From: Aristolochia californica
Lineage: Eukaryota; Streptophyta; Magnoliopsida; Piperales; Aristolochiaceae
DNA: 64,000 nucleotides
Assembly: GCA_029961685.1 (NCBI GenBank)
Contig: JARWKL010000008.1
Coordinates: forward strand, 9,364,501-9,428,500
Direction: 5' to 3'
The notes beneath the pieces were generated by a model, which ran no database searches, was not told the DNA's origin, and saw nothing but the letters and a program-made list of their open reading frames with translations. A program made the position numbers and the translations under genes. Of this stretch, positions 1 to 64,000 are shown one piece after another. How positions within the stretch are numbered: the first letter of the stretch is position 1; every line of letters starts with the position of its first letter.

Positions 1-184
1 TGGGGTCTTCTACCTAGCACAACAACTCGGTAGGACCCTCAAAAGAGGATCTTTCCTCTTGGCGAAGCACTAGTTAAGGAGAAATAATCATACACAGACC
101 CTTGACGTGAAGTGAGTAAATTCTGAGTGCTGGATTCACAAATCCCATGCCGTGTTACTCGATCCATGACCCGGGACCGTAACA
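1..184 (+). repeat. 3' end of a GypD-like LTR, cut by the window edge
   Basis: The last ~60 bases (gtgctggattca, then gatccatg, then gacc.taaca) match the reverse complement of the start of the GypD LTRs at 13797 and 16043. The stretch ends in TAACA, the usual LTR end here. Directly after it, at 185-189, comes TAAAA and then copia coding sequence. It is most simply the end of another GypD-type element inserted into the 3' part of Cop1; the rest lies left of the window. Confidence 0.5.
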
Positions 185-189
185 TAAAA

Positions 190-297
190 GTTCACTAATG
201 GTATGGGCCATAGCTCTGTATTCTACTTCGGCGCTAGATCTTGCAACCACATTTTGCTTCTTACTTTTCCATGTAACCAAGTTTCCTCCAACCAGAG
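190..297 (-). pseudogene. Cop1 RNase H, C-terminal fragment
   Basis: On the minus strand this reads VGGNLVTWKSKKQ, then VARSSAEVEYRAMA, the conserved end of Ty1/copia RNase H. The upstream part of the same domain lies 4.2 kb away and ends at 4514 with GYCTL, the peptide that normally precedes VGGNL. GypA therefore sits inside this domain. The last 5 bases before GypA (CAGAG, 293-297) reappear as TAGAG at 4514-4518. Past 190 the copia frame is lost at the LTR fragment. Confidence 0.8.
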
Positions 298-733
298 TGT
301 TATGGACTCCATAGCATCACGAGTTATCCATAGGCATAGGAATTAAATTATGTCAATTTACTTTTCAAGTAATCTCAATTCGGTTTGGTTTGGTTTATTT
401 TGGGTTGGTTCAGTGTAATGTCGCGTGAACCATTTGACCTAATGGGTCATCTTTGCATTTTCGTCGTCAACCCTATTTAGGGGGACATGAAGGAAAAGAG
501 AGGCAAGTATTGAGAAAATTATATTTTACAGGTCTGATTCTCCCTCAGAGGTCAAGGTCGGATTCTCCCTTTGAGGTCCAAGGTTGAGTTTCCTCCAAAG
601 CTCCTTCATTCTAAATTGAGTTCCACCATTACTCGTTCAAGAAACAAGGTTTCTCTTCCAACGTCAAGATCATCCATGAAGGGAAGAGAGGAAAGAAGGG
701 TGACTCGATCCATGGCAAGGGAAGAACCTAACA
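298..733 (+). repeat. GypA 5' LTR
   Basis: It starts TGTTATGGACTCC and ends CCTAACA immediately before the primer-binding site; 436 bp. The start, a CCTATTTAGGG box at 472-482 (candidate TATA element) and the CGATCCATGGC motif near the end are shared with the LTRs of GypB, GypC and Gyp4. Confidence 0.85.
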
Positions 734-3700
734 TCTTGGTATCAGACAGGTCCACCCTTGGGGATTCCTCTTCCCCTGATGATTTGAGACAGTTAGTGGA
801 AGATAATAGGCAAAGGACAGATAACCAGGCTCATGCCCTGGAAGAGGTGCGTCAAACAACCTCTGATTTGCGTGAGGCAATAAAATCAATGGATGCTGCC
901 ATCCAAGCTCTCCTCCGGTGACAAGAGGACCATGATACACGAGCCCAACCTCCAGCTGCCTACTCGCCACCGGCTGAACACCATCCATTCCACCCAACAC
1001 CTCCCCCACTACCACCAATGCGTCAACACCATTCCCATTTGGGGCCTGCCGTTCAAGACCAAACACTGTGCCCAGGTATTTAAAACTTGACTTTCCTACG
1101 TATGATGGGTCTAAGGACCCTTTGATTTGGTTAGCCAAGTGTGATCAGTTCTTTTACCATAAAAAAACACCTGCGGATAAGAAAGTGTATTTGGCAGCCT
1201 ACCACATCCTCGATGAAGCGCTTCTATGGTACCACCAATTCCGAAATGACCAAGTGGTTCAGGATTGGGCAACTTTTAGACAGTCTTGCATGATGAGATT
1301 TGGTCCTCCTGCTAGTAGCAATCCATTGGGCGAATTAATCAATTACAAACAAACTGGAACACTAGAGGTGTACCAAAAGACCTTCAAGGAAAGGTTAGCC
1401 CGAGCAAACCAGTTTGTTAGCCACACACAGTATGTTCATATTTTTACTGCTGGTTTGACAGAAGCTCTGCGTTTAGAAGTTGAATTACATGCTCCTACAG
1501 TTTTAGACCACGCTATGAATTTAGCCAGAGCAATTGAGCACAAGCAGCGTGTTCTAAAGGAGTCACTGGTTAGAAAACCAGCTTGGCTAGGAAGGCACAA
1601 TGCCTCTGTGCCAAACCATTCCTATGGACCTCCAAGATTTAGAGACAGTGCAGCCCCACGCCCAGACATCTCTAATTCAGCTCCACCTGCTCCTTACTTC
1701 AAAAAACTTACTAGACAGGAAATGGAGCAGAGAAAGGCCAAGGGCCTCTGTTTTAACTGTGATGAACAATATGTTTTTGGTCACCACTGCAAATGATTAT
1801 TCAGTATATGTCTGTGGGAGGATGGAGACGAAATACCACAAGAGGAGGAAATTGTGGAAACTGACCAAGAAGGTCTAGAGATTTCCCTTCATGCTATGAC
1901 TGGTTTACGCAGTGCAAGCACAATGCAGGTTAAAGCCCAATTACATCATTTACAGTTACTGGCTTTAGTTGACTTGGGTAGTACACATAATTTCATCAGT
2001 CAGCAGGCGGCAAAAAAACTTGGGTTAGTAGTACAGCAACAGAATGGTCTTTCTGTATCAGTAGCCAATGGGGCTAAAATTACTAGTGTAGGCATATCAC
2101 CAGCCACACACTTTGATATTGAGGGATATAAATTTGTTGCAGATTTTCTAGTGATTCCACTATCAGGATTCGATTTGGTGCTAGGAATTAAATGGCTACA
2201 GTTGTTGCGACCAATACTATGGGATTTCCAAGTTCTGACCATGTCTTTTATAGAGGACCAACATCAGATTATATTGTATGGCACACAAGCACCACTCACC
2301 TGCGCACTACAGGTTGCCCAGGTCCAGTCCACAGATACATGTAAGTTATCTCACTTACTTACAGAATTTGAGGATATCTTTCAAGACCCTACTACCTTAC
2401 CACCACTTAGGCACTATGATCACCATATCCGTTTGAAAACGGGGACCGAGCCGGTAGTGGTACGTCTGTATCGTTACCCTCACTTACAGAAGGATGAGAT
2501 TGAAAGGTAGTGCCAACATATGTTAGCACAGGGTATTATTCAGCCCAGCAGGTCTCCTTTTTCTTCACCGGTATTACTAGTTCGCAAGCATGATAAGTCA
2601 TGGAGGTTCTGTGTGGATTACTGACAACTCAATGCCCATACAATTAAAGATAAATTTCCTATTCCAGTGGTGGACGAGCTGTTAGATGAGCTACATGTAG
2701 CTACTATATTTACTAAACTCGATTTGAAATCTAGCTATCATCAAATCCGAGTTCATCCATCAGATGTGGAGAAAACAGCATTCCGCACGCATCACGACCA
2801 TTTTGAATTCCTCGTAATGCCATTTGGTTTGTCAAATGCGCCTTCCACCTTCCAGGCCCTCATGAATGAGGTATTTTCCCCTCTCTTGCAAAAATATGTA
2901 TTGGTCTTTTTCGACGATATTTTGATCTATAGCAACAGCTGGGAAGAACATCTTCAGCACCTTCACCAGGTATTTTCTCTTATACATTCACATCATTTGG
3001 TTTTAAATCGGTCAAAATTTTCTATGGGCACATTAGAAGTGGCATATTTGGGCCAAGTTATTTCAGCATCATGGGTGAAGGTAGACCAGAGTAAGATACA
3101 AGCGGTCACAGATTGGCCTATTCCTACATCTATTACAACCTTAAGAGGATTTTTGGGCCTTGCTGGATATTATAGAAAATTTATTCGTAGCTATGGCCAG
3201 CTTGTAGCTCCGCTCAACAATCTCCTCAAGAAAAATGCTTTTACCTGGTCAGAGACAGCAGCTCATTCCTTTCAGCAATTGAAAGACACCTTATCATCAG
3301 CCCCAGTTTTGCAGCTCCCCGACTTTGAGGAGTCCTTTGTAGTGGAATGTGATGCTTCAGAGGGTGGTATTGGCGCAGTGTTGCACCAACAGGGCCACCC
3401 GATTGCTTATTTTAGCCGTCAACTGGGTCAACACCACCACAAGTTGGCAGCTTATGAGAGGGAATTGATTGGATTGGCGAAAGCTATACAGCATTGGCGC
3501 CCTTATCTTTGGGGACGTTCTTTTTTGATTCGCACTGATCATTGCAGCCTCAAGTATCTTCTTGAGCAGCGTCTCACTACTTCACCACAACAGCAATGGT
3601 TAAGTAAGCTTATGGGGTTTGACATATATGACGAGTATAAACTGGGAAGTTTGAATGTAGGGGTTGATGCCTTATCTCTCCGGGACGTTCCAGAGCCGCA

Positions 3701-4253
3701 ATTAAATGCCATCAGTCAGCCCAGAGCTCTCTTGTTGGATTCTATACAGGAAGAGGCGCAACAGTACCCAGATATTATCTCCTTATGCCAGGATATCCAA
3801 CAAGGCATAGTGGCACCACATTGGACGGTTCAGGACAATCTCGTCCTCTACAAAAACAGAATTTTTCTACACCACACATCCCCTCTGATTAACAGCATTT
3901 TGGCCTCCTTCCATGACAGTACACATGAGGGCCGACAGAAAACATATTTTCGAATTAGTAGGGAATTTTATTGGAGGGGCATGAAGCACAGTATAGCTGA
4001 TTATGTGGCGGCTTGTCAGACTTGTCAACGGAATAAAGCTGAAACATTAAGTCCAGCGGGGTTGCTCCAACCACTTCAGCTTCCGTCACAGGTTTGGTCT
4101 GATATTTCTATGGACTTCATAGATGGACTTCCCTCTTCGTTGGGTAAATCTGTTATCCTTGTAGTGGTGGATCGTTTCTCTAAATATGGGCATTTCATTC
4201 CTCTGGCACATCCTTACACTACAACGCAGGTCGCTCAACTTTTTATGGATACG
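676..4253 (+). pseudogene. GypA gag-pol remnant
   Basis: The likely Gag start is the ATG at 676, inside the LTR, reading through the primer-binding site. A TGA at 919-921 and a frameshift before 1068 break gag. From 1068 to 4253 one frame stays open except for stops at 1794 (TGA), 2508 (TAG) and 2622 (TGA). Domains in order: Gag core from DFPTYDG (~1089), zinc knuckle CFNCDEQ..GHHC (~1749-1791), retropepsin-like protease (~1965), RT with FFDDILIYS (~2910), RNase H (VVECDAS, ~3342), integrase HHCC zinc domain (HDST..CQTCQ, 3912-4025) and the start of the integrase core. The protease motif reads DLGST where relatives have DSGST, so the catalytic motif is damaged. The integrase is cut off and the protein cannot be functional. 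Confidence 0.85.
737..746 (+). other. GypA primer-binding site
   Basis: TGGTATCAGA lies 3 bases after the LTR end and is complementary to the 3' end of plant initiator tRNA-Met. It is read as coding sequence inside Gag (LVSDR). Confidence 0.75.
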
Positions 4254-4513
4254 ACACTGGCCCAACCCGGTGGCCTACTCTAGCGGCGGCCTACTCCTAG
4301 TGCCCCTTCATAGTTCTCTAGGTCGCCCCCTCTGCTAGGTCGCCCCTTCCAAACCTACCAGTAATTTTAATCCAGCCTTTGCGCGCCCCGGGACTCGAAC
4401 TCGCGACGTGGGAGCCCGCTCTAATACCAAATGTTAAGCACCTAGCCAATACTACCCAAAAGACCGGCCTGTTAGGAGCGGAAGACATAGGTACTTAACC
4501 TAGGACCTTAACA
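4254..4513 (-). mobile_element. TRIM-like fragment: one mini-LTR, primer-binding site and part of an interior
   Basis: At 4432-4513 an 82-bp segment begins TGTTAAG and ends CTTAACA (inverted ends), like a very short LTR. Abutting it, 4418-4429 is gctctaatacca, a primer-binding site on the minus strand with one change from the tRNA-Met match. Beyond that, ggactcgaactc (4391-4402) resembles a tRNA B box on the minus strand. The other mini-LTR is missing: the interior ends near 4254 against GypA integrase. It could instead be read as a tRNA-derived SINE, but the LTR/PBS layout fits a TRIM better. Confidence 0.5.
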
Positions 4514-7500
4514 TAGAGTACAATATCCTGATGTAGATTTTCTATCATCAAGTGATCCAGCCCAATTTGCATCTGAGGATCCTTCTATGTTAAAGTGCCC
4601 ATGTTTTTTATACATCATTCCTCTTCCTGAAGCTCCTTTTAGGTAACGTAATATTCTCTCTAAAGCCTGCCAGTGGGTAATTTGTGATTTGCGCATGAAT
4701 TGACTCACCACACTTACAACATATGATATGTCTAGCCTAGTTACCGTGAGATAAATCAATTTTCCCACGAGTCTTTGTTATTTGCCAATATCAATATCTT
4801 CTTCATTTGTGGCACATAATTTTACATTTGTATCCGTAGGTGTGTCAACTGGCCTACAACCCTTCATTCCTATTAATTCAAAGAGATCCAAGACATATTT
4901 CCTTTGAGATAATATTATCCCATGTTTGGATTGAAAAACTTCTATACCCAAAAAATATTTAAGCAAACCAAGGTCTTTAGTCTTGAATTCCTGACATATC
5001 ATCTTCTTCACCTCTTGTTTGCTCAAAGCATCATCGCTGGTTAAGATAATATCATCTATATATACAACCAATAATATTTTCCCTTTGACCGTATCTTTAT
5101 AATATACGGAATGATCAACCAAGCACCGATGGAAATCGTAGAAGTGTTTGACTAAATTTATCAAATCATACCCGAGGGGATTGGTTAAGCCCATATAAAG
5201 ATTTTTTAACCGGCATACTGACTCCCCCTCAACCACATAATCAGGTGGTTGGACTATATAAAATTTCTCTCTTATATCACCATTTAAAAAAGCATTTTTA
5301 ACATCCAATTGATAGATGGGCCATGATGAGTTAGCAACAATAGACAAGATGATGCATACCGAATTCAATTTTGCAACAAGAGAGAAGGTCTCATCATAAT
5401 CTATCCCATAGCACTACCCTTTGCAATGAGTCGAGCTTTAAGAAGAGCAACCGATCGATCCAGATTATGGTTTACTAAAAAAATCCATCTACAACCAACC
5501 GGTCTTTTACCTTTCGGGAGTGATGTTAAGGACCAGGTTTGATTTTCGTATAAGGAGTAGATTTCTTCCTCCATAGCCCCCTTCCATCCTAGATGCCTCA
5601 GAGACTCCTGATACGACTGTGGAATTGAAGTAGAAGAAAGAGACACAAGGAACTGAAAATACTCGGAAGACAAGCGATGGTGAGACATAAAATTTGATAT
5701 AGGATGCAAAGTAGTACAAGAACGATGTTCCTTTCTTAAAGCAATAGGCCGAGTATCAAATTCAGGCCCATACATAGGAGGAGAAGGACTTACCTCTAGT
5801 GGATCCAACAACTCCATAGGTGAAGGTACGGCCGGTGCATCAGGGGATGGGTTAACTTCAAGATTAAAAGGCACAAGCGGATGAGGAGTAGTAGAAGAAC
5901 AAGTCCATCTTGGAGGAGCATCATGGGAAGAGTAGAAGGAGGTGTCCTCAAAGAAAGTCACATCCCTAGAGATAAACATCCTCTGAAGGGTAGGATTGTA
6001 ACAAACATATCTTTCTGGGTGCGAGTGTACCCCAAAAAAATGCACCTCATAGATCGAGGATCAAGTTTATTTTTATGTGGGGATGTAACATGAACAAAAC
6101 ACATACATCCAAACACTTTCAAAGGAAGAGAAAAATGATCTTAAGCATTAAATAACATAGAGTAAGGAGTTTTATGATGAAGGACTGATGAAGGTAACCT
6201 ATTAATAAGAAAGCATGTTGTAAGTATAGCATGAGGCAAATAGAAATAGGGTACCTTCATGGAGTAGAGGAAGCCCCGAGCATCTTCAAGAAGATGGCGA
6301 TTCTTCCTTTCAGCAACACCATTTTGTTGAGGAGTATAGGCACATGATGTTTGATGAATAAGCCCATTACTCTCACAAAATGATTTGAATTCTTGAGACA
6401 TGTATTCCTTAGCATTATCAGATCTAAGGATTTGAATTTTCTTCCCAAATTGTGTCAAGACCATAGCATGAAAATTTTTAAACAAGGGAAGAATTTCTGA
6501 ATGCTCTATGTTAATTGTTTGGTTAATTGACTAACCGAGAGCAAATTTAAAGGAAATTGAGGGACAAACAATACATCTTGAAGGGGAATAGATGAGGTAA
6601 GAGAGGAGGAACTTTTGCCAAGGACCTTGGTTTGGGTACCATTAGAAATAGTAAAAAAATTCTGAGGATAACAAGGAGACAAGGACTACAACAAGTGTTT
6701 GTTACCTGATAGATGTTCGGAGGCCCCGGAGTCGATGATCCAAGAGGAAGGGGAAGAAGAGGAAGAAAGCATACCTGATGCAATAGTAGTGGCAGCAGTA
6801 GATGATGAGGGAATAGAGGATTCCATGAAGGACTTTATTTTATGAAATGCAACATAGTCTTTAGCAGTAAGAGTCACATTTTTGGAGGATGATTCAGCCT
6901 TATCTTCTTGTTTCTCAATGCTAACAGAGACTGGGTTAGCTGTGGCCCAATCAGGCTTGCCATGAAGTTTCCAGCATGTTTCCACAAGGTAGTTCTAACC
7001 ACCACAGTAAGTGAAAATTTGAGGCTCAGTACGGGAAGAATTCGGACCCGTTCTACCACCTCTATTTTCAGCCCCTCTCATAGTTCGACCTCGTCTCATA
7101 TTTCTGCCCTGTCCTCGGTATGAGGAAGAGTTACCTCGATTGCCGAAGAACATCGCCGATGGGGCATCAATAGGAGAAGGAGGGGATGGATCCAGTATCT
7201 GAAGTAATGTTGCACTAATGTCATCGAAGGATGGAAGAGCAGAAGAACTCAGAAGTTGAGTTTTGGCAACCTCAAGGTAAGGTTTAATATGCGATAAGCA
7301 AATGGCTGTTGCCAAAGCTTCTAGTTGTCATTCTTGAATGGCAATATCAGTAGAGTATGGCTGAGCTAGTTTCCATTCTTGGAGAAGGCCTCAAAACCAT
7401 GCTAAAAATTCGTGAATATTATCTCCATGTCTCGTATGCAGCATATTTTGTAACACATCATATATTTTTTGTAATGACGCATTACTTGAGTAAAGCTTAG

Positions 7501-7798
7501 CACAAGTGTCCCATATGTCCATGGCGGTTTCCAAGTGGGCCACATTGTTGGCCACATGCTCTTCCATGCTATTGATAAGCCAACTTATCACCATATTATC
7601 ATGCTTAACCCACTTGTGGTAGGTCTCATCTTCTTCATCAATCGAAGGAGGAAATTTAATAACGTGGCTTAAGAGGTCACGAGTAATAAGAACCCTCCAA
7701 ACCGATTGTGACTAGCTCATATAATTGGAGAGACCTCTAAGTGGAATTGTAGTAATACGAAGTATATCACTCTTATTACTGTTGTGTCCACTCTCCAT
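4514..7798 (-). pseudogene. Cop1 gag-pol remnant (Ty1/copia)
   Basis: This is a minus-strand copia polyprotein starting near the ATG at 7798. Recognisable parts: Gag (INSMEEHVANNVAHLETA, ~7540-7590), a zinc-knuckle region (~6960-7030), protease (WIIDSGASEHLSG, ~6700-6740), integrase core (LRSDNAKEY, PQQNGVAERKN, 6260-6440), RT (QLDVKNAFLNGD, ~5290; YIDDIILTSDD, ~5040-5070) and RNase H (DRKSTSGY, ~4530). It is broken by several stops and frameshifts. Near 6510 the protease tail runs straight into the integrase core, so the Gag-pre-integrase and zinc-domain segments (present in Cop2) are deleted. The RNase H end continues at 297-190. Confidence 0.85.
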
Positions 7799-8682
7799 GA
7801 TGAGGCAAGTCAAATGTGGAGGTCAAGGGAAGGGGCCTTCTTCAAAGAACAATTACTCAATGCAATTAGAAGAACCCGTGGACCAAATCAGTCACCACAA
7901 AAGAGAACAAGAACCAATTTCTTTCATGAGATCAAGCACCAAATTATCAACAAATTTTTGGCTTTAGCAAGTGAGAATAACATCCAGCCATCACTCAACT
8001 CCTTTTGTATTCTTAAAAACAAAGAGGAGAAGGTAGATGCAACCGATTAGGCCTTAATCCAAACTCCAACACAAACCGAGAGATAGAGAAAATATTTAGA
8101 GAAGATTTAAAGGAAAATCAAGATACTTGGAAGAAATTTATCTTCAGCTCATGGGATACTTCAATGTAAAAAAAAATTAATTGCTAAAGTTCAAAAGGAA
8201 CTACAAAGGGTAAATGGTTGCTGGAAATTCACCAAACATATAGTGGCATCCAATAACATAACACAAACCCATGAGCAACATTAAGTAGGAGAAGTTACAA
8301 CAACATGTGTTGGAATTCTACCTCAAATGAGATTGATCCAAGTTACATAAAGGTAATTGAATCTCACCCATCAATCTTAATAAGATGTAAACAGATAATG
8401 ATCTTGATCACGCTTGTAATTGATTTACAAGAAGATCAAGATTATAACATCAATTTAGTCATAAAAATAAATATTCACAACATATAAAGATTTATCTTGA
8501 CTTGATGTGATTCAAAGTTCAAGAAGTAGAAAAAATAGTAAAGAGGAGTATGTAAATAAGGAAAGGAAATAAAATGTAAATAAGAAAAGAATGAACCTAT
8601 CTCTTCATGACTGAACTCCTTCTTTTACAACTTCTTGAACAAATTCCATAATAACTTCATCAAGAGGGATCCTAAAATCCTT
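7799..8682 (-). other. Cop1 untranslated leader, no gene seen
   Basis: This A/T-rich stretch lies between the Cop1 gag start and the primer-binding site. I see no conserved protein motif on either strand. It is equivalent to the ~1 kb leader of Cop3 (23174-24199). Confidence 0.6.
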
Positions 8683-8694
8683 GCTCTGATACCA
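8683..8694 (-). other. Cop1 primer-binding site
   Basis: gctctgatacca on the plus strand is the complement of TGGTATCAGAGC, a 12-base match to tRNA-Met, directly next to the LTR. Confidence 0.85.
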
Positions 8695-9082
8695 TTTGGA
8701 ATTTAGGATCTCATGAAAGGAGTTTTAGATCAACGAGGAAGAAAAAGAAGAAGAGAGAAGGAGAGGAGAAGAAGAAGGACGAGGAAGGAGAGAGTTTGGA
8801 TTAAGGGAAAAGTGGTTTGCGTCAAAGTGAAAGTGAGGACTGGACGAATTTGTGGAAAGAGAGGAGAGTGCTTTAATGCTCTACCTCTTAGCCAATGCCT
8901 TTATTTATAGTCTTTACAATGCCCTTAGGGCTACAACTTGATGAAATAAAAGACATAAAAAGAACACATATTTACACCTCTATGCCATCTTTAAGTGAAG
9001 TTTCATAATTCACACATGTGCAACTCCTTTGACCTGTGAGTTTCTTGCCTTAAGCTTGTGGGCTTGAGCCCATCTTCCAACA
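8695..9082 (-). repeat. Cop1 5' LTR
   Basis: 388 bp, from the primer-binding site to tcttccaaca at 9082. It is the same family as the split Cop3 LTR (24212-24412 plus 37958-38127): shared gaatttaggatc start, ctacctcttagcca, and tacaatgcccttagggctacaa blocks. The outer dinucleotide next to the PBS is TT rather than TG, a decayed end. Confidence 0.8.
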
Positions 9083-9302
9083 CCTTACATAAAAAAAATT
9101 AAATAGACAGGAGATGGAACAGAGGAGGGCCAAAGGCCTTTGTTTTAATTGTGATGACCAGTATGTCCAGGGTCACATAAGCAAAAAATTGTTCAGTGTA
9201 ATTCTCTGTGTGGATTTTGAGGATATCTTTCCCAAGGAAGACATTGTATGGACAGCATGGGGCCAATAAAAATATGAAACTTTCATGCAATATAATAGAC
9301 CT
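9083..9302 (+). pseudogene. Gypsy Gag zinc-knuckle scrap
   Basis: The plus strand reads LNRQEMEQRRAKGLCFNCDD.. then VQGH, equivalent to Gyp4 at ~63030-63110 and GypA at ~1710-1790. The conserved Gag tail continues to about 9250; the last ~50 bases are unassigned. Cop1 was inserted into this gypsy copy, so this is the right flank of that insertion. Everything downstream of it in the gypsy is missing. Confidence 0.65.
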
Positions 9303-10902
9303 CAAGCTACCTCAAGAATATGATGATTTTTCCTTTTGGAAACACCGTTTTGTTGAGGAATGTAGGCACATGATGTCTAATGGATAATGCCATTCTCTTG
9401 ACAAAAGGAGTCAAGGTCTTTTGAAATACTCTTTGGCATTATCAGACCGAAGCATTTTTATCTTCTGACCAAATTGTGTGAGGACCATTGCATAAAAAGA
9501 TTTAAAAATAGATGGTATCTCAAAACGCTCTTTAAAAATAAACAACCAAGTTGTACAAGTGAAATCATCAATAAAAGTGATAAAATATTTGGCTTGAGAA
9601 ATATTAGAGACACTCAAAGGACCCCAAACATTAGTATGAATAAATGAAAAAGGAATGTTACTTTTGACTTCTGGACGAGGAGAGTATGTACTCCTTTGAT
9701 GTTTACTTAACTGACACACCTCACAACTGAATTCTGACATATCTTAAGAGATGGAAACATATGATGAAAAGATTGTACGGAAGGATGTCCCAACTGATTG
9801 TGCCATAATCGTGTCTCATTCTCAGTAGTAGACACCATATTGACCTTTGGCACGTCAAAGTAGTAGAGGCCCCCTTGTTCATGGCTTCCACCAATCACCT
9901 GCTTCGTTATAAGATCCTGAAAAACACATGAAGTAGGTGAGAAGGTAACTGAGCAATTAAAATATTTTGTAAGCTGACTCACAGAGAGCAAGTTTAAAGA
10001 AAAGGAAGGAACAAAAAGAATATCATTGAGCGGAAGTGATGGGGTGACAGAAGTGGAACCTTTTCCTTGAACTTTGGTTTGAGAACCGTCAGCTATGGTA
10101 ACAAACTTATGTGAAAGACTCGGAGATAAAGAATGTAATAAAGTTTTGTTACCTACAAGATGCTCGAAGGCTCCTGAATCAATTATCTAGGATGAAGAGG
10201 AGGCGGATAGCATACCTGAAGCAACAGTGGTAGTAGTAGTGGGAGAGGGGCTAGGAGAAGACCCTACCATGGTCTTCATTTTCTGAAATAATTCATACTC
10301 TTCATCAGTAATAATTTTTTGTCCAACTGGTGTTGGGGGATTGTCTGCTTGCGCATCACTTATGAGGGCTTGATTAACCCTTGTTGATTCTGACTTGTCA
10401 TTAGCCTTATAGTATATTTCTTTATAGTGGTCATATCTACCACAGTAAGTGCATGCCCTATAACACACTGGTCTATAGAATGACCTGGAAATTTACAATG
10501 AGTGCATTTAATATCATCTGAACTGCCAGCACTATAGGGTCTATGCAGTGTATCAGGGCATGAATATAGTTTAGTACATGTCTCCTAAATATGCTTAGCA
10601 GTGTCAAGATGAATAACCTTACTAGCGTCATGTTCTTCCATGCTATTTATCAGCCAACCAATTACCAAAGTATCATTCTTCAGCCCTTTCATATAAAAAA
10701 TATCATCTTCATCAATAGGTGGTCCTCGGCTAGTGAGGTGACCAAGTAGGTCTTTGGTTATGAGAAACTTCCTAACCGAGGTGGACCAACTCATAAAATT
10801 TGATACCCCACGTAAGGGTATGGTGGTGGTTTTCAGTATATCACCTTTGATATTCATATTCTCATCAGCCATGATAGGCTCTTCTTCTTCAAAAAACTTC
10901 AA
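9303..10902 (-). pseudogene. Cop2 gag to integrase remnant (Ty1/copia)
   Basis: The minus strand shows the Gag N-terminus (MADENMNIKGDILK.., ATG at 10872, or 10902 with an extension), a CX2CX4HX4C zinc knuckle (CTHCKFPGHSIDQC, ~10460-10510), a Gag-pre-integrase block (LWHNQLGHPSVQSFHH, ~9800) and the integrase core (FIDDFTCTTWLF, LRSDNAKEY, ~9430-9600). It is truncated at about 9303 inside the integrase; RT and RNase H are absent. It is the same copia group as Cop1 and Cop3. Confidence 0.8.
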
Positions 10903-11340
10903 ATAATATCACCAAGTAGCACTTCTTCAATCAACTCGGTATATGTCAATATAACATCAATGCTAAATATTTTTTTTTTCAGAAAACCACACATAAGAGG
11001 ATCAATAGAAATCTTCTATTATCAGGGAAATCTTATCCCACAAAAAAAAATTTCAATAATCTGAGTATGGACTGGTCTTGATAAACAGAATTTCCAAACC
11101 GATACAACTGTTTTGATAGCTCCTTCTAAATAGAGGGGCATGCATATTCAAAATATAATAAGATGAAAGCATTCACATATTCATCCTTGAATCTCATCTA
11201 AATACGAGATCCAGTAGTATAAAAAAAATTGAACACTTATCTCTCGGCTAGTGTTCTTCCTTCATACAAGAGCTTTCTTTGAGTGGTGTTGATCATCACT
11301 TCTCAAGAGCATTCCTTTGTTGAGGGGTCCTAAATATGTT
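10903..11340 (-). other. Cop2 untranslated leader, no gene seen
   Basis: A/T-rich leader between the gag start and the primer-binding site, with no coding motif on either strand. Confidence 0.55.
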
Positions 11341-11352
11341 GCTCTGATACCA
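11341..11352 (-). other. Cop2 primer-binding site
   Basis: gctctgatacca, the complement of a 12-base tRNA-Met primer site, sits against the LTR. Confidence 0.85.
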
Positions 11353-11985
11353 TTTTAAATTTAGGATCCATTTTCCATGATAAAAAAACAAGAGAAAGAA
11401 GAAAGAAAACCGAGAAAAGGGGAGGAAAGCTCTTGGTAGAGAAGAGAAAAAAATAAAAGGAGAAGAGTGGGTTGCGCCAAGTAAGGAGAGGGAGAGAGAG
11501 AACCAACTCGGGATTGAATGTGTGAATTGATTAATTTCGACTTACAAGACCTCTCTTTATAGTAGAGGAGGAGGTAGAATCCTTATACAACTTATCATTC
11601 AATCCTAATTACATTTCCACTCTAACTCTTCAATATAAGTAAGTCTATTTAAACTAAACAACTAGAACACCAACTTGAGTAGAACTAGGAGTCCTTTATT
11701 ATTCACGTGAGGGGAATGGATAAGCCAGCTCGTAGCCTTATCCATATGGGCCCCTCATGATCTCCCAGCGCACCATGATAAGAGTGCCAGCTCGTGAGAT
11801 CTTTATGGATCCCACTTGATCCTCAAGTCTTCTAAATCAATTCAGCTTGTGCTTCTTGCTTCCTTAACTCGTGCTTGCTTTGGGAGAGGACTCTTCTTGG
11901 TGTCCCACATCCTCTAGGACTCTTCTTGATGACCTACGTCCTTATGGTGGGTCCCACCAGCTCAAGCACCATGGTGGGTCCCACA
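11353..11985 (-). repeat. Cop2 5' LTR
   Basis: This runs from the primer-binding site to ggtgggtcccaca at 11985, where Gyp2 coding sequence resumes. At 633 bp it is longer than its relatives in Cop1 and Cop3, although it shares the aatttaggatcc start. Its outer end reads TGTGGGACCC on the minus strand. The right boundary is inferred from where Gyp2 coding begins. Confidence 0.6.
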
Positions 11986-13796
11986 TTGTAACATGTGGCA
12001 AGGGTGTGTGCAACATGGGCGAGTCGCCCTTTAACGGCTTCCAAAGTGAAACATGGAAGACATCATGAATCTTGGCATCCGGGGGAAGTGGCAGCTTATA
12101 AGAGACGTTGCCCACACAATTCACAATCTGGAATGGGCCATAGAATTTAGGGGACAATTTATGACTTTTGGAGGCCGTAATTGAAAGTTGGCAGTAAGGT
12201 TGAAGACGAAGCCAGACAGTCCCCAGAAGCATAAGAGAGGTCACAATGGCCCTTGTCATAGATGCACTTCATCGTAGCCTGAGCTTGCTGCAAGTGGGCT
12301 TTGACCTGGTCGAGCATACCATCACGTTCCCCTAAAGCCTGGTCTAGAGCGGCCACGCGAGAAGAGCCAACCACATAAGATAAGAGACGAGGGGGTTCAC
12401 GACCATAAACCACGCTGAAAGGTGTAGTCCGAAGTGCTGTGTGGTAGGAGGTATTGTAGTAAAACTCTGCCCAAGCAAGCCAACGGACCCAACTCTTGGG
12501 ATGATCCCCCATGAAGCAATGCAAATACATCTCAATAGTCCCGTTGACCACCTCCATTTTTTTATCTATCTGAGGGTGGTATGTTGAAGAGAAAGCCAAT
12601 TTGGTGCCATGTACATTGAAAAGCTCTTTCCAAAAGGTACTAGTGAACATTGTCTCTCTGTCACTTGTAATGGACTCCGGTAAGCCATGAAGGCAGACAA
12701 TCTGGTCCATAAAAATTTGAGTCACGTGGGTCACCATGTAAGGATGCGACAAAGGAAGGAAGTGACCATATTTTGAGAATTGATCCACCACAACCAAGAT
12801 AATAGATTTACCGGGGGATTTAGGGAGGCCATCAATAAAATCCATGGAAACATCCGCCCATACCTGAGAAGGGATCTGGAGAGGCTGAAGCAGACCTGCG
12901 GGGCTTAATGACTCAGTTTTGTTCCTTTGGCAGACCTGACACGCAGACACATATTCAGACACCATGCATTTCATACCTTGCCAATAGAAGTCACGGCTAA
13001 GCCATAAATATGTCTTTTTTTGTCTGTCATGACTGCGTACGTGATATGTAGATATGATGGTGTGGAGTAAGGCTGAGGTAGGACGTAAATAAATCTGATT
13101 CTTGTAAAGAATGTGTCGGTCTTGGATGGCTCAGTTGTTGTACATGGTCTGCTGCTCAATGCTTTGAAATAGGTCAATGAGCTCAGGAGTTTTCTGAATT
13201 TTGTCTCGAAGGAAATCCAACAAAAGGAACCATGGTTGATTGATGGCATGCAGCCATGGCTCGGACACCTCCCGGCGGGATAAGGCATTGACCCCCTTGT
13301 TGAGTAGTCCCGGTTTATATTCCACCTGAAATTCGAAGCCCATCAATTTACTAAGTCAAAGATGTTGGGGTAAAGTGGTGATGTGTTGCTCTAATAGATA
13401 CTTCAAGCTGCAGTGGTCTATGTGGATTATGAAGTGTCGACCCCAAAGATAGGGCCACTAGTGCTAAATGGCTTTGGCCAAGCCGATAAGTTCGCGTTCA
13501 TAAGCGGCTAATTGGTGGTGGTGTGGGGCTAGGTGCCTGTTGAAATATGCAATAGGATGCCCTTGCTACTGTAAGACCGCGCCATTGCCGCCTCTAGAAG
13601 CATCTCATCCTATAATAAATGGCTCTTCAAAATTGGGAAGTTGGAGCACCGAAGTTGTGGCTAAACAGAGCAAAGGTGGAGGCAGCAGCTTCAGACCACG
13701 TGAAGGTTTTCCGCTTCAGTAAACTTGTGAGAGGAGCCGCGAGCAGGCCATAGTCGTGAATGAACTTCCGATAGTACCCGGCCAGGCCTAAGAATC
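11986..13796 (-). pseudogene. Gyp2 pol, 3' half: end of RT, RNase H, integrase
   Basis: The longest intact piece (12159-12974) is integrase: zinc-domain cysteines CQVCQRNK, core MDFIDGLP, SDRETMF, then a catalytic-E region with HPQIDKKMEV where relatives have HPQTDGQTEV. It continues with KLSPKFYGPFQIV and DVFHVS (GPY/F module) to ~11995. RNase H (~13120-13560) and the RT-RNase H connection (LGLAGYYRKFIHDYG, ~13740-13795) are broken by stops and frameshifts. The chromodomain that should follow is lost at the Cop2 boundary. Confidence 0.8.
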
Positions 13797-14623
13797 TGTT
13801 ATGGTCCCTAGCCATGGATCTAGTAACTCGGTGAGATACTGATGAATCCAGCACATACACAGGTTTAAACTCCGTAAAGAACCAAGAATTTCGTCTCCAA
13901 CCACTCTATTTGGAAACATAATTCCTTTTCTCTCACAAATGAGTTCAGACACTATTCACGCAGGTAATTTAATAATAGAACTCCAACCTTATGAACTTAG
14001 GAAAATCAATCTCAATTTACCTTTTTTAACTTAGGTAAATCGTCTCCCCTGTTTTTTCCTTGAAAGACTTTGTTTCGCCATGAAGGGATAAGAGTTCTTC
14101 TTCCTGGATAGGGTTCGATTCTCTTCCTTCTTCTTCCGTCCTCGGTTCCATGAATGAAGCAAGGCCTCTTGCAGTCACGATGAAGCAGCAATTCCTCCGC
14201 CCTCGCCTTGGCTGAAGAAGGGGTTCACACAACCCTTCTTCCTCCTTAGTTCCGTTAAACACAAGGTCTCTCTCCATGCCGTCAGGTAGAGATTCCCTCT
14301 TCTCTTCCCTTCTCAACCTCCCAAACCACTCACAAAAGCACCAACGCCGAAGGGAAGGTTCACGCCCAAAATCCCAGAAGAGGGAGCTCGAGGAGAACCT
14401 AGATTAACCTAATGTACTCTATTTTAAGCTAAATCCAAACTTAGTTTTATTTCTCCATCCTTACCCCTTAAAGAGGGTAATTAACATTAACATAGGTTAG
14501 GGTTATAAAACCTAATTCTACCCCTACCTTAAAGTCTTATTAAAAATCAATAAAATTCGAAATTAAAAGCAACATAAATAATAAAGGTAAAGTAGATGAC
14601 TCAGTCTTATTGAGTCCATAACA
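13797..14623 (-). repeat. GypD 3' LTR
   Basis: Starts TGTTATGGTCCC and ends GTCCATAACA on the plus strand. It pairs with 16043-16912; the two share long near-identical tracts, and the partner has an extra repeated segment around 16200-16240 and 16330-16370. Confidence 0.85.
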
Positions 14624-15521
14624 TCTGCCCCCCCTTGGAGATCGAGCTTGTCCTCAAGCTCGGAAGCTGGGTAGACCTGGTGGAAGTTGTCGAGCCGCTC
14701 CCATTCTGCGTAGTTGTATCAGATTGCTGCCCAGTAATGACATGCAGGGAGATGTCCGGTGGTTCTTCCTCAATCATATCCTCTGTCACCTCGATATCCT
14801 CATCTTCAACCTTATCGATCAAAAACAATCTTTTGCATTGATGCCCAACCCGATATGGTTCATCACAGTTGTAACACAGATTCTTAGCCCGCCGTTTCGC
14901 CATCTCAACACTTGTCAATTTTTTTTATATAAGGAGGTGTAGGATGACTAGATTTCAGATCCCCTGTCATAGTAATACCCGGGTTGTTTCTCAGTGGAAT
15001 GCGCTCCCCTGACCATGGAGGTCGTCTGTGCTGTGCTTGCTGTCACAGTTCTAAAGCACGAGCTATATTCATAGCGTTGGATAAGTCAACAGGTGCATAG
15101 AGCTCCACCTCAAGCTTTAAGGCCTCAGTCAGTCCTGCTGTAAACAGCGCAACTTGCTGATCCACTCGTACCATACTGCTGGCTCGTGCTAATTTTTCCT
15201 GGAACAATTTTTGATATTGCTCCACGGCCCCAGTTTGGCGTAGTAAAACCAAATCTCCCAAAGGGTTACTATAAGCCGGAGGACCAAAACGGAGAGAACA
15301 CAGTCGCTTAAATTCATCCCAATCTACCACCTCGCTATCAACCTCAACTAGTTGGTACCAAAGTTGTGCTTCCCCTAGTAAGTGGAAAACAGCTACGTTG
15401 ACTCGGTCATAGGTTGGGACTCGCTGATGGCTAAATTTTTTTTCGCATCAATACAACCATATCAAAGGGTCTTCTGACCCATTATAAGTAGGGAATTCCA
15501 TTTTAGTATACCTCGAAACAA

Positions 15522-15922
15522 TGCCTCCCCCCTGGTAGAAGTATCCCCCCGGAATGAGGGTTCCTTGTTGTCCCGAGAAACTCGTGCACCTCGGAAATTC
15601 ATCTCCCCCTCTATTATACGAATGGTCCCCTCCTCTCTGATTTGGAATGAGAGGTACAGTGCCTCCCCCCTGGTTGAGGTGTCCCCCCGGAATGAAGGGT
15701 CCTTGCTGACCCGAGAAACTCGTGTGTCTAGTAAACTCATCTCCCCCTCTGATCTGCGAATGGTCTCCAGAATTGGGTTTTTGCCAGTGCTCAGACCAGT
15801 CTCCATGTTATCCATCCTTCCTTTCAAGGTTTCCAAACTGAGAGTGAACTTCTCCTCCAATGTAGCAAATTTCTTGCCAGTAGTTAGACCATTCTCCATG
15901 CTATCCATCCTTCCCTTCAAGG
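15522..15922 (-). repeat. Two tandem duplications inside GypD gag
   Basis: Units of roughly 139 bp begin at 15522 and 15661 (cctcccccctggt, ccgagaaactcgtg and catctccccctct are shared). A second pair, about 48 bp each, is at 15783-15830 and 15877-15922 (tgccagt, tatccatccttcc, tttcaagg). Both pairs keep the reading frame. Confidence 0.75.
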
Positions 15923-16027
15923 TCTCCATATCGATATCAATTTTTGAGAACCTCTCTAGGACAGTATCAAATTTTCTTTCAAGCAATTCAAAGTATTCAT
16001 TGGTGCTTCTCTCTGCCGGGTTACCCT

Positions 16028-16039
16028 GCTCTGATACCA
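16028..16039 (-). other. GypD primer-binding site
   Basis: gctctgatacca: the complement is a 12-base match to tRNA-Met, 3 bases from the LTR start at 16043. Confidence 0.85.
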
Positions 16040-16042
16040 AGT

Positions 16043-16912
16043 TGTTATGGTCCCTAGCCATGGATCTAGTAACTCGGCGAGATACTGATGAATCCAGCAC
16101 GTACATGGGTTTAAAGTTCGTAAAGAACCAAGAATTTCTTCTCCAACCACTCTATTTTGGAAACATAATTCTTTTTCTCTCACAAATGAGTTCAGATGTA
16201 TTCACGCATAGGTAAACCACTATTCACGCAAGTAATTTAATAATAGAACTCCAACCTTATGAACTTAGGAAAATCAATCTCAATTTACCTCTTTTAACTT
16301 AGGTAAATTGTCTCCCCTGTTTTTGCTGTGAAAGACTCTGTTTTGTCGTGAAGGGACCCTATTTTGCCATGAAGGGAGAAGAGATCTTCTTCCTGGACAG
16401 GGTTCGATTCTCTTCCTTCTTCTTCCGTCCTCGGTTCCGTGAATGAAGCAAGGCCTCTTGCAGTCACGATGAAGCAGCAATTCCTCCACCCTCACCTTGG
16501 CTGAAGAAGGGGTTCATGTAACCCTTCTTCCTTCTTAGTTCCGTGAAACACAAGGTCTCTCTCCACGCCGTCAGGTAGAGATTCCCTCTTCTCTTCCCTT
16601 CTCAACCTCCCAAACCACTCACAAAAGCACCAACGCCGAAGGGAAGGTTCACGCCCAAAATCCTAGAAGAGGGAGCTCGAGGAGAACCTAGATTAACCTA
16701 ATGTACTCTAGTTTAAGCTAAATCCGAACTTAGTTTTATTTCTCCATCCTTACCCCTTAAATAGGGTAATTAACATCAACATAGGTTAGGGTTATAAAAC
16801 CCAATTCTACCCCTAACTTTAAGTCTTATTACAAATCAATAAAATTCAAAATTAAAAGCAACATAAATAATAAAAGTAAAGTAGATGACTCAGTCTTATT
16901 GAGTCCATAACA
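16043..16912 (-). repeat. GypD 5' LTR
   Basis: TGTTATGGTCCC to GTCCATAACA, 870 bp, the partner of 13797-14623. Confidence 0.85.
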
Positions 16913-19317
16913 AAATCCTTTAAGGCAGTGACTGAATGTGGAGAGGGCCAGTCGACGATAGTTTGAATTTTTTTGTTGTCTGCCTTCACTCCGGAGGCAG
17001 ATATGACATGTCCCAGATATGCCACCTCGGTGGTACCCAAGTAGCACTTGGATTGCTAGAGAAATAAATGATATGAATGCAGGAGGTTGAATACATGGCG
17101 CAAATGCTGAATATGCTCGTCCCAATACTTGCTATATATCAAAATGTCAACAAAGAAAACCAGAACATACTTCCTTAAGAGAGGGTGAAATACCTTGTTC
17201 ATAAAGGCCTGAACTGTGGATGGGGCATTGGATAGACCGAATGGCATGAGAAGGAATTCAAAGTGGCCATGGTGTGTGCGGAAAGCAATCTTCTCCACAT
17301 CTACAGCGTGCACCCGAATTTGGTGGTAATCGGATCTCAATCCCAATTTAGTAAAGAATTGTGCCCCATGTAATTTATCCCAGAGTTCGTCCACCACTGG
17401 TATTGGAAATATATCCTTGATTGTATGGGCATTCAGCTCTCTATAGTCCACACAAAAATGCCAAGTGTTGTCTTGTTTTTTAACTAATAATATTGGGGAC
17501 GAAAATGGTGACTGACTAGGCTGAATAATGCCTTGCACCAAAATATTTTGACATTGCCGCTCGATTTCATCTTTTTTTAAATGGGGGTAGTGGTAGGGGG
17601 GACACCCCTACTGGCTCAGTGCCCACTTTTAAACGAATCCGATGATCACAAGCTCGGATAGGTGGAAGTACTGCTGGCTCTTGAAATAAATCAGTAAATT
17701 CTATACTGAGTGAGTTTGACTTACAACGGTCGGAGTCCATAACTTGGAGTTGCTGGAGAGTGCAATGGAATGGTGCATGAGTCCCATGAAGGATAATGGG
17801 TTGCTGGGATAAGTGAAACTCATAGTGAGGGACTTAAAATCCCATAAAATAGGACCCAACTACTGCAGCCATTTAATACTCAAAACAAAGTCAAACCCTG
17901 CCAATGGAATGACCAAAAAATGTGCCACAAATGTGTGGTCTTCAATAACAGAAAGTACTGCTGAACAAACTCCCGCACTAGAAATTTTTTCCCCATTGGG
18001 TACCGAAACCGAAGTGCCATAGTTCTGTTGAATCTTCAAGCCAAGTTGTTGTGTTGCTGGTTGGCTGATGAAGTTGTGCTACTGCCCGAATCAACTAAGG
18101 CCAGTAATATGAGGTGTTGGGGGACGGCGTGGACCTGCATAGTGTTTTTACTTTGCAACCCTGTCATGGCATGTAGGGAAATTTCTGGTTTGACCACTAC
18201 TGGTTCTTCCTCTTCCTCAATTGGTGTTGTGTCTTATGATTTCTCCACCTCTAACCAAAACAAACGTTTTCATAGATGCCCAGGAAGGTATTGCTCATCA
18301 CAATTATAATAGAGCCTTTTTGCTCTCCTCTGTTCCATCTTAGGCCGTGAAAGGCGGTGAATGAATTGGGTCGGTGGTGTTAACTTGTGTGCCTCCGATG
18401 TTGGAGAGGTGTTTTGGCCTCGGCGTAGAGGGGAGGTAGTGGCGTGTGGTGCACCAGTGGCCACACGGCCTTGCCATGGGGGTCTACACCCCAGAGATTC
18501 TTTTAAGACCCTCTGCTTGGTGTCCAGGGTACGGGCCAGATTCATAGCATGTGCTAAGTCCGATGGGTCATGTAATTTCACTTCCAGGCGAAGTGCTTCC
18601 ACTAGGCCAGCAGTAAAAAAATGAACATATTGAGTAGGATGCACGTACCTATTGGCTCATGCCAGCATTCTTGAAATTGTTTCTGATAAACTTCTATGGA
18701 ACCGATTTGTTTTAGGTTCACCAAATCTCCTAGAGGATTACTTTGGGCTGGGGGACCGAACATCAACATGCAATAGTCCGTAAAAATATCCCGATCGTGG
18801 ATATGGTGTTCAGAGTCAAACTGATGGTACCAAAGCTGCGCTTCATCGAGCATGTGGAAGGCAGCTAAAGGAACTCTGTCATCCGCTTGTGTTCTTTGAT
18901 TCCAAAAAAATTGGTCACATCGATGTAACCATATTAAAGGGTCAGAGGAGCCATCGTAAGTTGGAAAATCAAGTTTGGTATACCTGGGCACGGTGGAGTG
19001 GCTTGGCGCGTGGACCCCCCTGGGCTATGATGTGTTGGACGCAGAGGAGGCAGTGTAGATGGATGGGGTGAGGGCAGTTGGTCGGAAGGCTAGTTGAAAC
19101 TGCCCAAAAGAGCAGAATCTCGAGCAATCAATTCTCCAACGAAAAGACTAAGTTGAAGAATAGTCTCCTAGAGCTCCATAAATTCAGTTCGGAGTGCGGC
19201 GTTATGGGTTTGTGCTTCAATCTGAACTTCAGCCAGTTGATTGCACCGATCATTGGGAGAAGAAGAATCGTCGATGGTGGTCCTGTCTGATACCACGTTG
19301 TTAAGCTCCCTTGCCAT
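16913..19317 (-). pseudogene. Gyp2 gag, protease and RT
   Basis: The minus-strand start is the ATG at 19317 inside the LTR (MARELNNVVSDR). Gag core DFPTYDGSSDPLIWLHRCDQFF (~18920-18975) and AGLVEALRLEVKL (~18550-18610), a degenerate zinc region at ~18290-18320, a protease region at ~18040-18110, and RT from ~17620 to 16913 (LRSDYHQIRVH, FGLSNAPSTVQAF). The RT catalytic block reads FFVDILIYS instead of FFDDILIYS, so an active-site aspartate is lost. There are several stops and frameshifts. The RT continues at 13796 on the other side of GypD. Confidence 0.8.
19284..19295 (-). other. Gyp2 primer-binding site
   Basis: tgtctgatacca; the complement TGGTATCAGACA matches tRNA-Met over its first 10 bases and is translated as VVSDR in Gag. 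Confidence 0.7.
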
Positions 19318-19673
19318 GGATCAAGTCACCCGACGATCTCCTCTGGGTTCCAGATTTGAAGACGTCCTTAAGGGAGACTTGGGATTTTTGGAACGCCCTA
19401 TTGCTGAGAACAACCAAGCTTTCGAAGGAAGCTTGCAACTTGGACCTCATTGAGAGACAGAATCCGATCTTAGGATTAAGCTAATGATCAATGCTTAATT
19501 CCCATTCAAGCACCCGTCCTACATATAAGAGAGGATTAGGGTTGACGTACACAGCAAAGGCCCACGAAATTAAGAGGAATTACAATTAAACCAGCAAAGT
19601 GCATAAACCTAGAAATTACATGATTTACCCCTGACGTCTACTAATCACTCAATCTACTATGGAGTCCATAACA
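19299..19673 (-). repeat. Gyp2 5' LTR
   Basis: Starts TGTTAAGCTCCC and ends GTCCATAACA, 375 bp. It encodes the first Gag residues at its inner edge. The right flank is Cop3 RT. Confidence 0.85.
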
Positions 19674-20285
19674 CATAACCAGGTGGTTGAATCATATAAA
19701 TTTCCTAGTTTATATCGCCATTTAAGAAAGCATTTTTGGCATCAAGTTGATAGATGGGCCATGAAGAGTTAGTGACAAGCGATAATCAGATACATACTAA
19801 ATTTAACTTGGCAACAGGAGAGAAGGTCTCATCATAATCCACTCCATAACATTGAGTGTACCCTTTAGCTAGGAGGCAGGCCTTAAGGCGAGCAATGGAC
19901 CCATCTGGATTATGTTTGATAGAAAAGAACCATTTACGGGACTGGTTTCTTACCTAATGGAAGCGGTGCTAAGTTCCATGTCTAATTTTCACATAATGCT
20001 TGCATTTCCTCATCCATAGCTACCTTCCACCCTGGATGTTTTAGGGCCTCCTGATAGGACTACAGAATAGAGATGGAAGAAAGAGATGCAAGGAACTGAT
20101 AACATGTAGAAGATAAACGATGGTCAGACATAAAGTTGGATATAGGATGAGAAGTACTACAAGTACGTCATTCTTTTCTTAGAGCAATGGGCATAGTATC
20201 AAACTATGGACCAAATGGAATAGGGGAATGACTTACCTCTGTAGGATCCAAAAAATTCATAGGTGTGATATCAGTTGATGCTTCT

Positions 20286-20308
20286 GGGGGGGGGGGGGGG
20301 GGGGGGGG
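20286..20308. repeat. Run of 23 G
   Basis: An uninterrupted homopolymer in the Cop3 integrase-RT linker. The aligned Cop1 position (~5840) has only a short G run. Confidence 0.9.
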
Positions 20309-21138
20309 TGGAGGGAGTGACATCGACATTAAAGGGCACAATTGAACGAGGAGTGGTAGGAGGAAATGAAAAAACTAGGGGAGATTCAGTCAAAGAATAG
20401 AACGAGGTGTCCTAAAAAAGGTCACATCCCTAGACATAAGTAACCACCAAAGGGTAGGATTGTAACAGACATAACAATTTTTGTTGTGAGAGTAACCCAA
20501 GAAAAAGCACTTTATAGAACGAGGAGCAAGTTTACTTTTCTAAGAACATATGATATGGACAAAAAATGCACACCAAAAGACCTTTACAGGAAGAGAAAAT
20601 GGGTCTTCGGTAGGAAATAATACAAAATATAGAGTCTTATGACCAAGTACAAATGAAGGTAACCTATTGATAAGGAAACATGCCGTAAGTATGGCAAGAG
20701 GTCAATAAAAGTAGGGTACCTTCATGGAGTAGAGGAGGACTTGAGCAACCTCAAGGAGGTGATGATTCTTTCTTCCGGCAACACCATTCTGTTGAGGTGT
20801 ATAGGCACAAGATATTTGATGTATAAGGCCATTACCTTCACAGAAGGACTGAAACTCACTAGAAAAATACTCTTTAGCATTATCATACCTAAAAACTTGA
20901 TTTTTCTTCTTAAACTGGGTTAATACCATTGCATGAAATGCCTTAAAGATAGTAAATATGTCAGATCTTTCTTTAAACAGATATAACCTAGTAACTCGGG
21001 TAAAATCATCAACAACAGTAACAAAATATTTAAGTTGAAAAATATTGGAGACACTCAAGGGTCCCCATACATCATAAAGTACTAGAGAAAAGGGAGCAAC
21101 ACTTCAAGGTAGGCAGATCGACATTGTGAAGTCTTTGA

Positions 21139-21211
21139 CCTTAAGGCCTGCCTCCTAGCTAACGGGTACACTCAATGTTATGGAGTGGATTATGATGAGA
21201 CCTTCTCTCCT
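21139..21211 (+). repeat. Inverted copy of Cop3 RT segment 19817-19889
   Basis: 73 bases are the reverse complement of 19817-19889 with one mismatch. It is embedded in about 110 bp of sequence that interrupts the integrase zinc-domain region of the same element. Confidence 0.85.
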
Positions 21212-21503
21212 AGGAGGCAGACCGAGGAGAATATGTACTCCGCTAGTGTTTGCTTAACTGACAAACTTCACAATTTAAAGTAGGCAAAGACTTTAAAGAA
21301 GGAAATAAATGTCAAAGAGAAGATGTAGACAAATGGTATGGAGAGGATGAAAGTACAGGTAATGGAGGCAGGTCAAAGTGATACAAGCTCCCCTTTTCAT
21401 GGCCTCCACCAATCACTAGCTTCATTGTTAGATTCTGAAATACACAAGAAGAGAGTGAGAAGGTGTTAGAGCAATTTAGATTTTTTGTGAGTAACTTTAA
21501 AGG

Positions 21504-21941
21504 TGTTGAATTTATGGAAAAGTGAAATACTTCATTAACATCAATAACTTGTTGTTAGAGTACATGAACCTCTATTTATAATAGAGGAAGGTAGTAGAGT
21601 CCAATTACAATAAAACTACCCTTGTCCCAATTACACCCAAACTCTAACACTTAAGGTAAGTCCTAACATCATTAGGTAACTCAATATTGATAAAAGACAA
21701 ACATAACTTAAACTAAAACTCTTCTTGGTCGTGACCCTAAGATAAAGATACTTTTGTGAGTCCTTCTTGATCTTCCAACTTATGTGATAAGGATGCCAGC
21801 TCTTGGTAATCATTGTGGGTCCTACTTCTTATGGTCTTGGGCCCATCTTGTGGGCCTTCCTTGGTCATGTGGCCCATCTTATAATAATCTTACATGTGTG
21901 GGTCTTCCTTCGTCATTTGGGCTTGATCTTATCTTCCAACA
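21504..21941 (-). repeat. Solo LTR of the LarE family
   Basis: 438 bp from TGTTGAATTTATGG to TCTTCCAACA, flanked by perfect 5-bp direct repeats AAAGG (21499-21503 and 21942-21946). No primer site or polypurine tract adjoins it and Cop3 protease coding continues on both sides. The same LTR occurs at 40912 and 51901. Orientation is inferred from those copies. Confidence 0.9.
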
Positions 21942-23173
21942 AAAGGGAATTGAGGAACTAATAGGACATCTCGAAATGGGATAAAGAATGTAATAGAAGA
22001 TGATCCTTTACCAAGTACTTTGGTTTGTGTTCCATTAGCTATTGTAACAAACTTATTAGGAAGACACAAAGATAAAGAATTTAGCATATGTTTGTTACCT
22101 GAGAGATATTCGGAGGCCTCAGAGTCTATTATCTAAGATGAAGAGAAGGAAGTGGAAGAAAACACACCTGAAGCAATAGTGGTAGTTATCGTAGGTAAAG
22201 ATGGAAAGGAAGACTCCAAAAATGACTTTATTTTCTGAAATGTTTCATAGTCTTAATGAGTTGGAGTTATCTTCCCTGTTTGTGATTCAGCCTTTTCTTC
22301 CCATTTATCATTTTTAATGGAGGCTAGAGTAGCCTTGGCTCATTCCTCTTTGTTGTGAAGCTTCCAAAAATTTTCCACAAGGTGGTTTTGACCACCACAA
22401 TAGGTACATATGTGAGGCTCTGTGTGAGAGTAGCTAGGACCGGTTCTACCACCTCTTGTTTGGCCTCCTCTAGAATTTCTTTTGCGGCCTCTGTTGGAGA
22501 ATGATGTACCTCTATTACCTGAATACATAGCAGATGGATCATCATTATTTGAGTTAAGAAATGGATCAGGGATTTTCAGCAAGGTTGCACTTATTTCATC
22601 AAAGGACGGTAGTGTGGAGGAGCTAAAGAGTTGACTCGTAGCAACTTCAAAGTATTGCTTGATATTTGACAAACAAATTTCTGTTGCTAAAGCTTTCATT
22701 TCCTCTCTTGAACCGAAATATCAGTGGAGTATAGTTGAGTGATCTTCCACTCTTGAAGGAGACCCCGAAACCGAGCAAAAAATGCATGAATATTGTCCCC
22801 TTGCTTAGTATTGAGCATATTTTTCAATATATTAGATAACTTTTGTAAAGAAGTCGTACTAAAATATAACTTAGCACAAGTGTCCCAAATCTCTTGGGCT
22901 GATTCCAAGTGGACAACATTGTTGGCGACATGCTCTTCCATACTATTAATAAGTTCAGCTAATAACCAAATTGTCATCCTTAACCCACTTGATATAGGAT
23001 TGACTTTCTTCATCAATCAGTGGAGAAGCTTTGGTTAAGTGACCGAGAAGGTCTCGAGTAATAAGAACCCTTCTTACAAATTGAGACCAACTAAGATAAC
23101 TTGATAGTTCCCTTAAGGGAATAGTCATAATTTTGATTATATCACTCTTACTACTTGTATTTCCTGCATCCAT

Positions 23174-24199
23174 CTTGAATCAAACAAATGATTAAACCAC
23201 ACTCAATATCCAATTATAAAATTTCCAAATTTAAGAGTGAGTAAAGCCGAGGTCGGAAGTCACTTTAAAATCATGCATAGGCTGACAAATAGGTCAATCT
23301 GAATTTCCCAAATAGACCAAACAGGGAAATATCTTCTAAAACAATCCACTAATTCAAACTTGAAGAATCCTTGTACCAAATCAGCCACTTTAAAATTGAG
23401 ATATAATATCTTATCCACAAAATCAGGTACTAAATAATAAAACAATTCGTGCCTATGGCAGGTGGAATCACCATCCAATAATGAATCAAATCCTTTTATA
23501 CCCTAAAACAAAATAAAAACCTCAAGAGGACATAGTGAAAACTCGTGCCTTAACCCCAAAATTCCAAAATTGAGGCTAATCACTTAAGAACCACAATTTT
23601 CTTTTACTTTCTTTGAGATCCTTTGTAGCAAATAAGGTCTCATATAAATCTCATCTCATAGGGGGAAATCCAAACTTCCAAATAACATATTATCAATCAC
23701 TTTAACTTGGAAAAATTCAAAGAGAGAACTTGTTTCATGATTTGTAGACTAATCCAAGTATAAACAACTTGTCTTGAATCCAAGTTACCAAAGAAAGGAT
23801 CTTGAACATTAGGAAATCGAGTCAAGTCTCATGTATGTAACTGAAGCTCAAATAATTTCCATCACATAAATATCCTCTTCTCAAATCATCAATCATGATA
23901 AAAAAAAAACTTGAAACAACCGATCTTGATCAAACTTGTAATTTACCTACAAAAAGACCAAGATTTTAAAATCTTCTTAACACAAAGAATTAACCTTCAC
24001 AACTTCTCATATGAAAACCATCTTTTCTTGATGTAATCCAATGATCAAAGGCTTGACATATAGCAAAGAAAATGTGTAAATAATAACCAGAAATAACTTA
24101 TCTCTTCATGGGTGGATTCCTTCCTTCACGAGTACCTTGTATGAGATCTTCATAATTTTTTTTCACATATACCTTAACACGGGGGATCCTAAACTCTAA
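23174..24199 (-). other. Cop3 untranslated leader, no gene seen
   Basis: About 1 kb, A/T-rich, between the gag start and the primer-binding site. I find no protein motif, tRNA or strong repeat. Confidence 0.6.
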
Positions 24200-24211
24200 G
24201 CTCTGATACCA
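24200..24211 (-). other. Cop3 primer-binding site
   Basis: gctctgatacca, a 12-base tRNA-Met match on the minus strand, abutting the LTR start TGTAGAATTT. Confidence 0.85.
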
Positions 24212-24265
24212 TGTAGAATTTAGGATCCCATGATAAGAACTTCAACCAAAGTTAGAAGAAGAAGG

Positions 24266-24300
<35 letters not shown>

Positions 24301-24412
24301 AGTACCAAAGGGAGAGAGCTTGGACGAGAGAGAAGAGAGAGCGCCTACCAACGAGGGAGAGAGCTTGATGCCCTACCTCTTAGCCAAGGGCCTCTATTTA
24401 TATAATTTTTAT
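24212..24412 (-). repeat. Cop3 5' LTR, inner half
   Basis: Matches the first half of the Cop1 LTR up to ctctatttatata. The remaining half resumes 13.5 kb to the right at 37958, so everything between is inserted. Confidence 0.85.
24269..24297. repeat. (AG)n microsatellite
   Basis: 29 bases of uninterrupted AG in the Cop3 LTR. The Cop1 LTR is purine-rich at the same place but has no clean repeat. Confidence 0.9.
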
Positions 24413-24946
24413 TATTGATTTTCAGGACTCTATGAATTTAGTTAATGGAGAAAAAGGGAAACCCATTGGGAGAAAATTGGAGGAAGAAGGGTTATGAAAT
24501 TGATTATTCCTTACCCTCCCCTTGAAGCTCTATTTATAGACTTATGAAAATACTATATTACAATAATACCCCTGAACTTAGGTTTTAGGGTTTAGGATTT
24601 TAACCCTGGAACTTTAGTTTAATTACATCAATGTCATCTCTATGAGATGACGCTTTATTTACCATCCTGCCATCAATGTATGTGGGCCTATGGGCCTTGA
24701 GCCCATCTTCTACATCTCTTGGATCCATGGGTCTTCCTTGGTCTTATGGGCTTGGGCCCATCTTCTACATCTCTTGGATCCATGGGTCTTCCTTGATCTT
24801 CTAATACACTTTGATATGTGGGCCTTCCTTGGTAGTGTGGGTTTGGGCTTTGTCTTCCAACACTCCCCCTCAAGTTGGGGAAGAGAGAACAACATGAAAT
24901 CCCAGCTTGCTATAAATGATGTATAAAAAGCCTTCATCTTCCAACA
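24413..24946 (-). repeat. LarF 3' LTR
   Basis: Begins tattgattttcaggactc (original TG changed) and ends catcttccaaca. It holds two copies of a ~63-bp segment (gcccatcttctacatctcttggatcc) near 24705-24815. An internal ctccccctcaag sits ~90 bp before its end. Confidence 0.8.
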
Positions 24947-26426
24947 GTCCCCCTCACATTGGTGCTCTCGTTCATGAGGCCCAGCTGGTATAATATCAGT
25001 GAGAGTAAATCACTCCTAATTGCTAACAAATTTCTCTAAAGTATCCACTTCCACCATAGTGTCCCTCCATAGGACAAAGACTCTCAAGTGGTAGAGTAAT
25101 ATATGATATTAATGGGGGAAGTAACATAAATATGACAATAAGTTCCTCCGTCATGGACTTCCAACAACAAAAATTTAATATTTTTTACGGGGATGAAGTT
25201 CCTCCGTCGTGAACTTCCAACCACAAAAATTTTGATATTTTTTATTGGGATGAAGTTCCTCCATCATGGACTCCCAACCAAAAAAATTTGATATTTTTTA
25301 CGGGGATGAAGTTCCTCCGTCATGGACTCCCAACCACAAAAAAATTTGATATTTTTGATGGGGTTGACTATAAATAATGGTATGAGGCTACCTCTTCTTC
25401 AATAATAATGTCTCATCAAAAGAGACACAATAGCAGTAGTTGAAATGGGCTTGGCTTGGGCATGTATACTGAGGCAGAAAATAAGTGGCCCGAATTAGGT
25501 TGACCGACCCGAGTTGACCCTAACCAAGTTGGTCAGAGTTGACTCAGGCTGGAACAGAACTCATGCTCGGTCGACAGGAAGTCTAGCACACTGGTCGGAG
25601 TTGACTCGATCGAGTCGAGTCCGGGTCTCGGCTGGGCTTATTAAATTTCTTAACTTAGGAAAAATTGATAAACAGTACTTCATCTTCCTCTTCATAACAC
25701 CGCACAGTGTGGAAACTTAGAAGGAAAGTTTTCGAATAACAACAACTAGTTTCCCTGATTAATCCTTCCAAAAATGGCAACACAACTTCTCCTCGCATTG
25801 AAGAGAGAGGGAAACAGTCCTTCTTCCCCACGTGGAAGAGACGGAAAACCAGATCTTTGGGAGGAAACTTTCTGGACAGAAAATCCTTAAGCCGCAACGG
25901 AATCATTGTCCAAAAAAGGTAACTCATTCCTTCTTCCCCTTGGTGACGATCCCAGCTTCCAAACAAAGCGGAACAACAACGGGAAACTTTTTGGAATAAA
26001 CTAGAGAGCTACTTTCCAGAAAATATTTCTGAAGATAGTCTAGCAGTAAAAGGAACTCAGATGATTTTGCGACGTTCTATCAACCAACAAAATGGCAGCA
26101 ATAGTGAAGGAAAGTTTCCTCTGTTAATGGAGCAGCAGCAATGGCAACTCATCTTCCTCCTCCCTGCTTCCTCTTGTCCGAACAGAGCCGAAACAGCAGA
26201 CCTTAAAGAGGATATCCAGCGGAGGCATAGACTCTCTTTCTCTCTTTCGTAACTTGTCTCTATTCTCGGTAATAGCAGAGAACAAAATCTCAGTCGATTG
26301 GGAACTCGGTAGAGTTTTCGTGTCATCGTCTTCTCGAGCCATTTGGACGGCAATGCGACTTCCTTACCGTGAGTCATTGTCTTTAGCATAGATAACATCT
26401 CTGGTTTTTCCAAGCAATTAACTTAT
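24947..26426 (-). other. LarF interior, no retroelement gene seen
   Basis: Apart from the tandem repeats at 25140-25345 and a gttgac/gagtcga-rich stretch (25495-25640), I see no recognisable domain. Open frames at 25655-25966 and 26057-26413 (minus) are low-complexity and match nothing I know. Confidence 0.6.
25140..25345 (-). repeat. Four ~60-bp tandem repeats in LarF
   Basis: Each unit has gttcctccRtcatggactcccaac, an A-rich run, then gatattttttacggggatgaa. Related units occur in LarE at 50440-50745. Confidence 0.85.
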
Positions 26427-26773
26427 TAAAGGATAGTCCCACATACATTAGTGAGTATAAAGATCTTGCATTTATTAGCTGGGAGAAAAGCTTTCCTAAG
26501 TGGCTAGTCATTTTGGGATAGGGCTTACGACCCAAATTTAACATGGTATCTGAGCAAGGTTCTCATATGTGGGCATCCACCTAAATATTATCCACATGCC
26601 ACCACGTGAGGGCCTCCACCAAAATTATCCATGTGCCTACACGTGAGGGGGAGTCCTAAAGGATAGTCCCAGATACATTAGTGAGTATAAAGATCTTGCA
26701 TTTATTAGCTAAGAGAAAAGGTTTCCTACATGGCTAGTCATTTTGGGATAGGGCCTATGACCCAAATTTAACA
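26427..26773 (+). mobile_element. TRIM: miniature LTR retrotransposon
   Basis: Two 117-bp direct repeats (26427-26543 and 26657-26773), each from taaaggatagtccc to aaatttaaca, differ at only about eight positions. Between them, 113 bp begins with a primer-binding site directly after the left repeat (TGGTATCTGAGC, one change from the tRNA-Met match) and ends with purine-rich cgtgagggggag before the right repeat. No coding capacity. The outer TG is not evident (the left repeat starts TA), and no clear target duplication was found. Confidence 0.8.
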
Positions 26774-26795
26774 AAACTCCAATTGGTGAATAAAC

Positions 26796-27207
26796 TGTTA
26801 TGGACTCTATAGCATCACGAGTTACCAACAGGCGTAGAAATTAATGAATGTGTTTTTCAATTTCCATGTAATTGTTTCTTGGTTTGGTTTTGTCTTTGGT
26901 TTGGGTTGGTTTAGCATTTATTGGTTTGAACCATTGACCCAAGAGGTCTTTAGGGTTTTGGACGTCCTCAACCCTATTTAAGGGGACAGCTAGGGTAATG
27001 AGAATTATGAATTGAGTTCACTTTAGCTAACGAATTTAGATAAACAGGTCAAGAGCTCCTTCAAGGTCTCTTCCGTTTTTCCCCCAATTCTCCTTTCCGA
27101 AATTCAATTCCCTTCAACCCCTCATTCCATCTCAACGTCAAGCAAGGTAATGGAAGGAAGAGAAGAGAGGAGGGTGACAAGATCCATGGCTCGTGAGGAT
27201 CCTAACA
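26796..27207 (+). repeat. GypB 5' LTR
   Basis: TGTTATGGACTC to GATCCTAACA. It has a TATA-like ctatttaag at 26974-26982, in the same position as in the GypA and Gyp4 LTRs. Confidence 0.92.
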
Positions 27208-29808
27208 ACGTGGTATTAGACAGGTCCACCCTCGGTGATTCCTCTTCTCCAGAGGACATACGTCAAGTACTTTCAGAACTTCAACAATGATCCACTCTTC
27301 AAGGTACTGAAATTTCTCACATCAATAATACCTTACAAACACTGGAATTATTTCTACAAACCATCCTCCGACAACTTGCTGCACTTCAAGCACCAACGCC
27401 ACCACCAGCAACCAATTTTCAACCACAACCAGTTCCCCACCAAAAATTCACGCCACCACCAAATCCACCCCTGCGCCAACCAATGGGTTCAATGACCACT
27501 CACGCACAAGGACCATCAACGGTTCCCAGGTACTTTAAACTTAACTTTCCTACATATGATGGCTCTAAAGATCCTTTACTGTGGTTGACGAAATGTGAAC
27601 AATTCTTCTATCATCAACAAACGGTGGAAATGGACAAGGTTACTTTGGCCGCCTACCACATGCTCGATGAAGCGCTCATGTGGTTCCATCACTACTGAAA
27701 TGTCAATTCCATTCAGGATTGGTTGCACTTTAAACATGCTTGCCAGTTGAGGTTCGGACGTCCAGCTAGCAGCAACCCAGTGGGGGAATTGATCAACTAT
27801 AAACAGACCAGCACCTTAGAAGTTTACCAAAAAATGTTCCAAGAAAGGTTGGCCCGAGCTAGTGAATTTGTTCCTCCTCACCTACATGTTCAGATTTTTA
27901 ATGCTGGATTGACAAAGGCAATTAGATTGGAAGTGGAATTACTTGGTCCAACAGATTTGGACTCAGCAATGAATTATGCCTGAGCTGTGGAACACAAACA
28001 GAGAGTTCTAAAAGAGTCTTTACAGCGAAAACCATTTTGGAACAACAGAATACAGGGTACTGCATTTGGGCCACATTTTGGGTCCTCTACCCCTAACCGA
28101 GCAGATCATGCTACCAATGTGCCTCCATAGACTATGCCACGTAAATTTTTGACTAAACAGGAAATGGACGCTAGAAAGGCAAAGGGCCTATGTTTTACTT
28201 GTGATGAACAATTCCTGCCAGGCCATACTTGTAAATGCTTATTCGGTATTGAACTGTTGGAAGAAGATTCAGAAGAGCTTATTGAAAATGAAATTGTTGA
28301 AGAGGTACAGCAAGAACCAGAGCTCTCCCTCCATGCCATGCATGGCCTGCGTACTTCTAATACCATGCAGGTAAAGGCCAGGTTACATCATCTCATGCTA
28401 CTTGCTTTAGTTGATTCGGGCAGCACACATAATTTTATCAGTGAACCAGCCACACAACAATTGGGATTGGCCATTCAACAACAAAGGGGACTCTCAGTTT
28501 CTGTGGCCAATGGGGCCAAAATTGCTAGTGTGGGGTTATGTGCTAACACCCCTTTCACCATTGAAGGGCATTCATTTCAGGCGGATTTATTAGTCATTCC
28601 ATTGGGTGGATTTGATTTGGTGCTCGGGGTCAAATGGCTCCAGCTATTAGGACCGATATTATGGGACTTTCAGGCTCAGACTATGACATTTTCAGCACCA
28701 TAGGGCCAGATTACATTACAAGGCATTGTGACACAGGTCCCTAACGCACTTCACACTTTGCATATTCAACACACGGGTGATGATCAGTTAGCTCCTTTAC
28801 TTACAGCATTTGCGGATTTATTTAATGACCCTACAGGTCTTCCACCAGTGCGTCATTGCGATCACCGCATTCGTTTAAAGTTGGGAACTGATCCAGTAGT
28901 GGTGCGGCCTTATCATTACCCGCATATCCAGAAAGATGAAATAGAACGACAATGCATGCATATGCTCGCTCAGGGTGTGATCCAGCCCAGTCGATCTCCT
29001 TTCTCCTCACCAGTGTTACTTGTACGTAAAAAAGATAAATCTTGGAGATTTTGTGTTGACTATAGGCAACTCAACTTGCACACAGTTAAGGACAAGTTCC
29101 CCATTCCAGTCGTGGATGAGTTGATGGATGAGTTACATGGTGCTACAATTTTTACCAAATTAGATTTGAAATCGGGCTATTATCAAATACGAGTTCACCC
29201 GGCGGATGTGGAGAAGACTGCCTTCCGCACACATCACGGTCATTTCGAGTTCCTCGTCATGCCCTTGGGTCTCTCCAATGCACCATCCACCTTTCATGCT
29301 CTCATGAATGAGGTCTTTTCATCACTTCTGCGCCACTATGTGTTAGTCTTTTTTTATGACATTCTGGTCTACAACAAAAATTGGGAAGAACATCTCCACC
29401 ACCTCCATCAGGTATTTACCATTCTACGCTCTCATCATTTTGTTTTGAATAAATCGAAATGTTCTATGGGTACATCTGAGGTGGCATATTTGGGCCACGT
29501 CATGTCAGCTGTGGGCGTGAAAGTTGACCAGAGCAAGATACAGACAGTTACAGATTGGCCGATTCCCACCTCCACCATAGCATTAAAGGGATTTTTGGGC
29601 TTAGTGGGATATTATAGAAAATTTATCCAATCTTATGGCCAGATAGCAGCACCACTCAACAACCTGCTAAAAAAAATGCCTTCCACTGGTCTTCTTCAGC
29701 AGAACAGGCCTTTAACTTGTTAAAGGAGGCCTTAGCCTCAGCGCTAGTCCTACAATTACCAGATTTTGAGGTAGAATTTGTGGTGGAATGTGATGCCTCC
29801 AGGGGAGG
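27150..29808 (+). pseudogene. GypB gag, protease, RT and start of RNase H
   Basis: The Gag start ATG at 27150 lies in the LTR (MEGREERRVTRSMARED). An early TGA sits near 27291. From 27483 one frame continues to ~29680 with isolated stops at 27696, 27981, ~28128 and 28701. Visible domains: Gag core (NFPTYDGSKDP, ~27550), zinc knuckle CFTCDEQFLPGHTC (~28192-28235), protease DSGSTHNF (~28413), RT (~28950-29400). The RT active site reads FFYDILVY, one catalytic aspartate changed. A one-base deletion near 29682 shifts the frame before RNase H. Confidence 0.88.
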
Positions 29809-30183
29809 TGTTATGGACTCCATAGCATCAAGAGTGGCTAACCGGAGAAGAGAATAGATGGAGTAAACTTGTATTTCAGTACCTTAGGGGTTTAATTGTA
29901 ATTTGAAGTTCCATAAGGGTCTAATTGTAATTATAGAACCTTTGATGTTTTCCTTGACCTATTTAGGGCGTCAAGTGAAGGAATGAAGACAAGCATTGAT
30001 CATTAGTCTAAATGAGATCAGGTTCTCTCTCAAAAGAGGCCTAACGTGGGAGCTCCTTTTCAAGGCTCACGTCCTTCACCATTGGACGTTCCAAGAACCC
30101 CAAATCCTTCCCTTCCTCATCCTTCAATCTGGAAGCTAGAGGAGATCGCCGGGTGACTCGATCCATGGCTAGAGAGCCTAACA
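29809..30183 (+). repeat. GypC 5' LTR
   Basis: TGTTATGGACTCC to GCCTAACA, 375 bp. It contains the promoter region and, at its 3' edge, the Gag start codon. Confidence 0.97.
29958..29968 (+). promoter_or_regulatory. Candidate LTR TATA box
   Basis: cctatttaggg is conserved at the same relative place in the GypA (472) and GypB (26973) LTRs, upstream of the Gag start. Function is inferred from position and composition only. Confidence 0.45.
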
Positions 30184-33100
30184 ACGTGGTATCAGACAGG
30201 ACCACCCTTGGTGATTCCTCTTCACCTGCAGAAATTCGAAATTTTGTGGAAGAAAACCATGCTGGTCTTCAATCTCAAATCAATGGATTGGAGGGAAAAT
30301 TCCAGATGTTGCTGTCACGCATGGAAGAAGGATTCACCCAGCTTTCAGTCCAGATGGCATCCTCATCACGTCCAGCAGATCCTCTCAACCCTCTGCCAAC
30401 GCCTCCACCTCCTCCCCTGCGCCAAACACCTCAACCTCGTGGGGGCCTCAATCCAGCCCCTCCTACCGTGCCAAGGTACACAAAGCTTGATTTTCCAACG
30501 TATGATGGGTCCTCCGACCCTTTAATGTGGTTGCACAGGTGTGATCATTTCTTTTCCAATCAAGGAACTCTGCCCGAAGGCAAGGTTCAATTAGCCGCCT
30601 TCCACATGCTCGATGAAGCGCTTATGTGGTTTCATCAATTCAAAAACGAATTTGTGGTCTATGATTGGGAATTTTTCAAAGAAAATTGTATGCTACGGTT
30701 TGGTCCTCCGCTTCGCAGCAACCCAGTTGGGGATTTGGTCAATCTAAAACAGCTTGGCACTATAGAACAATATCAGAAATTGTTCCAAGAAAAACTTGCT
30801 CGTGCAAGTCATTTGGTCCGACCTGAACTTTATGTCAATTTGTTCACGGCTGGCCTGGTAGAACCCCTTCGCCTAGAAGTGGAATTGGAAGCCCCCACCT
30901 CCCTAGCCCACGCCATGAATTTGGCAAGAGCATTGGACACCAAACAGCGCCTCTTCCGTGAGTCCTTAAACAAACGTCCTCCTTGGCAACCTCGCCCACA
31001 GCCCCATGGCCCTTATCCCACTCCCCCCAGGCCTCCTCCCAACCAACCATCACCACCACCACCTGCCTTTACACCCCCACCAGGATTTATCAAACGTATG
31101 ACAAAAGCAGAAATTGATCAGAGGAGGGCTCAGGGCCTATGTTTCAATTGTGATGAGAAATTCGTCAAGGGCCATCTATGCAAAAGACTATTTTGGGTAG
31201 AAATAGAAGACCCTTCAGAGGATGACTTTCAGGAGGATATGGACCAAACCGAGGAGGACACACCAGAGATCTCCCTCCATGCCATGACCGGACTGCATAG
31301 CACAAATACCATGCAGGTCCATGCCACCATGAACCATCATATTCTGCTAGCACTCGTGGACTCAGGCAGCACACATAATTTTATAAGCAGCCAGGCAGCA
31401 CATCAGTTGGGGTTATCACTACAGCAGAAATCAGGAATATTAGTCTCAGTGGCTAACGGTGACAAGGTCACCACAATGGGGTTCGGTTCAGCAGTGCCCT
31501 TTACTATTGAAGGTCACTCCTTTGTAGCAGATTTTTTGGTCATACCGCTGGCTGGGTTTGACCTTGTCTTGGGAATTAAATGGCTACAGCGATTGGGTCC
31601 GATCTTATGGGATTTCCAATCCCTGACCATGAGTTTTAACCAGGACACACATCCGATCACCCTCCATGGCAATAGCGCCCAGAGGCCATGCAGCCTCCAC
31701 ACACTTTCGGTGGATCCTTCAACAGGGAATAACTTAGCTTTATTGTTGGCTGAATATGCTGATTTATTTCAGACACCTGCCAACCTTCCTCCTATAAGAG
31801 AGTGTGATCACAGAATTCGTTTGAAGATGGGCACAGAACCAGTGGTAGTGCGTCCCTACCACTATCCCCATGTGCAAAAAGATGAGATAGAACGACAATG
31901 TCAACAAATGCTACAACAAGGTATTATTCAGCCTAGTCGTTCTCCTTTTTCATCCCCGGTATTACTCGTAAAGAAATCAGATAAATCTTGGCGCTTTTGT
32001 GTGGATTACCGTGACCTCAATGCTCGCACCATCAAAGATAAATTTCCAATTCCAGTGGTCGATGAATTATTGGATGAGCTACACGGCTCTCAACTATTTA
32101 CAAAGTTGGACTTAAAATCTGGCTACCATCAGATTCGGGTTTATTCAGAGGATATCGAAAAAACTGCCTTCCGCACCCACCATGGTCACTACGAGTTCTT
32201 GGTGATGCCATTTGGGCTATCCAATGCCCCGTCCACCTTTCAAGCGCTTATGAACCAGGTATTTCGCCCTTTCTTACGGAAGCATGTCTTAGTTTTTTTT
32301 GACGATATCCTGGTCTATAGCAAAACTTGGGCAGCACACTTGCATCAATTGAGACAGGTTTTCACCATTCTCCGAGCACACCATTTATTTCTCAATCGTG
32401 CCAAATGTGACTTTGCCACATCCGAAGTAGCTTATTTGGGGCATGTGATCTCAGCATCCGGGGTGAAACCAGATTTCAGCAAGATACAATCGGTGATGGA
32501 TTGGCCCACACCTCACACCGTTACAGCTTTGAAAGGGTTCCTTGGTCTCGCAGGGTATTATAGAAAATTTATCAAAGAATACGGTCACCTGGCAGCACCA
32601 TTGCATAATTTACTGAAGAAGCATGCCTTTCAGTGGTCTCAGCTGGCAGACTCCTCATTTAACAACTTAAAACAGGCATTAGCGTCAGCACCAGTTCTCC
32701 AATTGCCCAACTTTGCCGAAAATTTCATCATAGAATGCGATGCATCCGGGGGAGGGATTGGTGCCATCTTGCAGCAACAGGGTCACCCCATTGCCTATTT
32801 CAGCCGCCATCTCGCTCCTCACCATCACAAGTTAGCCACGTATGAAAGGGAACTTATCGGTTTGGCCAAAGTTGTGCAGCATTGGCGGCCGTATCTGTGG
32901 GGCAGACCTTTTGTGATCAGGACAGACCACTGTAGCCTCAAATATTTATTGGAGCAGCACCTTACTACATCCCCACAACAACATTGGCTCAGCAAATTAA
33001 TGGGATTCGATTTTCAGGTGGAATACAAACCGGGTTATCTCAACAGGGCAGCAGACGCTTTGTCACGCCGGGAACTAGAGGATTCACATTTGCACGCATT

Positions 33101-34592
33101 GAGCCACCCCAAGTCGCCCTTGCTGGACACAATCCGTCAGGATACTAGCCATCATCCAGATCTCCTTGAGTTACAAGCTCAAATCGAAAACCATTCCAAG
33201 GATAAGAACTGGACACTACAGGACGGTCTCATTCTGTATAAAGGACGCATATATCTTCATCCTTCGTCGGTACTCATTCCTGCCATTATTGCCTCCTTTC
33301 ATGATAGTACACATGAGGGCCAGCAGAAAACATACTTCCGCCTCAGTCGGGAATTTTATTGGAGCGGTATGAAGCGGGTCATTGCTGAGTATGTTGCAGC
33401 GTGCCAGATCTGTCAGAGGAATAAGTCAGAATCCTTACAACCCGCCGGCTTGCTCCAGCCACTTCCACTTCCTTCACAGGTATGGGCAGATCTATCAATG
33501 GATTTTATCGATGGTCTTCCTTCTGCAGGGAAATCTGTTATTTTTGTTGTGGTAGACCGGTTCTCGAAATATGCCCACTTTATGGCCCTCAGCCATCCGT
33601 ATACAGCCACACAGGTCGCTCAGCTCTTCATGGATAATATTATCCGTCTCCATGGCCTTCCGGAGACCATCACCAGCGACCGTGATGCGATCTTCACCAG
33701 TAAATTCTGGGGGGAACTCTTTAAGCTCCATGGTTCTAAGTTAGCTTTCTCGTCAGCATACCACCCTCAAACAGACGGCCAGACAGAAGTGGTTAACCGC
33801 ACATTGGCGATGTATTTGCGGTGCTTTGTGGGGGACACGCCCCGACTGTGGGTTCGTTGGTTAGCATGGGCGGAGTATTGTTATAATACCTCATACCACA
33901 CCGCCTTGGGTACTACCCCTTTTCAAGTTGTTTATGGACGCGAACCTCCGCGACTACTTTCTTATGAACCGGGGTCTTCTCAGGTAGCAGCATTGGACCA
34001 AGCATTAGCCGACAGAGATGCAATGCTTGCTCAAGTCCGCCTTCAGTTACAACGTTCACAAGCAACTATGAAGCATACTTATGACAAAGGACACCGTCCC
34101 CTTTCCTTTGCACCTGGAGAATTTGTTTGGCTCAAACTTCAGCCATACCGCCAACTATCTCTTGCAGCCATCAAACGCCATAAGCTCTCTCCAAAATTTT
34201 ATGGGCCGTTCCAGATCATGCAACGTATTGGCACTGTGGCGTATCGTTTGAAACTTCCACCAGACGCCAAGCTCCATGACGTCTTCCACGTCTCCCTTCT
34301 CAAACCGTTCAAGGGAGACTCACCACTGCTGCATATCCCTCTGCCTCCTCTCAAAGATGGCAGGTCCATGCCCACGCCCGCTCAGATCCTTCAAGCCAGG
34401 CGAGTTAACAACGCTTGGGAAGTGTTGGTTCGGTGGACTGACAAGGAATTGATAGAAGCCTCTTGGGAGACTCTCGAGTCCTTCCAGACTCTCTTTCCCA
34501 CTTTCGAGCTTGAGGACAAGCTCTTTCTTCAGGAGGGGGGTGATGTTATGGACTCCATAGCATCAAGAGTGGCTAACCGGAGAAGAGAATAG
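30165..34592 (+). CDS. GypC Gag-Pol polyprotein with chromodomain
   Basis: The 1475-residue frame starts at the ATG at 30165, inside the LTR (MAREPNN..; an in-frame GTG lies 4 codons earlier), crosses the primer-binding site and ends inside the 3' LTR. Order: N-terminal Gag with a proline-rich spacer (~70-100), Gag core (~109-265), second proline-rich stretch, zinc knuckle C326/C329/H337/C339, aspartic protease (D399, DSGST), RT (~575-745, catalytic FDD at 713-714), RNase H (first acidic D859), integrase zinc domain (H1046, H1050, C1080, C1083), integrase core D1113, D1172, E1208 with exactly 35 residues between the last two, GPY/F module, then a chromodomain (~1404-1456). No stop or frameshift. 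Products would form virus-like particles, copy RNA to cDNA and integrate it; the chromodomain usually biases insertion to heterochromatin. Confidence 0.95.
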   Translation: MAREPNNVVSDRTTLGDSSSPAEIRNFVEENHAGLQSQINGLEGKFQMLLSRMEEGFTQLSVQMASSSRPADPLNPLPTPPPPPLRQTPQPRGGLNPAPPTVPRYTKLDFPTYDGSSDPLMWLHRCDHFFSNQGTLPEGKVQLAAFHMLDEALMWFHQFKNEFVVYDWEFFKENCMLRFGPPLRSNPVGDLVNLKQLGTIEQYQKLFQEKLARASHLVRPELYVNLFTAGLVEPLRLEVELEAPTSLAHAMNLARALDTKQRLFRESLNKRPPWQPRPQPHGPYPTPPRPPPNQPSPPPPAFTPPPGFIKRMTKAEIDQRRAQGLCFNCDEKFVKGHLCKRLFWVEIEDPSEDDFQEDMDQTEEDTPEISLHAMTGLHSTNTMQVHATMNHHILLALVDSGSTHNFISSQAAHQLGLSLQQKSGILVSVANGDKVTTMGFGSAVPFTIEGHSFVADFLVIPLAGFDLVLGIKWLQRLGPILWDFQSLTMSFNQDTHPITLHGNSAQRPCSLHTLSVDPSTGNNLALLLAEYADLFQTPANLPPIRECDHRIRLKMGTEPVVVRPYHYPHVQKDEIERQCQQMLQQGIIQPSRSPFSSPVLLVKKSDKSWRFCVDYRDLNARTIKDKFPIPVVDELLDELHGSQLFTKLDLKSGYHQIRVYSEDIEKTAFRTHHGHYEFLVMPFGLSNAPSTFQALMNQVFRPFLRKHVLVFFDDILVYSKTWAAHLHQLRQVFTILRAHHLFLNRAKCDFATSEVAYLGHVISASGVKPDFSKIQSVMDWPTPHTVTALKGFLGLAGYYRKFIKEYGHLAAPLHNLLKKHAFQWSQLADSSFNNLKQALASAPVLQLPNFAENFIIECDASGGGIGAILQQQGHPIAYFSRHLAPHHHKLATYERELIGLAKVVQHWRPYLWGRPFVIRTDHCSLKYLLEQHLTTSPQQHWLSKLMGFDFQVEYKPGYLNRAADALSRRELEDSHLHALSHPKSPLLDTIRQDTSHHPDLLELQAQIENHSKDKNWTLQDGLILYKGRIYLHPSSVLIPAIIASFHDSTHEGQQKTYFRLSREFYWSGMKRVIAEYVAACQICQRNKSESLQPAGLLQPLPLPSQVWADLSMDFIDGLPSAGKSVIFVVVDRFSKYAHFMALSHPYTATQVAQLFMDNIIRLHGLPETITSDRDAIFTSKFWGELFKLHGSKLAFSSAYHPQTDGQTEVVNRTLAMYLRCFVGDTPRLWVRWLAWAEYCYNTSYHTALGTTPFQVVYGREPPRLLSYEPGSSQVAALDQALADRDAMLAQVRLQLQRSQATMKHTYDKGHRPLSFAPGEFVWLKLQPYRQLSLAAIKRHKLSPKFYGPFQIMQRIGTVAYRLKLPPDAKLHDVFHVSLLKPFKGDSPLLHIPLPPLKDGRSMPTPAQILQARRVNNAWEVLVRWTDKELIEASWETLESFQTLFPTFELEDKLFLQEGGDVMDSIASRVANRRRE
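30187..30196 (+). other. GypC primer-binding site
   Basis: TGGTATCAGA, 3 bases after the LTR, matches the initiator tRNA-Met 3' end for 10 bases; the next bases (CAGG) do not. The site is inside the coding frame (VVSDR). Confidence 0.85.
34531..34543 (+). other. GypC polypurine tract
   Basis: aggaggggggtga abuts the 3' LTR and would prime plus-strand synthesis. It is translated as part of QEGGDV. Confidence 0.85.
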
Positions 34593-34918
34593 ATGGAGTA
34601 AACTTGTATTTCAGTACCTTAGGGGTTTAATTGTAATTTGAAGTTCCATAAGGGTCTAATTGTAATTATAGAACCTTTGATGTTTTCCTTGACCTATTTA
34701 GGGCGTCAAGTGAAGGAATGAAGACAAGCATTGATCATTAGTCTAAATGAGATCAGGTTCTCTCTCAAAAGAGGCCTAACGTGGGAGCTCCTTTTCAAGG
34801 CTCACGTCCTTCACCATTGGACGTTCCAAGAACCCCAAATCCTTCCCTTCCTCATCCTTCAATCTGGAAGCTAGAGGAGATCGTCGGGTGACTCGATCCA
34901 TGGCTAGAGAGCCTAACA
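34544..34918 (+). repeat. GypC 3' LTR
   Basis: 375 bp, identical to the 5' LTR except one base. Its first 49 bases encode the last residues of Pol (VMDSIASRVANRRRE) and the stop codon. Confidence 0.97.
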
Positions 34919-34923
34919 AGAGG

Positions 34924-36713
34924 TATAGGGGCAGTGTTACAACAATTGGGACACCCCATTGCTTATTTCAGCCGTCAGTTGGGACAACACCACCAAGTTA
35001 GCTGCATATGAGAGGGAATTGATTGGGTTAGCCAAGGCTGTCCAACATTGGTGACCTTATCTTTGGGGACGACCGTTTCTCATTCGTACAGATCATTGCA
35101 GCCTCAAGTATCTTCTTGAATAGTGCCTCACCACATCCCCACAGCAGCATTGGTTAACTAAACTCATGGGCTTCGATTTTACGGTTCATTATAAGCCAGG
35201 TAGTTCGAATTTGGGGGATGATGCCTTATCACGTCGGGATATTTCCGCCACACAAATTTATGCTATCAATCACCCACGTGCACTGCTATTAGATTCTATT
35301 CGTGAGGAAGTACATCAATATCCGAATCTCATGTCATTATATCAGGATATTCAACAGGGGACAGCTGCTCCTCATTGGACGATTCAAGATTGTCTCATTG
35401 TCTACAAAAATAGGATCTTTTTGCATAATACATCCCCACTTCTTCACACCATCATGTCCTCTATCCATGATAGCACACATGAGGGTCGACAGAAAACATA
35501 TTTCCGAATCAGTCGGGACTTTTATTGGAAGGGCATGAAGAGCACAATTGCTGATTATGTAGCTGCTTGTCAGAATTGTCAAAGAAACAAGGCCGAATCT
35601 TTAAGTTCGGCCGGCCTACTGCAACCTCTGCAACTACCATATCAAATCTGGTCGGATATTTCCATGGACTTCATTGTTGGACTTCCCATTTCATCAGGTA
35701 AATCGGTGATATTCGTCGTCGTTGATCGGTTTTCAAAATATGGGCACTTCATTGCTTTGGCGCATCCATATACTGCTGCTCAGGTCGCTCAATTATTTAT
35801 GGATAACATTGTTCGATTACATGGAATTCCCTCATCTATTATCAGTGATAGGGATGCCATTTTTACCAGTATCTTCCGGAAGGAATTATTCAAATTACAG
35901 GGCACTCAATTGGCATTTTCGTCTGCCTATCATCCACAAATGGACGGCCAAACAGAGGTTGTCAATCGCACGATTGAAATGTATCTTCGTTGTTTTGTGG
36001 GGGACGCACCTAGAAGATGGGTGAAATGGCTTTCATGGGCAGAATTTTGCAATAACACATCTTACCACACAGCACTGGGCACTACTCCTTTCAGGGTAGT
36101 TTATGGCAGAGATCCACCTCGTCTGTTACCATATGAACCTTGGGCATCCAAAGTAGTCACTTTGGACCAAGCATTAGCTGAAAGAGACGCTATGCTCACT
36201 GAGGTACGTACACATCTACAGGAAGCCCAACACTCTATGAAACGCTTTTATGATAAGAAGCACCGAGAGGCATCTTATTTCCATGGAGACTATGTGTGGT
36301 TAAAGATTCAACACTACCGCCAGCTGTCTCTGACTGCATCAAAGCCCCATAAGCTGTCTCCTAAATATTATGGTCCATTTCAGATATTGGACAAAATTGG
36401 GCCCGTGGCATACCGCTTGCAGCTACCACCGGAATCAAAGATCCACAATGTCTTTCACGTCTCCCAATTGAAGCCCTTCCAGGGTGACTCGCCCCTACTG
36501 CACACTCCACTACCGCCACTACATGAGGGCAGAGTCCTTTCTATTCTGGCTCAGGTTATACAAGCACGCCACATTCAAGGTGATTGGGAAATTCTTATCC
36601 AGTGGGTAGATGCCGATCCCAGTGACACCACATGGGAGCCGTTATCAGCATTTTGACTTTTATTTCTTTCATTCGAGCTTGAGGACAAGCTCTTTCTCCA
36701 GGAGGGGGGGTGA
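34924..36713 (+). pseudogene. GypB RNase H, integrase and pol C-terminus
   Basis: Resumes the RNase H cut at 29808 (GIGAVLQQ). A two-base deletion near 34990 and stops near 35052 and 35121 break RNase H. From 35166 to 36656 the frame is open: LSRRD, integrase zinc domain (HDST..CQNCQRNK), core DFIVGLP, SDRDAIF and a QTEVVN motif, then GPY/F (YYGPFQIL, NVFHVS) and a chromodomain (ILIQWVDADPSDTTWEP). A TGA at 36654 precedes the usual FELEDKLFLQEGG tail. The polypurine tract is at 36701-36713. Confidence 0.88.
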
Positions 36714-37126
36714 TGTTATGGACTCTATAGCATCACGAGTTACCAACAGGCGTAGGAATTAATGAATGTGTTTTTCAATTTCCATGTAATTGTTTCTTGG
36801 TTTGGTTTTGTCTTTCGTTTGGGTTGGTTTAGCATTTATTGGTTTGAACCATTGACCCAAGAGGTCTTTAGGGTTTTGGACATCCTCAACCCTATTTAAG
36901 GGGACGGCTAGGGTAATGAGAATTATGAATTGAGTTCACTTTAGCTAACGTAATTTAGATAAACAGGTCAAGAGCTCCTTCAAGGTCTCTTCCGTTTTTC
37001 CCCCAATTCTCCTTTCCGAAATTCAATTCCCTTCAACCCCTCATTCCATCTCAACGTCAAGCAAGGTAATGGAAGGAAGAGAAGAGAGGATGGTGACAAG
37101 ATCCATGGATCGTGAGGATCCTAACA
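36714..37126 (+). repeat. GypB 3' LTR
   Basis: 413 bp, nearly identical to 26796-27207 (a handful of differences, e.g. one extra base near 36950). Followed by TAAAC, the target duplication. Confidence 0.93.
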
Positions 37127-37423
37127 TAAACTCCCGTCGCCGTGAGAGTCTTCTACTGGTAAGATGATGTTATACCGAGTCAACTCGGCTCAACTCGGAC
37201 ATGAGGGAAGAATTAAAGAACAACGATGTGTAGTAGGAAAAAAACAAAAAATAAAATAAAAAGTGAATTCCAAGGAAGTTCCATAAACTTATGAAAAAAA
37301 ACCCATCAATATGAGAAATAAAAAATAATGGGTTTCTAGAATCATAAAAACCGTACAAACCCAACAGAAAATGAGATATGAAAAACCATAGTTGGAGTCC
37401 TGAAAATCAAAACTCTAATACCA
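37127..37423 (-). other. LarF interior, primer-site end; no gene seen
   Basis: A/T-rich, contains gagtcaactcggctcaactcgg (37177-37198), similar in style to 25495-25640. The last 12 bases (37412-37423, actctaatacca) are a decayed tRNA-Met primer site. Confidence 0.6.
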
Positions 37424-37957
37424 TGTTAATTTTCAGGACTCCATGAATTTAGCTTAGGGAGAAAAAGGGCAAGAAACCCATTGGGAGAAAACTGGAGGAA
37501 GAAGCGATATGGAATTGATTATTCCTTACCCTCCCCTTGAAGCTCTATTTATAGATTTATGAAACTACTATATTACAATAATACCCCTAAACTTAGGGTT
37601 TAAGGTTTTAACCCTAGAACTTTAACTTAATTACATCAATGTCATCTCTATGAGATGACTCTTAATTTACCATATTGTCATCAATGTATGTGGGCCTATG
37701 TGCCTTCTCCTTGATCTATGGGCCTCGAGCCCATCTTCTACATCTCTTGGATCCATGGGTCTTCCTTGGTCTTATGGGCTTGGGCCCATCTTTTAATACA
37801 CTTTGATATGTGGGCCTTCCTTGGTCGTGTGGGCTTGGTCCCTATGTTCCAACACTCCCCCTCAAGCTGGGGGTGAGAGAACAACATGAACTCCTAGCTT
37901 GCTATAAATGATGTATAATATTTTTTTTTTTGTATAATATGTCTTCATCTTCCAACA
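37424..37957 (-). repeat. LarF 5' LTR
   Basis: TGTTAATTTTCAGG to CATCTTCCAACA, 534 bp, the partner of 24413-24946. It has a T-run at 37920-37931 that the left copy lacks. Confidence 0.85.
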
Positions 37958-38127
37958 TTACAATGCCCTTAGGGCTACAACATTACAAGAGAAGAGACAT
38001 AAAAGAGGCAAATAATTACAACTTCATGCCATCTTTATAAGAAGTGTTCTTATTTACCAATATGCCACCTTTTGGATGTGTGGGCTTTCTCACCTTGGAA
38101 GTGTGAGTTGGAGCCCATCTTCTAACA
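37958..38127 (-). repeat. Cop3 5' LTR, outer half
   Basis: Starts with ttacaatgcccttagggctacaa, exactly where the Cop1 LTR continues after ctttatttatagtct, and ends cttctaaca. Completes the LTR begun at 24212. Confidence 0.85.
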
Positions 38128-39841
38128 CTTTGCATCCAAAGGTTCTAAAATATGTAATGTTGTGAAGGGTGCCTGTATACAACTCGTACGGAGTTTTGTT
38201 GAGAAGTTGCCTAATGCTTACTCAATTAATGATATAACTTGCGGTGTTCACATATTCGACCTAAAGCCTGTGTGGCATGTTATATGCATGAAGAATAGCT
38301 CTAACCACTTCAAATAAGGTTTGGTTTCTTCTCTCAACAACACCATTTTGTTGAGGAGTTCGAGGGGCTGAGAATGTATGGTTGATACCTTTTTTTGTGC
38401 AATATTAATCAAAATGTGAAGTTTCAAATTCTCCTCAATGGTCACTCCTAATTTTGATAATGCTATAGTCTTGTTCATTTTGAAAATTTTCACATAACTT
38501 AAACAAAAGCTGGAAAAACATCATCCTTATGGGCTAGGAAATCTACTACCACTAGGGTGAAGTGCTGCCCATTTAAGCTTAAGGTTCAGGTAAGTCTAAC
38601 TAACTCCATGTGGATTAGTTGAAGAGAACGAGAGGTTGAAACTATACTTCTACCTTTGACAAAAGTTTTGTATTGCTTTCCAAGTTGGAAAGCATCACAA
38701 GGTTTCTCTCTTACAAATTTCTGATCTGGTAGTCCTCTCACTAGGTTCTTTTTGTTAAGTTGTCAAGTCTAATCAACGGCTTATGTTGAGTTGATATTGG
38801 GTCATCCTTCGCGATAAGGTCGCTGTGGAGGTTGGAAGGGGGTGGGGATACCCCCTCCCGGGGGATGTGGGAGCCCCTCCATGATATATTGATTGTTGTT
38901 TAATTAAGGGTAGTTCTGGGATTTTACACTTGTAACCCAATTGCCCTAATTTTCACTTTATATTTGGGTACGCGATAAGGAATGTATCATAACCCGGAGT
39001 AAGATCATCAGTTGTAGTCGAGAAGAGGTTAGAGAAAAAAACTTGTAAGTGTGTGTGATTTCTCTTGTAAACTATTTCATCTTTATAGTAGATTACTGTA
39101 GCGGCGAAAGACAGGGCATAGTCTCACCTTGAGGTGAACCAGTATAAATCTTGTTGTTTATTTTCATGCTTGTTGTTTTTGTCTTCTGTGATTATTATTA
39201 CTGCTCTCATTAGTTTGGAATTAGAACATCTAATTCCTAACACTTTTTCAATAATTTTTTAAAGGAATCTATTCCCTTATGTCCTAGTCTCATATGCCAT
39301 AACCAAGATTCATCAATTTTCTCACTCAAATAGATGGCACTAGTGTAGGGTATATTGACTATGTTAGAAACATAGAGATTTCTTATTCTATGTCCCTCTA
39401 AAACTAGTTCATCATTTTCATTTTTTACTAAGCTTTTGACCTTTTCAAATGAAGCTTCATTTCCTTTATCACATAATTGACTAATACTAAGTAAATCATG
39501 CATCAACCCTTCAATGTAATAAACATCGGATATGAAAGAGGCTGAGGTACCGATTTTACCAATTCCTTTTATGGTACCTGTGCAATTGTCTCCAAACGTT
39601 ACTTGACCTCCATCTTCGGGGTTGAGTTCAACACTTCTTTTTATTGCTAATCATGAACCTTAAGCAACCGCTATGCAAAACCCAAATATTTTTTGGTACT
39701 TTGACTAGGAGACATACCTACACCATAAGAGATTTAATCCTCAGTGACCCATTTAAGTGTGGTTCCCTTTTAGATAACATTTGGGGTGTTAGGTGATCTG
39801 GGCTTCCAAGTTTGTTTGCCCATGTTCTTTTGGGTTACCAC
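38128..39841 (-). pseudogene. Cop4 integrase to protease remnant (Ty1/copia)
   Basis: The minus strand reads integrase C-terminal blocks ([33 protein letters not shown], 38130-38300), the integrase core with [15 protein letters not shown] wording near 38340, and a Gag-pre-integrase block (LLSISQLCDKG and SWLWHMRLGHKGIDSF, 39250-39490). The LLSISQLCDKG style is typical of SIRE/Maximus-type copia elements (inference). Many stops. A solo LTR interrupts it at 38753-39242. The gag part continues beyond Cop5 at 60240. RT and RNase H lie on the far side of Cop3 and are not in the window. Confidence 0.75.
38753..39242 (+). repeat. Solo LTR of the Cop5 family
   Basis: 490 bp from TGTTAAGTTGT to TTCCTAACA with perfect 5-bp flanks CTTTT (38748-38752 and 39243-39247). 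It is the reverse complement of the Cop5 LTRs at 39842 and 59822, so it is oriented opposite to them. No interior remains. Confidence 0.9.
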
Positions 39842-40262
39842 TATTAGGAATTAGATGCCCTAATTCCAAACTAAACGAGAACAATAATAATAATCGCAGA
39901 AGAGAGGAAAAACAAGCATGAAAATACAACAAGATTTATACAGGTTTGCCTCAAGGTGAGACTACGTCCTGTCTTCCACTATTGCAATAATCCACTATAA
40001 AGATGAAGTAGTTTACACGAGAAGTCACACACACTTACAAGTGTTTTCTCTCCCACCTATGGGGCTGCAACTCAAGATGCTTCACGGATGATGATAAAAC
40101 CTTAATAGCGGTGCCCCTCAATTATAAAGATAAAATTAGGGCAACTGTGATTCAAGAGTAAAATTTCCAAATCGGCTATAATGAAACAACAGTTAATATA
40201 TCGTAGACCGGGTGGGGGTTTCGACTCAAAATAGGGCGTTGATTAGGCTCCACAACTTAATA
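39842..40262 (-). repeat. Cop5 3' LTR
   Basis: tattaggaatta to acttaata, 421 bp, with decayed TG/CA ends. The adjoining atctcccacttgg is the polypurine tract on the minus strand. Confidence 0.85.
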
Positions 40263-40911
40263 ATCTCCCACTTGGAGACTAATCCATCATCAATATCTCC
40301 TCGACTGTGGTAAAACTTCTCAATCCTCAGAGAGAAGTCCAATTGAAATTTCACACAAGTTCAATTTCTCGATCTTAACAGTCTTCATCAACATATCTGC
40401 CGGATTCTAACTCCCTCGAATCTTCTCAAGTGCTAAGACTCCATCCTCCAAAGCCGATCTGATGAAGTGATAATACACCTATATGTGCTTTGTTCTGGCT
40501 TGATAAACAAGATTCTTTGCTAAATGAATAGCACTCTAACTGTCACAATATGATTCTTCCCATGCTTGAGACCTAATTCTTTCCAGAAAGACTACAACCA
40601 TACCATCTATTTTTTGGCTTTGGTCACGTCGACATATTCTACTTCAGTGGTGGAAAGATCAACTATATTCTGAAACTTAGAGACCCAACTATCTATTATA
40701 CCACCCAATGTGTATACATATTCAGTGGTACTCTTCCTACCATAGATGCCTCTGGCCATGTCAGCATCTACATAACCTTGTAATCCCAAGTTTGACTCTT
40801 TGAAACATATGGTTGAGTCTGCAGTGCCTCTCAAATACCTAAGAATCCACTTCAATGCTTCCCAATGTTGTTTACCTCGATTATTCATACTTCTTCTCAC
40901 AACTCCCATTG
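40263..40911 (-). pseudogene. Cop5 RNase H remnant
   Basis: The minus strand reads MNNRGKQHWEALKWILRYL, GYVDADMARGIYGRKSTTEY, SWVSKFQNIVDLSTTEVEYV (40610-40890), the Ty1/copia RNase H. The preceding residues (MYVTVFTRTDITQA) are at ~52408-52450, on the other side of LarE. Downstream of the domain (40265-40600) sequence decays with stops up to the polypurine tract. Confidence 0.85.
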
Positions 40912-41330
40912 TGTTGAATTTATGGGAAAAAAAATACTTCATTGACTTATTATAATCAGAGTACATGAACCTTTATTTATGATAGATGAATGTAGTGTAG
41001 TCCAATTATAATAAAACTACCATTGTCCCAATTACACCCAAACTCTAACACTTAGATAACTTCTAGCATAATTAAATAACTCAATATAAATAGAAGACAA
41101 ACATAACTCAAACTAGAACTCTTCTAGGATGTGACCATAAGATAAAGATGCCAACTCGTGGTTATCTTTGTGAGTCCTTCTTGATCTTCCAACTAGCTTG
41201 TGGTTATCTTTGTGAGTCCTTCTTAATCTTCCAATTTATGTGATTAGGATGCCAGCTCATAGTAATCCTGGTGGGTCCTACTTCTTATGTGCTTGGGCCC
41301 ATCTTACAATACTCTTAGATATATGGACTT
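40912..41330 (-). repeat. LarE 3' LTR, outer part
   Basis: TGTTGAATTTATGGG onward; a short duplicated segment (cttgtggttatctttgtgagtcc) lies near 41155-41225. It stops at a tccttg match with the Gyp3 LTR. Bases 41235-41336 are repeated at 50090-50190. Confidence 0.8.
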
Positions 41331-41692
41331 TCCTTGCAATGGATCTCGTCACCCTTCTTCCTCCTCTTTCCTCCAGGTTTGTTCTTGACGTGGCAATGAG
41401 TTTCCTGTGTTTAGTTCGTGCAATGGTGAAGAAGGAGTTGAGCCTTGGAGGAGGCTCGACCTGGACCTCAAAAGGAAGAATCCGATCTCTACTTTCTAAT
41501 TGATTCAATGCTTGCTTTCATTAAGCCCTTCTTCCTTATAAATAGGAATAGGGGTGCAAATGACAAACTCGACCCGAGGGCCACCAAGTTCACGAGAATT
41601 ACAATTAAACCAAACCATCATGCATAAAAGGAAATTCCATAATTTAATTCCTACGTTAGTTTATTACCCGAGATGCTATGGAGTCCATAACA
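41331..41692 (-). repeat. Gyp3 3' LTR, end-truncated
   Basis: From tccttgcaatggatctcg to GTCCATAACA. The intact partner starts TGTTAGGGTCTTCCC; here those first bases are replaced by LarE LTR sequence joined through a shared t(c)ccttg. Confidence 0.8.
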
Positions 41693-44600
41693 TCACCCCC
41701 CTCCTGGAGAAATAGCTTGTCCTCAAGCTCGAAAGCAGGGTAGGGAGCCTTCAAAGACGCCCAGGGCTCCCAGGTAGTGTCCATAAGGTCAGTATCTGCC
41801 CACTGCACTAAAATCTCCTCGTCGCCCCGAATTTTGCGAGCCTTCAACACCTGAGTGGGAGTGGAAAGCACCCATCCCTCCTGCAGCGGTGTCAAGGGTG
41901 TGTGGAGCAATGGAGAGTCTCCAGTGAAGGCCTTCAATTGAGTGACGTGAAAGACATCATGGAGCTTAGCATCGTGTGGTAGCTGCAAATGGTAGGCGAC
42001 TATGCCAATGTGTTTCAGCACTGGAAAGGGCCCATAAAACTTAGGGGACAACTAGTGATGCTTGGAGGTCGTAAGGGAGAGCTGCCGGTAATGTTGAAGA
42101 TGAAGCCACACATAATCCCCCAGAGAAAATACCACATGACGGTGGTGTTTATCATAATAGAGTTTCATACCTTGTTGTGCTTCTTGGAGATGAGTGCGCA
42201 CCTAGCTGAGCATGGCATCCTGTTCTGCTAAAGCCTAGTCAAGGGTGGCCACCTTGGAAGAGTCAGGTTCATACGATAAGAGCCAGGGTGGATCTCTGCC
42301 ATACACGACCTTGAAAGGAGTTGTGCCAAGTACGTTGTGGTAGGAGGTATTATAACAGAATTTTTCCCATGCCAACCATCTAACCCACCGTTTAGACGAG
42401 TCATCCACAAAACAACGGAGGTACATTTCAATGGTATGATTGACTACCTCGGTCTGTGGGTGGTAGGTGGAAGAGAAGGCCAACTTGGTTCCTTGCAGTT
42501 TGAAGAGTTCCTTCCAGAAAGTACTCATGAAGATGACATCTCTGTCACTAGTAATAGACACAGGCACACCATGTAATCTGACAATATAATCCATGAAGAG
42601 TTAGGTGACATGAGCCCCTATGTATGGATGCGCCATAGGTTAAAAATGTGCATATTTTGAGAAGCGGTCAACCTCCACAAAAATAAAGGATTTGTCCGAA
42701 GAGGGCGGCAGTCCTTCGATAAAATCCATGGAGATATCTGCCCATACCTGCGAAGGTAACTGCAGTGGTTAGAGCAACCCTACTGGACTTAAGGATTTTG
42801 CTTTGTTCCGCTGACAAGCTGTCACATAGTTGGCCACACTCCGCTTCATGCCCCGCCAATAAAAATCCCGACTGAAATGGAAATATGTTTTCTACCGGCC
42901 CTCATGGGTACTATCATGAAATATCGGCAATATACTGTGAATGAGTGGCGAGGTGTGATGGAGATATATCCGGTTCCAGAACAAGATAAGATGATCCTGG
43001 ATTGCCCAATTACTATCCATGGTATTCGGCTCAATACTATGATATAACTAAAGCAGCTCCGGATGCTGTTGTGTTTCCTCCCGAATAGAGTCCAGCAAAA
43101 AAAAATTGGGCTGATTGATAGCGTGTAATTGAGGCTCATACAGGTCTCTGTGGGACAAGGCATCGGCCCCCACATTATGGTTGCCCAGTTTTTACTCAAC
43201 CGTGAAGCCAAACCCCATCAATTTGCTCAACCAATGCTGCTAAGGGGATGTGGTGAGACGCTGCTCAAGGAGATATTTCAGACTCCAATGATCCGTCCAT
43301 ATCAGAAATGGGTGCCCCCAAAGATAGGGCCTCTAGTCATGTATGGCTTTAGCTAAACCGATCAGTTCCCTTTCATAGGTAGTGAGTTTGTGGTGATGTT
43401 GGCCTAGTTGTCTGCTGAAATAAGCGATAGGGTGTCCATGTTGCTGTAAGACTGCGCCAATACCCCTGCCAGATGCATCACAATCAACCACAAACAACTC
43501 TTCAAAGTTGGGTAGCTGCAATACCGGTGCCAAGGATAATGCTTCCTTCAATGTGTCTAAAGAAGAAGTTGTTGTCTCTGACCAACTAAAAGCATTTCAC
43601 TTCAAAAGATTGTTGAACGGAGCAGCAATCTGTCTGTAGTTACAGATGAATTTTCTGTAGTAGCCTGCAAGTCCCAAAAATCCCCTTAATGCTGAGACGG
43701 ATGTGGGAGTAGGCCAGTCAGTTATTGCCTGTATTTTGCTCTGGTCTACCTTCACGCCATCTGCTGATATGACGTGGCCCAAATATGCCACTCGGATGTG
43801 CCCATAGAACATTTGGATTGATTTAAAACCAAATGATGGGAGCGTAAAATAGTGAATACCTGGTGTAGATGCTGAAGGTACTCGCCCCAGTGCTTGCTAT
43901 AAACTAGGATATCATAAAAAATAAAAATAAATAAGAACGAACTTCCTCAAGAGAGAACTAAATACCTCATTCATGAGGGCCTAGAAAGTGGAAGGTGCGT
44001 TGGAGAAACCAAATGGCATGAGTACAAACTCTAAATGCCCATGGTGCATGCGGAACACGGTCTTCTCCACGTCTGCAGGATGAACACAAATCTAATGGTA
44101 ACCTGACTTCAAGTCCAGCTTGGTAAATAAGGTGGCGCCATGTAATTCATTTAATAGGTCATCAACTACTGGTATGGGAAATTTATCTTTAATTGTATGA
44201 GCATTGAGTTGTCTGTAGTCAACACAAAATCTCCAGGACTTGTCATGTTTCTTAACCAATAACACCGGGGATGAAAAGGGGGACCTGCTAGGATGGATAA
44301 TCCCTTGGGCGAGCATAGTTTGGCATTGATGCTCAATTTCATTCTTCTATAAGTGGGGGTAATGGTAGGGCCGGACCACCAAGGGTTTAGTCCCCAATTT
44401 CAACCTTATACGGTGATCACAATGTCGAATAGGCGGAAGGGCAGTCGGGGCCTGAAATAAGTCACCAAATTCGGTAAGTAAAGTATTTAACTTACAGTGT
44501 TCAGCGCACTGGACCTGAAGTTCCTGAAGAGTGTAGGGCACAGTAGCAAGTGTGCCATGAAGTGTAATTTGATGTTGGTCAGTTGTAAAAGTAATGGTAA

Positions 44601-45056
44601 GTGCCTTGAAATCCCACAAGATAGGCCCCAACATCTGTAGCCATTTAATACTGAGGACAAAGTCAAACCCAGCCAGTGGAATGACCAAAAAATCTGCGAC
44701 AAATGAGTGTCCTTCAATACAAAATTCTGTTGAAGGAGAATTGCTTGCACTGGAAATTTTTACCCCATTGGCCACTGAAACAGAGATGCCTGAGTTCTGT
44801 TGAATCACCAACCCAAGTTGTTTTGCGCCTAGCTGACTAAAGAAGTTGGGGGTGCTGCCTGAATCCACTAAAGCCAGTAACTCTAGGTGTTGCAACCCTG
44901 CACGGACTTGCATCGTGTTAGAGTTGTGCATGCTAGTCATAGCATGGAGGGAAATGGTTGGTTCATCCTGTTCGGTCTCAACACTGTCTTCCACTGGGTG
45001 ATCTTCCTCTGTGTCATCCAATACCTCCAACCAGAATAACCGTTTGCATTGGTGAC
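41693..45056 (-). pseudogene. Gyp3 protease to chromodomain
   Basis: Polypurine tract (minus) at 41693-41706. Going upstream: chromodomain (ILVQWADTDLMDTTWEP, ~41770-41830), GPY/F (KFYGPFPVL, DVFHVTQL, 41940-42050), integrase core (FIEGLPPS at ~42710, SDRDVIF at ~42540, HPQTEVVN at ~42445, where relatives read HPQTDGQTEVVN), zinc domain (~42830-42930), RNase H (DASGRGIGAVLQQ, ~43450-43490), RT (~43880-44330) and protease (ALVDSGSTPNFFSQ, ~44830-44880). Frames are broken repeatedly; the RT catalytic block near 43900 is damaged. The stretch 44347-45030 is the longest open piece. Confidence 0.82.
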
Positions 45057-45061
45057 CATGG

Positions 45062-45411
45062 TGTTATGGACTCATTAGGGGTTTATTTTTAATTTCTATT
45101 CATTAGGGGTTTATTTGCAATTTTTATTCATTAGGGGTTTATTTGAAATTTCTATTCATTAGGGGTTTATTTGTAATTTGTTGAACTTATGGCCTTTGGC
45201 ATGTTTTCCCTAACTCCCTATATAGGGACGGGAGATGAATGAAGAAAGTAAGAATTGAAAAAATTAGAATTAAACAGGTTGGATTCCCCCTCAGAGGTCT
45301 AGGTCGGATTCTCCCTGTGAGGTCCAAGGTCGAGCCTCCTTCAAGGGTCAATCCCTTCCTCCCCACGCTGGAAGAAATCGTCCGGTGGTTGATCCGAAAT
45401 GGGGCATAACA
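45062..45411 (+). repeat. CapI 5' LTR
   Basis: TGTTATGGACTC to GGGCATAACA. Contains four copies of a 28-bp repeat (cattaggggtttattt...) at about 45071-45178. Confidence 0.9.
45218..45226 (+). promoter_or_regulatory. Candidate CapI TATA box
   Basis: ctatatagg in the 5' LTR, matched by ctatataag at the same place in the 3' LTR (~48494). Function is inferred from position. Confidence 0.5.
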
Positions 45412-45414
45412 TCT

Positions 45415-45426
45415 TGGTATCAGAGC
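45415..45426 (+). other. CapI primer-binding site
   Basis: TGGTATCAGAGC, a full 12-base match to tRNA-Met, 3 bases after the LTR. Confidence 0.9.
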
Positions 45427-45750
45427 AGACCATCCGTGGCGATTCATTTTCCTGGGAGGATTTTGCATCTATATTTGGTGGAACAATGTCTAGTTAGGGA
45501 GAAACAACATCATGCCATGGTGCAGGCCATGGAGGAAATCAAGACAGACATGTATGCCGTGAATGAAAATTTACCGCGGATCATACAGATACTAAATGAG
45601 GAAGTGGGTCATGGTCAGACGCCGCTGGGCAGCTCCACTCTTCTGGCCAAGCACCACCATTCCCGCCTACCCCCAACCCCACTACTTCTACGCCATCAAA
45701 CCCTGCCCCCACCTAGGGCTCCTCTGTGCCCAGCACAACCTTCGTCGGCC
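45427..45750 (+). pseudogene. CapI Gag N-terminal remnant
   Basis: The frame reads MVQAMEEIKTDMYAVNENL, GHGQTPLGSSTLLAKHHH and a proline-rich PPTPLLLRHQTLPPP. It matches the Gyp3 Gag N-terminal region (ALNETMQ, RGQTPPSSSPILAETHH, proline-rich, at ~49400-49590 minus). The Gag core, which should follow at RYxKLDFPTYDG, is absent; unrelated sequence starts near 45750. Confidence 0.65.
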
Positions 45751-46385
45751 AAAATGCCAATTCTGGAGCTCTTGGTCACAGAAAAGCTCCCCCAAATTCC
45801 AACACCAGAGGCAGTGACCCCAAATCGTGCACACCGGAGGGTTTTTCCCCGCCATTGTCTTACGGGAAGCCATACCCCTTCCTGCACAATGGGTGCTTCC
45901 ATTCTGAAGGATCGCAGACTCGGAAAAGCTTTCCGACCTCCCGATATCAAAAGGCGGGGACCCGGATTTTGGGAAATTGGCAGACATTTCTGCCCAAATC
46001 CCGTCGATACAGGCTGATTTGGGTTCGACCTCCAAAATCCCCTTTTCATGGCCAGCCGCACATCTTCCCACACGATAGATGGAAGTATTTCCATCTACCT
46101 TGGTCATGGCGAATCAATTCGACCCTCCCTCTGTCTCCGACAATCTACTAGCACCGGTAGAAACAAGAGTCCACCACAAAATGAGGAAGTGTCGTCGAAA
46201 ACTTGTCCGGTGGGATGTGACTTCCGACCTTCACCTCCCACTCGCAATCCCCCTCTCCACCGAACCGAGGTAACCCAACTTCCAAATTGGGTGGCCGTGG
46301 CTCAAAAAAAAAATTTGGGGGGAATTGGCTTCCGGCCAACATCTATCAGTTTCAATCTCCTTTTCGGCAATCTAGTGGAGCAACC
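45751..46385 (+). other. CapI insert 1, origin unrecognised
   Basis: G/C-richer than its surroundings and open over long stretches in several frames on both strands (for example 45726-46151 plus). No domain I recognise. It is neither gypsy gag nor pol and is probably a captured host segment or UTR. Confidence 0.4.
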
Positions 46386-46710
46386 TCATCCACGCAGTTT
46401 TGGGGCATTGTCAAAATGGCAGCTTCGATTCGGCATCTCTGGTTTTTGATAGACTGGTCAAGGCAGGTTCTCAGCCAAACTCTGTTACTTATTCGTGTTT
46501 CCTTCAAGGTCTTTGCAATGCTGGTCGTCTTAAGGAAGCTTGTGATCTACTCATTGACATGAGAAATAGAGGTGTTTGTCCTATCATTCAAACTTACACT
46601 GGTTTGATCCTTGGGTTGTTTAGAGTGGATTACTTTGAATTTCCTATTGGCTTGTTTAACAAGATGTTACAAGATAGTGTGGTTCCTCACCCAGTCACTA
46701 ATAATGCTCA
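46386..46710 (+). pseudogene. Captured PPR-protein fragment
   Basis: The frame reads FDRLVKAGSQPNSVTYSCFL, QGLCNAGRLKEACDLLIDM and RNRGVCPIIQTYTGLILGL: two consecutive 35-residue pentatricopeptide repeats and part of a third (P-class spacing, with the typical LcxaGrlkeA..ll..M..rGv.P core). PPR proteins bind organellar RNA; a full protein has ten or more repeats, so this is a piece only. No intron-like break. The frame runs on into unrelated sequence to 47150, giving a chimeric 250-codon frame. Confidence 0.8.
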
Positions 46711-47123
46711 ACAATCATGGTATGAATTACTAGTCATACCTCTTTGGTGTGAGCTTCTGTGTTCAATCATGATTCCACTTTCTATCAAGGTTTCTCTCGA
46801 TTCTGTGATGAGTTTATATGCAACACTTATAGACTGGGATGATGAGATGTATGATACGGACACCAACACTCCTTCCCATGCTGCAAATACAGCAATCTGT
46901 AAGGATTTGGGACCAGTGGAGTACATTTTGCCTATCGCCAATGCTTGTTCTGAAGTTTATAGAAAGTCAGGTAGCTTTTATTTTCTTTGTAAGCACGGCT
47001 TGGATGGAACTCACCCTAGAGCTGACAGCAGTGTTGACCTACTGACTAAATTTTGCAGTTCTATTGCTGGTGTATATACTTCTCTTGGAATTCATAGTGA
47101 GTGTGCTTGCAATGACATGTGGA
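46711..47123 (+). pseudogene. CapI insert 3, exon-like, unrecognised
   Basis: In frame with the PPR piece: SWYELLVIPLWCELLC.., AICKDLGPVEYILPIANACS.., DLLTKFCSSIAGVYTSLGIH. Codon use and composition look like plant coding sequence, but I do not recognise the family. It may itself be a fusion; the join with the next segment is near 47110-47125. Confidence 0.45.
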
Positions 47124-47627
47124 GCTATTGCAAAAAGGTTAGACCACGATAGATTTGGATTGGATGGAGAATTTTTTCAACATATAATAGAACAACTTCC
47201 TGAAGCCCACTCTTGTTGCCAGTATTTTATGAGGAGGACTTATTTAGGGTCCCACACTGATGACTTGCTCAGAAAATCTAAGAAGCAGCGCAATGAGGAT
47301 TTGTTTAATGAACCTAGAGCTGGCTGGTGATGTTATTCAGGCATGGGAATTACTAGTTCGTTTTTATGACGTATTAGAGCTTAAAGAGCCTATATCCTTT
47401 GAGGAACTTAAAAAAGAACTCCTTGACCCATGGTTTGATGATCCAAACTATCTTGAAAAAGTTGAAAAAGAAATACAGCAAGAAAAAGACCTTTCCATGC
47501 AGGGCAGTGAGCGCCCTGGCTTGTCCACTTCTTCGTCTACTTGTGAAGCTGGAATTCCTCCCAAGGATTATCCCAGTGATTCAATTATTATGATTGAAGG
47601 GGAGTCCAGCACTGAAGCTACTCAGGA
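47124..47627 (+). pseudogene. Captured DDT-domain protein fragment
   Basis: First frame: CGAIAKRLDHDRFGLDGEFF and IIEQLPEAHSC. After a frameshift near 47310: LAGDVIQAWELLVRFYDVLE, LKEPISFEELKKELLDPWFD, then a charged segment. The GDVIQ.WELL.RF.DVL..EPISFEELE.EL pattern is the DDT domain of plant chromatin proteins; the layout resembles the C-terminal part of MBD9-like proteins (low confidence on the exact family). No intron signal separates the blocks. Confidence 0.6.
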
Positions 47628-48176
47628 TCATGCCCCTGAAAATCTTCAACTCTTTCGGGCCAAATTGCTGGCTTCTGTCTCTCTTGGTGCGACTAATGTA
47701 GGATATGCTGGAGTCTTCCATGTTGCAAGTCCATTCCCTCCGGGTAGTGTCCCCAATCCAGAGATTGACTTAATTGAGCTTGCTGTGACTGGTACCTCAA
47801 TGTACCTAAGGCATTTATTGAGGCACCTGTGAGACAGGTTATAGTTGTTTCTTCTTCCTTTTTTGTTCCTATGCCAACAACGTGGCCAAATGATACAATC
47901 ATAGATGAAACTTGCTGTTCAGACAAAGTATACTACAAAACAACTGGAAACTGGTACTGCCTTGCAAAAATAGCAGCCGCAAGAAAAGCTTTAGAGTATG
48001 GATAGAAACACAACATCCGACGTGTAGTTGATGTCCGAGATGTCGCTGAAGCTCTTCTCCTTATATATGCAAGATCAAATGCATATGGGAGATCCATATG
48101 TGGCCCCCACGCAATACGGGCACATGATTTAGTTGACAAGTTACTGAGCATGTTTTCACAGTATAATTATCCTCAT
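47628..48176 (+). pseudogene. Captured cinnamoyl-CoA-reductase-like fragment
   Basis: The frame reads ENLQLFRAKLL, YAGVFHVASPFPPGSVPNPE, IDLIELAVTGT; then, one frame over, VRQVIVVSS, TIIDETCCSDK, NWYCLAKIAAARKALEYG; then after a stop VVDVRDVAEALLLIYA, YGRSICGPHAIRAHDLVDKL. These are consecutive blocks of plant CCR-like short-chain reductases, including the NWYC.AK catalytic Y/K motif. About 70 residues between ALEYG and VDVRDVAEAL are missing, as are the N-terminal NAD-binding part and the C-terminus. A one-base shift occurs near 47803. Intron-free in what remains. Confidence 0.85.
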
Positions 48177-48309
48177 TGCTCTACTTTTGTACTCCAGCGC
48201 GCTGCCTCTGATACAGCAGTTGCCACTTTACATGGACCTAGCCATCGGCACGGACAGACCATTCTACATTCGAGCTTAAGGACAAGATCGTTCTCTAGGA
48301 GGGGAGTAA
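48177..48309 (+). pseudogene. CapI Pol C-terminal remnant and polypurine tract
   Basis: tcgagcttaaggacaagatc (48270-48289) is the gypsy Pol tail (FELEDK..), followed by the purine tract aggaggggagt (48297-48307) against the 3' LTR. The ~90 bases before it (48177-48269) are not recognised. Confidence 0.7.
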
Positions 48310-48687
48310 TGTTATGGACTCATTAGGGGTTTATTTACAATTTCTATTCATTAAGGGTTTATTTGCGATTTCTATTCATTAGGGGTTTATTTGCGATTTC
48401 TATTCATTAGGGGTTTATTTTCAATTTCTATTCATTAGGAGTTTATTTGCAATTTTTTGAACTTATGGCCTTTGGCATGTTTTCCTTTACTCCCTATATA
48501 AGGACGTGAGATGAATGAAGAAAGTAAACATTGAGAAAATTAGAATTAAATAGGTCGGATTCTCCCTCAGAGGTCTAGGTCGGATTCTCCCTTTGAGTTC
48601 CAAGGTCGAGCCTCCTTCAAGGCTCAATCCCTTCCTCCCCACGCTGGAAGAAATCATTTGGTGGTTGATCCGAAATAGGGCATAACA
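48310..48687 (+). repeat. CapI 3' LTR
   Basis: 378 bp. Same as the 5' LTR but with five copies of the 28-bp repeat instead of four (~48319-48455), which accounts for the whole 28-bp length difference. Confidence 0.9.
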
Positions 48688-48692
48688 CCTAG

Positions 48693-49750
48693 ACATATTG
48701 TTCATCACAGTTATAACAAAGGTCCTTGGCTCGCCGTTGTTCCATGTCAGGTTGAGACATGCATCGAATGTACTGGGCTGGTGGTGTGGAGGGGAAATTG
48801 TTAGCACGTGGAGCTGAATTGGGTCCATTGTGTGGAGTCCCTGAATATGATAAGGGGGCAGTGGAGGGCGCTCTGCTTGGCCAAGAAGGTCTTCTGACGA
48901 GAGACTCTTTGTGGACATGCTGTTTGGCATCTATGATTCGGGCAAGGTTCATAGCATGGGATAGGTCGTGAGGGTCATGCAATTCTACCTCTAGACGCAA
49001 GGCCTCTGTCAATCCAATAGTAAATAGATTAACATGCTGCGAGGGCATCACAAATCAACTGGCACGGGCTAGGCGTTCCTGAAAATACTTTTGATACAGT
49101 TCTATTGTCCCAGTCTGTTTCAAATTCACCAGATCACCCAAAGGATTGCTCCGTGTAGGCGGATCAAACCTTAACATGCAGTATTCTTTAAACAAATCCC
49201 AATCAGGAGCATGATGTGTAGATTGAAACTGGTGGTACCATAGAAGCACTTCATCAAGCATATGGAATGCGGCTAAATGGACCCAGTCAGCCGCATTGGT
49301 TATTTGATTGTAAAAGAACTGGTCACATCGGTGTAACCAGATCAAGGGGTCCTTAGAGCCATCAAAGGTAGGAAAATCAAGCTTTGCATACCTGGGCACC
49401 GATTTGAGACCTGGAGAGTGGGGTCCTATGGTGGGGGGATTTTGATGGCGCAGAGGTGGTGGGGGTGGGGGCGGGTGGGGATGGTGTGTCTCAGCCAGAA
49501 TAGGGGAACTGCTCGGCGGCGTCTGACCTCTAACCAATCCCTCTTCCACTCGCCATATCAGATGTTGCATTGTCTCATTCAAGGCAGACATGGCTGACTA
49601 GAGATCATCAATGCGGAGACGATTTTCTTCAATGGAATGACGATGTTCCTCCATAACTTGACATAAATCCTCCTGGGAAGAGGAATCACCAAGGGTGGAC
49701 CTATCTGATACCAAGATGTTAGGGTCTTCCCTTGCCTTGGATCTCGTCAC
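48693..49750 (-). pseudogene. Gyp3 gag
   Basis: The minus strand reads from the LTR (RRVTRSKAREDPNILVSDRS; the usual internal M is K) through a TAG near 49600, then the proline-rich spacer, Gag core (KLDFPTFDGSKDPLIWLHRC, ~49320-49385; RFDPPTRSNPLGDL, ~49130-49180), GLTEALRLEVELHDP and CYNCDEQYV at 48690-48720, where CapI interrupts the zinc knuckle. A frameshift lies near 49052. Confidence 0.85.
49702..49713 (-). other. Gyp3 primer-binding site
   Basis: tatctgatacca; the complement matches tRNA-Met for 10 bases and is coding (LVSDR). Confidence 0.75.
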
Positions 49751-50088
49751 CCTTCTTCCTCCTCTTTCCTCCAGGTTTGCTCTTGACGTGGGAATGAGTT
49801 TCCCGTGTTTAGTACGTGCAATGGTGAAGAACGAGTTGAGCCTTGGAGGAGGCTCGACTTGGACCTCAGAAGGGAGAATCTGACCTCTACTATCTAATTG
49901 ATTCAATGCTTTTTCATTTAGCCCTTCTTCCCTATAAATAGGAATAGGGACGCAAATGACAAACTTGACCCGAAGGTCACCAAGTTCACGAGACTTACAA
50001 TTAAACCAAACCATCATACATAAAAGGAAATTCCATAATTTAATTCCTACGTCTGTTTATTACCCAAGATGCTATGGAGTCCATAACA
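49717..50088 (-). repeat. Gyp3 5' LTR
   Basis: TGTTAGGGTCTTCCC to GTCCATAACA, 372 bp, complete, closely matching 41337-41692. Followed by CTTAT and LarE LTR sequence. Confidence 0.9.
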
Positions 50089-50266
50089 CTTATGTGATTA
50101 GGATGTCAGGTCATAGTAATCATGGTGGGTCCTACTTCTTATGTGCTTGGGCCTATCTTACAATACTCTTAGATATATGGGTTTTCCTTGGTCGTGTGGC
50201 CCATCTTACAATACTCTTAAATATGTGGGTCTTCCTTGGTCGTGGGATTGGGCCCATATTCCAACA
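50089..50266 (-). repeat. LarE 3' LTR, inner part
   Basis: Resumes LarE LTR at cttatgtgattaggatg and ends atattccaaca. Its first ~100 bp repeat 41235-41336, so the join is not a plain insertion. Confidence 0.8.
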
Positions 50267-51888
50267 CTCCCCCTCAAGCTACTGGTGAGAGAACATCATG
50301 AACTCCCAGCTTACTGCAAATGGTGCATAAAGTAAATTGGTAGTCCTCCACATCTTCCAACACTCCCCCTCACTCTGGTGCTCTCTTCCATGAGGTTGAG
50401 CAAGCCAATTAAGTGGGGGGGATATTTTTTACAGGGTATCAAGTTCATCCATCATGGTATCCCAATCATTGATATTTTTAAGTTCCTCCATCATGGTGTC
50501 CCAACCGTTGATATTTTTGACAGGGTATTAAGTTTCTCCATCATGGAATCCCAACTGTTGGTATGTTTTATGGGGTATTAAGTTCCTCCATCATGGAATC
50601 CCAACTGTTGATATTTTTTATATTTTTGACGGGGTATTAAGTTCATCCATCATGGAATCCCAACCATTGATATTTTTGATGGGGTATTAAGTTCCTCCAT
50701 CATGGAATCCCAACTGTTGATATTTTTTATATTTTTTACTGGGCAAAATAAATGATGATATGAAAAAGGATACTAAGGCCACCTCTTCTTCAATAATAAT
50801 GTCTCATCCGAAGAGACATAATAGTTGCAATTGAATATAACATGACCATCTTCCAACACATATAATAAAATTTGTAGAAGAACCCATGAAATAATCCGAT
50901 ATAAAAGTTTCTTCTTAGATGCACAAGCTTCATTTGTTCTCCCCTTTTCTTGAATATTTTGGTCACATAAAACTTATCCGCATATATTGAATAAAATACC
51001 TATTTCTTGTACTTCTTCTGCTTCTTCCCCCTCAAGTTGGGAGGCAATGGCAGTGATCCCATCTTTAACAAAATATCATAGATGTAGCAATAAACCCAAA
51101 TAATAGAGATGTATAAATAAGCCCTCAAACCAGGGACAAATAAGATATTTTCTGATATATCAACTCAAAAAGTGACGTAAAAAAATAGGCTTAAATTCGG
51201 ATTTTTCAATGCAATAGAATACCAACATGATCTTTAATTCTTCCAATGCAAATATATCTTTAAATATAGGTCAGATTGACATGAAATTTTCTCCTAAAGA
51301 AACTATACTTAAATACCTTTCATCCAATTATAACTTCTCTTAATAAAATATAATTATTAGAAGATAAATAATCTGATATATTTTGGTCTCTGTCATTTGG
51401 CCCAACTAAGCACTGTTTCTCCTTTTTTTCAGTATGACCATTGACTCTTCTAAGATCAATATCTCCTTATAAAAAAATCAGATTGAGAATTGGTTGAATA
51501 GTTAAGAATATAGACTTACAGATATTTCTTTTGATATATATTTCTCTGTATAAAGTCTTGTTCTTGATATCATACAATACCTCGGAAGTTGAAGCTTTCT
51601 ACTGCTGCTCAAATCTCTTTTGCAATATGACCTTCGATCATTCAAATATTGATTTCTCTTTGTTGATAACTTCGATTCAAAAAAATAGTTTTTCCTTGGA
51701 AATTAGACTCAAATATATTTCCTTCAATATATAATTTGCAATATGAAAATATGAGTATAGAGGTGAAAAACGCAAATCAAACTATGGGTGTAGGGACTGA
51801 AAAAAAATAACTACAAACCTAGACTTAGGGTTTAGGGTTTAGAGAAAATGATCTCATCATGGGTTGACCAAGTCAGCTCACAGAACAT
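50267..51888 (-). other. LarE interior, no gene seen
   Basis: Begins with a polypurine tract (minus strand) and a ~100-bp block similar to the end of the LarF LTR (gagagaacatcatgaactcccagctt.., ..catcttccaaca at ~50361). Then tandem repeats, then ~1.1 kb of A/T-rich sequence with no recognisable protein on either strand. Confidence 0.65.
50440..50745 (-). repeat. Six tandem repeats in LarE
   Basis: Units of about 35-65 bp with ttcctccatcatggaatcccaac, tgttgatatttttgac and ggggtattaag; homologous to the LarF repeats at 25140-25345. Confidence 0.85.
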
Positions 51889-51900
51889 GCTCTGATACCA
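51889..51900 (-). other. LarE primer-binding site
   Basis: gctctgatacca directly against the LTR start TGTTGAATTT. Confidence 0.88.
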
Positions 51901-52403
51901 TGTTGAATTTATGGAAAATAAAAATACTTCATTGACTTATTATAATCAAAGTACATGAACCTTTATTTATAATAGAGCAAGGTAGTAGAGTCCAATTATA
52001 ATAAAACTACCTTTGCCCAATTACACCCAAACTCTAACACTTAAAGATAAGTCCTAGCATAATTAAATAACTCAATATAAATAGAAGAAAAACATAACTC
52101 AAACTAGAACTCTTCTAGGACATTACCACAAGATAAAGATGCCAGCTCGTGGTTATCTTTGTGAGTCCTTCTTGATCTTCAAACCATCTTGTGGTTATGT
52201 TTGTGAGTCCTTCTTGATCTTCCAACTTATGAGATAAGGATGCTAGTTCGTGGTAATCATGGTGGGTCCTACTTCTTATGTGCATGGGCCCATCTTACAA
52301 TACTCGTAGATATGTGGGTCTTCCTTGGTGGTGTGGCCCATCTTTCAATACTCTTAGATATGTGGACCTTCCATGATCGTGTGGGCTTGGGCCCATATTC
52401 CAG
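51901..52403 (-). repeat. LarE 5' LTR
   Basis: 503 bp, TGTTGAATTTATGG to atattccag; the expected terminal CA overlaps or is lost at the target repeat CATTG. Confidence 0.85.
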
Positions 52404-55400
52404 CATTGCCTGAGTTATGTCTGTTCTAGTGAACACCGTGACATACATGAGACTTCTGATAGCATAAGCATAAGGTACACTGGCCATGTTGGCTCACTCC
52501 TTCTCTGTAGAAGGTGACTACTCCTTAGATAGCCTAAAGTGACTAGCCAAAGGAGTACTCACTAGTTTTGTATCATTCATATTAAATCTGCTAAATACCT
52601 TTTTCACATATTCTTCTTGTGACAGTTTCAAGACATTAATGTCCCTAGTAATCCTCATCCCAATTATTTGTTTTGCAGCACCCAAATCCTTAATTGAAAA
52701 CTTCTTGGACAACACCCTTTTCAACATATCTATTTCCTATTTGCAAGCACCTGCTATCAACATGTCATCAACATATAGTGGTAGAATGATGTAGGAGTCA
52801 ACAAGCTTCTTCACATGCCAACAATGATCCGCCTGACACCTCGAGAAACCATTACTACTCATAAAGGTGTCAAACTTCTTATACGATTGTCTTGGAGCTT
52901 GCTTAAGACCATACAAGCTCTTTTGAAGTTTGCACACCATTTTCTCCATTCCCTGTGGTTGCATCATGTAAATTTCTTCCTCCAAATCACCATGAAGAAA
53001 GTTTGTTTTTACATCCAACTGCTCTAAGTGCAAGTCTTCATTTGCCACTAGTCGAAGCACTGTTCTAATAGTAGTCAATTTCAATACTAGAGAGAAAATA
53101 TTCGTGTAGTCAATGCCTTCATTTTTTTGAAAGCCCTTTACCACCAGTTTTGCCTTGTACCACTTGTTGTCATCATGTTCGTCTTTTATTTGGTACACCC
53201 ATTTATTCTGTAAGGCCTTCTTCCATGTTGGTAATTCAGTCAACTGCCCATGTCTAATTGGATAAAAGTGAATCCATCTCATCCCGTATGGCCACCTCCC
53301 ACTTGGTTGGTTCATCAACTTGCACAACTTCCTCATAACTCTTTGGTTCACCTTTATTAGTCAATAAAATAAAATTCAGTAATGGGGAGTACCTTTGTGG
53401 AGGTCTACTAATTCTGGCAGATCTCTTGAGTTATTTCACAAGAATGTTCTAGTTTATTTTTGGGGGTACGTTTTCCTGGTCTTCCTGAGCAATATTCTCC
53501 ATCACATTAATAGAAAGATCTATCAATTGAATCACTTCTGACTTCTTGGATTCATGACTTGTGCTCTTAGACTCTGTTCTCAACCTATCTTTATACAAGG
53601 CATCTTCATTGAAGATCACGTCCTTGATCTTGATAACATTATGACTTTGGTTATCTTAGAAGCGATAACCAAACTCAGTACCACCATAGCCAATAAAGAA
53701 ACATATCTTAGATTTAGTATCAAGTTTATTTCTAATAGCAGAACCAATATGAACATAAGAAACACAAACCAAAAACTTTCAAGAAAGAAAGGTTTACCTC
53801 TTTGTCACTCAGACCTCTTCGGGTATTTTATAATTTAATGGTTTTGAGGGACCTCTATTGATGAAATAGGCAATGGTGCTAATATCCTCATACCAGAACA
53901 TCTTTGGCAATCTCATATTCAATCTCATGCTCCTAGCATGCTCTTTGAAAGTCCTTTTCATCCTCTCCACCGCACCATTTTGTTGACCTTTTCCAGGAAT
54001 GGTCTTCTTCATCTTGATTCCATTATCAACACAGTACCGATTAAAATCATCATCTATGTACTATCCCCCATTATCTGACTACAAGCACTTCACCTTCAAA
54101 TATGTCTCATTCTAAACCATTGCTCTCATTCTTTGAAGGTATCAAAGACATCGGATTTCTTTTTTAGGAAATAAACTACCTTTCTGCTTGCATCATCAAT
54201 AAATATCACATAGTAATTTGAATCACCAAGGGAAGTAACATCTGAAGGCCCCCACACATATGTGTGAACCAACTCCAATTTTGTTGTCTTTTACTCCTTT
54301 TTAGCCTTAGAAAAGCTAACCCTTTTTCGCTTGCCAAAAATACTGCCTTCGCATGAACTTTTGTTTACAGTTTTCAACCCTGGTAGCTTCCCTTTGGACT
54401 GAAACACTTTCATTCCCTTCTCACTCATGTGACCAAGCCTATAATGCTACAAATCAAAATCAATAATAGCATCAGCAACTGCAGCCATGTCTCTACAACT
54501 GGAAGTGATGTAAAGAATTCATGTTTTAACTCCTCGTGCAACAACCATGGCTCCCTTAGTGACTTTCCAAGAAGCTCCATTAAAAGTCACCTTATGACCT
54601 TCATCATCAAGTTGCCCTACTAAGATCATATTATGCATCAGTTTTGGTACATGTCCCACCTTGTGAATTTTCCACACTGTCCTGTTTGACATCCTCAAAC
54701 TGAAATTACCAACACCGACAATATCCAAAGGTTCTCCATTATTAAGATACACCTTCCCATGATCTCTAGTAACATAATTCTCAATGATCTCACAATGTGA
54801 TGGGTTTGAAAAGAAGCTCCTAAATCTAACACCCAAGAGTCAAAAGGGCTATCAACCGATAAGAATAAAGCATCTTGTTCCTCTTGAGCCACCACATTTG
54901 CTGCATCACTTTTCTTTTCATCCTTCTTCGATGTTTTTTAGTTATTCTTTATGTGACCAGACTTGCTACAATTTCAGCATTCACATTCCTTCCAAATTTG
55001 GACTTGCTTCTACCATTCTTTGACTTCCCTCTACCATTTCCCTTGTTGGAATTCCTTTTGAAGTTTCTACCCCTAGGATCGACACTTAGGGCAGAATTAG
55101 ATGTCGATGATTCTCCGGATTCCTTTCTATGAACTTCCTCAGTGAGAATGGTATCCCAAACATCATTAAAAATCAACTTCTTGTTGCCTACAGAGTTGCT
55201 AACCGTAGCCCTCATAGGCTCCCAAAATTTTGGCAAAGACGCCAATAGAATTAAAGCATGTACCTCATCATCAAATTTAATTTGAACGGAAATCAATTGA
55301 TTGACAATCATGCTAAACTCATTCAAATTCAATGCCACTGATGTATTTTCTATCATCTTTAAATTGAAGAGTTTTTTCATGAGATGTACCTTATTATTTG

Positions 55401-55670
55401 CAGAAGACTTCTTATACATTTTAGATAGAATCTTCATCTTCCCCATTGTGGTTTTCTCTTATGCCACGTTGTGAGCAATGTTCTTTGACAATTTTAACCA
55501 GACTACTCCCAACACCTGTCTATCGAGGAGATTTCAATCATCATCTTTCATACCTTATGGTTTCATATCCAGAAGTGGTGTGTGCAACTTTTTACTGTAT
55601 AGATAGTCTTCAATTGGCATCCTCCAAAATTCAAAGTCCATACAATTGAACTTGTTGATTCCAAGTGTTG
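52404..55670 (-). pseudogene. Cop5 gag to RT remnant
   Basis: Gag (SIVNQLISVQIKFDDE-like, LASLPKFWEPMRATVSNS, 55160-55446), a basic zinc-knuckle region (~54950-55080), protease-like DSWVLDLGAS (~54840; DSG reads DLG), Gag-pre-integrase (54520-54780), integrase core (GQQNGAVERMKRTFKEHARS, ~53920-54000), RT (KARLVVKGF-type block, LDVKTNFLHGDLEEEIYM, LYVDDMLIAG, 52740-53200) and the tail KDLGAAKQIIGMRI (~52680). The RT catalytic YVDD is intact but stops and frameshifts occur throughout. CapJ interrupts the Gag N-terminal region at 55670. Confidence 0.85.
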
Positions 55671-55980
55671 TGTTACGGTCCTGGATCTAACATGGTAATT
55701 CGTAAGGAAGAAGGAAAGCTTGAAACCCTAGGTTCGTTACGGAGAACGCAGACCCTCGAGCTCGTTTAGGAGAACTCAAACCCTCAGTGTAACCTAAATT
55801 CAGACTTCCATTTCCCATCCCAATTCCCCTCTAAATAGGGTTCATGTCTACAAGGTTCAAGAGAAAAATTATAAATTTTCCCCTCCATGGCATTAACTTG
55901 AAAAGTAAACTAAATGACTAAGTAATTGACTCAGCCATGGTGTCTCTGCCCTATTCGGCCTGCTATTTGGTTCATAACAT
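55671..55980 (-). repeat. CapJ 3' LTR
   Basis: TGTTACGGTCCTGG to GGTTCATAACA, 310 bp. Shorter than its partner mainly by a ~25-bp A-rich gap near 55710. Confidence 0.9.
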
Positions 55981-56094
55981 TACACCTCCTGGAGAACGAG
56001 CTTGTCCTCAAGGTTGAAGGTAGGGATGTGTGCCGAACGTCACCACATCTCTCCAAGTAGCATCTGTAGCATCTGCGGAAACCCACTTTGACAA
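55981..56094 (-). pseudogene. CapJ Pol C-terminal (chromodomain) remnant
   Basis: The minus strand reads KWVSADATDATWRDVV, then FGTHPYLQP, then codons over ggacaagctcgttctccagg beside the LTR. That is the end of a gypsy chromodomain and the polypurine region. Nothing else of pol survives. Confidence 0.65.
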
Positions 56095-56594
56095 GAAAAG
56101 CGGCATAGCTAGGCCCTGCTCTGCCCTCTATTAGTCTTGGGTTGGTGTGAAACAGCCCCTCACTACGGCCCCCCATTTTCAAAGTTGCACTGCCCACTTT
56201 TTCGTGTGCATGGCGGAGAACCACCATGGCAACATTGCACAATCAACCAAGCGAAGACTATAGGTGTCAACCCCTTCCTTGTGGAAAATTCAGTGCGGCT
56301 CACACAGGCATCAAAGAGAGTCAAAGACACTAGGGTGGTTGAACCCATGGCGAGCCCCTTTCCGATAGCAGCAGTAGTGTTTCCAGCGGCATCAAGGGTA
56401 TTGGTTCTTTTGTGTCTCCTGTGACTCATGCCAGCCATCTCAGCAATACCTCCCGCCTTGTCACTAATGGGACCATATGCCTCAATGGCCGAACCAGCCA
56501 CAATGCTGCTCACCATTCCAAGAGCTGCCACCACAATGTCATACATGGCAGCAAGGTTAACGTTGACAAAAATGCTGACAGGAAACCCACCAAT
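56095..56594 (-). pseudogene. Captured vacuolar H+-pyrophosphatase fragment
   Basis: The minus strand reads [81 protein letters not shown]; then, one frame over, WWFSAM-type and KVGSATLKM, then FHTNPRLIEGRAGPSYA. These are consecutive blocks of the plant type I vacuolar proton pyrophosphatase, including the [10 protein letters not shown] membrane-core segment. About 165 of ~765 residues are present, without any intron-like break. One frameshift near 56240. The fragment cannot pump protons. Confidence 0.9.
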
Positions 56595-57240
56595 TATATC
56601 AGTTGCAATCTCCATAAGCTTTTGAAATCCTCAAGCAGCCGCAACAGTACTGGTTATGGCCCTGACTAATTCTGTGTATATAAATCCAATTTCTGGCACT
56701 CTAGCAACTTTAAGACTTGGACCCAAATCAGGTTCAATTGGTACTGACAATAGTTGGTTTGAAATTATTTACACCTGGTTTCCACTTTCAGTATTGTTTA
56801 TCCCATAAATAGAGACCAGCAACATGAGCCTTATAAGCATATTCAGTCAAGTAAGCCATCAACCGCCATGCAAAAATTTCAGTGATAACCTCTACTGCTG
56901 AAAAGTAGCTGAAATGCAGGCAGTTATAAACTATCTTGATGTAAGCCTGCAATCGTTTCCCTTGATGTAATGCACCCAGATTGGGACAAGTAGTGAGGAA
57001 ACCCAGTAACTTGGGCAAGAATGGATTGTATGTTCATCAATGATTAGTAGGCAGCAGTAAAAACGTCAAGATCAAACAACTCTGAATTTTGCAGGTGCTC
57101 ATCAAACCCAGAAATTGCAGTACTACGGAAAACAGAAATAATTCTAGTACCCCAACCACTCTCTCTATGGCCTTTATCTGCTTATGAATAACTCAAAATA
57201 GGAACTTACTGGTACATGCACCAAGATCCACTATTCCATG
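56595..57240 (-). other. CapJ insert, origin unrecognised
   Basis: The minus strand has short sensible peptides (LGALHQGKRLQAYIKI, AWRLMAYLTEYAYKAHVAG, STAISGFDEHLQNSELFDLD) in shifting frames, as in a decayed coding or spliced UTR segment. I cannot name a family. Confidence 0.4.
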
Positions 57241-58119
57241 GTTATTGAGGCCAATAAGTATCTCCTAACATGGAGGCAGTTGGCTCTACTGGCATTGTTC
57301 CAATAAACTCAAGTGCCTCATGTATCTGACCTGCTTGACTGAGAGCAATAACCATGCAGGCATAGTGCTTCAAATTAGGCTCAACCAAGGACACTCTCCT
57401 CATATCATGAAAATATGTTTGGCCCTCATCAACCAAACCTGCATGACTATAGGCAGACAACAAACAAACAAAAGTAACATGGTCTAGCTTAACTCCCTCC
57501 TCCTGCATTTCCCTAAACATGTCTAGCATTTACTCACCATTTCTATGAATTCCATTACAGGATATGATAGCACTCGAAGGAACAAGACTCCTTGGGACCT
57601 CACTAAATAACTGATTTGCCTCAGTTAATCTTCCACAATTTGCATGCATGTCGACTAGACATGTTCCAACAAAGACATCATATATCAAACCAATTCGTAT
57701 CATTCTTCCATGAATTACCATTCCTTGTTCCAGGGCTCCTACATGGGAGAAAGCAGGTAGAAAGCTTACAATAGTACCCTAATCTACCACTATATCCTCA
57801 CACTTAGCCATTAAATGGAAAAGATCAATTTCCGCATCAGCAAGCCCATTTTGTGCAGATCCACCATTGTGGACAACATACCGTTGCATCTTCCTCCCGT
57901 GTTCCCGAGCACTAAAACACTCACCATTGTCACATCATTTACTTTGGGACCATCAATTTTCATCCTTTCAATTATAGCCAGGGCTTCCCTGTAGTTACCA
58001 TCCTTCACATAACCATCGATCAAAGCACTCCACGAGACAATATTTTATTCAAACATTAAGTCGAACAGCTCCCTTGTAGACACCAAATCACCACGCTTTG
58101 CATAACCATCCACTACCTC
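57241..58119 (-). pseudogene. Captured PPR-protein fragment (PLS/E type)
   Basis: Reading leftwards: VVDGYAKRGDLVSTRELFDL, IDGYVKDGNYREALAIIERM, FSHVGALEQGMVIHGRMIRI, VFVGTCLVDMHANCGRLTEA, MLDMFREMQEEGVKLDHVTF, LLSAYSHAGLVDEGQTYFHD, LKHYACMVIALSQAGQIHEA, EFIGTMPVEPTAS. This is the repeat order and E-motif start of a PLS-class plant PPR protein (organellar RNA editing type), about 290 codons. Stops near 58048, 57765 and 57535 and several frame changes make it a pseudogene. It begins in frame with the kinase piece. Confidence 0.88.
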
Positions 58120-58790
58120 AACATCGAATACCTCCATCATTGTCTCTTCCAACACGACTGCTTTCACCAATGCTAGCAAATCAACCATTTCGCCTGTTCG
58201 TGGATCTTTCCCTGGTTTTTTCCCTAGTAAAACCTTCAGTAATAGTATCCCAAAAGCATAAACATCTATCATGGAATTTTATTTCTTCATCTTGTGCATC
58301 TCCGGCTCCTTGTATCCATCAATGTTTGTTGCTGCCACCATCTCGTCAGCCACAGCGGGGATCAATAGCTTGTTGAGACTGAATTCCGTTAGTCTAGCAA
58401 CAAAAAATTCATTGACGAGGACGTTATTGGATCAAACATTTCCGTGCATGATTGGCATTTCGTGAATCGTGTGCAAATGGGCAAGGCCCCTTGCAATGCC
58501 CAAGGCAATTTTGTGTCGCCAAACTTAGTTCAGCATTGGCCTTCCTACCTGGGTTTCGTGGAGAAGATCATGAAGAGTTTTATTAAAGAGATAGTCATAA
58601 ATGTGTAGTTTTTTGCCTCTCTGCCCCTGATAGAAAGCTCGAAGTGAAACGGGATTTTCATGGCAAACACGACCCACCTGCTTTATCACAGGCATACATA
58701 AAGCCTGTTTTTACCACTTCCTTCTCTCAATAGACTTAAAGCGATGGTTCCACCATCAATAATCTTTGCCCAGAAATTGATTTTGTTCCC
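58120..58790 (-). pseudogene. Captured TMKL1-like receptor kinase fragment
   Basis: Minus-strand blocks: DGGTIALSLLREGSGK, PVIKQVGRVCHENPVSLRAF, YQGQRGKKLHIYDYLFNKTL, HKIALGIARGLAHLHTIHEM, MHGNV, LVNEFFVARLTEFSLNKL, MIDVYAFGILLLKVLLGKKP, LVKAVVLEETMMEVFDVEV. HGNV replaces HRD and LTEF replaces DFG, as in TMKL1-type kinase-like LRR receptors, so the source was probably a pseudokinase. Extracellular LRRs, transmembrane segment and C-terminus are absent. Stops and frameshifts are present (e.g. near 58450 and 58262). Confidence 0.85.
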
Positions 58791-59400
58791 ATCAACAATA
58801 ATAAAAATCATCCCCCATGGCCATTTCTCCCAAAAATTGTTTAATTTGGGTTCTGGCTTTTCCCAATGGCGAACAACAACAAGTATTGGCCTCGACCTTT
58901 TCTAACGGAGAACAACAGCAAGATGGAGCTGAAATTTTGAATAGGGTTGGCACTCGTCGACGGCATGTGAAACAGAATGGGGTTGTGCCGAGGAACCTTG
59001 AGGTTGGCTGAACTGCTTCACCGAGACAGAACCATATAGGAATTTTTTCATCTTCTGTTCTGGGAGACGTTCTGCTAGCAGTGAGGAGAGGTTTTTTTTA
59101 GGTCAAACCCAAATCAGCCATTACCGTCAAGTTTTTGGCAGAGTACCCATCTGATTTCAGATTTCTAGGGGCTTGGGACTTTTGCTCTAGATCTCCCTGC
59201 TCAGAATTTTGAGGCCGGTCGACGAACAACATCAATTGTTCATCTTCGGGAATGGCGACCCTCCTCTCTGATATTTTTGGACGACGCTTCTCGAATTCAA
59301 GCAATCTCTCTTCTATGTTAATGAAAGACTGATGTATCATTCATGAGAACTCTTCACGCAGTACTGTACATATTTCATCCACGATCCATGAATCACTCAT
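58791..59400 (-). pseudogene. CapJ Gag N-terminal remnant and spacer
   Basis: From the ATG at 59400: MSDSWIVDEICTVLREEFS, stop, then SFINIEERLLEFEKRRPKIS and VAIPEDEQLMLFVDRPQ (59150-59340), an acidic/charged Gag-like N-terminal segment. The part from ~58791 to ~59090 (GEQQQ-rich on the plus strand, cysteine-rich on the minus) is not recognised. Unlike the other gypsies here, the start codon lies after the primer site. Confidence 0.55.
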
Positions 59401-59409
59401 TGTGTTTCT

Positions 59410-59421
59410 GCTCTGATACCA
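59410..59421 (-). other. CapJ primer-binding site
   Basis: gctctgatacca, a 12-base tRNA-Met match on the minus strand, 3 bases from the LTR. Confidence 0.88.
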
Positions 59422-59424
59422 CCT

Positions 59425-59762
59425 TGTTACGGTCCTGGATCTAACACGGTGATTTGTAAGGAAGTAGAAGAAAAGAAAAAAAATCAAGCTAAAGGGAAGC
59501 GTAAAAACCCTAGGTTCGTAAAGGAGAATGCACACCCTTGAGCTTGTTTAGGAGAACTGAAACCCTTGGTTTAACCTAAATTCAGATTTCCATTTCCCAT
59601 CCCAATTCCCCTCTAAATAGGGTTCATGTCCACAATGTTCAAGAGAAAAATAACAGATTTGCCCCTCCATGGCATTTAACTTGAAAATTAAACTAAATGA
59701 CTAAGTAATTGACTCAGCCATGGCGTCTCTGCCCGATTCGGCTTGTTATTGGGTTCATAACA
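59425..59762 (-). repeat. CapJ 5' LTR
   Basis: TGTTACGGTCCTGG to GGTTCATAACA, 338 bp, the partner of 55671-55980. Confidence 0.9.
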
Positions 59763-59807
59763 TGTTGATCCTTCTCCGCCAGTCATTGCTCTCAATCACG
59801 AACCAAA

Positions 59808-59819
59808 GCTCTGATACCA
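59808..59819 (-). other. Cop5 primer-binding site
   Basis: gctctgatacca, 2 bases from the Cop5 LTR start at 59822; the short Cop5 leader (59768-59807) precedes it. Confidence 0.88.
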
Positions 59820-59821
59820 CT

Positions 59822-60234
59822 TGTTAGAATTAGACGCCCTAATTCCAAACTAAATTAGAGCAATAATAATAATCATGGAAGAGAGGAAAAGCAAAAAAAA
59901 TACAACAAGATTTATACATGTTCGCCTCAAGGTGCGACTACATCCTGATTTACGCCGTTATAGTAATCCACTATAAAGATGAAATAGTTGACAATAGAAA
60001 TCGCACACTTACAAGTTTTTTTTTCTAACCTCTTGGGCTGCAACTCAAAATGCTCCTCGGACGATGATAAAACCCTAATAGCAACACCCTTAATGAAACA
60101 ACAATTAATATATCGCCGACCAGGCGGGGGCTCCACTTTCCACCCCCCTTCCAACCCCCATGGTGATCTTACTACAAAGATCAATCCGCTTACCCACTAA
60201 AAATAGGATATTGATTAGGCTCCACAACTTAACA
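59822..60234 (-). repeat. Cop5 5' LTR
   Basis: TGTTAGAATTAGACG to CAACTTAACA, 413 bp, followed by the target duplication ACCAC. Confidence 0.9.
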
Positions 60235-60239
60235 ACCAC

Positions 60240-61639
60240 AACCTTTTCAGTTGATTTGGATACCCAAGTTTGTTTGATGCCATTTTCATTCTTAACCTTG
60301 CATAGTATCTCAATTCATTTCAATAGTGGCATCTAATGTGAGGAATGGGAGATAACTTATTTTTCTTTGTTTTGTTCTTCCCAACTTTCATCTTAGGTGT
60401 GGATTTGAGAGATAAAAGTTTTGAATTGTTGTTCTCAATCCACTTTCTCTTGGGTCATTAGTTATGTTGATTTCATTTGCCTCCTTCAAGACAATTAGCT
60501 CTCCCTTGAGTTTTGCAATCTCGTGTAATTGAGCATTGTATTTTTCTTTATGCTTATTTAGACTATGAATGGATTTTTCCAAAACTAATTCCAGTTCATG
60601 CTCATAGTCGTAGACGCTTACCTCTTCAAAAGTTGTAGACTTGTTATCATGTTCTTAAAAAGCCATGAGTCCTACGTCACTTTCTTCTTCTTTCAAGTGG
60701 CTAGACTCTTCCTCCATTGCATTTCAAGCTGATATCAAAACCTTCTTCTTGTTCTATAGATCTTTGCTTGAAGATTGGGTTCTTTCTTCCAACTTAGGAC
60801 ATTTATTCCTACTATGTCCCGATTTACCTCACTCGAAACAAACATTAGTTTTCTTTTGAAATTTACCATTTTGAGTTCTAAATTACCTTTTTCTGAATTT
60901 TTTCCTCTTCCTATAGACTCTTTGAAGATGTCTAGTGATAAAACTTATTTCAACTAAGAACTCTTCACTAGAACTATTTTCAACACATGTTTTGGCCTTA
61001 AGAGCAATGTTCTTCTTCTTAGGTTGCTCTTCCTCGATATCTTTAGCTTCCATCTTATATGTGAGAAGAATTCCAAGTAATTCTTATGAGCTTATGGTTC
61101 TAAAGTTAGTATTCTCACAGATGGTTGTCTTCCTCATGTCCCATGACTTTGGAAATGCCTTGAGAAACTTGTCATTTTTTCTATACAAGGAAATTTCTTC
61201 TCCTAAGATATTCAACTCATTTATTATATGAGTGAACATTGAGTTCATCTTAACAATTGACTCACCCAGCTTCATTTTGAATTCATCATATTGGGCTATC
61301 AAAAGATTGATTCTAAGAATCTTTTAGTCTAGTGGTTCCTTCATGTGTGACCTCAAGTTTTCCCAAATTTCCTTAGTGGTCTTACATGCGGAAACACTAT
61401 TGAACTTGTTTGGTCCTAAGGCACATAACAAGAGGTATATGGCCATGGAGTTTGTAAGACTGCCATATGGATAACAACATTAGCAGTATGCTTAATAAAA
61501 CTCAAGTGATCCATTTCACATCTCTTTAAGCCAAAAACATATACCACCTAGAAAAATTTATCAACCATACTCGAGGAGATTGTTAAAGTTCATAGATTCT
61601 TTTTGAGTCTGTTGATTTTTAGAATTCCATAGATGATAA
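60240..61639 (-). pseudogene. Cop4 gag remnant
   Basis: The minus strand reads MIAQYDEFKMKLGESIVKMN, GEEISLYRKNDKFLKAFPKS (Gag core, 61084-61300), a CCHC knuckle (CFE.GKSGHSRNKCPKLEE, ~60790-60845, with one cysteine codon turned to TGA) and a lysine-rich helical segment (LNKHKEKYNAQLHEIAKLKG, 60480-60580). It joins Cop4 protease/integrase at 39841 across Cop5. The gag start and Cop4 LTR are lost at Gyp4. Confidence 0.75.
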
Positions 61640-62059
61640 TGTTATGGACTCCATAGCATCACAAGTTATCAACATGCATAGGAATTAAAGTATGTCAATT
61701 TCCTTTTAATGTAATTCCATTTGGTTTGGTTTGGTTTAGATGTAATATGGCATGAACCAAGTGACCCATGGGTCTAATTTGTATTTTCGTCCTCAACCCT
61801 ATTTATGGGGACATCAAGGTGAAGGAAAATAAGTATTGAGAAAATTAAAATTAAACAGGTCAGATTCTCCCTTAGAGGTCTAGGTCAGATTCTCCCTTTG
61901 AGGTCCAGGTCGAGCTTCCTTCAAAGCTCAATCATTCCATTCCAAATTCCACCATTCCATGTTCCAGAAACAAGAATCATCTTCCATTTTCAAGATTCAA
62001 TATGGAGGGAAGAGAGGAAAGAAGGGTGACTCGATCCATGGCTCGGGAAGAACCTAACA
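61640..62059 (+). repeat. Gyp4 5' LTR
   Basis: 420 bp, TGTTATGGACTCC to GAACCTAACA, same family as the GypA LTR. Confidence 0.9.
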
Positions 62060-64000
62060 TCTTGGTATTAGACAGGTCCACCCTTCGGGATTCCTCCTCC
62101 CCTGAGGATTTGCGGCAATTAGTAGAGGACAATCATCAGAGGACAGACGTTCAGGCTCAATCCCTGGAAGAAGTGCGTCAGACCACATCTGACCTACGTG
62201 AGGCAATCAAATCCATGGACGCAGCAATCCAAGCCATCCTCTGGCGACAAGACGACATTGGTCTTCGAGGGTCGCCGCCGGCAGCCTACTCTCCACCGGC
62301 CGACCAGCATCACTACCAGCCACCACCACCTCCTCCACCACCAATGCGCCATAACAATCCCCATTAGGGGCCTGCTATACAGGGACCAAATACGGTTCCT
62401 AGGTATTTCAAACTCGATTTTCCTACATATGATGGGTCTAAGGACCCCTTGATTTGGTTAACCAAGTGTGACCAATTCTTTTATCATCAAAAAACACCAA
62501 CAGATGAAAAGGTTTATTTGGCCGCATACCACATGCTCGATGAAGCACTCCTATGGTACCACCAATTCCAAAATGACCAATTGGTTCAGGATTGGGCAAC
62601 CTTTAGATAATCATGCATGATGAGGTTTGGTCCTCTAGCTAGTAGCAATCCATTGGGAGAATTAATCAATTATAAAAAGAATGGATCACCATAGGTGTAC
62701 CAAAAGACCTTCTGGGAACGTTTGGCCCGCACTAGTGAAATTGTCAGTCACTCCCAATATGTTCACATCTTTACTGTTGGTTTGACAGAAGCTCTACGGT
62801 TGGAAGTTGAATTACATGGTCCTAAAGATTTGGACCACGCTATGAATTTAGCTAGGTCAATTGAGCATAAACAACAAGTTCTGAAGGATTCACTAGTCAG
62901 AAAATCAGTTTGGCCAAGAAAGCACACTGCCACTGCACCAGCACCATATTCTGGGCCTCCACTTTCTGGAGCTAGTGCAGCACCGCGACCAGAAACCTCT
63001 AACTCTATGCCAGCAACTCCTTACTTAAAAAAACTGAATAGACAGGAGATGGAACAGAGAAAGGCCAAGGGCCTTTGTTTTAACTGTGATGACCAATATG
63101 TCTAGGGTCACATCTGTAAAAGATTATTCAGTGTGTGTCTGTGGGAGGATTGTGATGACATACTACCAGAGGAAGAGATTGTGGAGTCCAGAGAAATCAC
63201 TTCATGCCATGACTGGCCTACGCAGTTATAACACCATGCAAGTAAAAGCCCAGTTACATCATCTACAATTACTTGCTTTAGTTGACTCTGGCAGCACGCA
63301 TAATTTCATCAGTCAGCCAGTGGCCGAACAACTTGGGTTAGCTGCTTCTGTCTCCGTAGCCAATGGGGCTAAAATTACCAGTGTGGGCACATCTCCATCC
63401 ACCCATTTTGATATTAAGAGACATTCCTTTATTGCAGATTTCCTAGTGATTCCACTGCCAAGATTTGATTTGGTACTTGGAGTTAAATAGCTCCAACTGT
63501 TGGGGCCTATTTTATGGGATTTTCAGGCTATGACCATGACCTTCACAGAGGACCACCGTTAAATCACATTGCATGACACCCAGGCACCAGCGCCTTGCGC
63601 ACTTTAGACTGTTCAGGTCCATAGCACCAACAACTGTAAGTTATCTCAATTACTTACAGACTTTGAGGATATATTTCATGAACCACTGCTCTTCCACCTA
63701 TTCGGCACTGTGATCACCGCATCCGATTGAAAACGGGCACTGAACCTATAGTGGTGTGGCCTTATCATTACCCCCACTACAGAAGGATGAAATTAAAAGG
63801 CAGTGCCAAAATATGCTCGCCCAGGGAATTATTCAGCCAAGCAGGTCTCCTTTCTCCTCCCCAGTATTACTGGTCCGTAAGCATGATAAGTCGTGGAGGT
63901 TTTGTGTGGATTACAGGCAACTCAACTCTCACACCATTAATGACAAATTTCCCATCCCAGTGGTGGACGAGTTGTTAGATGAGTTACACAGTGCTACTAT
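62002..64000 (+). pseudogene. Gyp4 gag-pol remnant, incomplete
   Basis: The ATG at 62002 lies in the LTR (MEGREERRVTRSMAREEPNI) and the frame crosses the primer site. Gag core (KLDFPTYDGSKDPLIWLTKC, ~62409-62470; GLTEALRLEVELHGP, ~62780), zinc knuckle CFNCDDQYV (~63078-63105) followed by TAG, protease (ALVDSGSTHNFIS, ~63273) and the RT start ([13 protein letters not shown], ~63860) are readable. Stops near 62367, 62608, 62694, 63103 and 63488 and frameshifts near 63170 and 63690 show it is defective. Confidence 0.85.
62063..62072 (+). other. Gyp4 primer-binding site
   Basis: TGGTATTAGA, one change from the tRNA-Met match, inside the Gag frame (LVLDR). Confidence 0.7.

Follow-up and report, generated by a model that had tools for sequence, protein, structure and literature searches.

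Architecture of the element and its insertion site

In the window, that is, the whole stretch of 64,000 nucleotides of Aristolochia californica DNA analysed here, positions 55671-59762 are occupied by an LTR retrotransposon, hereafter CapJ, which lies on the minus strand and runs from right to left, since its primer-binding site TGGTATCAGAGC is on the minus strand and adjoins the right LTR. The 3' LTR (309 bp, 55671-55979, minus strand) and the 5' LTR (338 bp, 59425-59762, minus strand) both have TG...CA ends and are 89.6% identical; their alignment comprises 309 sites with 18 transitions and 14 transversions (K2P 0.112), and 28 of its 29 gap columns form a single block. A perfect target-site duplication, TGTTG, flanks the element at 55666-55670 and 59763-59767. 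The primer-binding site, which we take to be of the initiator Met tRNA type, occupies 59410-59421 (minus strand), 3 bases off the right LTR, and is followed by a 5' leader (58790-59409, minus strand), without a Pfam match in the pieces scanned. At the opposite end a Ty3-like pol tail (...FNLEDKLVLQEV, stop; 55980-56025, minus strand) runs into the LTR. LTRs, exact duplication, primer-binding site and pol tail are all present, as expected from the first-pass annotation, which had described a gene-carrying LTR element at this locus; the strand of the element is an addition to that description.

No reverse transcriptase, integrase, protease or gag family was found by Pfam in the 15 pieces of CapJ scanned, and of pol itself the final codons of the tail are what is left, resembling other Ty3 tails of the window. 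The resemblance extends to four other sites (41674-41740, 36732-36672, 34562-34497 and 14608-14658), three of which coincide with the end of a Ty3 pol ORF or fall just past it. The window also contains, at 30045-34589, a Ty3 gag-pol ORF free of interruptions. The Ty3 lineage of CapJ might be that of the chromoviruses, and no chromodomain was listed by Pfam even for the intact Ty3 ORF of the window. The LTRs gave no other match within the window at the search settings used, nor did a 39-base pattern from their core in viral_contigs. In its build, CapJ is thus a plant LTR retrotransposon that is non-autonomous and decayed, with broken pieces of plant genes in place of its own interior.

The host of the insertion is a Ty1-copia element, entered at the start of its gag. 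The copia gag (54952-55649, minus strand; PF14223, 6.2e-16), itself interrupted by stops, lies to the left of CapJ, which cut in near the start codon, and a copia-type primer-binding site is found on the other side, at 59819. When the flanks are joined, MTGGEGSTLGINKFNCMDFEFW... reads stop-free across the insertion site; a second frame is likewise stop-free across the site and the copia gag hits a stop soon after, so that the stop-free reading supports the insertion but does not prove it. CapJ integrated into the copia element with a 5-bp duplication.

Cellular gene pieces in the interior

On homology, three cellular gene families are firmly identified between leader and pol tail, namely a receptor kinase, one or more PLS/E-class PPR proteins and a vacuolar H+-pyrophosphatase; all three families had been recognised in the first-pass annotation, and all are oriented like the element itself, on the minus strand. 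A fourth donor family is probably that of the M16 peptidases, and there are perhaps further donors beyond these four.

Next to the leader lies a piece of an LRR receptor-like kinase domain (58123-58769, minus strand), with three stops and one frame change, for which a TMKL1-like identity was proposed in the first-pass annotation. Its best solved relative is the LRR kinase family protein 5uv4, matched in a single frame over 192 residues (tblastn 2.5e-15) with gaps of one or two residues only. In LRR-RLK subfamily III, one intron occurs in 96.6% of the genes.

The kinase piece reads in one frame into PPR block a (57866-58110, minus strand; limits by eye), made of one P motif and a shortened L motif. 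In block b (57245-57865, minus strand) the motifs keep phase with those of a synthetic PLS-DYW protein as far as its E-type end. This block may extend to about 57195. Two single ORFs matched Pfam PPR families at 2.8e-12 and 2.6e-09, and the best single stretch of the joined reading against the synthetic PLS-DYW PPR protein reached 7.9e-41. The S motif expected ahead of block b is absent, which may reflect one deletion or two donor genes. Block a and the last part may resemble AT5G08305 and block b EMB2758; if so, copying would have passed from one PPR mRNA to a second and then returned to the first. Introns are, as a rule, few in PPR genes.

The plant-type vacuolar H+-pyrophosphatase piece (56060-56588, minus strand) matched PDB 4a01 with an E of 4e-39, and its uninterrupted ORF matched Pfam H_PPase at 8.9e-30. 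The first-pass annotation had claimed about 165 intron-free codons; of this claim, 114 codons are gap-free in one frame (56579-56238) and no intron-sized gap was seen, but the rest shows frame changes, with limits set by eye. AVP1 has seven introns; if these were distributed evenly along some 766 codons, a piece of 175 codons would contain none of them in about 1 case in 6, and the pyrophosphatase piece alone is therefore weak evidence of splicing.

Conserved sites of the pyrophosphatase were used for a count of changes in CapJ. Changes were found at 7 of 33 sites, compared with an expectation of 4.0 at half the LTR distance (P of 7 or more, 0.10) and of 7.7 at the full distance; with fully conserved sites only, 6 of 29 were changed (P 0.13). 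These values fit neutral decay of the captured piece at about the age of the element. Capture long before insertion was suggested by a first count, in which changes stood at 9 of 35 sites (P 0.021 for half the LTR distance), and was not upheld: two of the nine, sites 465 and 582, fall beyond the limits of the tblastn match in one frame (468-581) and were dropped, and since without them the count is 7 of 33 with a P of 0.10, early capture is not claimed.

The probable M16 piece (56772-56889, minus strand) corresponds to the middle domain of an insulysin-type peptidase and contains one frame change; the plain ORF gave an E of 8.5e-4 and the joined reading 5.4e-6, at 26.1 bits, below the cut-off of 29.7. 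A possible further PPR scrap, LTTCPNLGALHQGKRLQAYI (56937-56997, minus strand), is weak, with an E of 4.1e-5 summed over the repeats of the synthetic PPR protein, a best single stretch of 0.34 and no Pfam PPR match. Equally weak is a possible KUP/HAK potassium-transporter scrap of 24 residues (56649-56720, minus strand), for which 5 of 6 matches were Potassium transporter 5 (E 0.72 to 1.4), and no KUP/HAK match was obtained with a longer query (E up to 10), in Pfam or in NCBIfam. The M16 piece and the two scraps are additions to the genes listed in the first-pass annotation.

With interruptions in all the larger donor pieces, CapJ encodes no intact donor protein. Its present effect, if any, would be exerted through RNA, as chimeric transcripts or as small RNAs directed against the donors.

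A second gene-carrying element in the window

Another gene-carrying element is found at about 45072-48690, on the plus strand. It has in common with CapJ a leader stretch (59094-59142, minus strand, in CapJ), the pol tail and the primer-binding site, and each of the two holds several host pieces in sense, whereas LTRs and donors differ. The first-pass annotation had considered the two elements unrelated, which the common leader and pol tail stretches contradict in part. The donors of the second element are a PPR gene, an FYRC-domain protein (marginal), a cinnamoyl-CoA/kavalactone-type reductase and, weakly, a P4-ATPase, which at an E of 0.26 and with no Pfam match stays a weak lead. At its TG...CA ends no perfect target-site duplication was seen (CATGG / CCTAG). 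It is possible, and we propose it tentatively, that both belong to one non-autonomous lineage, in which leader and tail were kept and the interior was repeatedly rebuilt from several cellular mRNAs; if true, this would be a retrotransposon lineage habitually collecting mRNAs, with several donors each time.

Origin of the cargo

The firm donors are all in the sense of the element, 3 of 3 in CapJ and 2 of 2 (PPR and reductase) in the second element, and 7 of 7 if the probable M16 and the marginal FYRC pieces are counted. Assuming free orientation and independent captures, this would occur by chance in 1/32 (firm donors) or 1/128 of cases (7 of 7). Capture of cellular genes, as proposed in the first-pass annotation, is well supported, and its further proposal of a spliced RNA source is moderately supported: such a source is plausible because the matches to donor families with introns (AVP1 and LRR-RLK subfamily III) are gap-free over 114 pyrophosphatase codons or nearly so over 192 kinase residues, with no intron-sized gap in either. 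For the intron positions of the donor families, only counts were found in the literature. No poly(A) tract is present at any CapJ junction, the longest A-run in sense being of 8, in the leader. Internal mRNA pieces need no poly(A) at their junctions.

Our reading, which we hold to be probably correct, is that the cargo arose during reverse transcription, when the template was switched serially to cellular mRNAs, and that CapJ was mobilised in trans. CapJ, a Ty3-type element, would have kept what replication requires in cis, i.e., LTRs, primer-binding site, leader and pol tail, and its RNA would have been packaged together with cellular mRNAs in particles supplied by an autonomous relative of the Ty3 type. 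While synthesising the minus strand, the reverse transcriptase would have departed from the element RNA once in the pol tail, taken up portions of one cellular mRNA after another (pyrophosphatase, M16 peptidase, PPR, kinase) and then moved back onto the element leader; a single round or several may have been needed. What resulted integrated into the copia element and has decayed since.

Helitrons and Pack-MULEs of plants are prolific carriers of host gene pieces, according to a review (PMC13317346), and a Helitron or Pack-TYPE transposon loaded with gene fragments might have landed in a Ty3 element and moved with it afterwards. This is unlikely, given that the identified pieces are uniformly in the element sense and that the kinase and pyrophosphatase matches show no intron-sized gap. 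For a Helitron, moreover, a simple scan of both element strands revealed no candidate 3' end, defined as CTRRT closely preceded by a perfect stem of 7 or more.

Stepwise read-through transduction into neighbouring genes or retrocopies, followed by internal deletion, has a precedent in Bs1 of maize, whose donors are classed under transduction in the part of the same review dealing with it (PMC13317346). We regard it as quite improbable for CapJ, whose captured pieces sit where gag-pol would otherwise be, with the leader on one side and the pol tail on the other, and not past an LTR; in addition, several unlinked families would each have had to adjoin a copy in sense.

The alternative named in the first-pass annotation, in which genes or pseudogenes already clustered at the site came to be enclosed by LTRs through insertion or recombination, has no point in its favour and is ruled out by the perfect duplication, with the copia gag on the left and the copia-type primer site on the right, in agreement with the frame open across the joined flanks.

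Comparison with known elements

Template switching of the kind that we favour has been proposed before: for the Veju TRIM and BARE-2, abnormal switching between unrelated RNAs in one particle is invoked in the corresponding passages of PMC13317346. The mechanism would be like that of CapJ; unlike CapJ, Veju took in unknown sequence and BARE-2 the sequence of another retrotransposon (same passages, PMC13317346).

Elements of this type are already known. Bs1 is, like CapJ, an LTR element with several unrelated host gene pieces, derived from three host genes, and its chimeric gene reportedly formed, was transcribed and was translated, as stated in the part of the review devoted to it (PMC13317346). 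CapJ has the Bs1-type arrangement, with unrelated host pieces in sense between leader and 3' LTR, but its donors (kinase, PPR, pyrophosphatase and probably M16) are different and all interrupted. Among 425 gene-carrying LTR elements of maize, none was found, under the search conditions applied, to carry a second standard nuclear gene (PMC2774510). PMC3726574 counts 1,343 non-TE proteins in 1,318 elements, assigned to rice in a section and to sorghum in the abstract. In pepper, PMC5664825 describes two or three genes in single LTR elements, which resemble CapJ in carrying host gene pieces, and retroduplication from spliced mRNA; a flax paper (PMC3544724) cites an element of soybean whose insertion, of 10.5 kb, is mixed. 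Because of the pepper and soybean cases, mixed cargo would be less rare than the maize survey implies; a cargo so mixed is nevertheless unusual, as gene capture by LTR elements has mostly been reported with one donor each and CapJ has three firm donors and probably four or more.

CapJ and its similarly built neighbour provide a natural set of junctions from which, once the donor genes are known, serial switching on spliced mRNA, the need for homology and the occurrence of one round or many could be read. The element also shows shuffling across unrelated gene families, including the join of kinase to PPR in one frame, with the donor frames broken.

Structure and insertion site of CapJ

CapJ is a real, decayed LTR retrotransposon that has captured pieces of several donors, i.e., of cellular genes, and lies on the minus strand. 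It is bounded by direct repeats of 309 and 338 bp (outer limits 55671-59762) with TG...CA ends, which were 89.6% identical over 309 aligned sites, with 18 transitions, 14 transversions and 29 gap columns, 28 of them in one block (K2P 0.112); at the settings used, these LTRs had no other match within the window. A primer site, TGGTATCAGAGC, which we take to be the usual plant initiator-tRNA primer site, starts from 59421 on the minus strand, three bases off the right LTR, and a Ty3-like pol tail, FNLEDKLVLQEV, followed by a stop and then by the LTR, is found at the left end; the element, therefore, runs from right to left. As the first-pass annotation had reported, LTRs, primer site, pol tail and a perfect 5-bp target site duplication (TSD), TGTTG, are all present around the cargo.

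The left flank of CapJ is a Ty1-copia gag on the minus strand (PF14223, E 6.2e-16), with a Pol_BBD match after it. The right flank contains a second primer site at 59819, minus strand, around which begins a stretch (59815-60082) 82% identical to 39836-40109, another repeat of the window. When the two flanks were joined, MTGGEGSTLGINKFNCMDFEFWRMPIEDYL was read without stop; another frame was also stop-free across the site, and the first reaches a stop shortly after it, because the copia copy is itself decayed. Copia flanks, open joined frame and TSD indicate that CapJ inserted at the start of the copia gag. The alternative considered in the first-pass annotation, LTRs lying around a resident gene cluster, is ruled out by the TSD and by this insertion.

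Gene pieces carried by CapJ

In element sense, the leader is followed by kinase, PPR, a possible PPR scrap, a probable M16 peptidase, a possible KUP/HAK, pyrophosphatase and the pol tail. The kinase piece matched the LRR kinase 5uv4 in one-frame tblastn at 58686-58123, minus strand (36.6% identity, E 2.5e-15), over 192 residues of 5uv4, the gaps never exceeding two residues; for the joined reading, Pfam gave 8.1e-15 and the comparison with 5uv4 1e-25. The receptor-kinase assignment is thus borne out, and the gene may be specifically TMKL1. Kinase and PPR are joined in one reading frame (...MEVFDVEVV/DGYAKRGDL..., the joint being placed approximately).

Two single ORFs matched PPR (2.8e-12 and 2.6e-09). 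Over residues 111-280, the joined reading stays in phase with that of a synthetic PLS-DYW protein, its E-type end included (7.9e-41 for a single stretch, 3.8e-86 summed over repeats), which supports the earlier PLS/E label; the first block (57866-58110, about the first 80 residues) is without the S motif expected next. The extra PPR scrap, without Pfam match, is possible only (E 4.1e-5 summed, best single stretch 0.34). The interval that separates PPR and M16 sequence (57003-57195) has an open reading, SVFRSTAISGFDEHLQNSELFDLDVFTAAY, with no Pfam match, and may come from one further donor.

The M16 peptidase piece is probable by sequence likeness: its plain ORF, one of 10 scanned, gave 8.5e-4 and the joined reading 5.4e-6 (26.1 bits, below the Pfam cut-off of 29.7), and of 16 PDB matches the top one (E 0.043) was an unrelated protein and the other 15 (E 0.26-0.43) were insulin-degrading enzyme, aligned in the homologous region. 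A KUP/HAK scrap is possible, as suggested by five of six PDB matches (E 0.72 to 1.4); it was not recovered with a longer query, nor in Pfam and NCBIfam. The vacuolar H+-pyrophosphatase piece was confirmed by matches to the Vigna enzyme (4e-39) and, in joined reading, to the V-type family (1.5e-53), with 114 ungapped codons at 68% identity.

A second element with a common frame

The other gene-carrying LTR element of the window (~45072-48690, plus strand; LTR match 91.5% over 343 bp, primer site at 45415) has TG...CA ends and showed no perfect TSD there. On the plus strand it carries a PPR (1.6e-21), a cinnamoyl-CoA/kavalactone-type reductase (3.3e-33, joined reading) and a marginal FYRC domain (2.4e-4; bit score 21.7, cut-off 21). 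The reductase match breaks off at residue 186 of its relative and resumes at 223, so that ~36 residues are missing; a P4-ATPase match is weak (E 0.26). The region 45717-46148 is free of stops in several frames, on the plus as well as the minus strand, and gave no Pfam match; it is either leader or an unrecognised donor.

The two elements had been described as unrelated. This holds for cargo and LTRs, which gave no match in the same comparison, but not for the pol tail (46/56, E 1e-9), a 49-bp leader stretch (38/49, E 2e-5; 40.1 bits, where 100 shuffles of two-base blocks reached 24.7 at most) and the primer site, and thus they are related in frame, not in cargo. CapJ is one of two window elements with common leader and tail stretches.

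Origin and timing of the captures

All firm donors are in element sense (3/3 in CapJ, as annotated at first pass, and 2/2 in the second element), and 7/7 if the probable M16 and marginal FYRC are added; assuming free orientation and independent captures, the chance is 1/32 or 1/128, respectively. Reverse transcription of mRNAs, the likely source of the cargo pieces, would give this orientation. According to a review of extra ORFs, transduced genes are usually in gag/pol sense (PMC7264820); Arabidopsis AVP1 and ramie VP1 have seven introns each (PMC5676714; PMC11332915), and LRR-RLK subfamily III, where TMKL1 is placed (PMC5179525), has one intron in 96.6% of genes (PMC5296948). These texts give donor introns as counts, and capture via spliced RNA is likely. 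CapJ had no A-run >8, and a simple scan gave no Helitron-like end.

Pyrophosphatase sites were taken as conserved if the best 80 of 519 confirmed relatives (prokaryotic loci; 74 distinct) had the Vigna residue in at least 95% of cases. Within 468-581, CapJ changed at 7/33 of them, an upper bound since plant-specific parental changes would be counted as its own; under neutral decay, 4.0 changes would be expected for half the LTR distance (P = 0.10 for seven or more) and 7.7 for all of it. A looser first count gave 9/35 (P 0.021), two of the nine being rim positions. These values fit a gene that was under constraint until it was captured, at about CapJ's own age, and a piece that has decayed neutrally from then on; they do not call for a much older capture. 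The LTR distance would correspond to ~4.3 million years at 1.3e-8 per site and year, a borrowed rate, used in PMC5664825, that may not be the host's.

Comparison with known elements

CapJ is of a known kind, with unusually mixed cargo. Maize Bs1 carries pieces of three genes (PMC13317346); maize B73 has gene fragments in 425 intact LTR elements, from at least 189 captures, with 0/425 containing more than one standard nuclear gene at BLAST e-5 against rice genes (PMC2774510); one survey counts 1,343 non-TE proteins in 1,318 elements, attributed to rice in one section, with 1,343 for sorghum and 672 for rice in the abstract (PMC3726574); two or three genes were seen in single pepper elements (PMC5664825); and work on flax cites a mixed insertion of 10.5 kb in a soybean element (PMC3544724). 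None of the titles and abstract openings searched, which covered few subscription papers, named an LTR element with at least four donors.

Decay and autonomy

Stops and frame changes interrupt both the kinase piece (three stops, one frame change) and the PPR part; the pyrophosphatase has frame changes beyond its open stretch. The 15 CapJ pieces scanned (a subset of frames) matched no family of gag, protease, RT or integrase, which indicates that CapJ is non-autonomous. The window also contains an uninterrupted Ty3 gag-pol ORF (30045-34589, 1515 aa) matching capsid, protease, RT, RNase H and integrase. The 98.7% identity between the repeats at 29802-30192 and 34537-34926 makes this element look young. 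Further repeats, at 26796-27207 and 36714-37126, ~10 kb apart and 98.3% identical, probably represent both LTRs of one element, in which the 30-35 kb element is nested.
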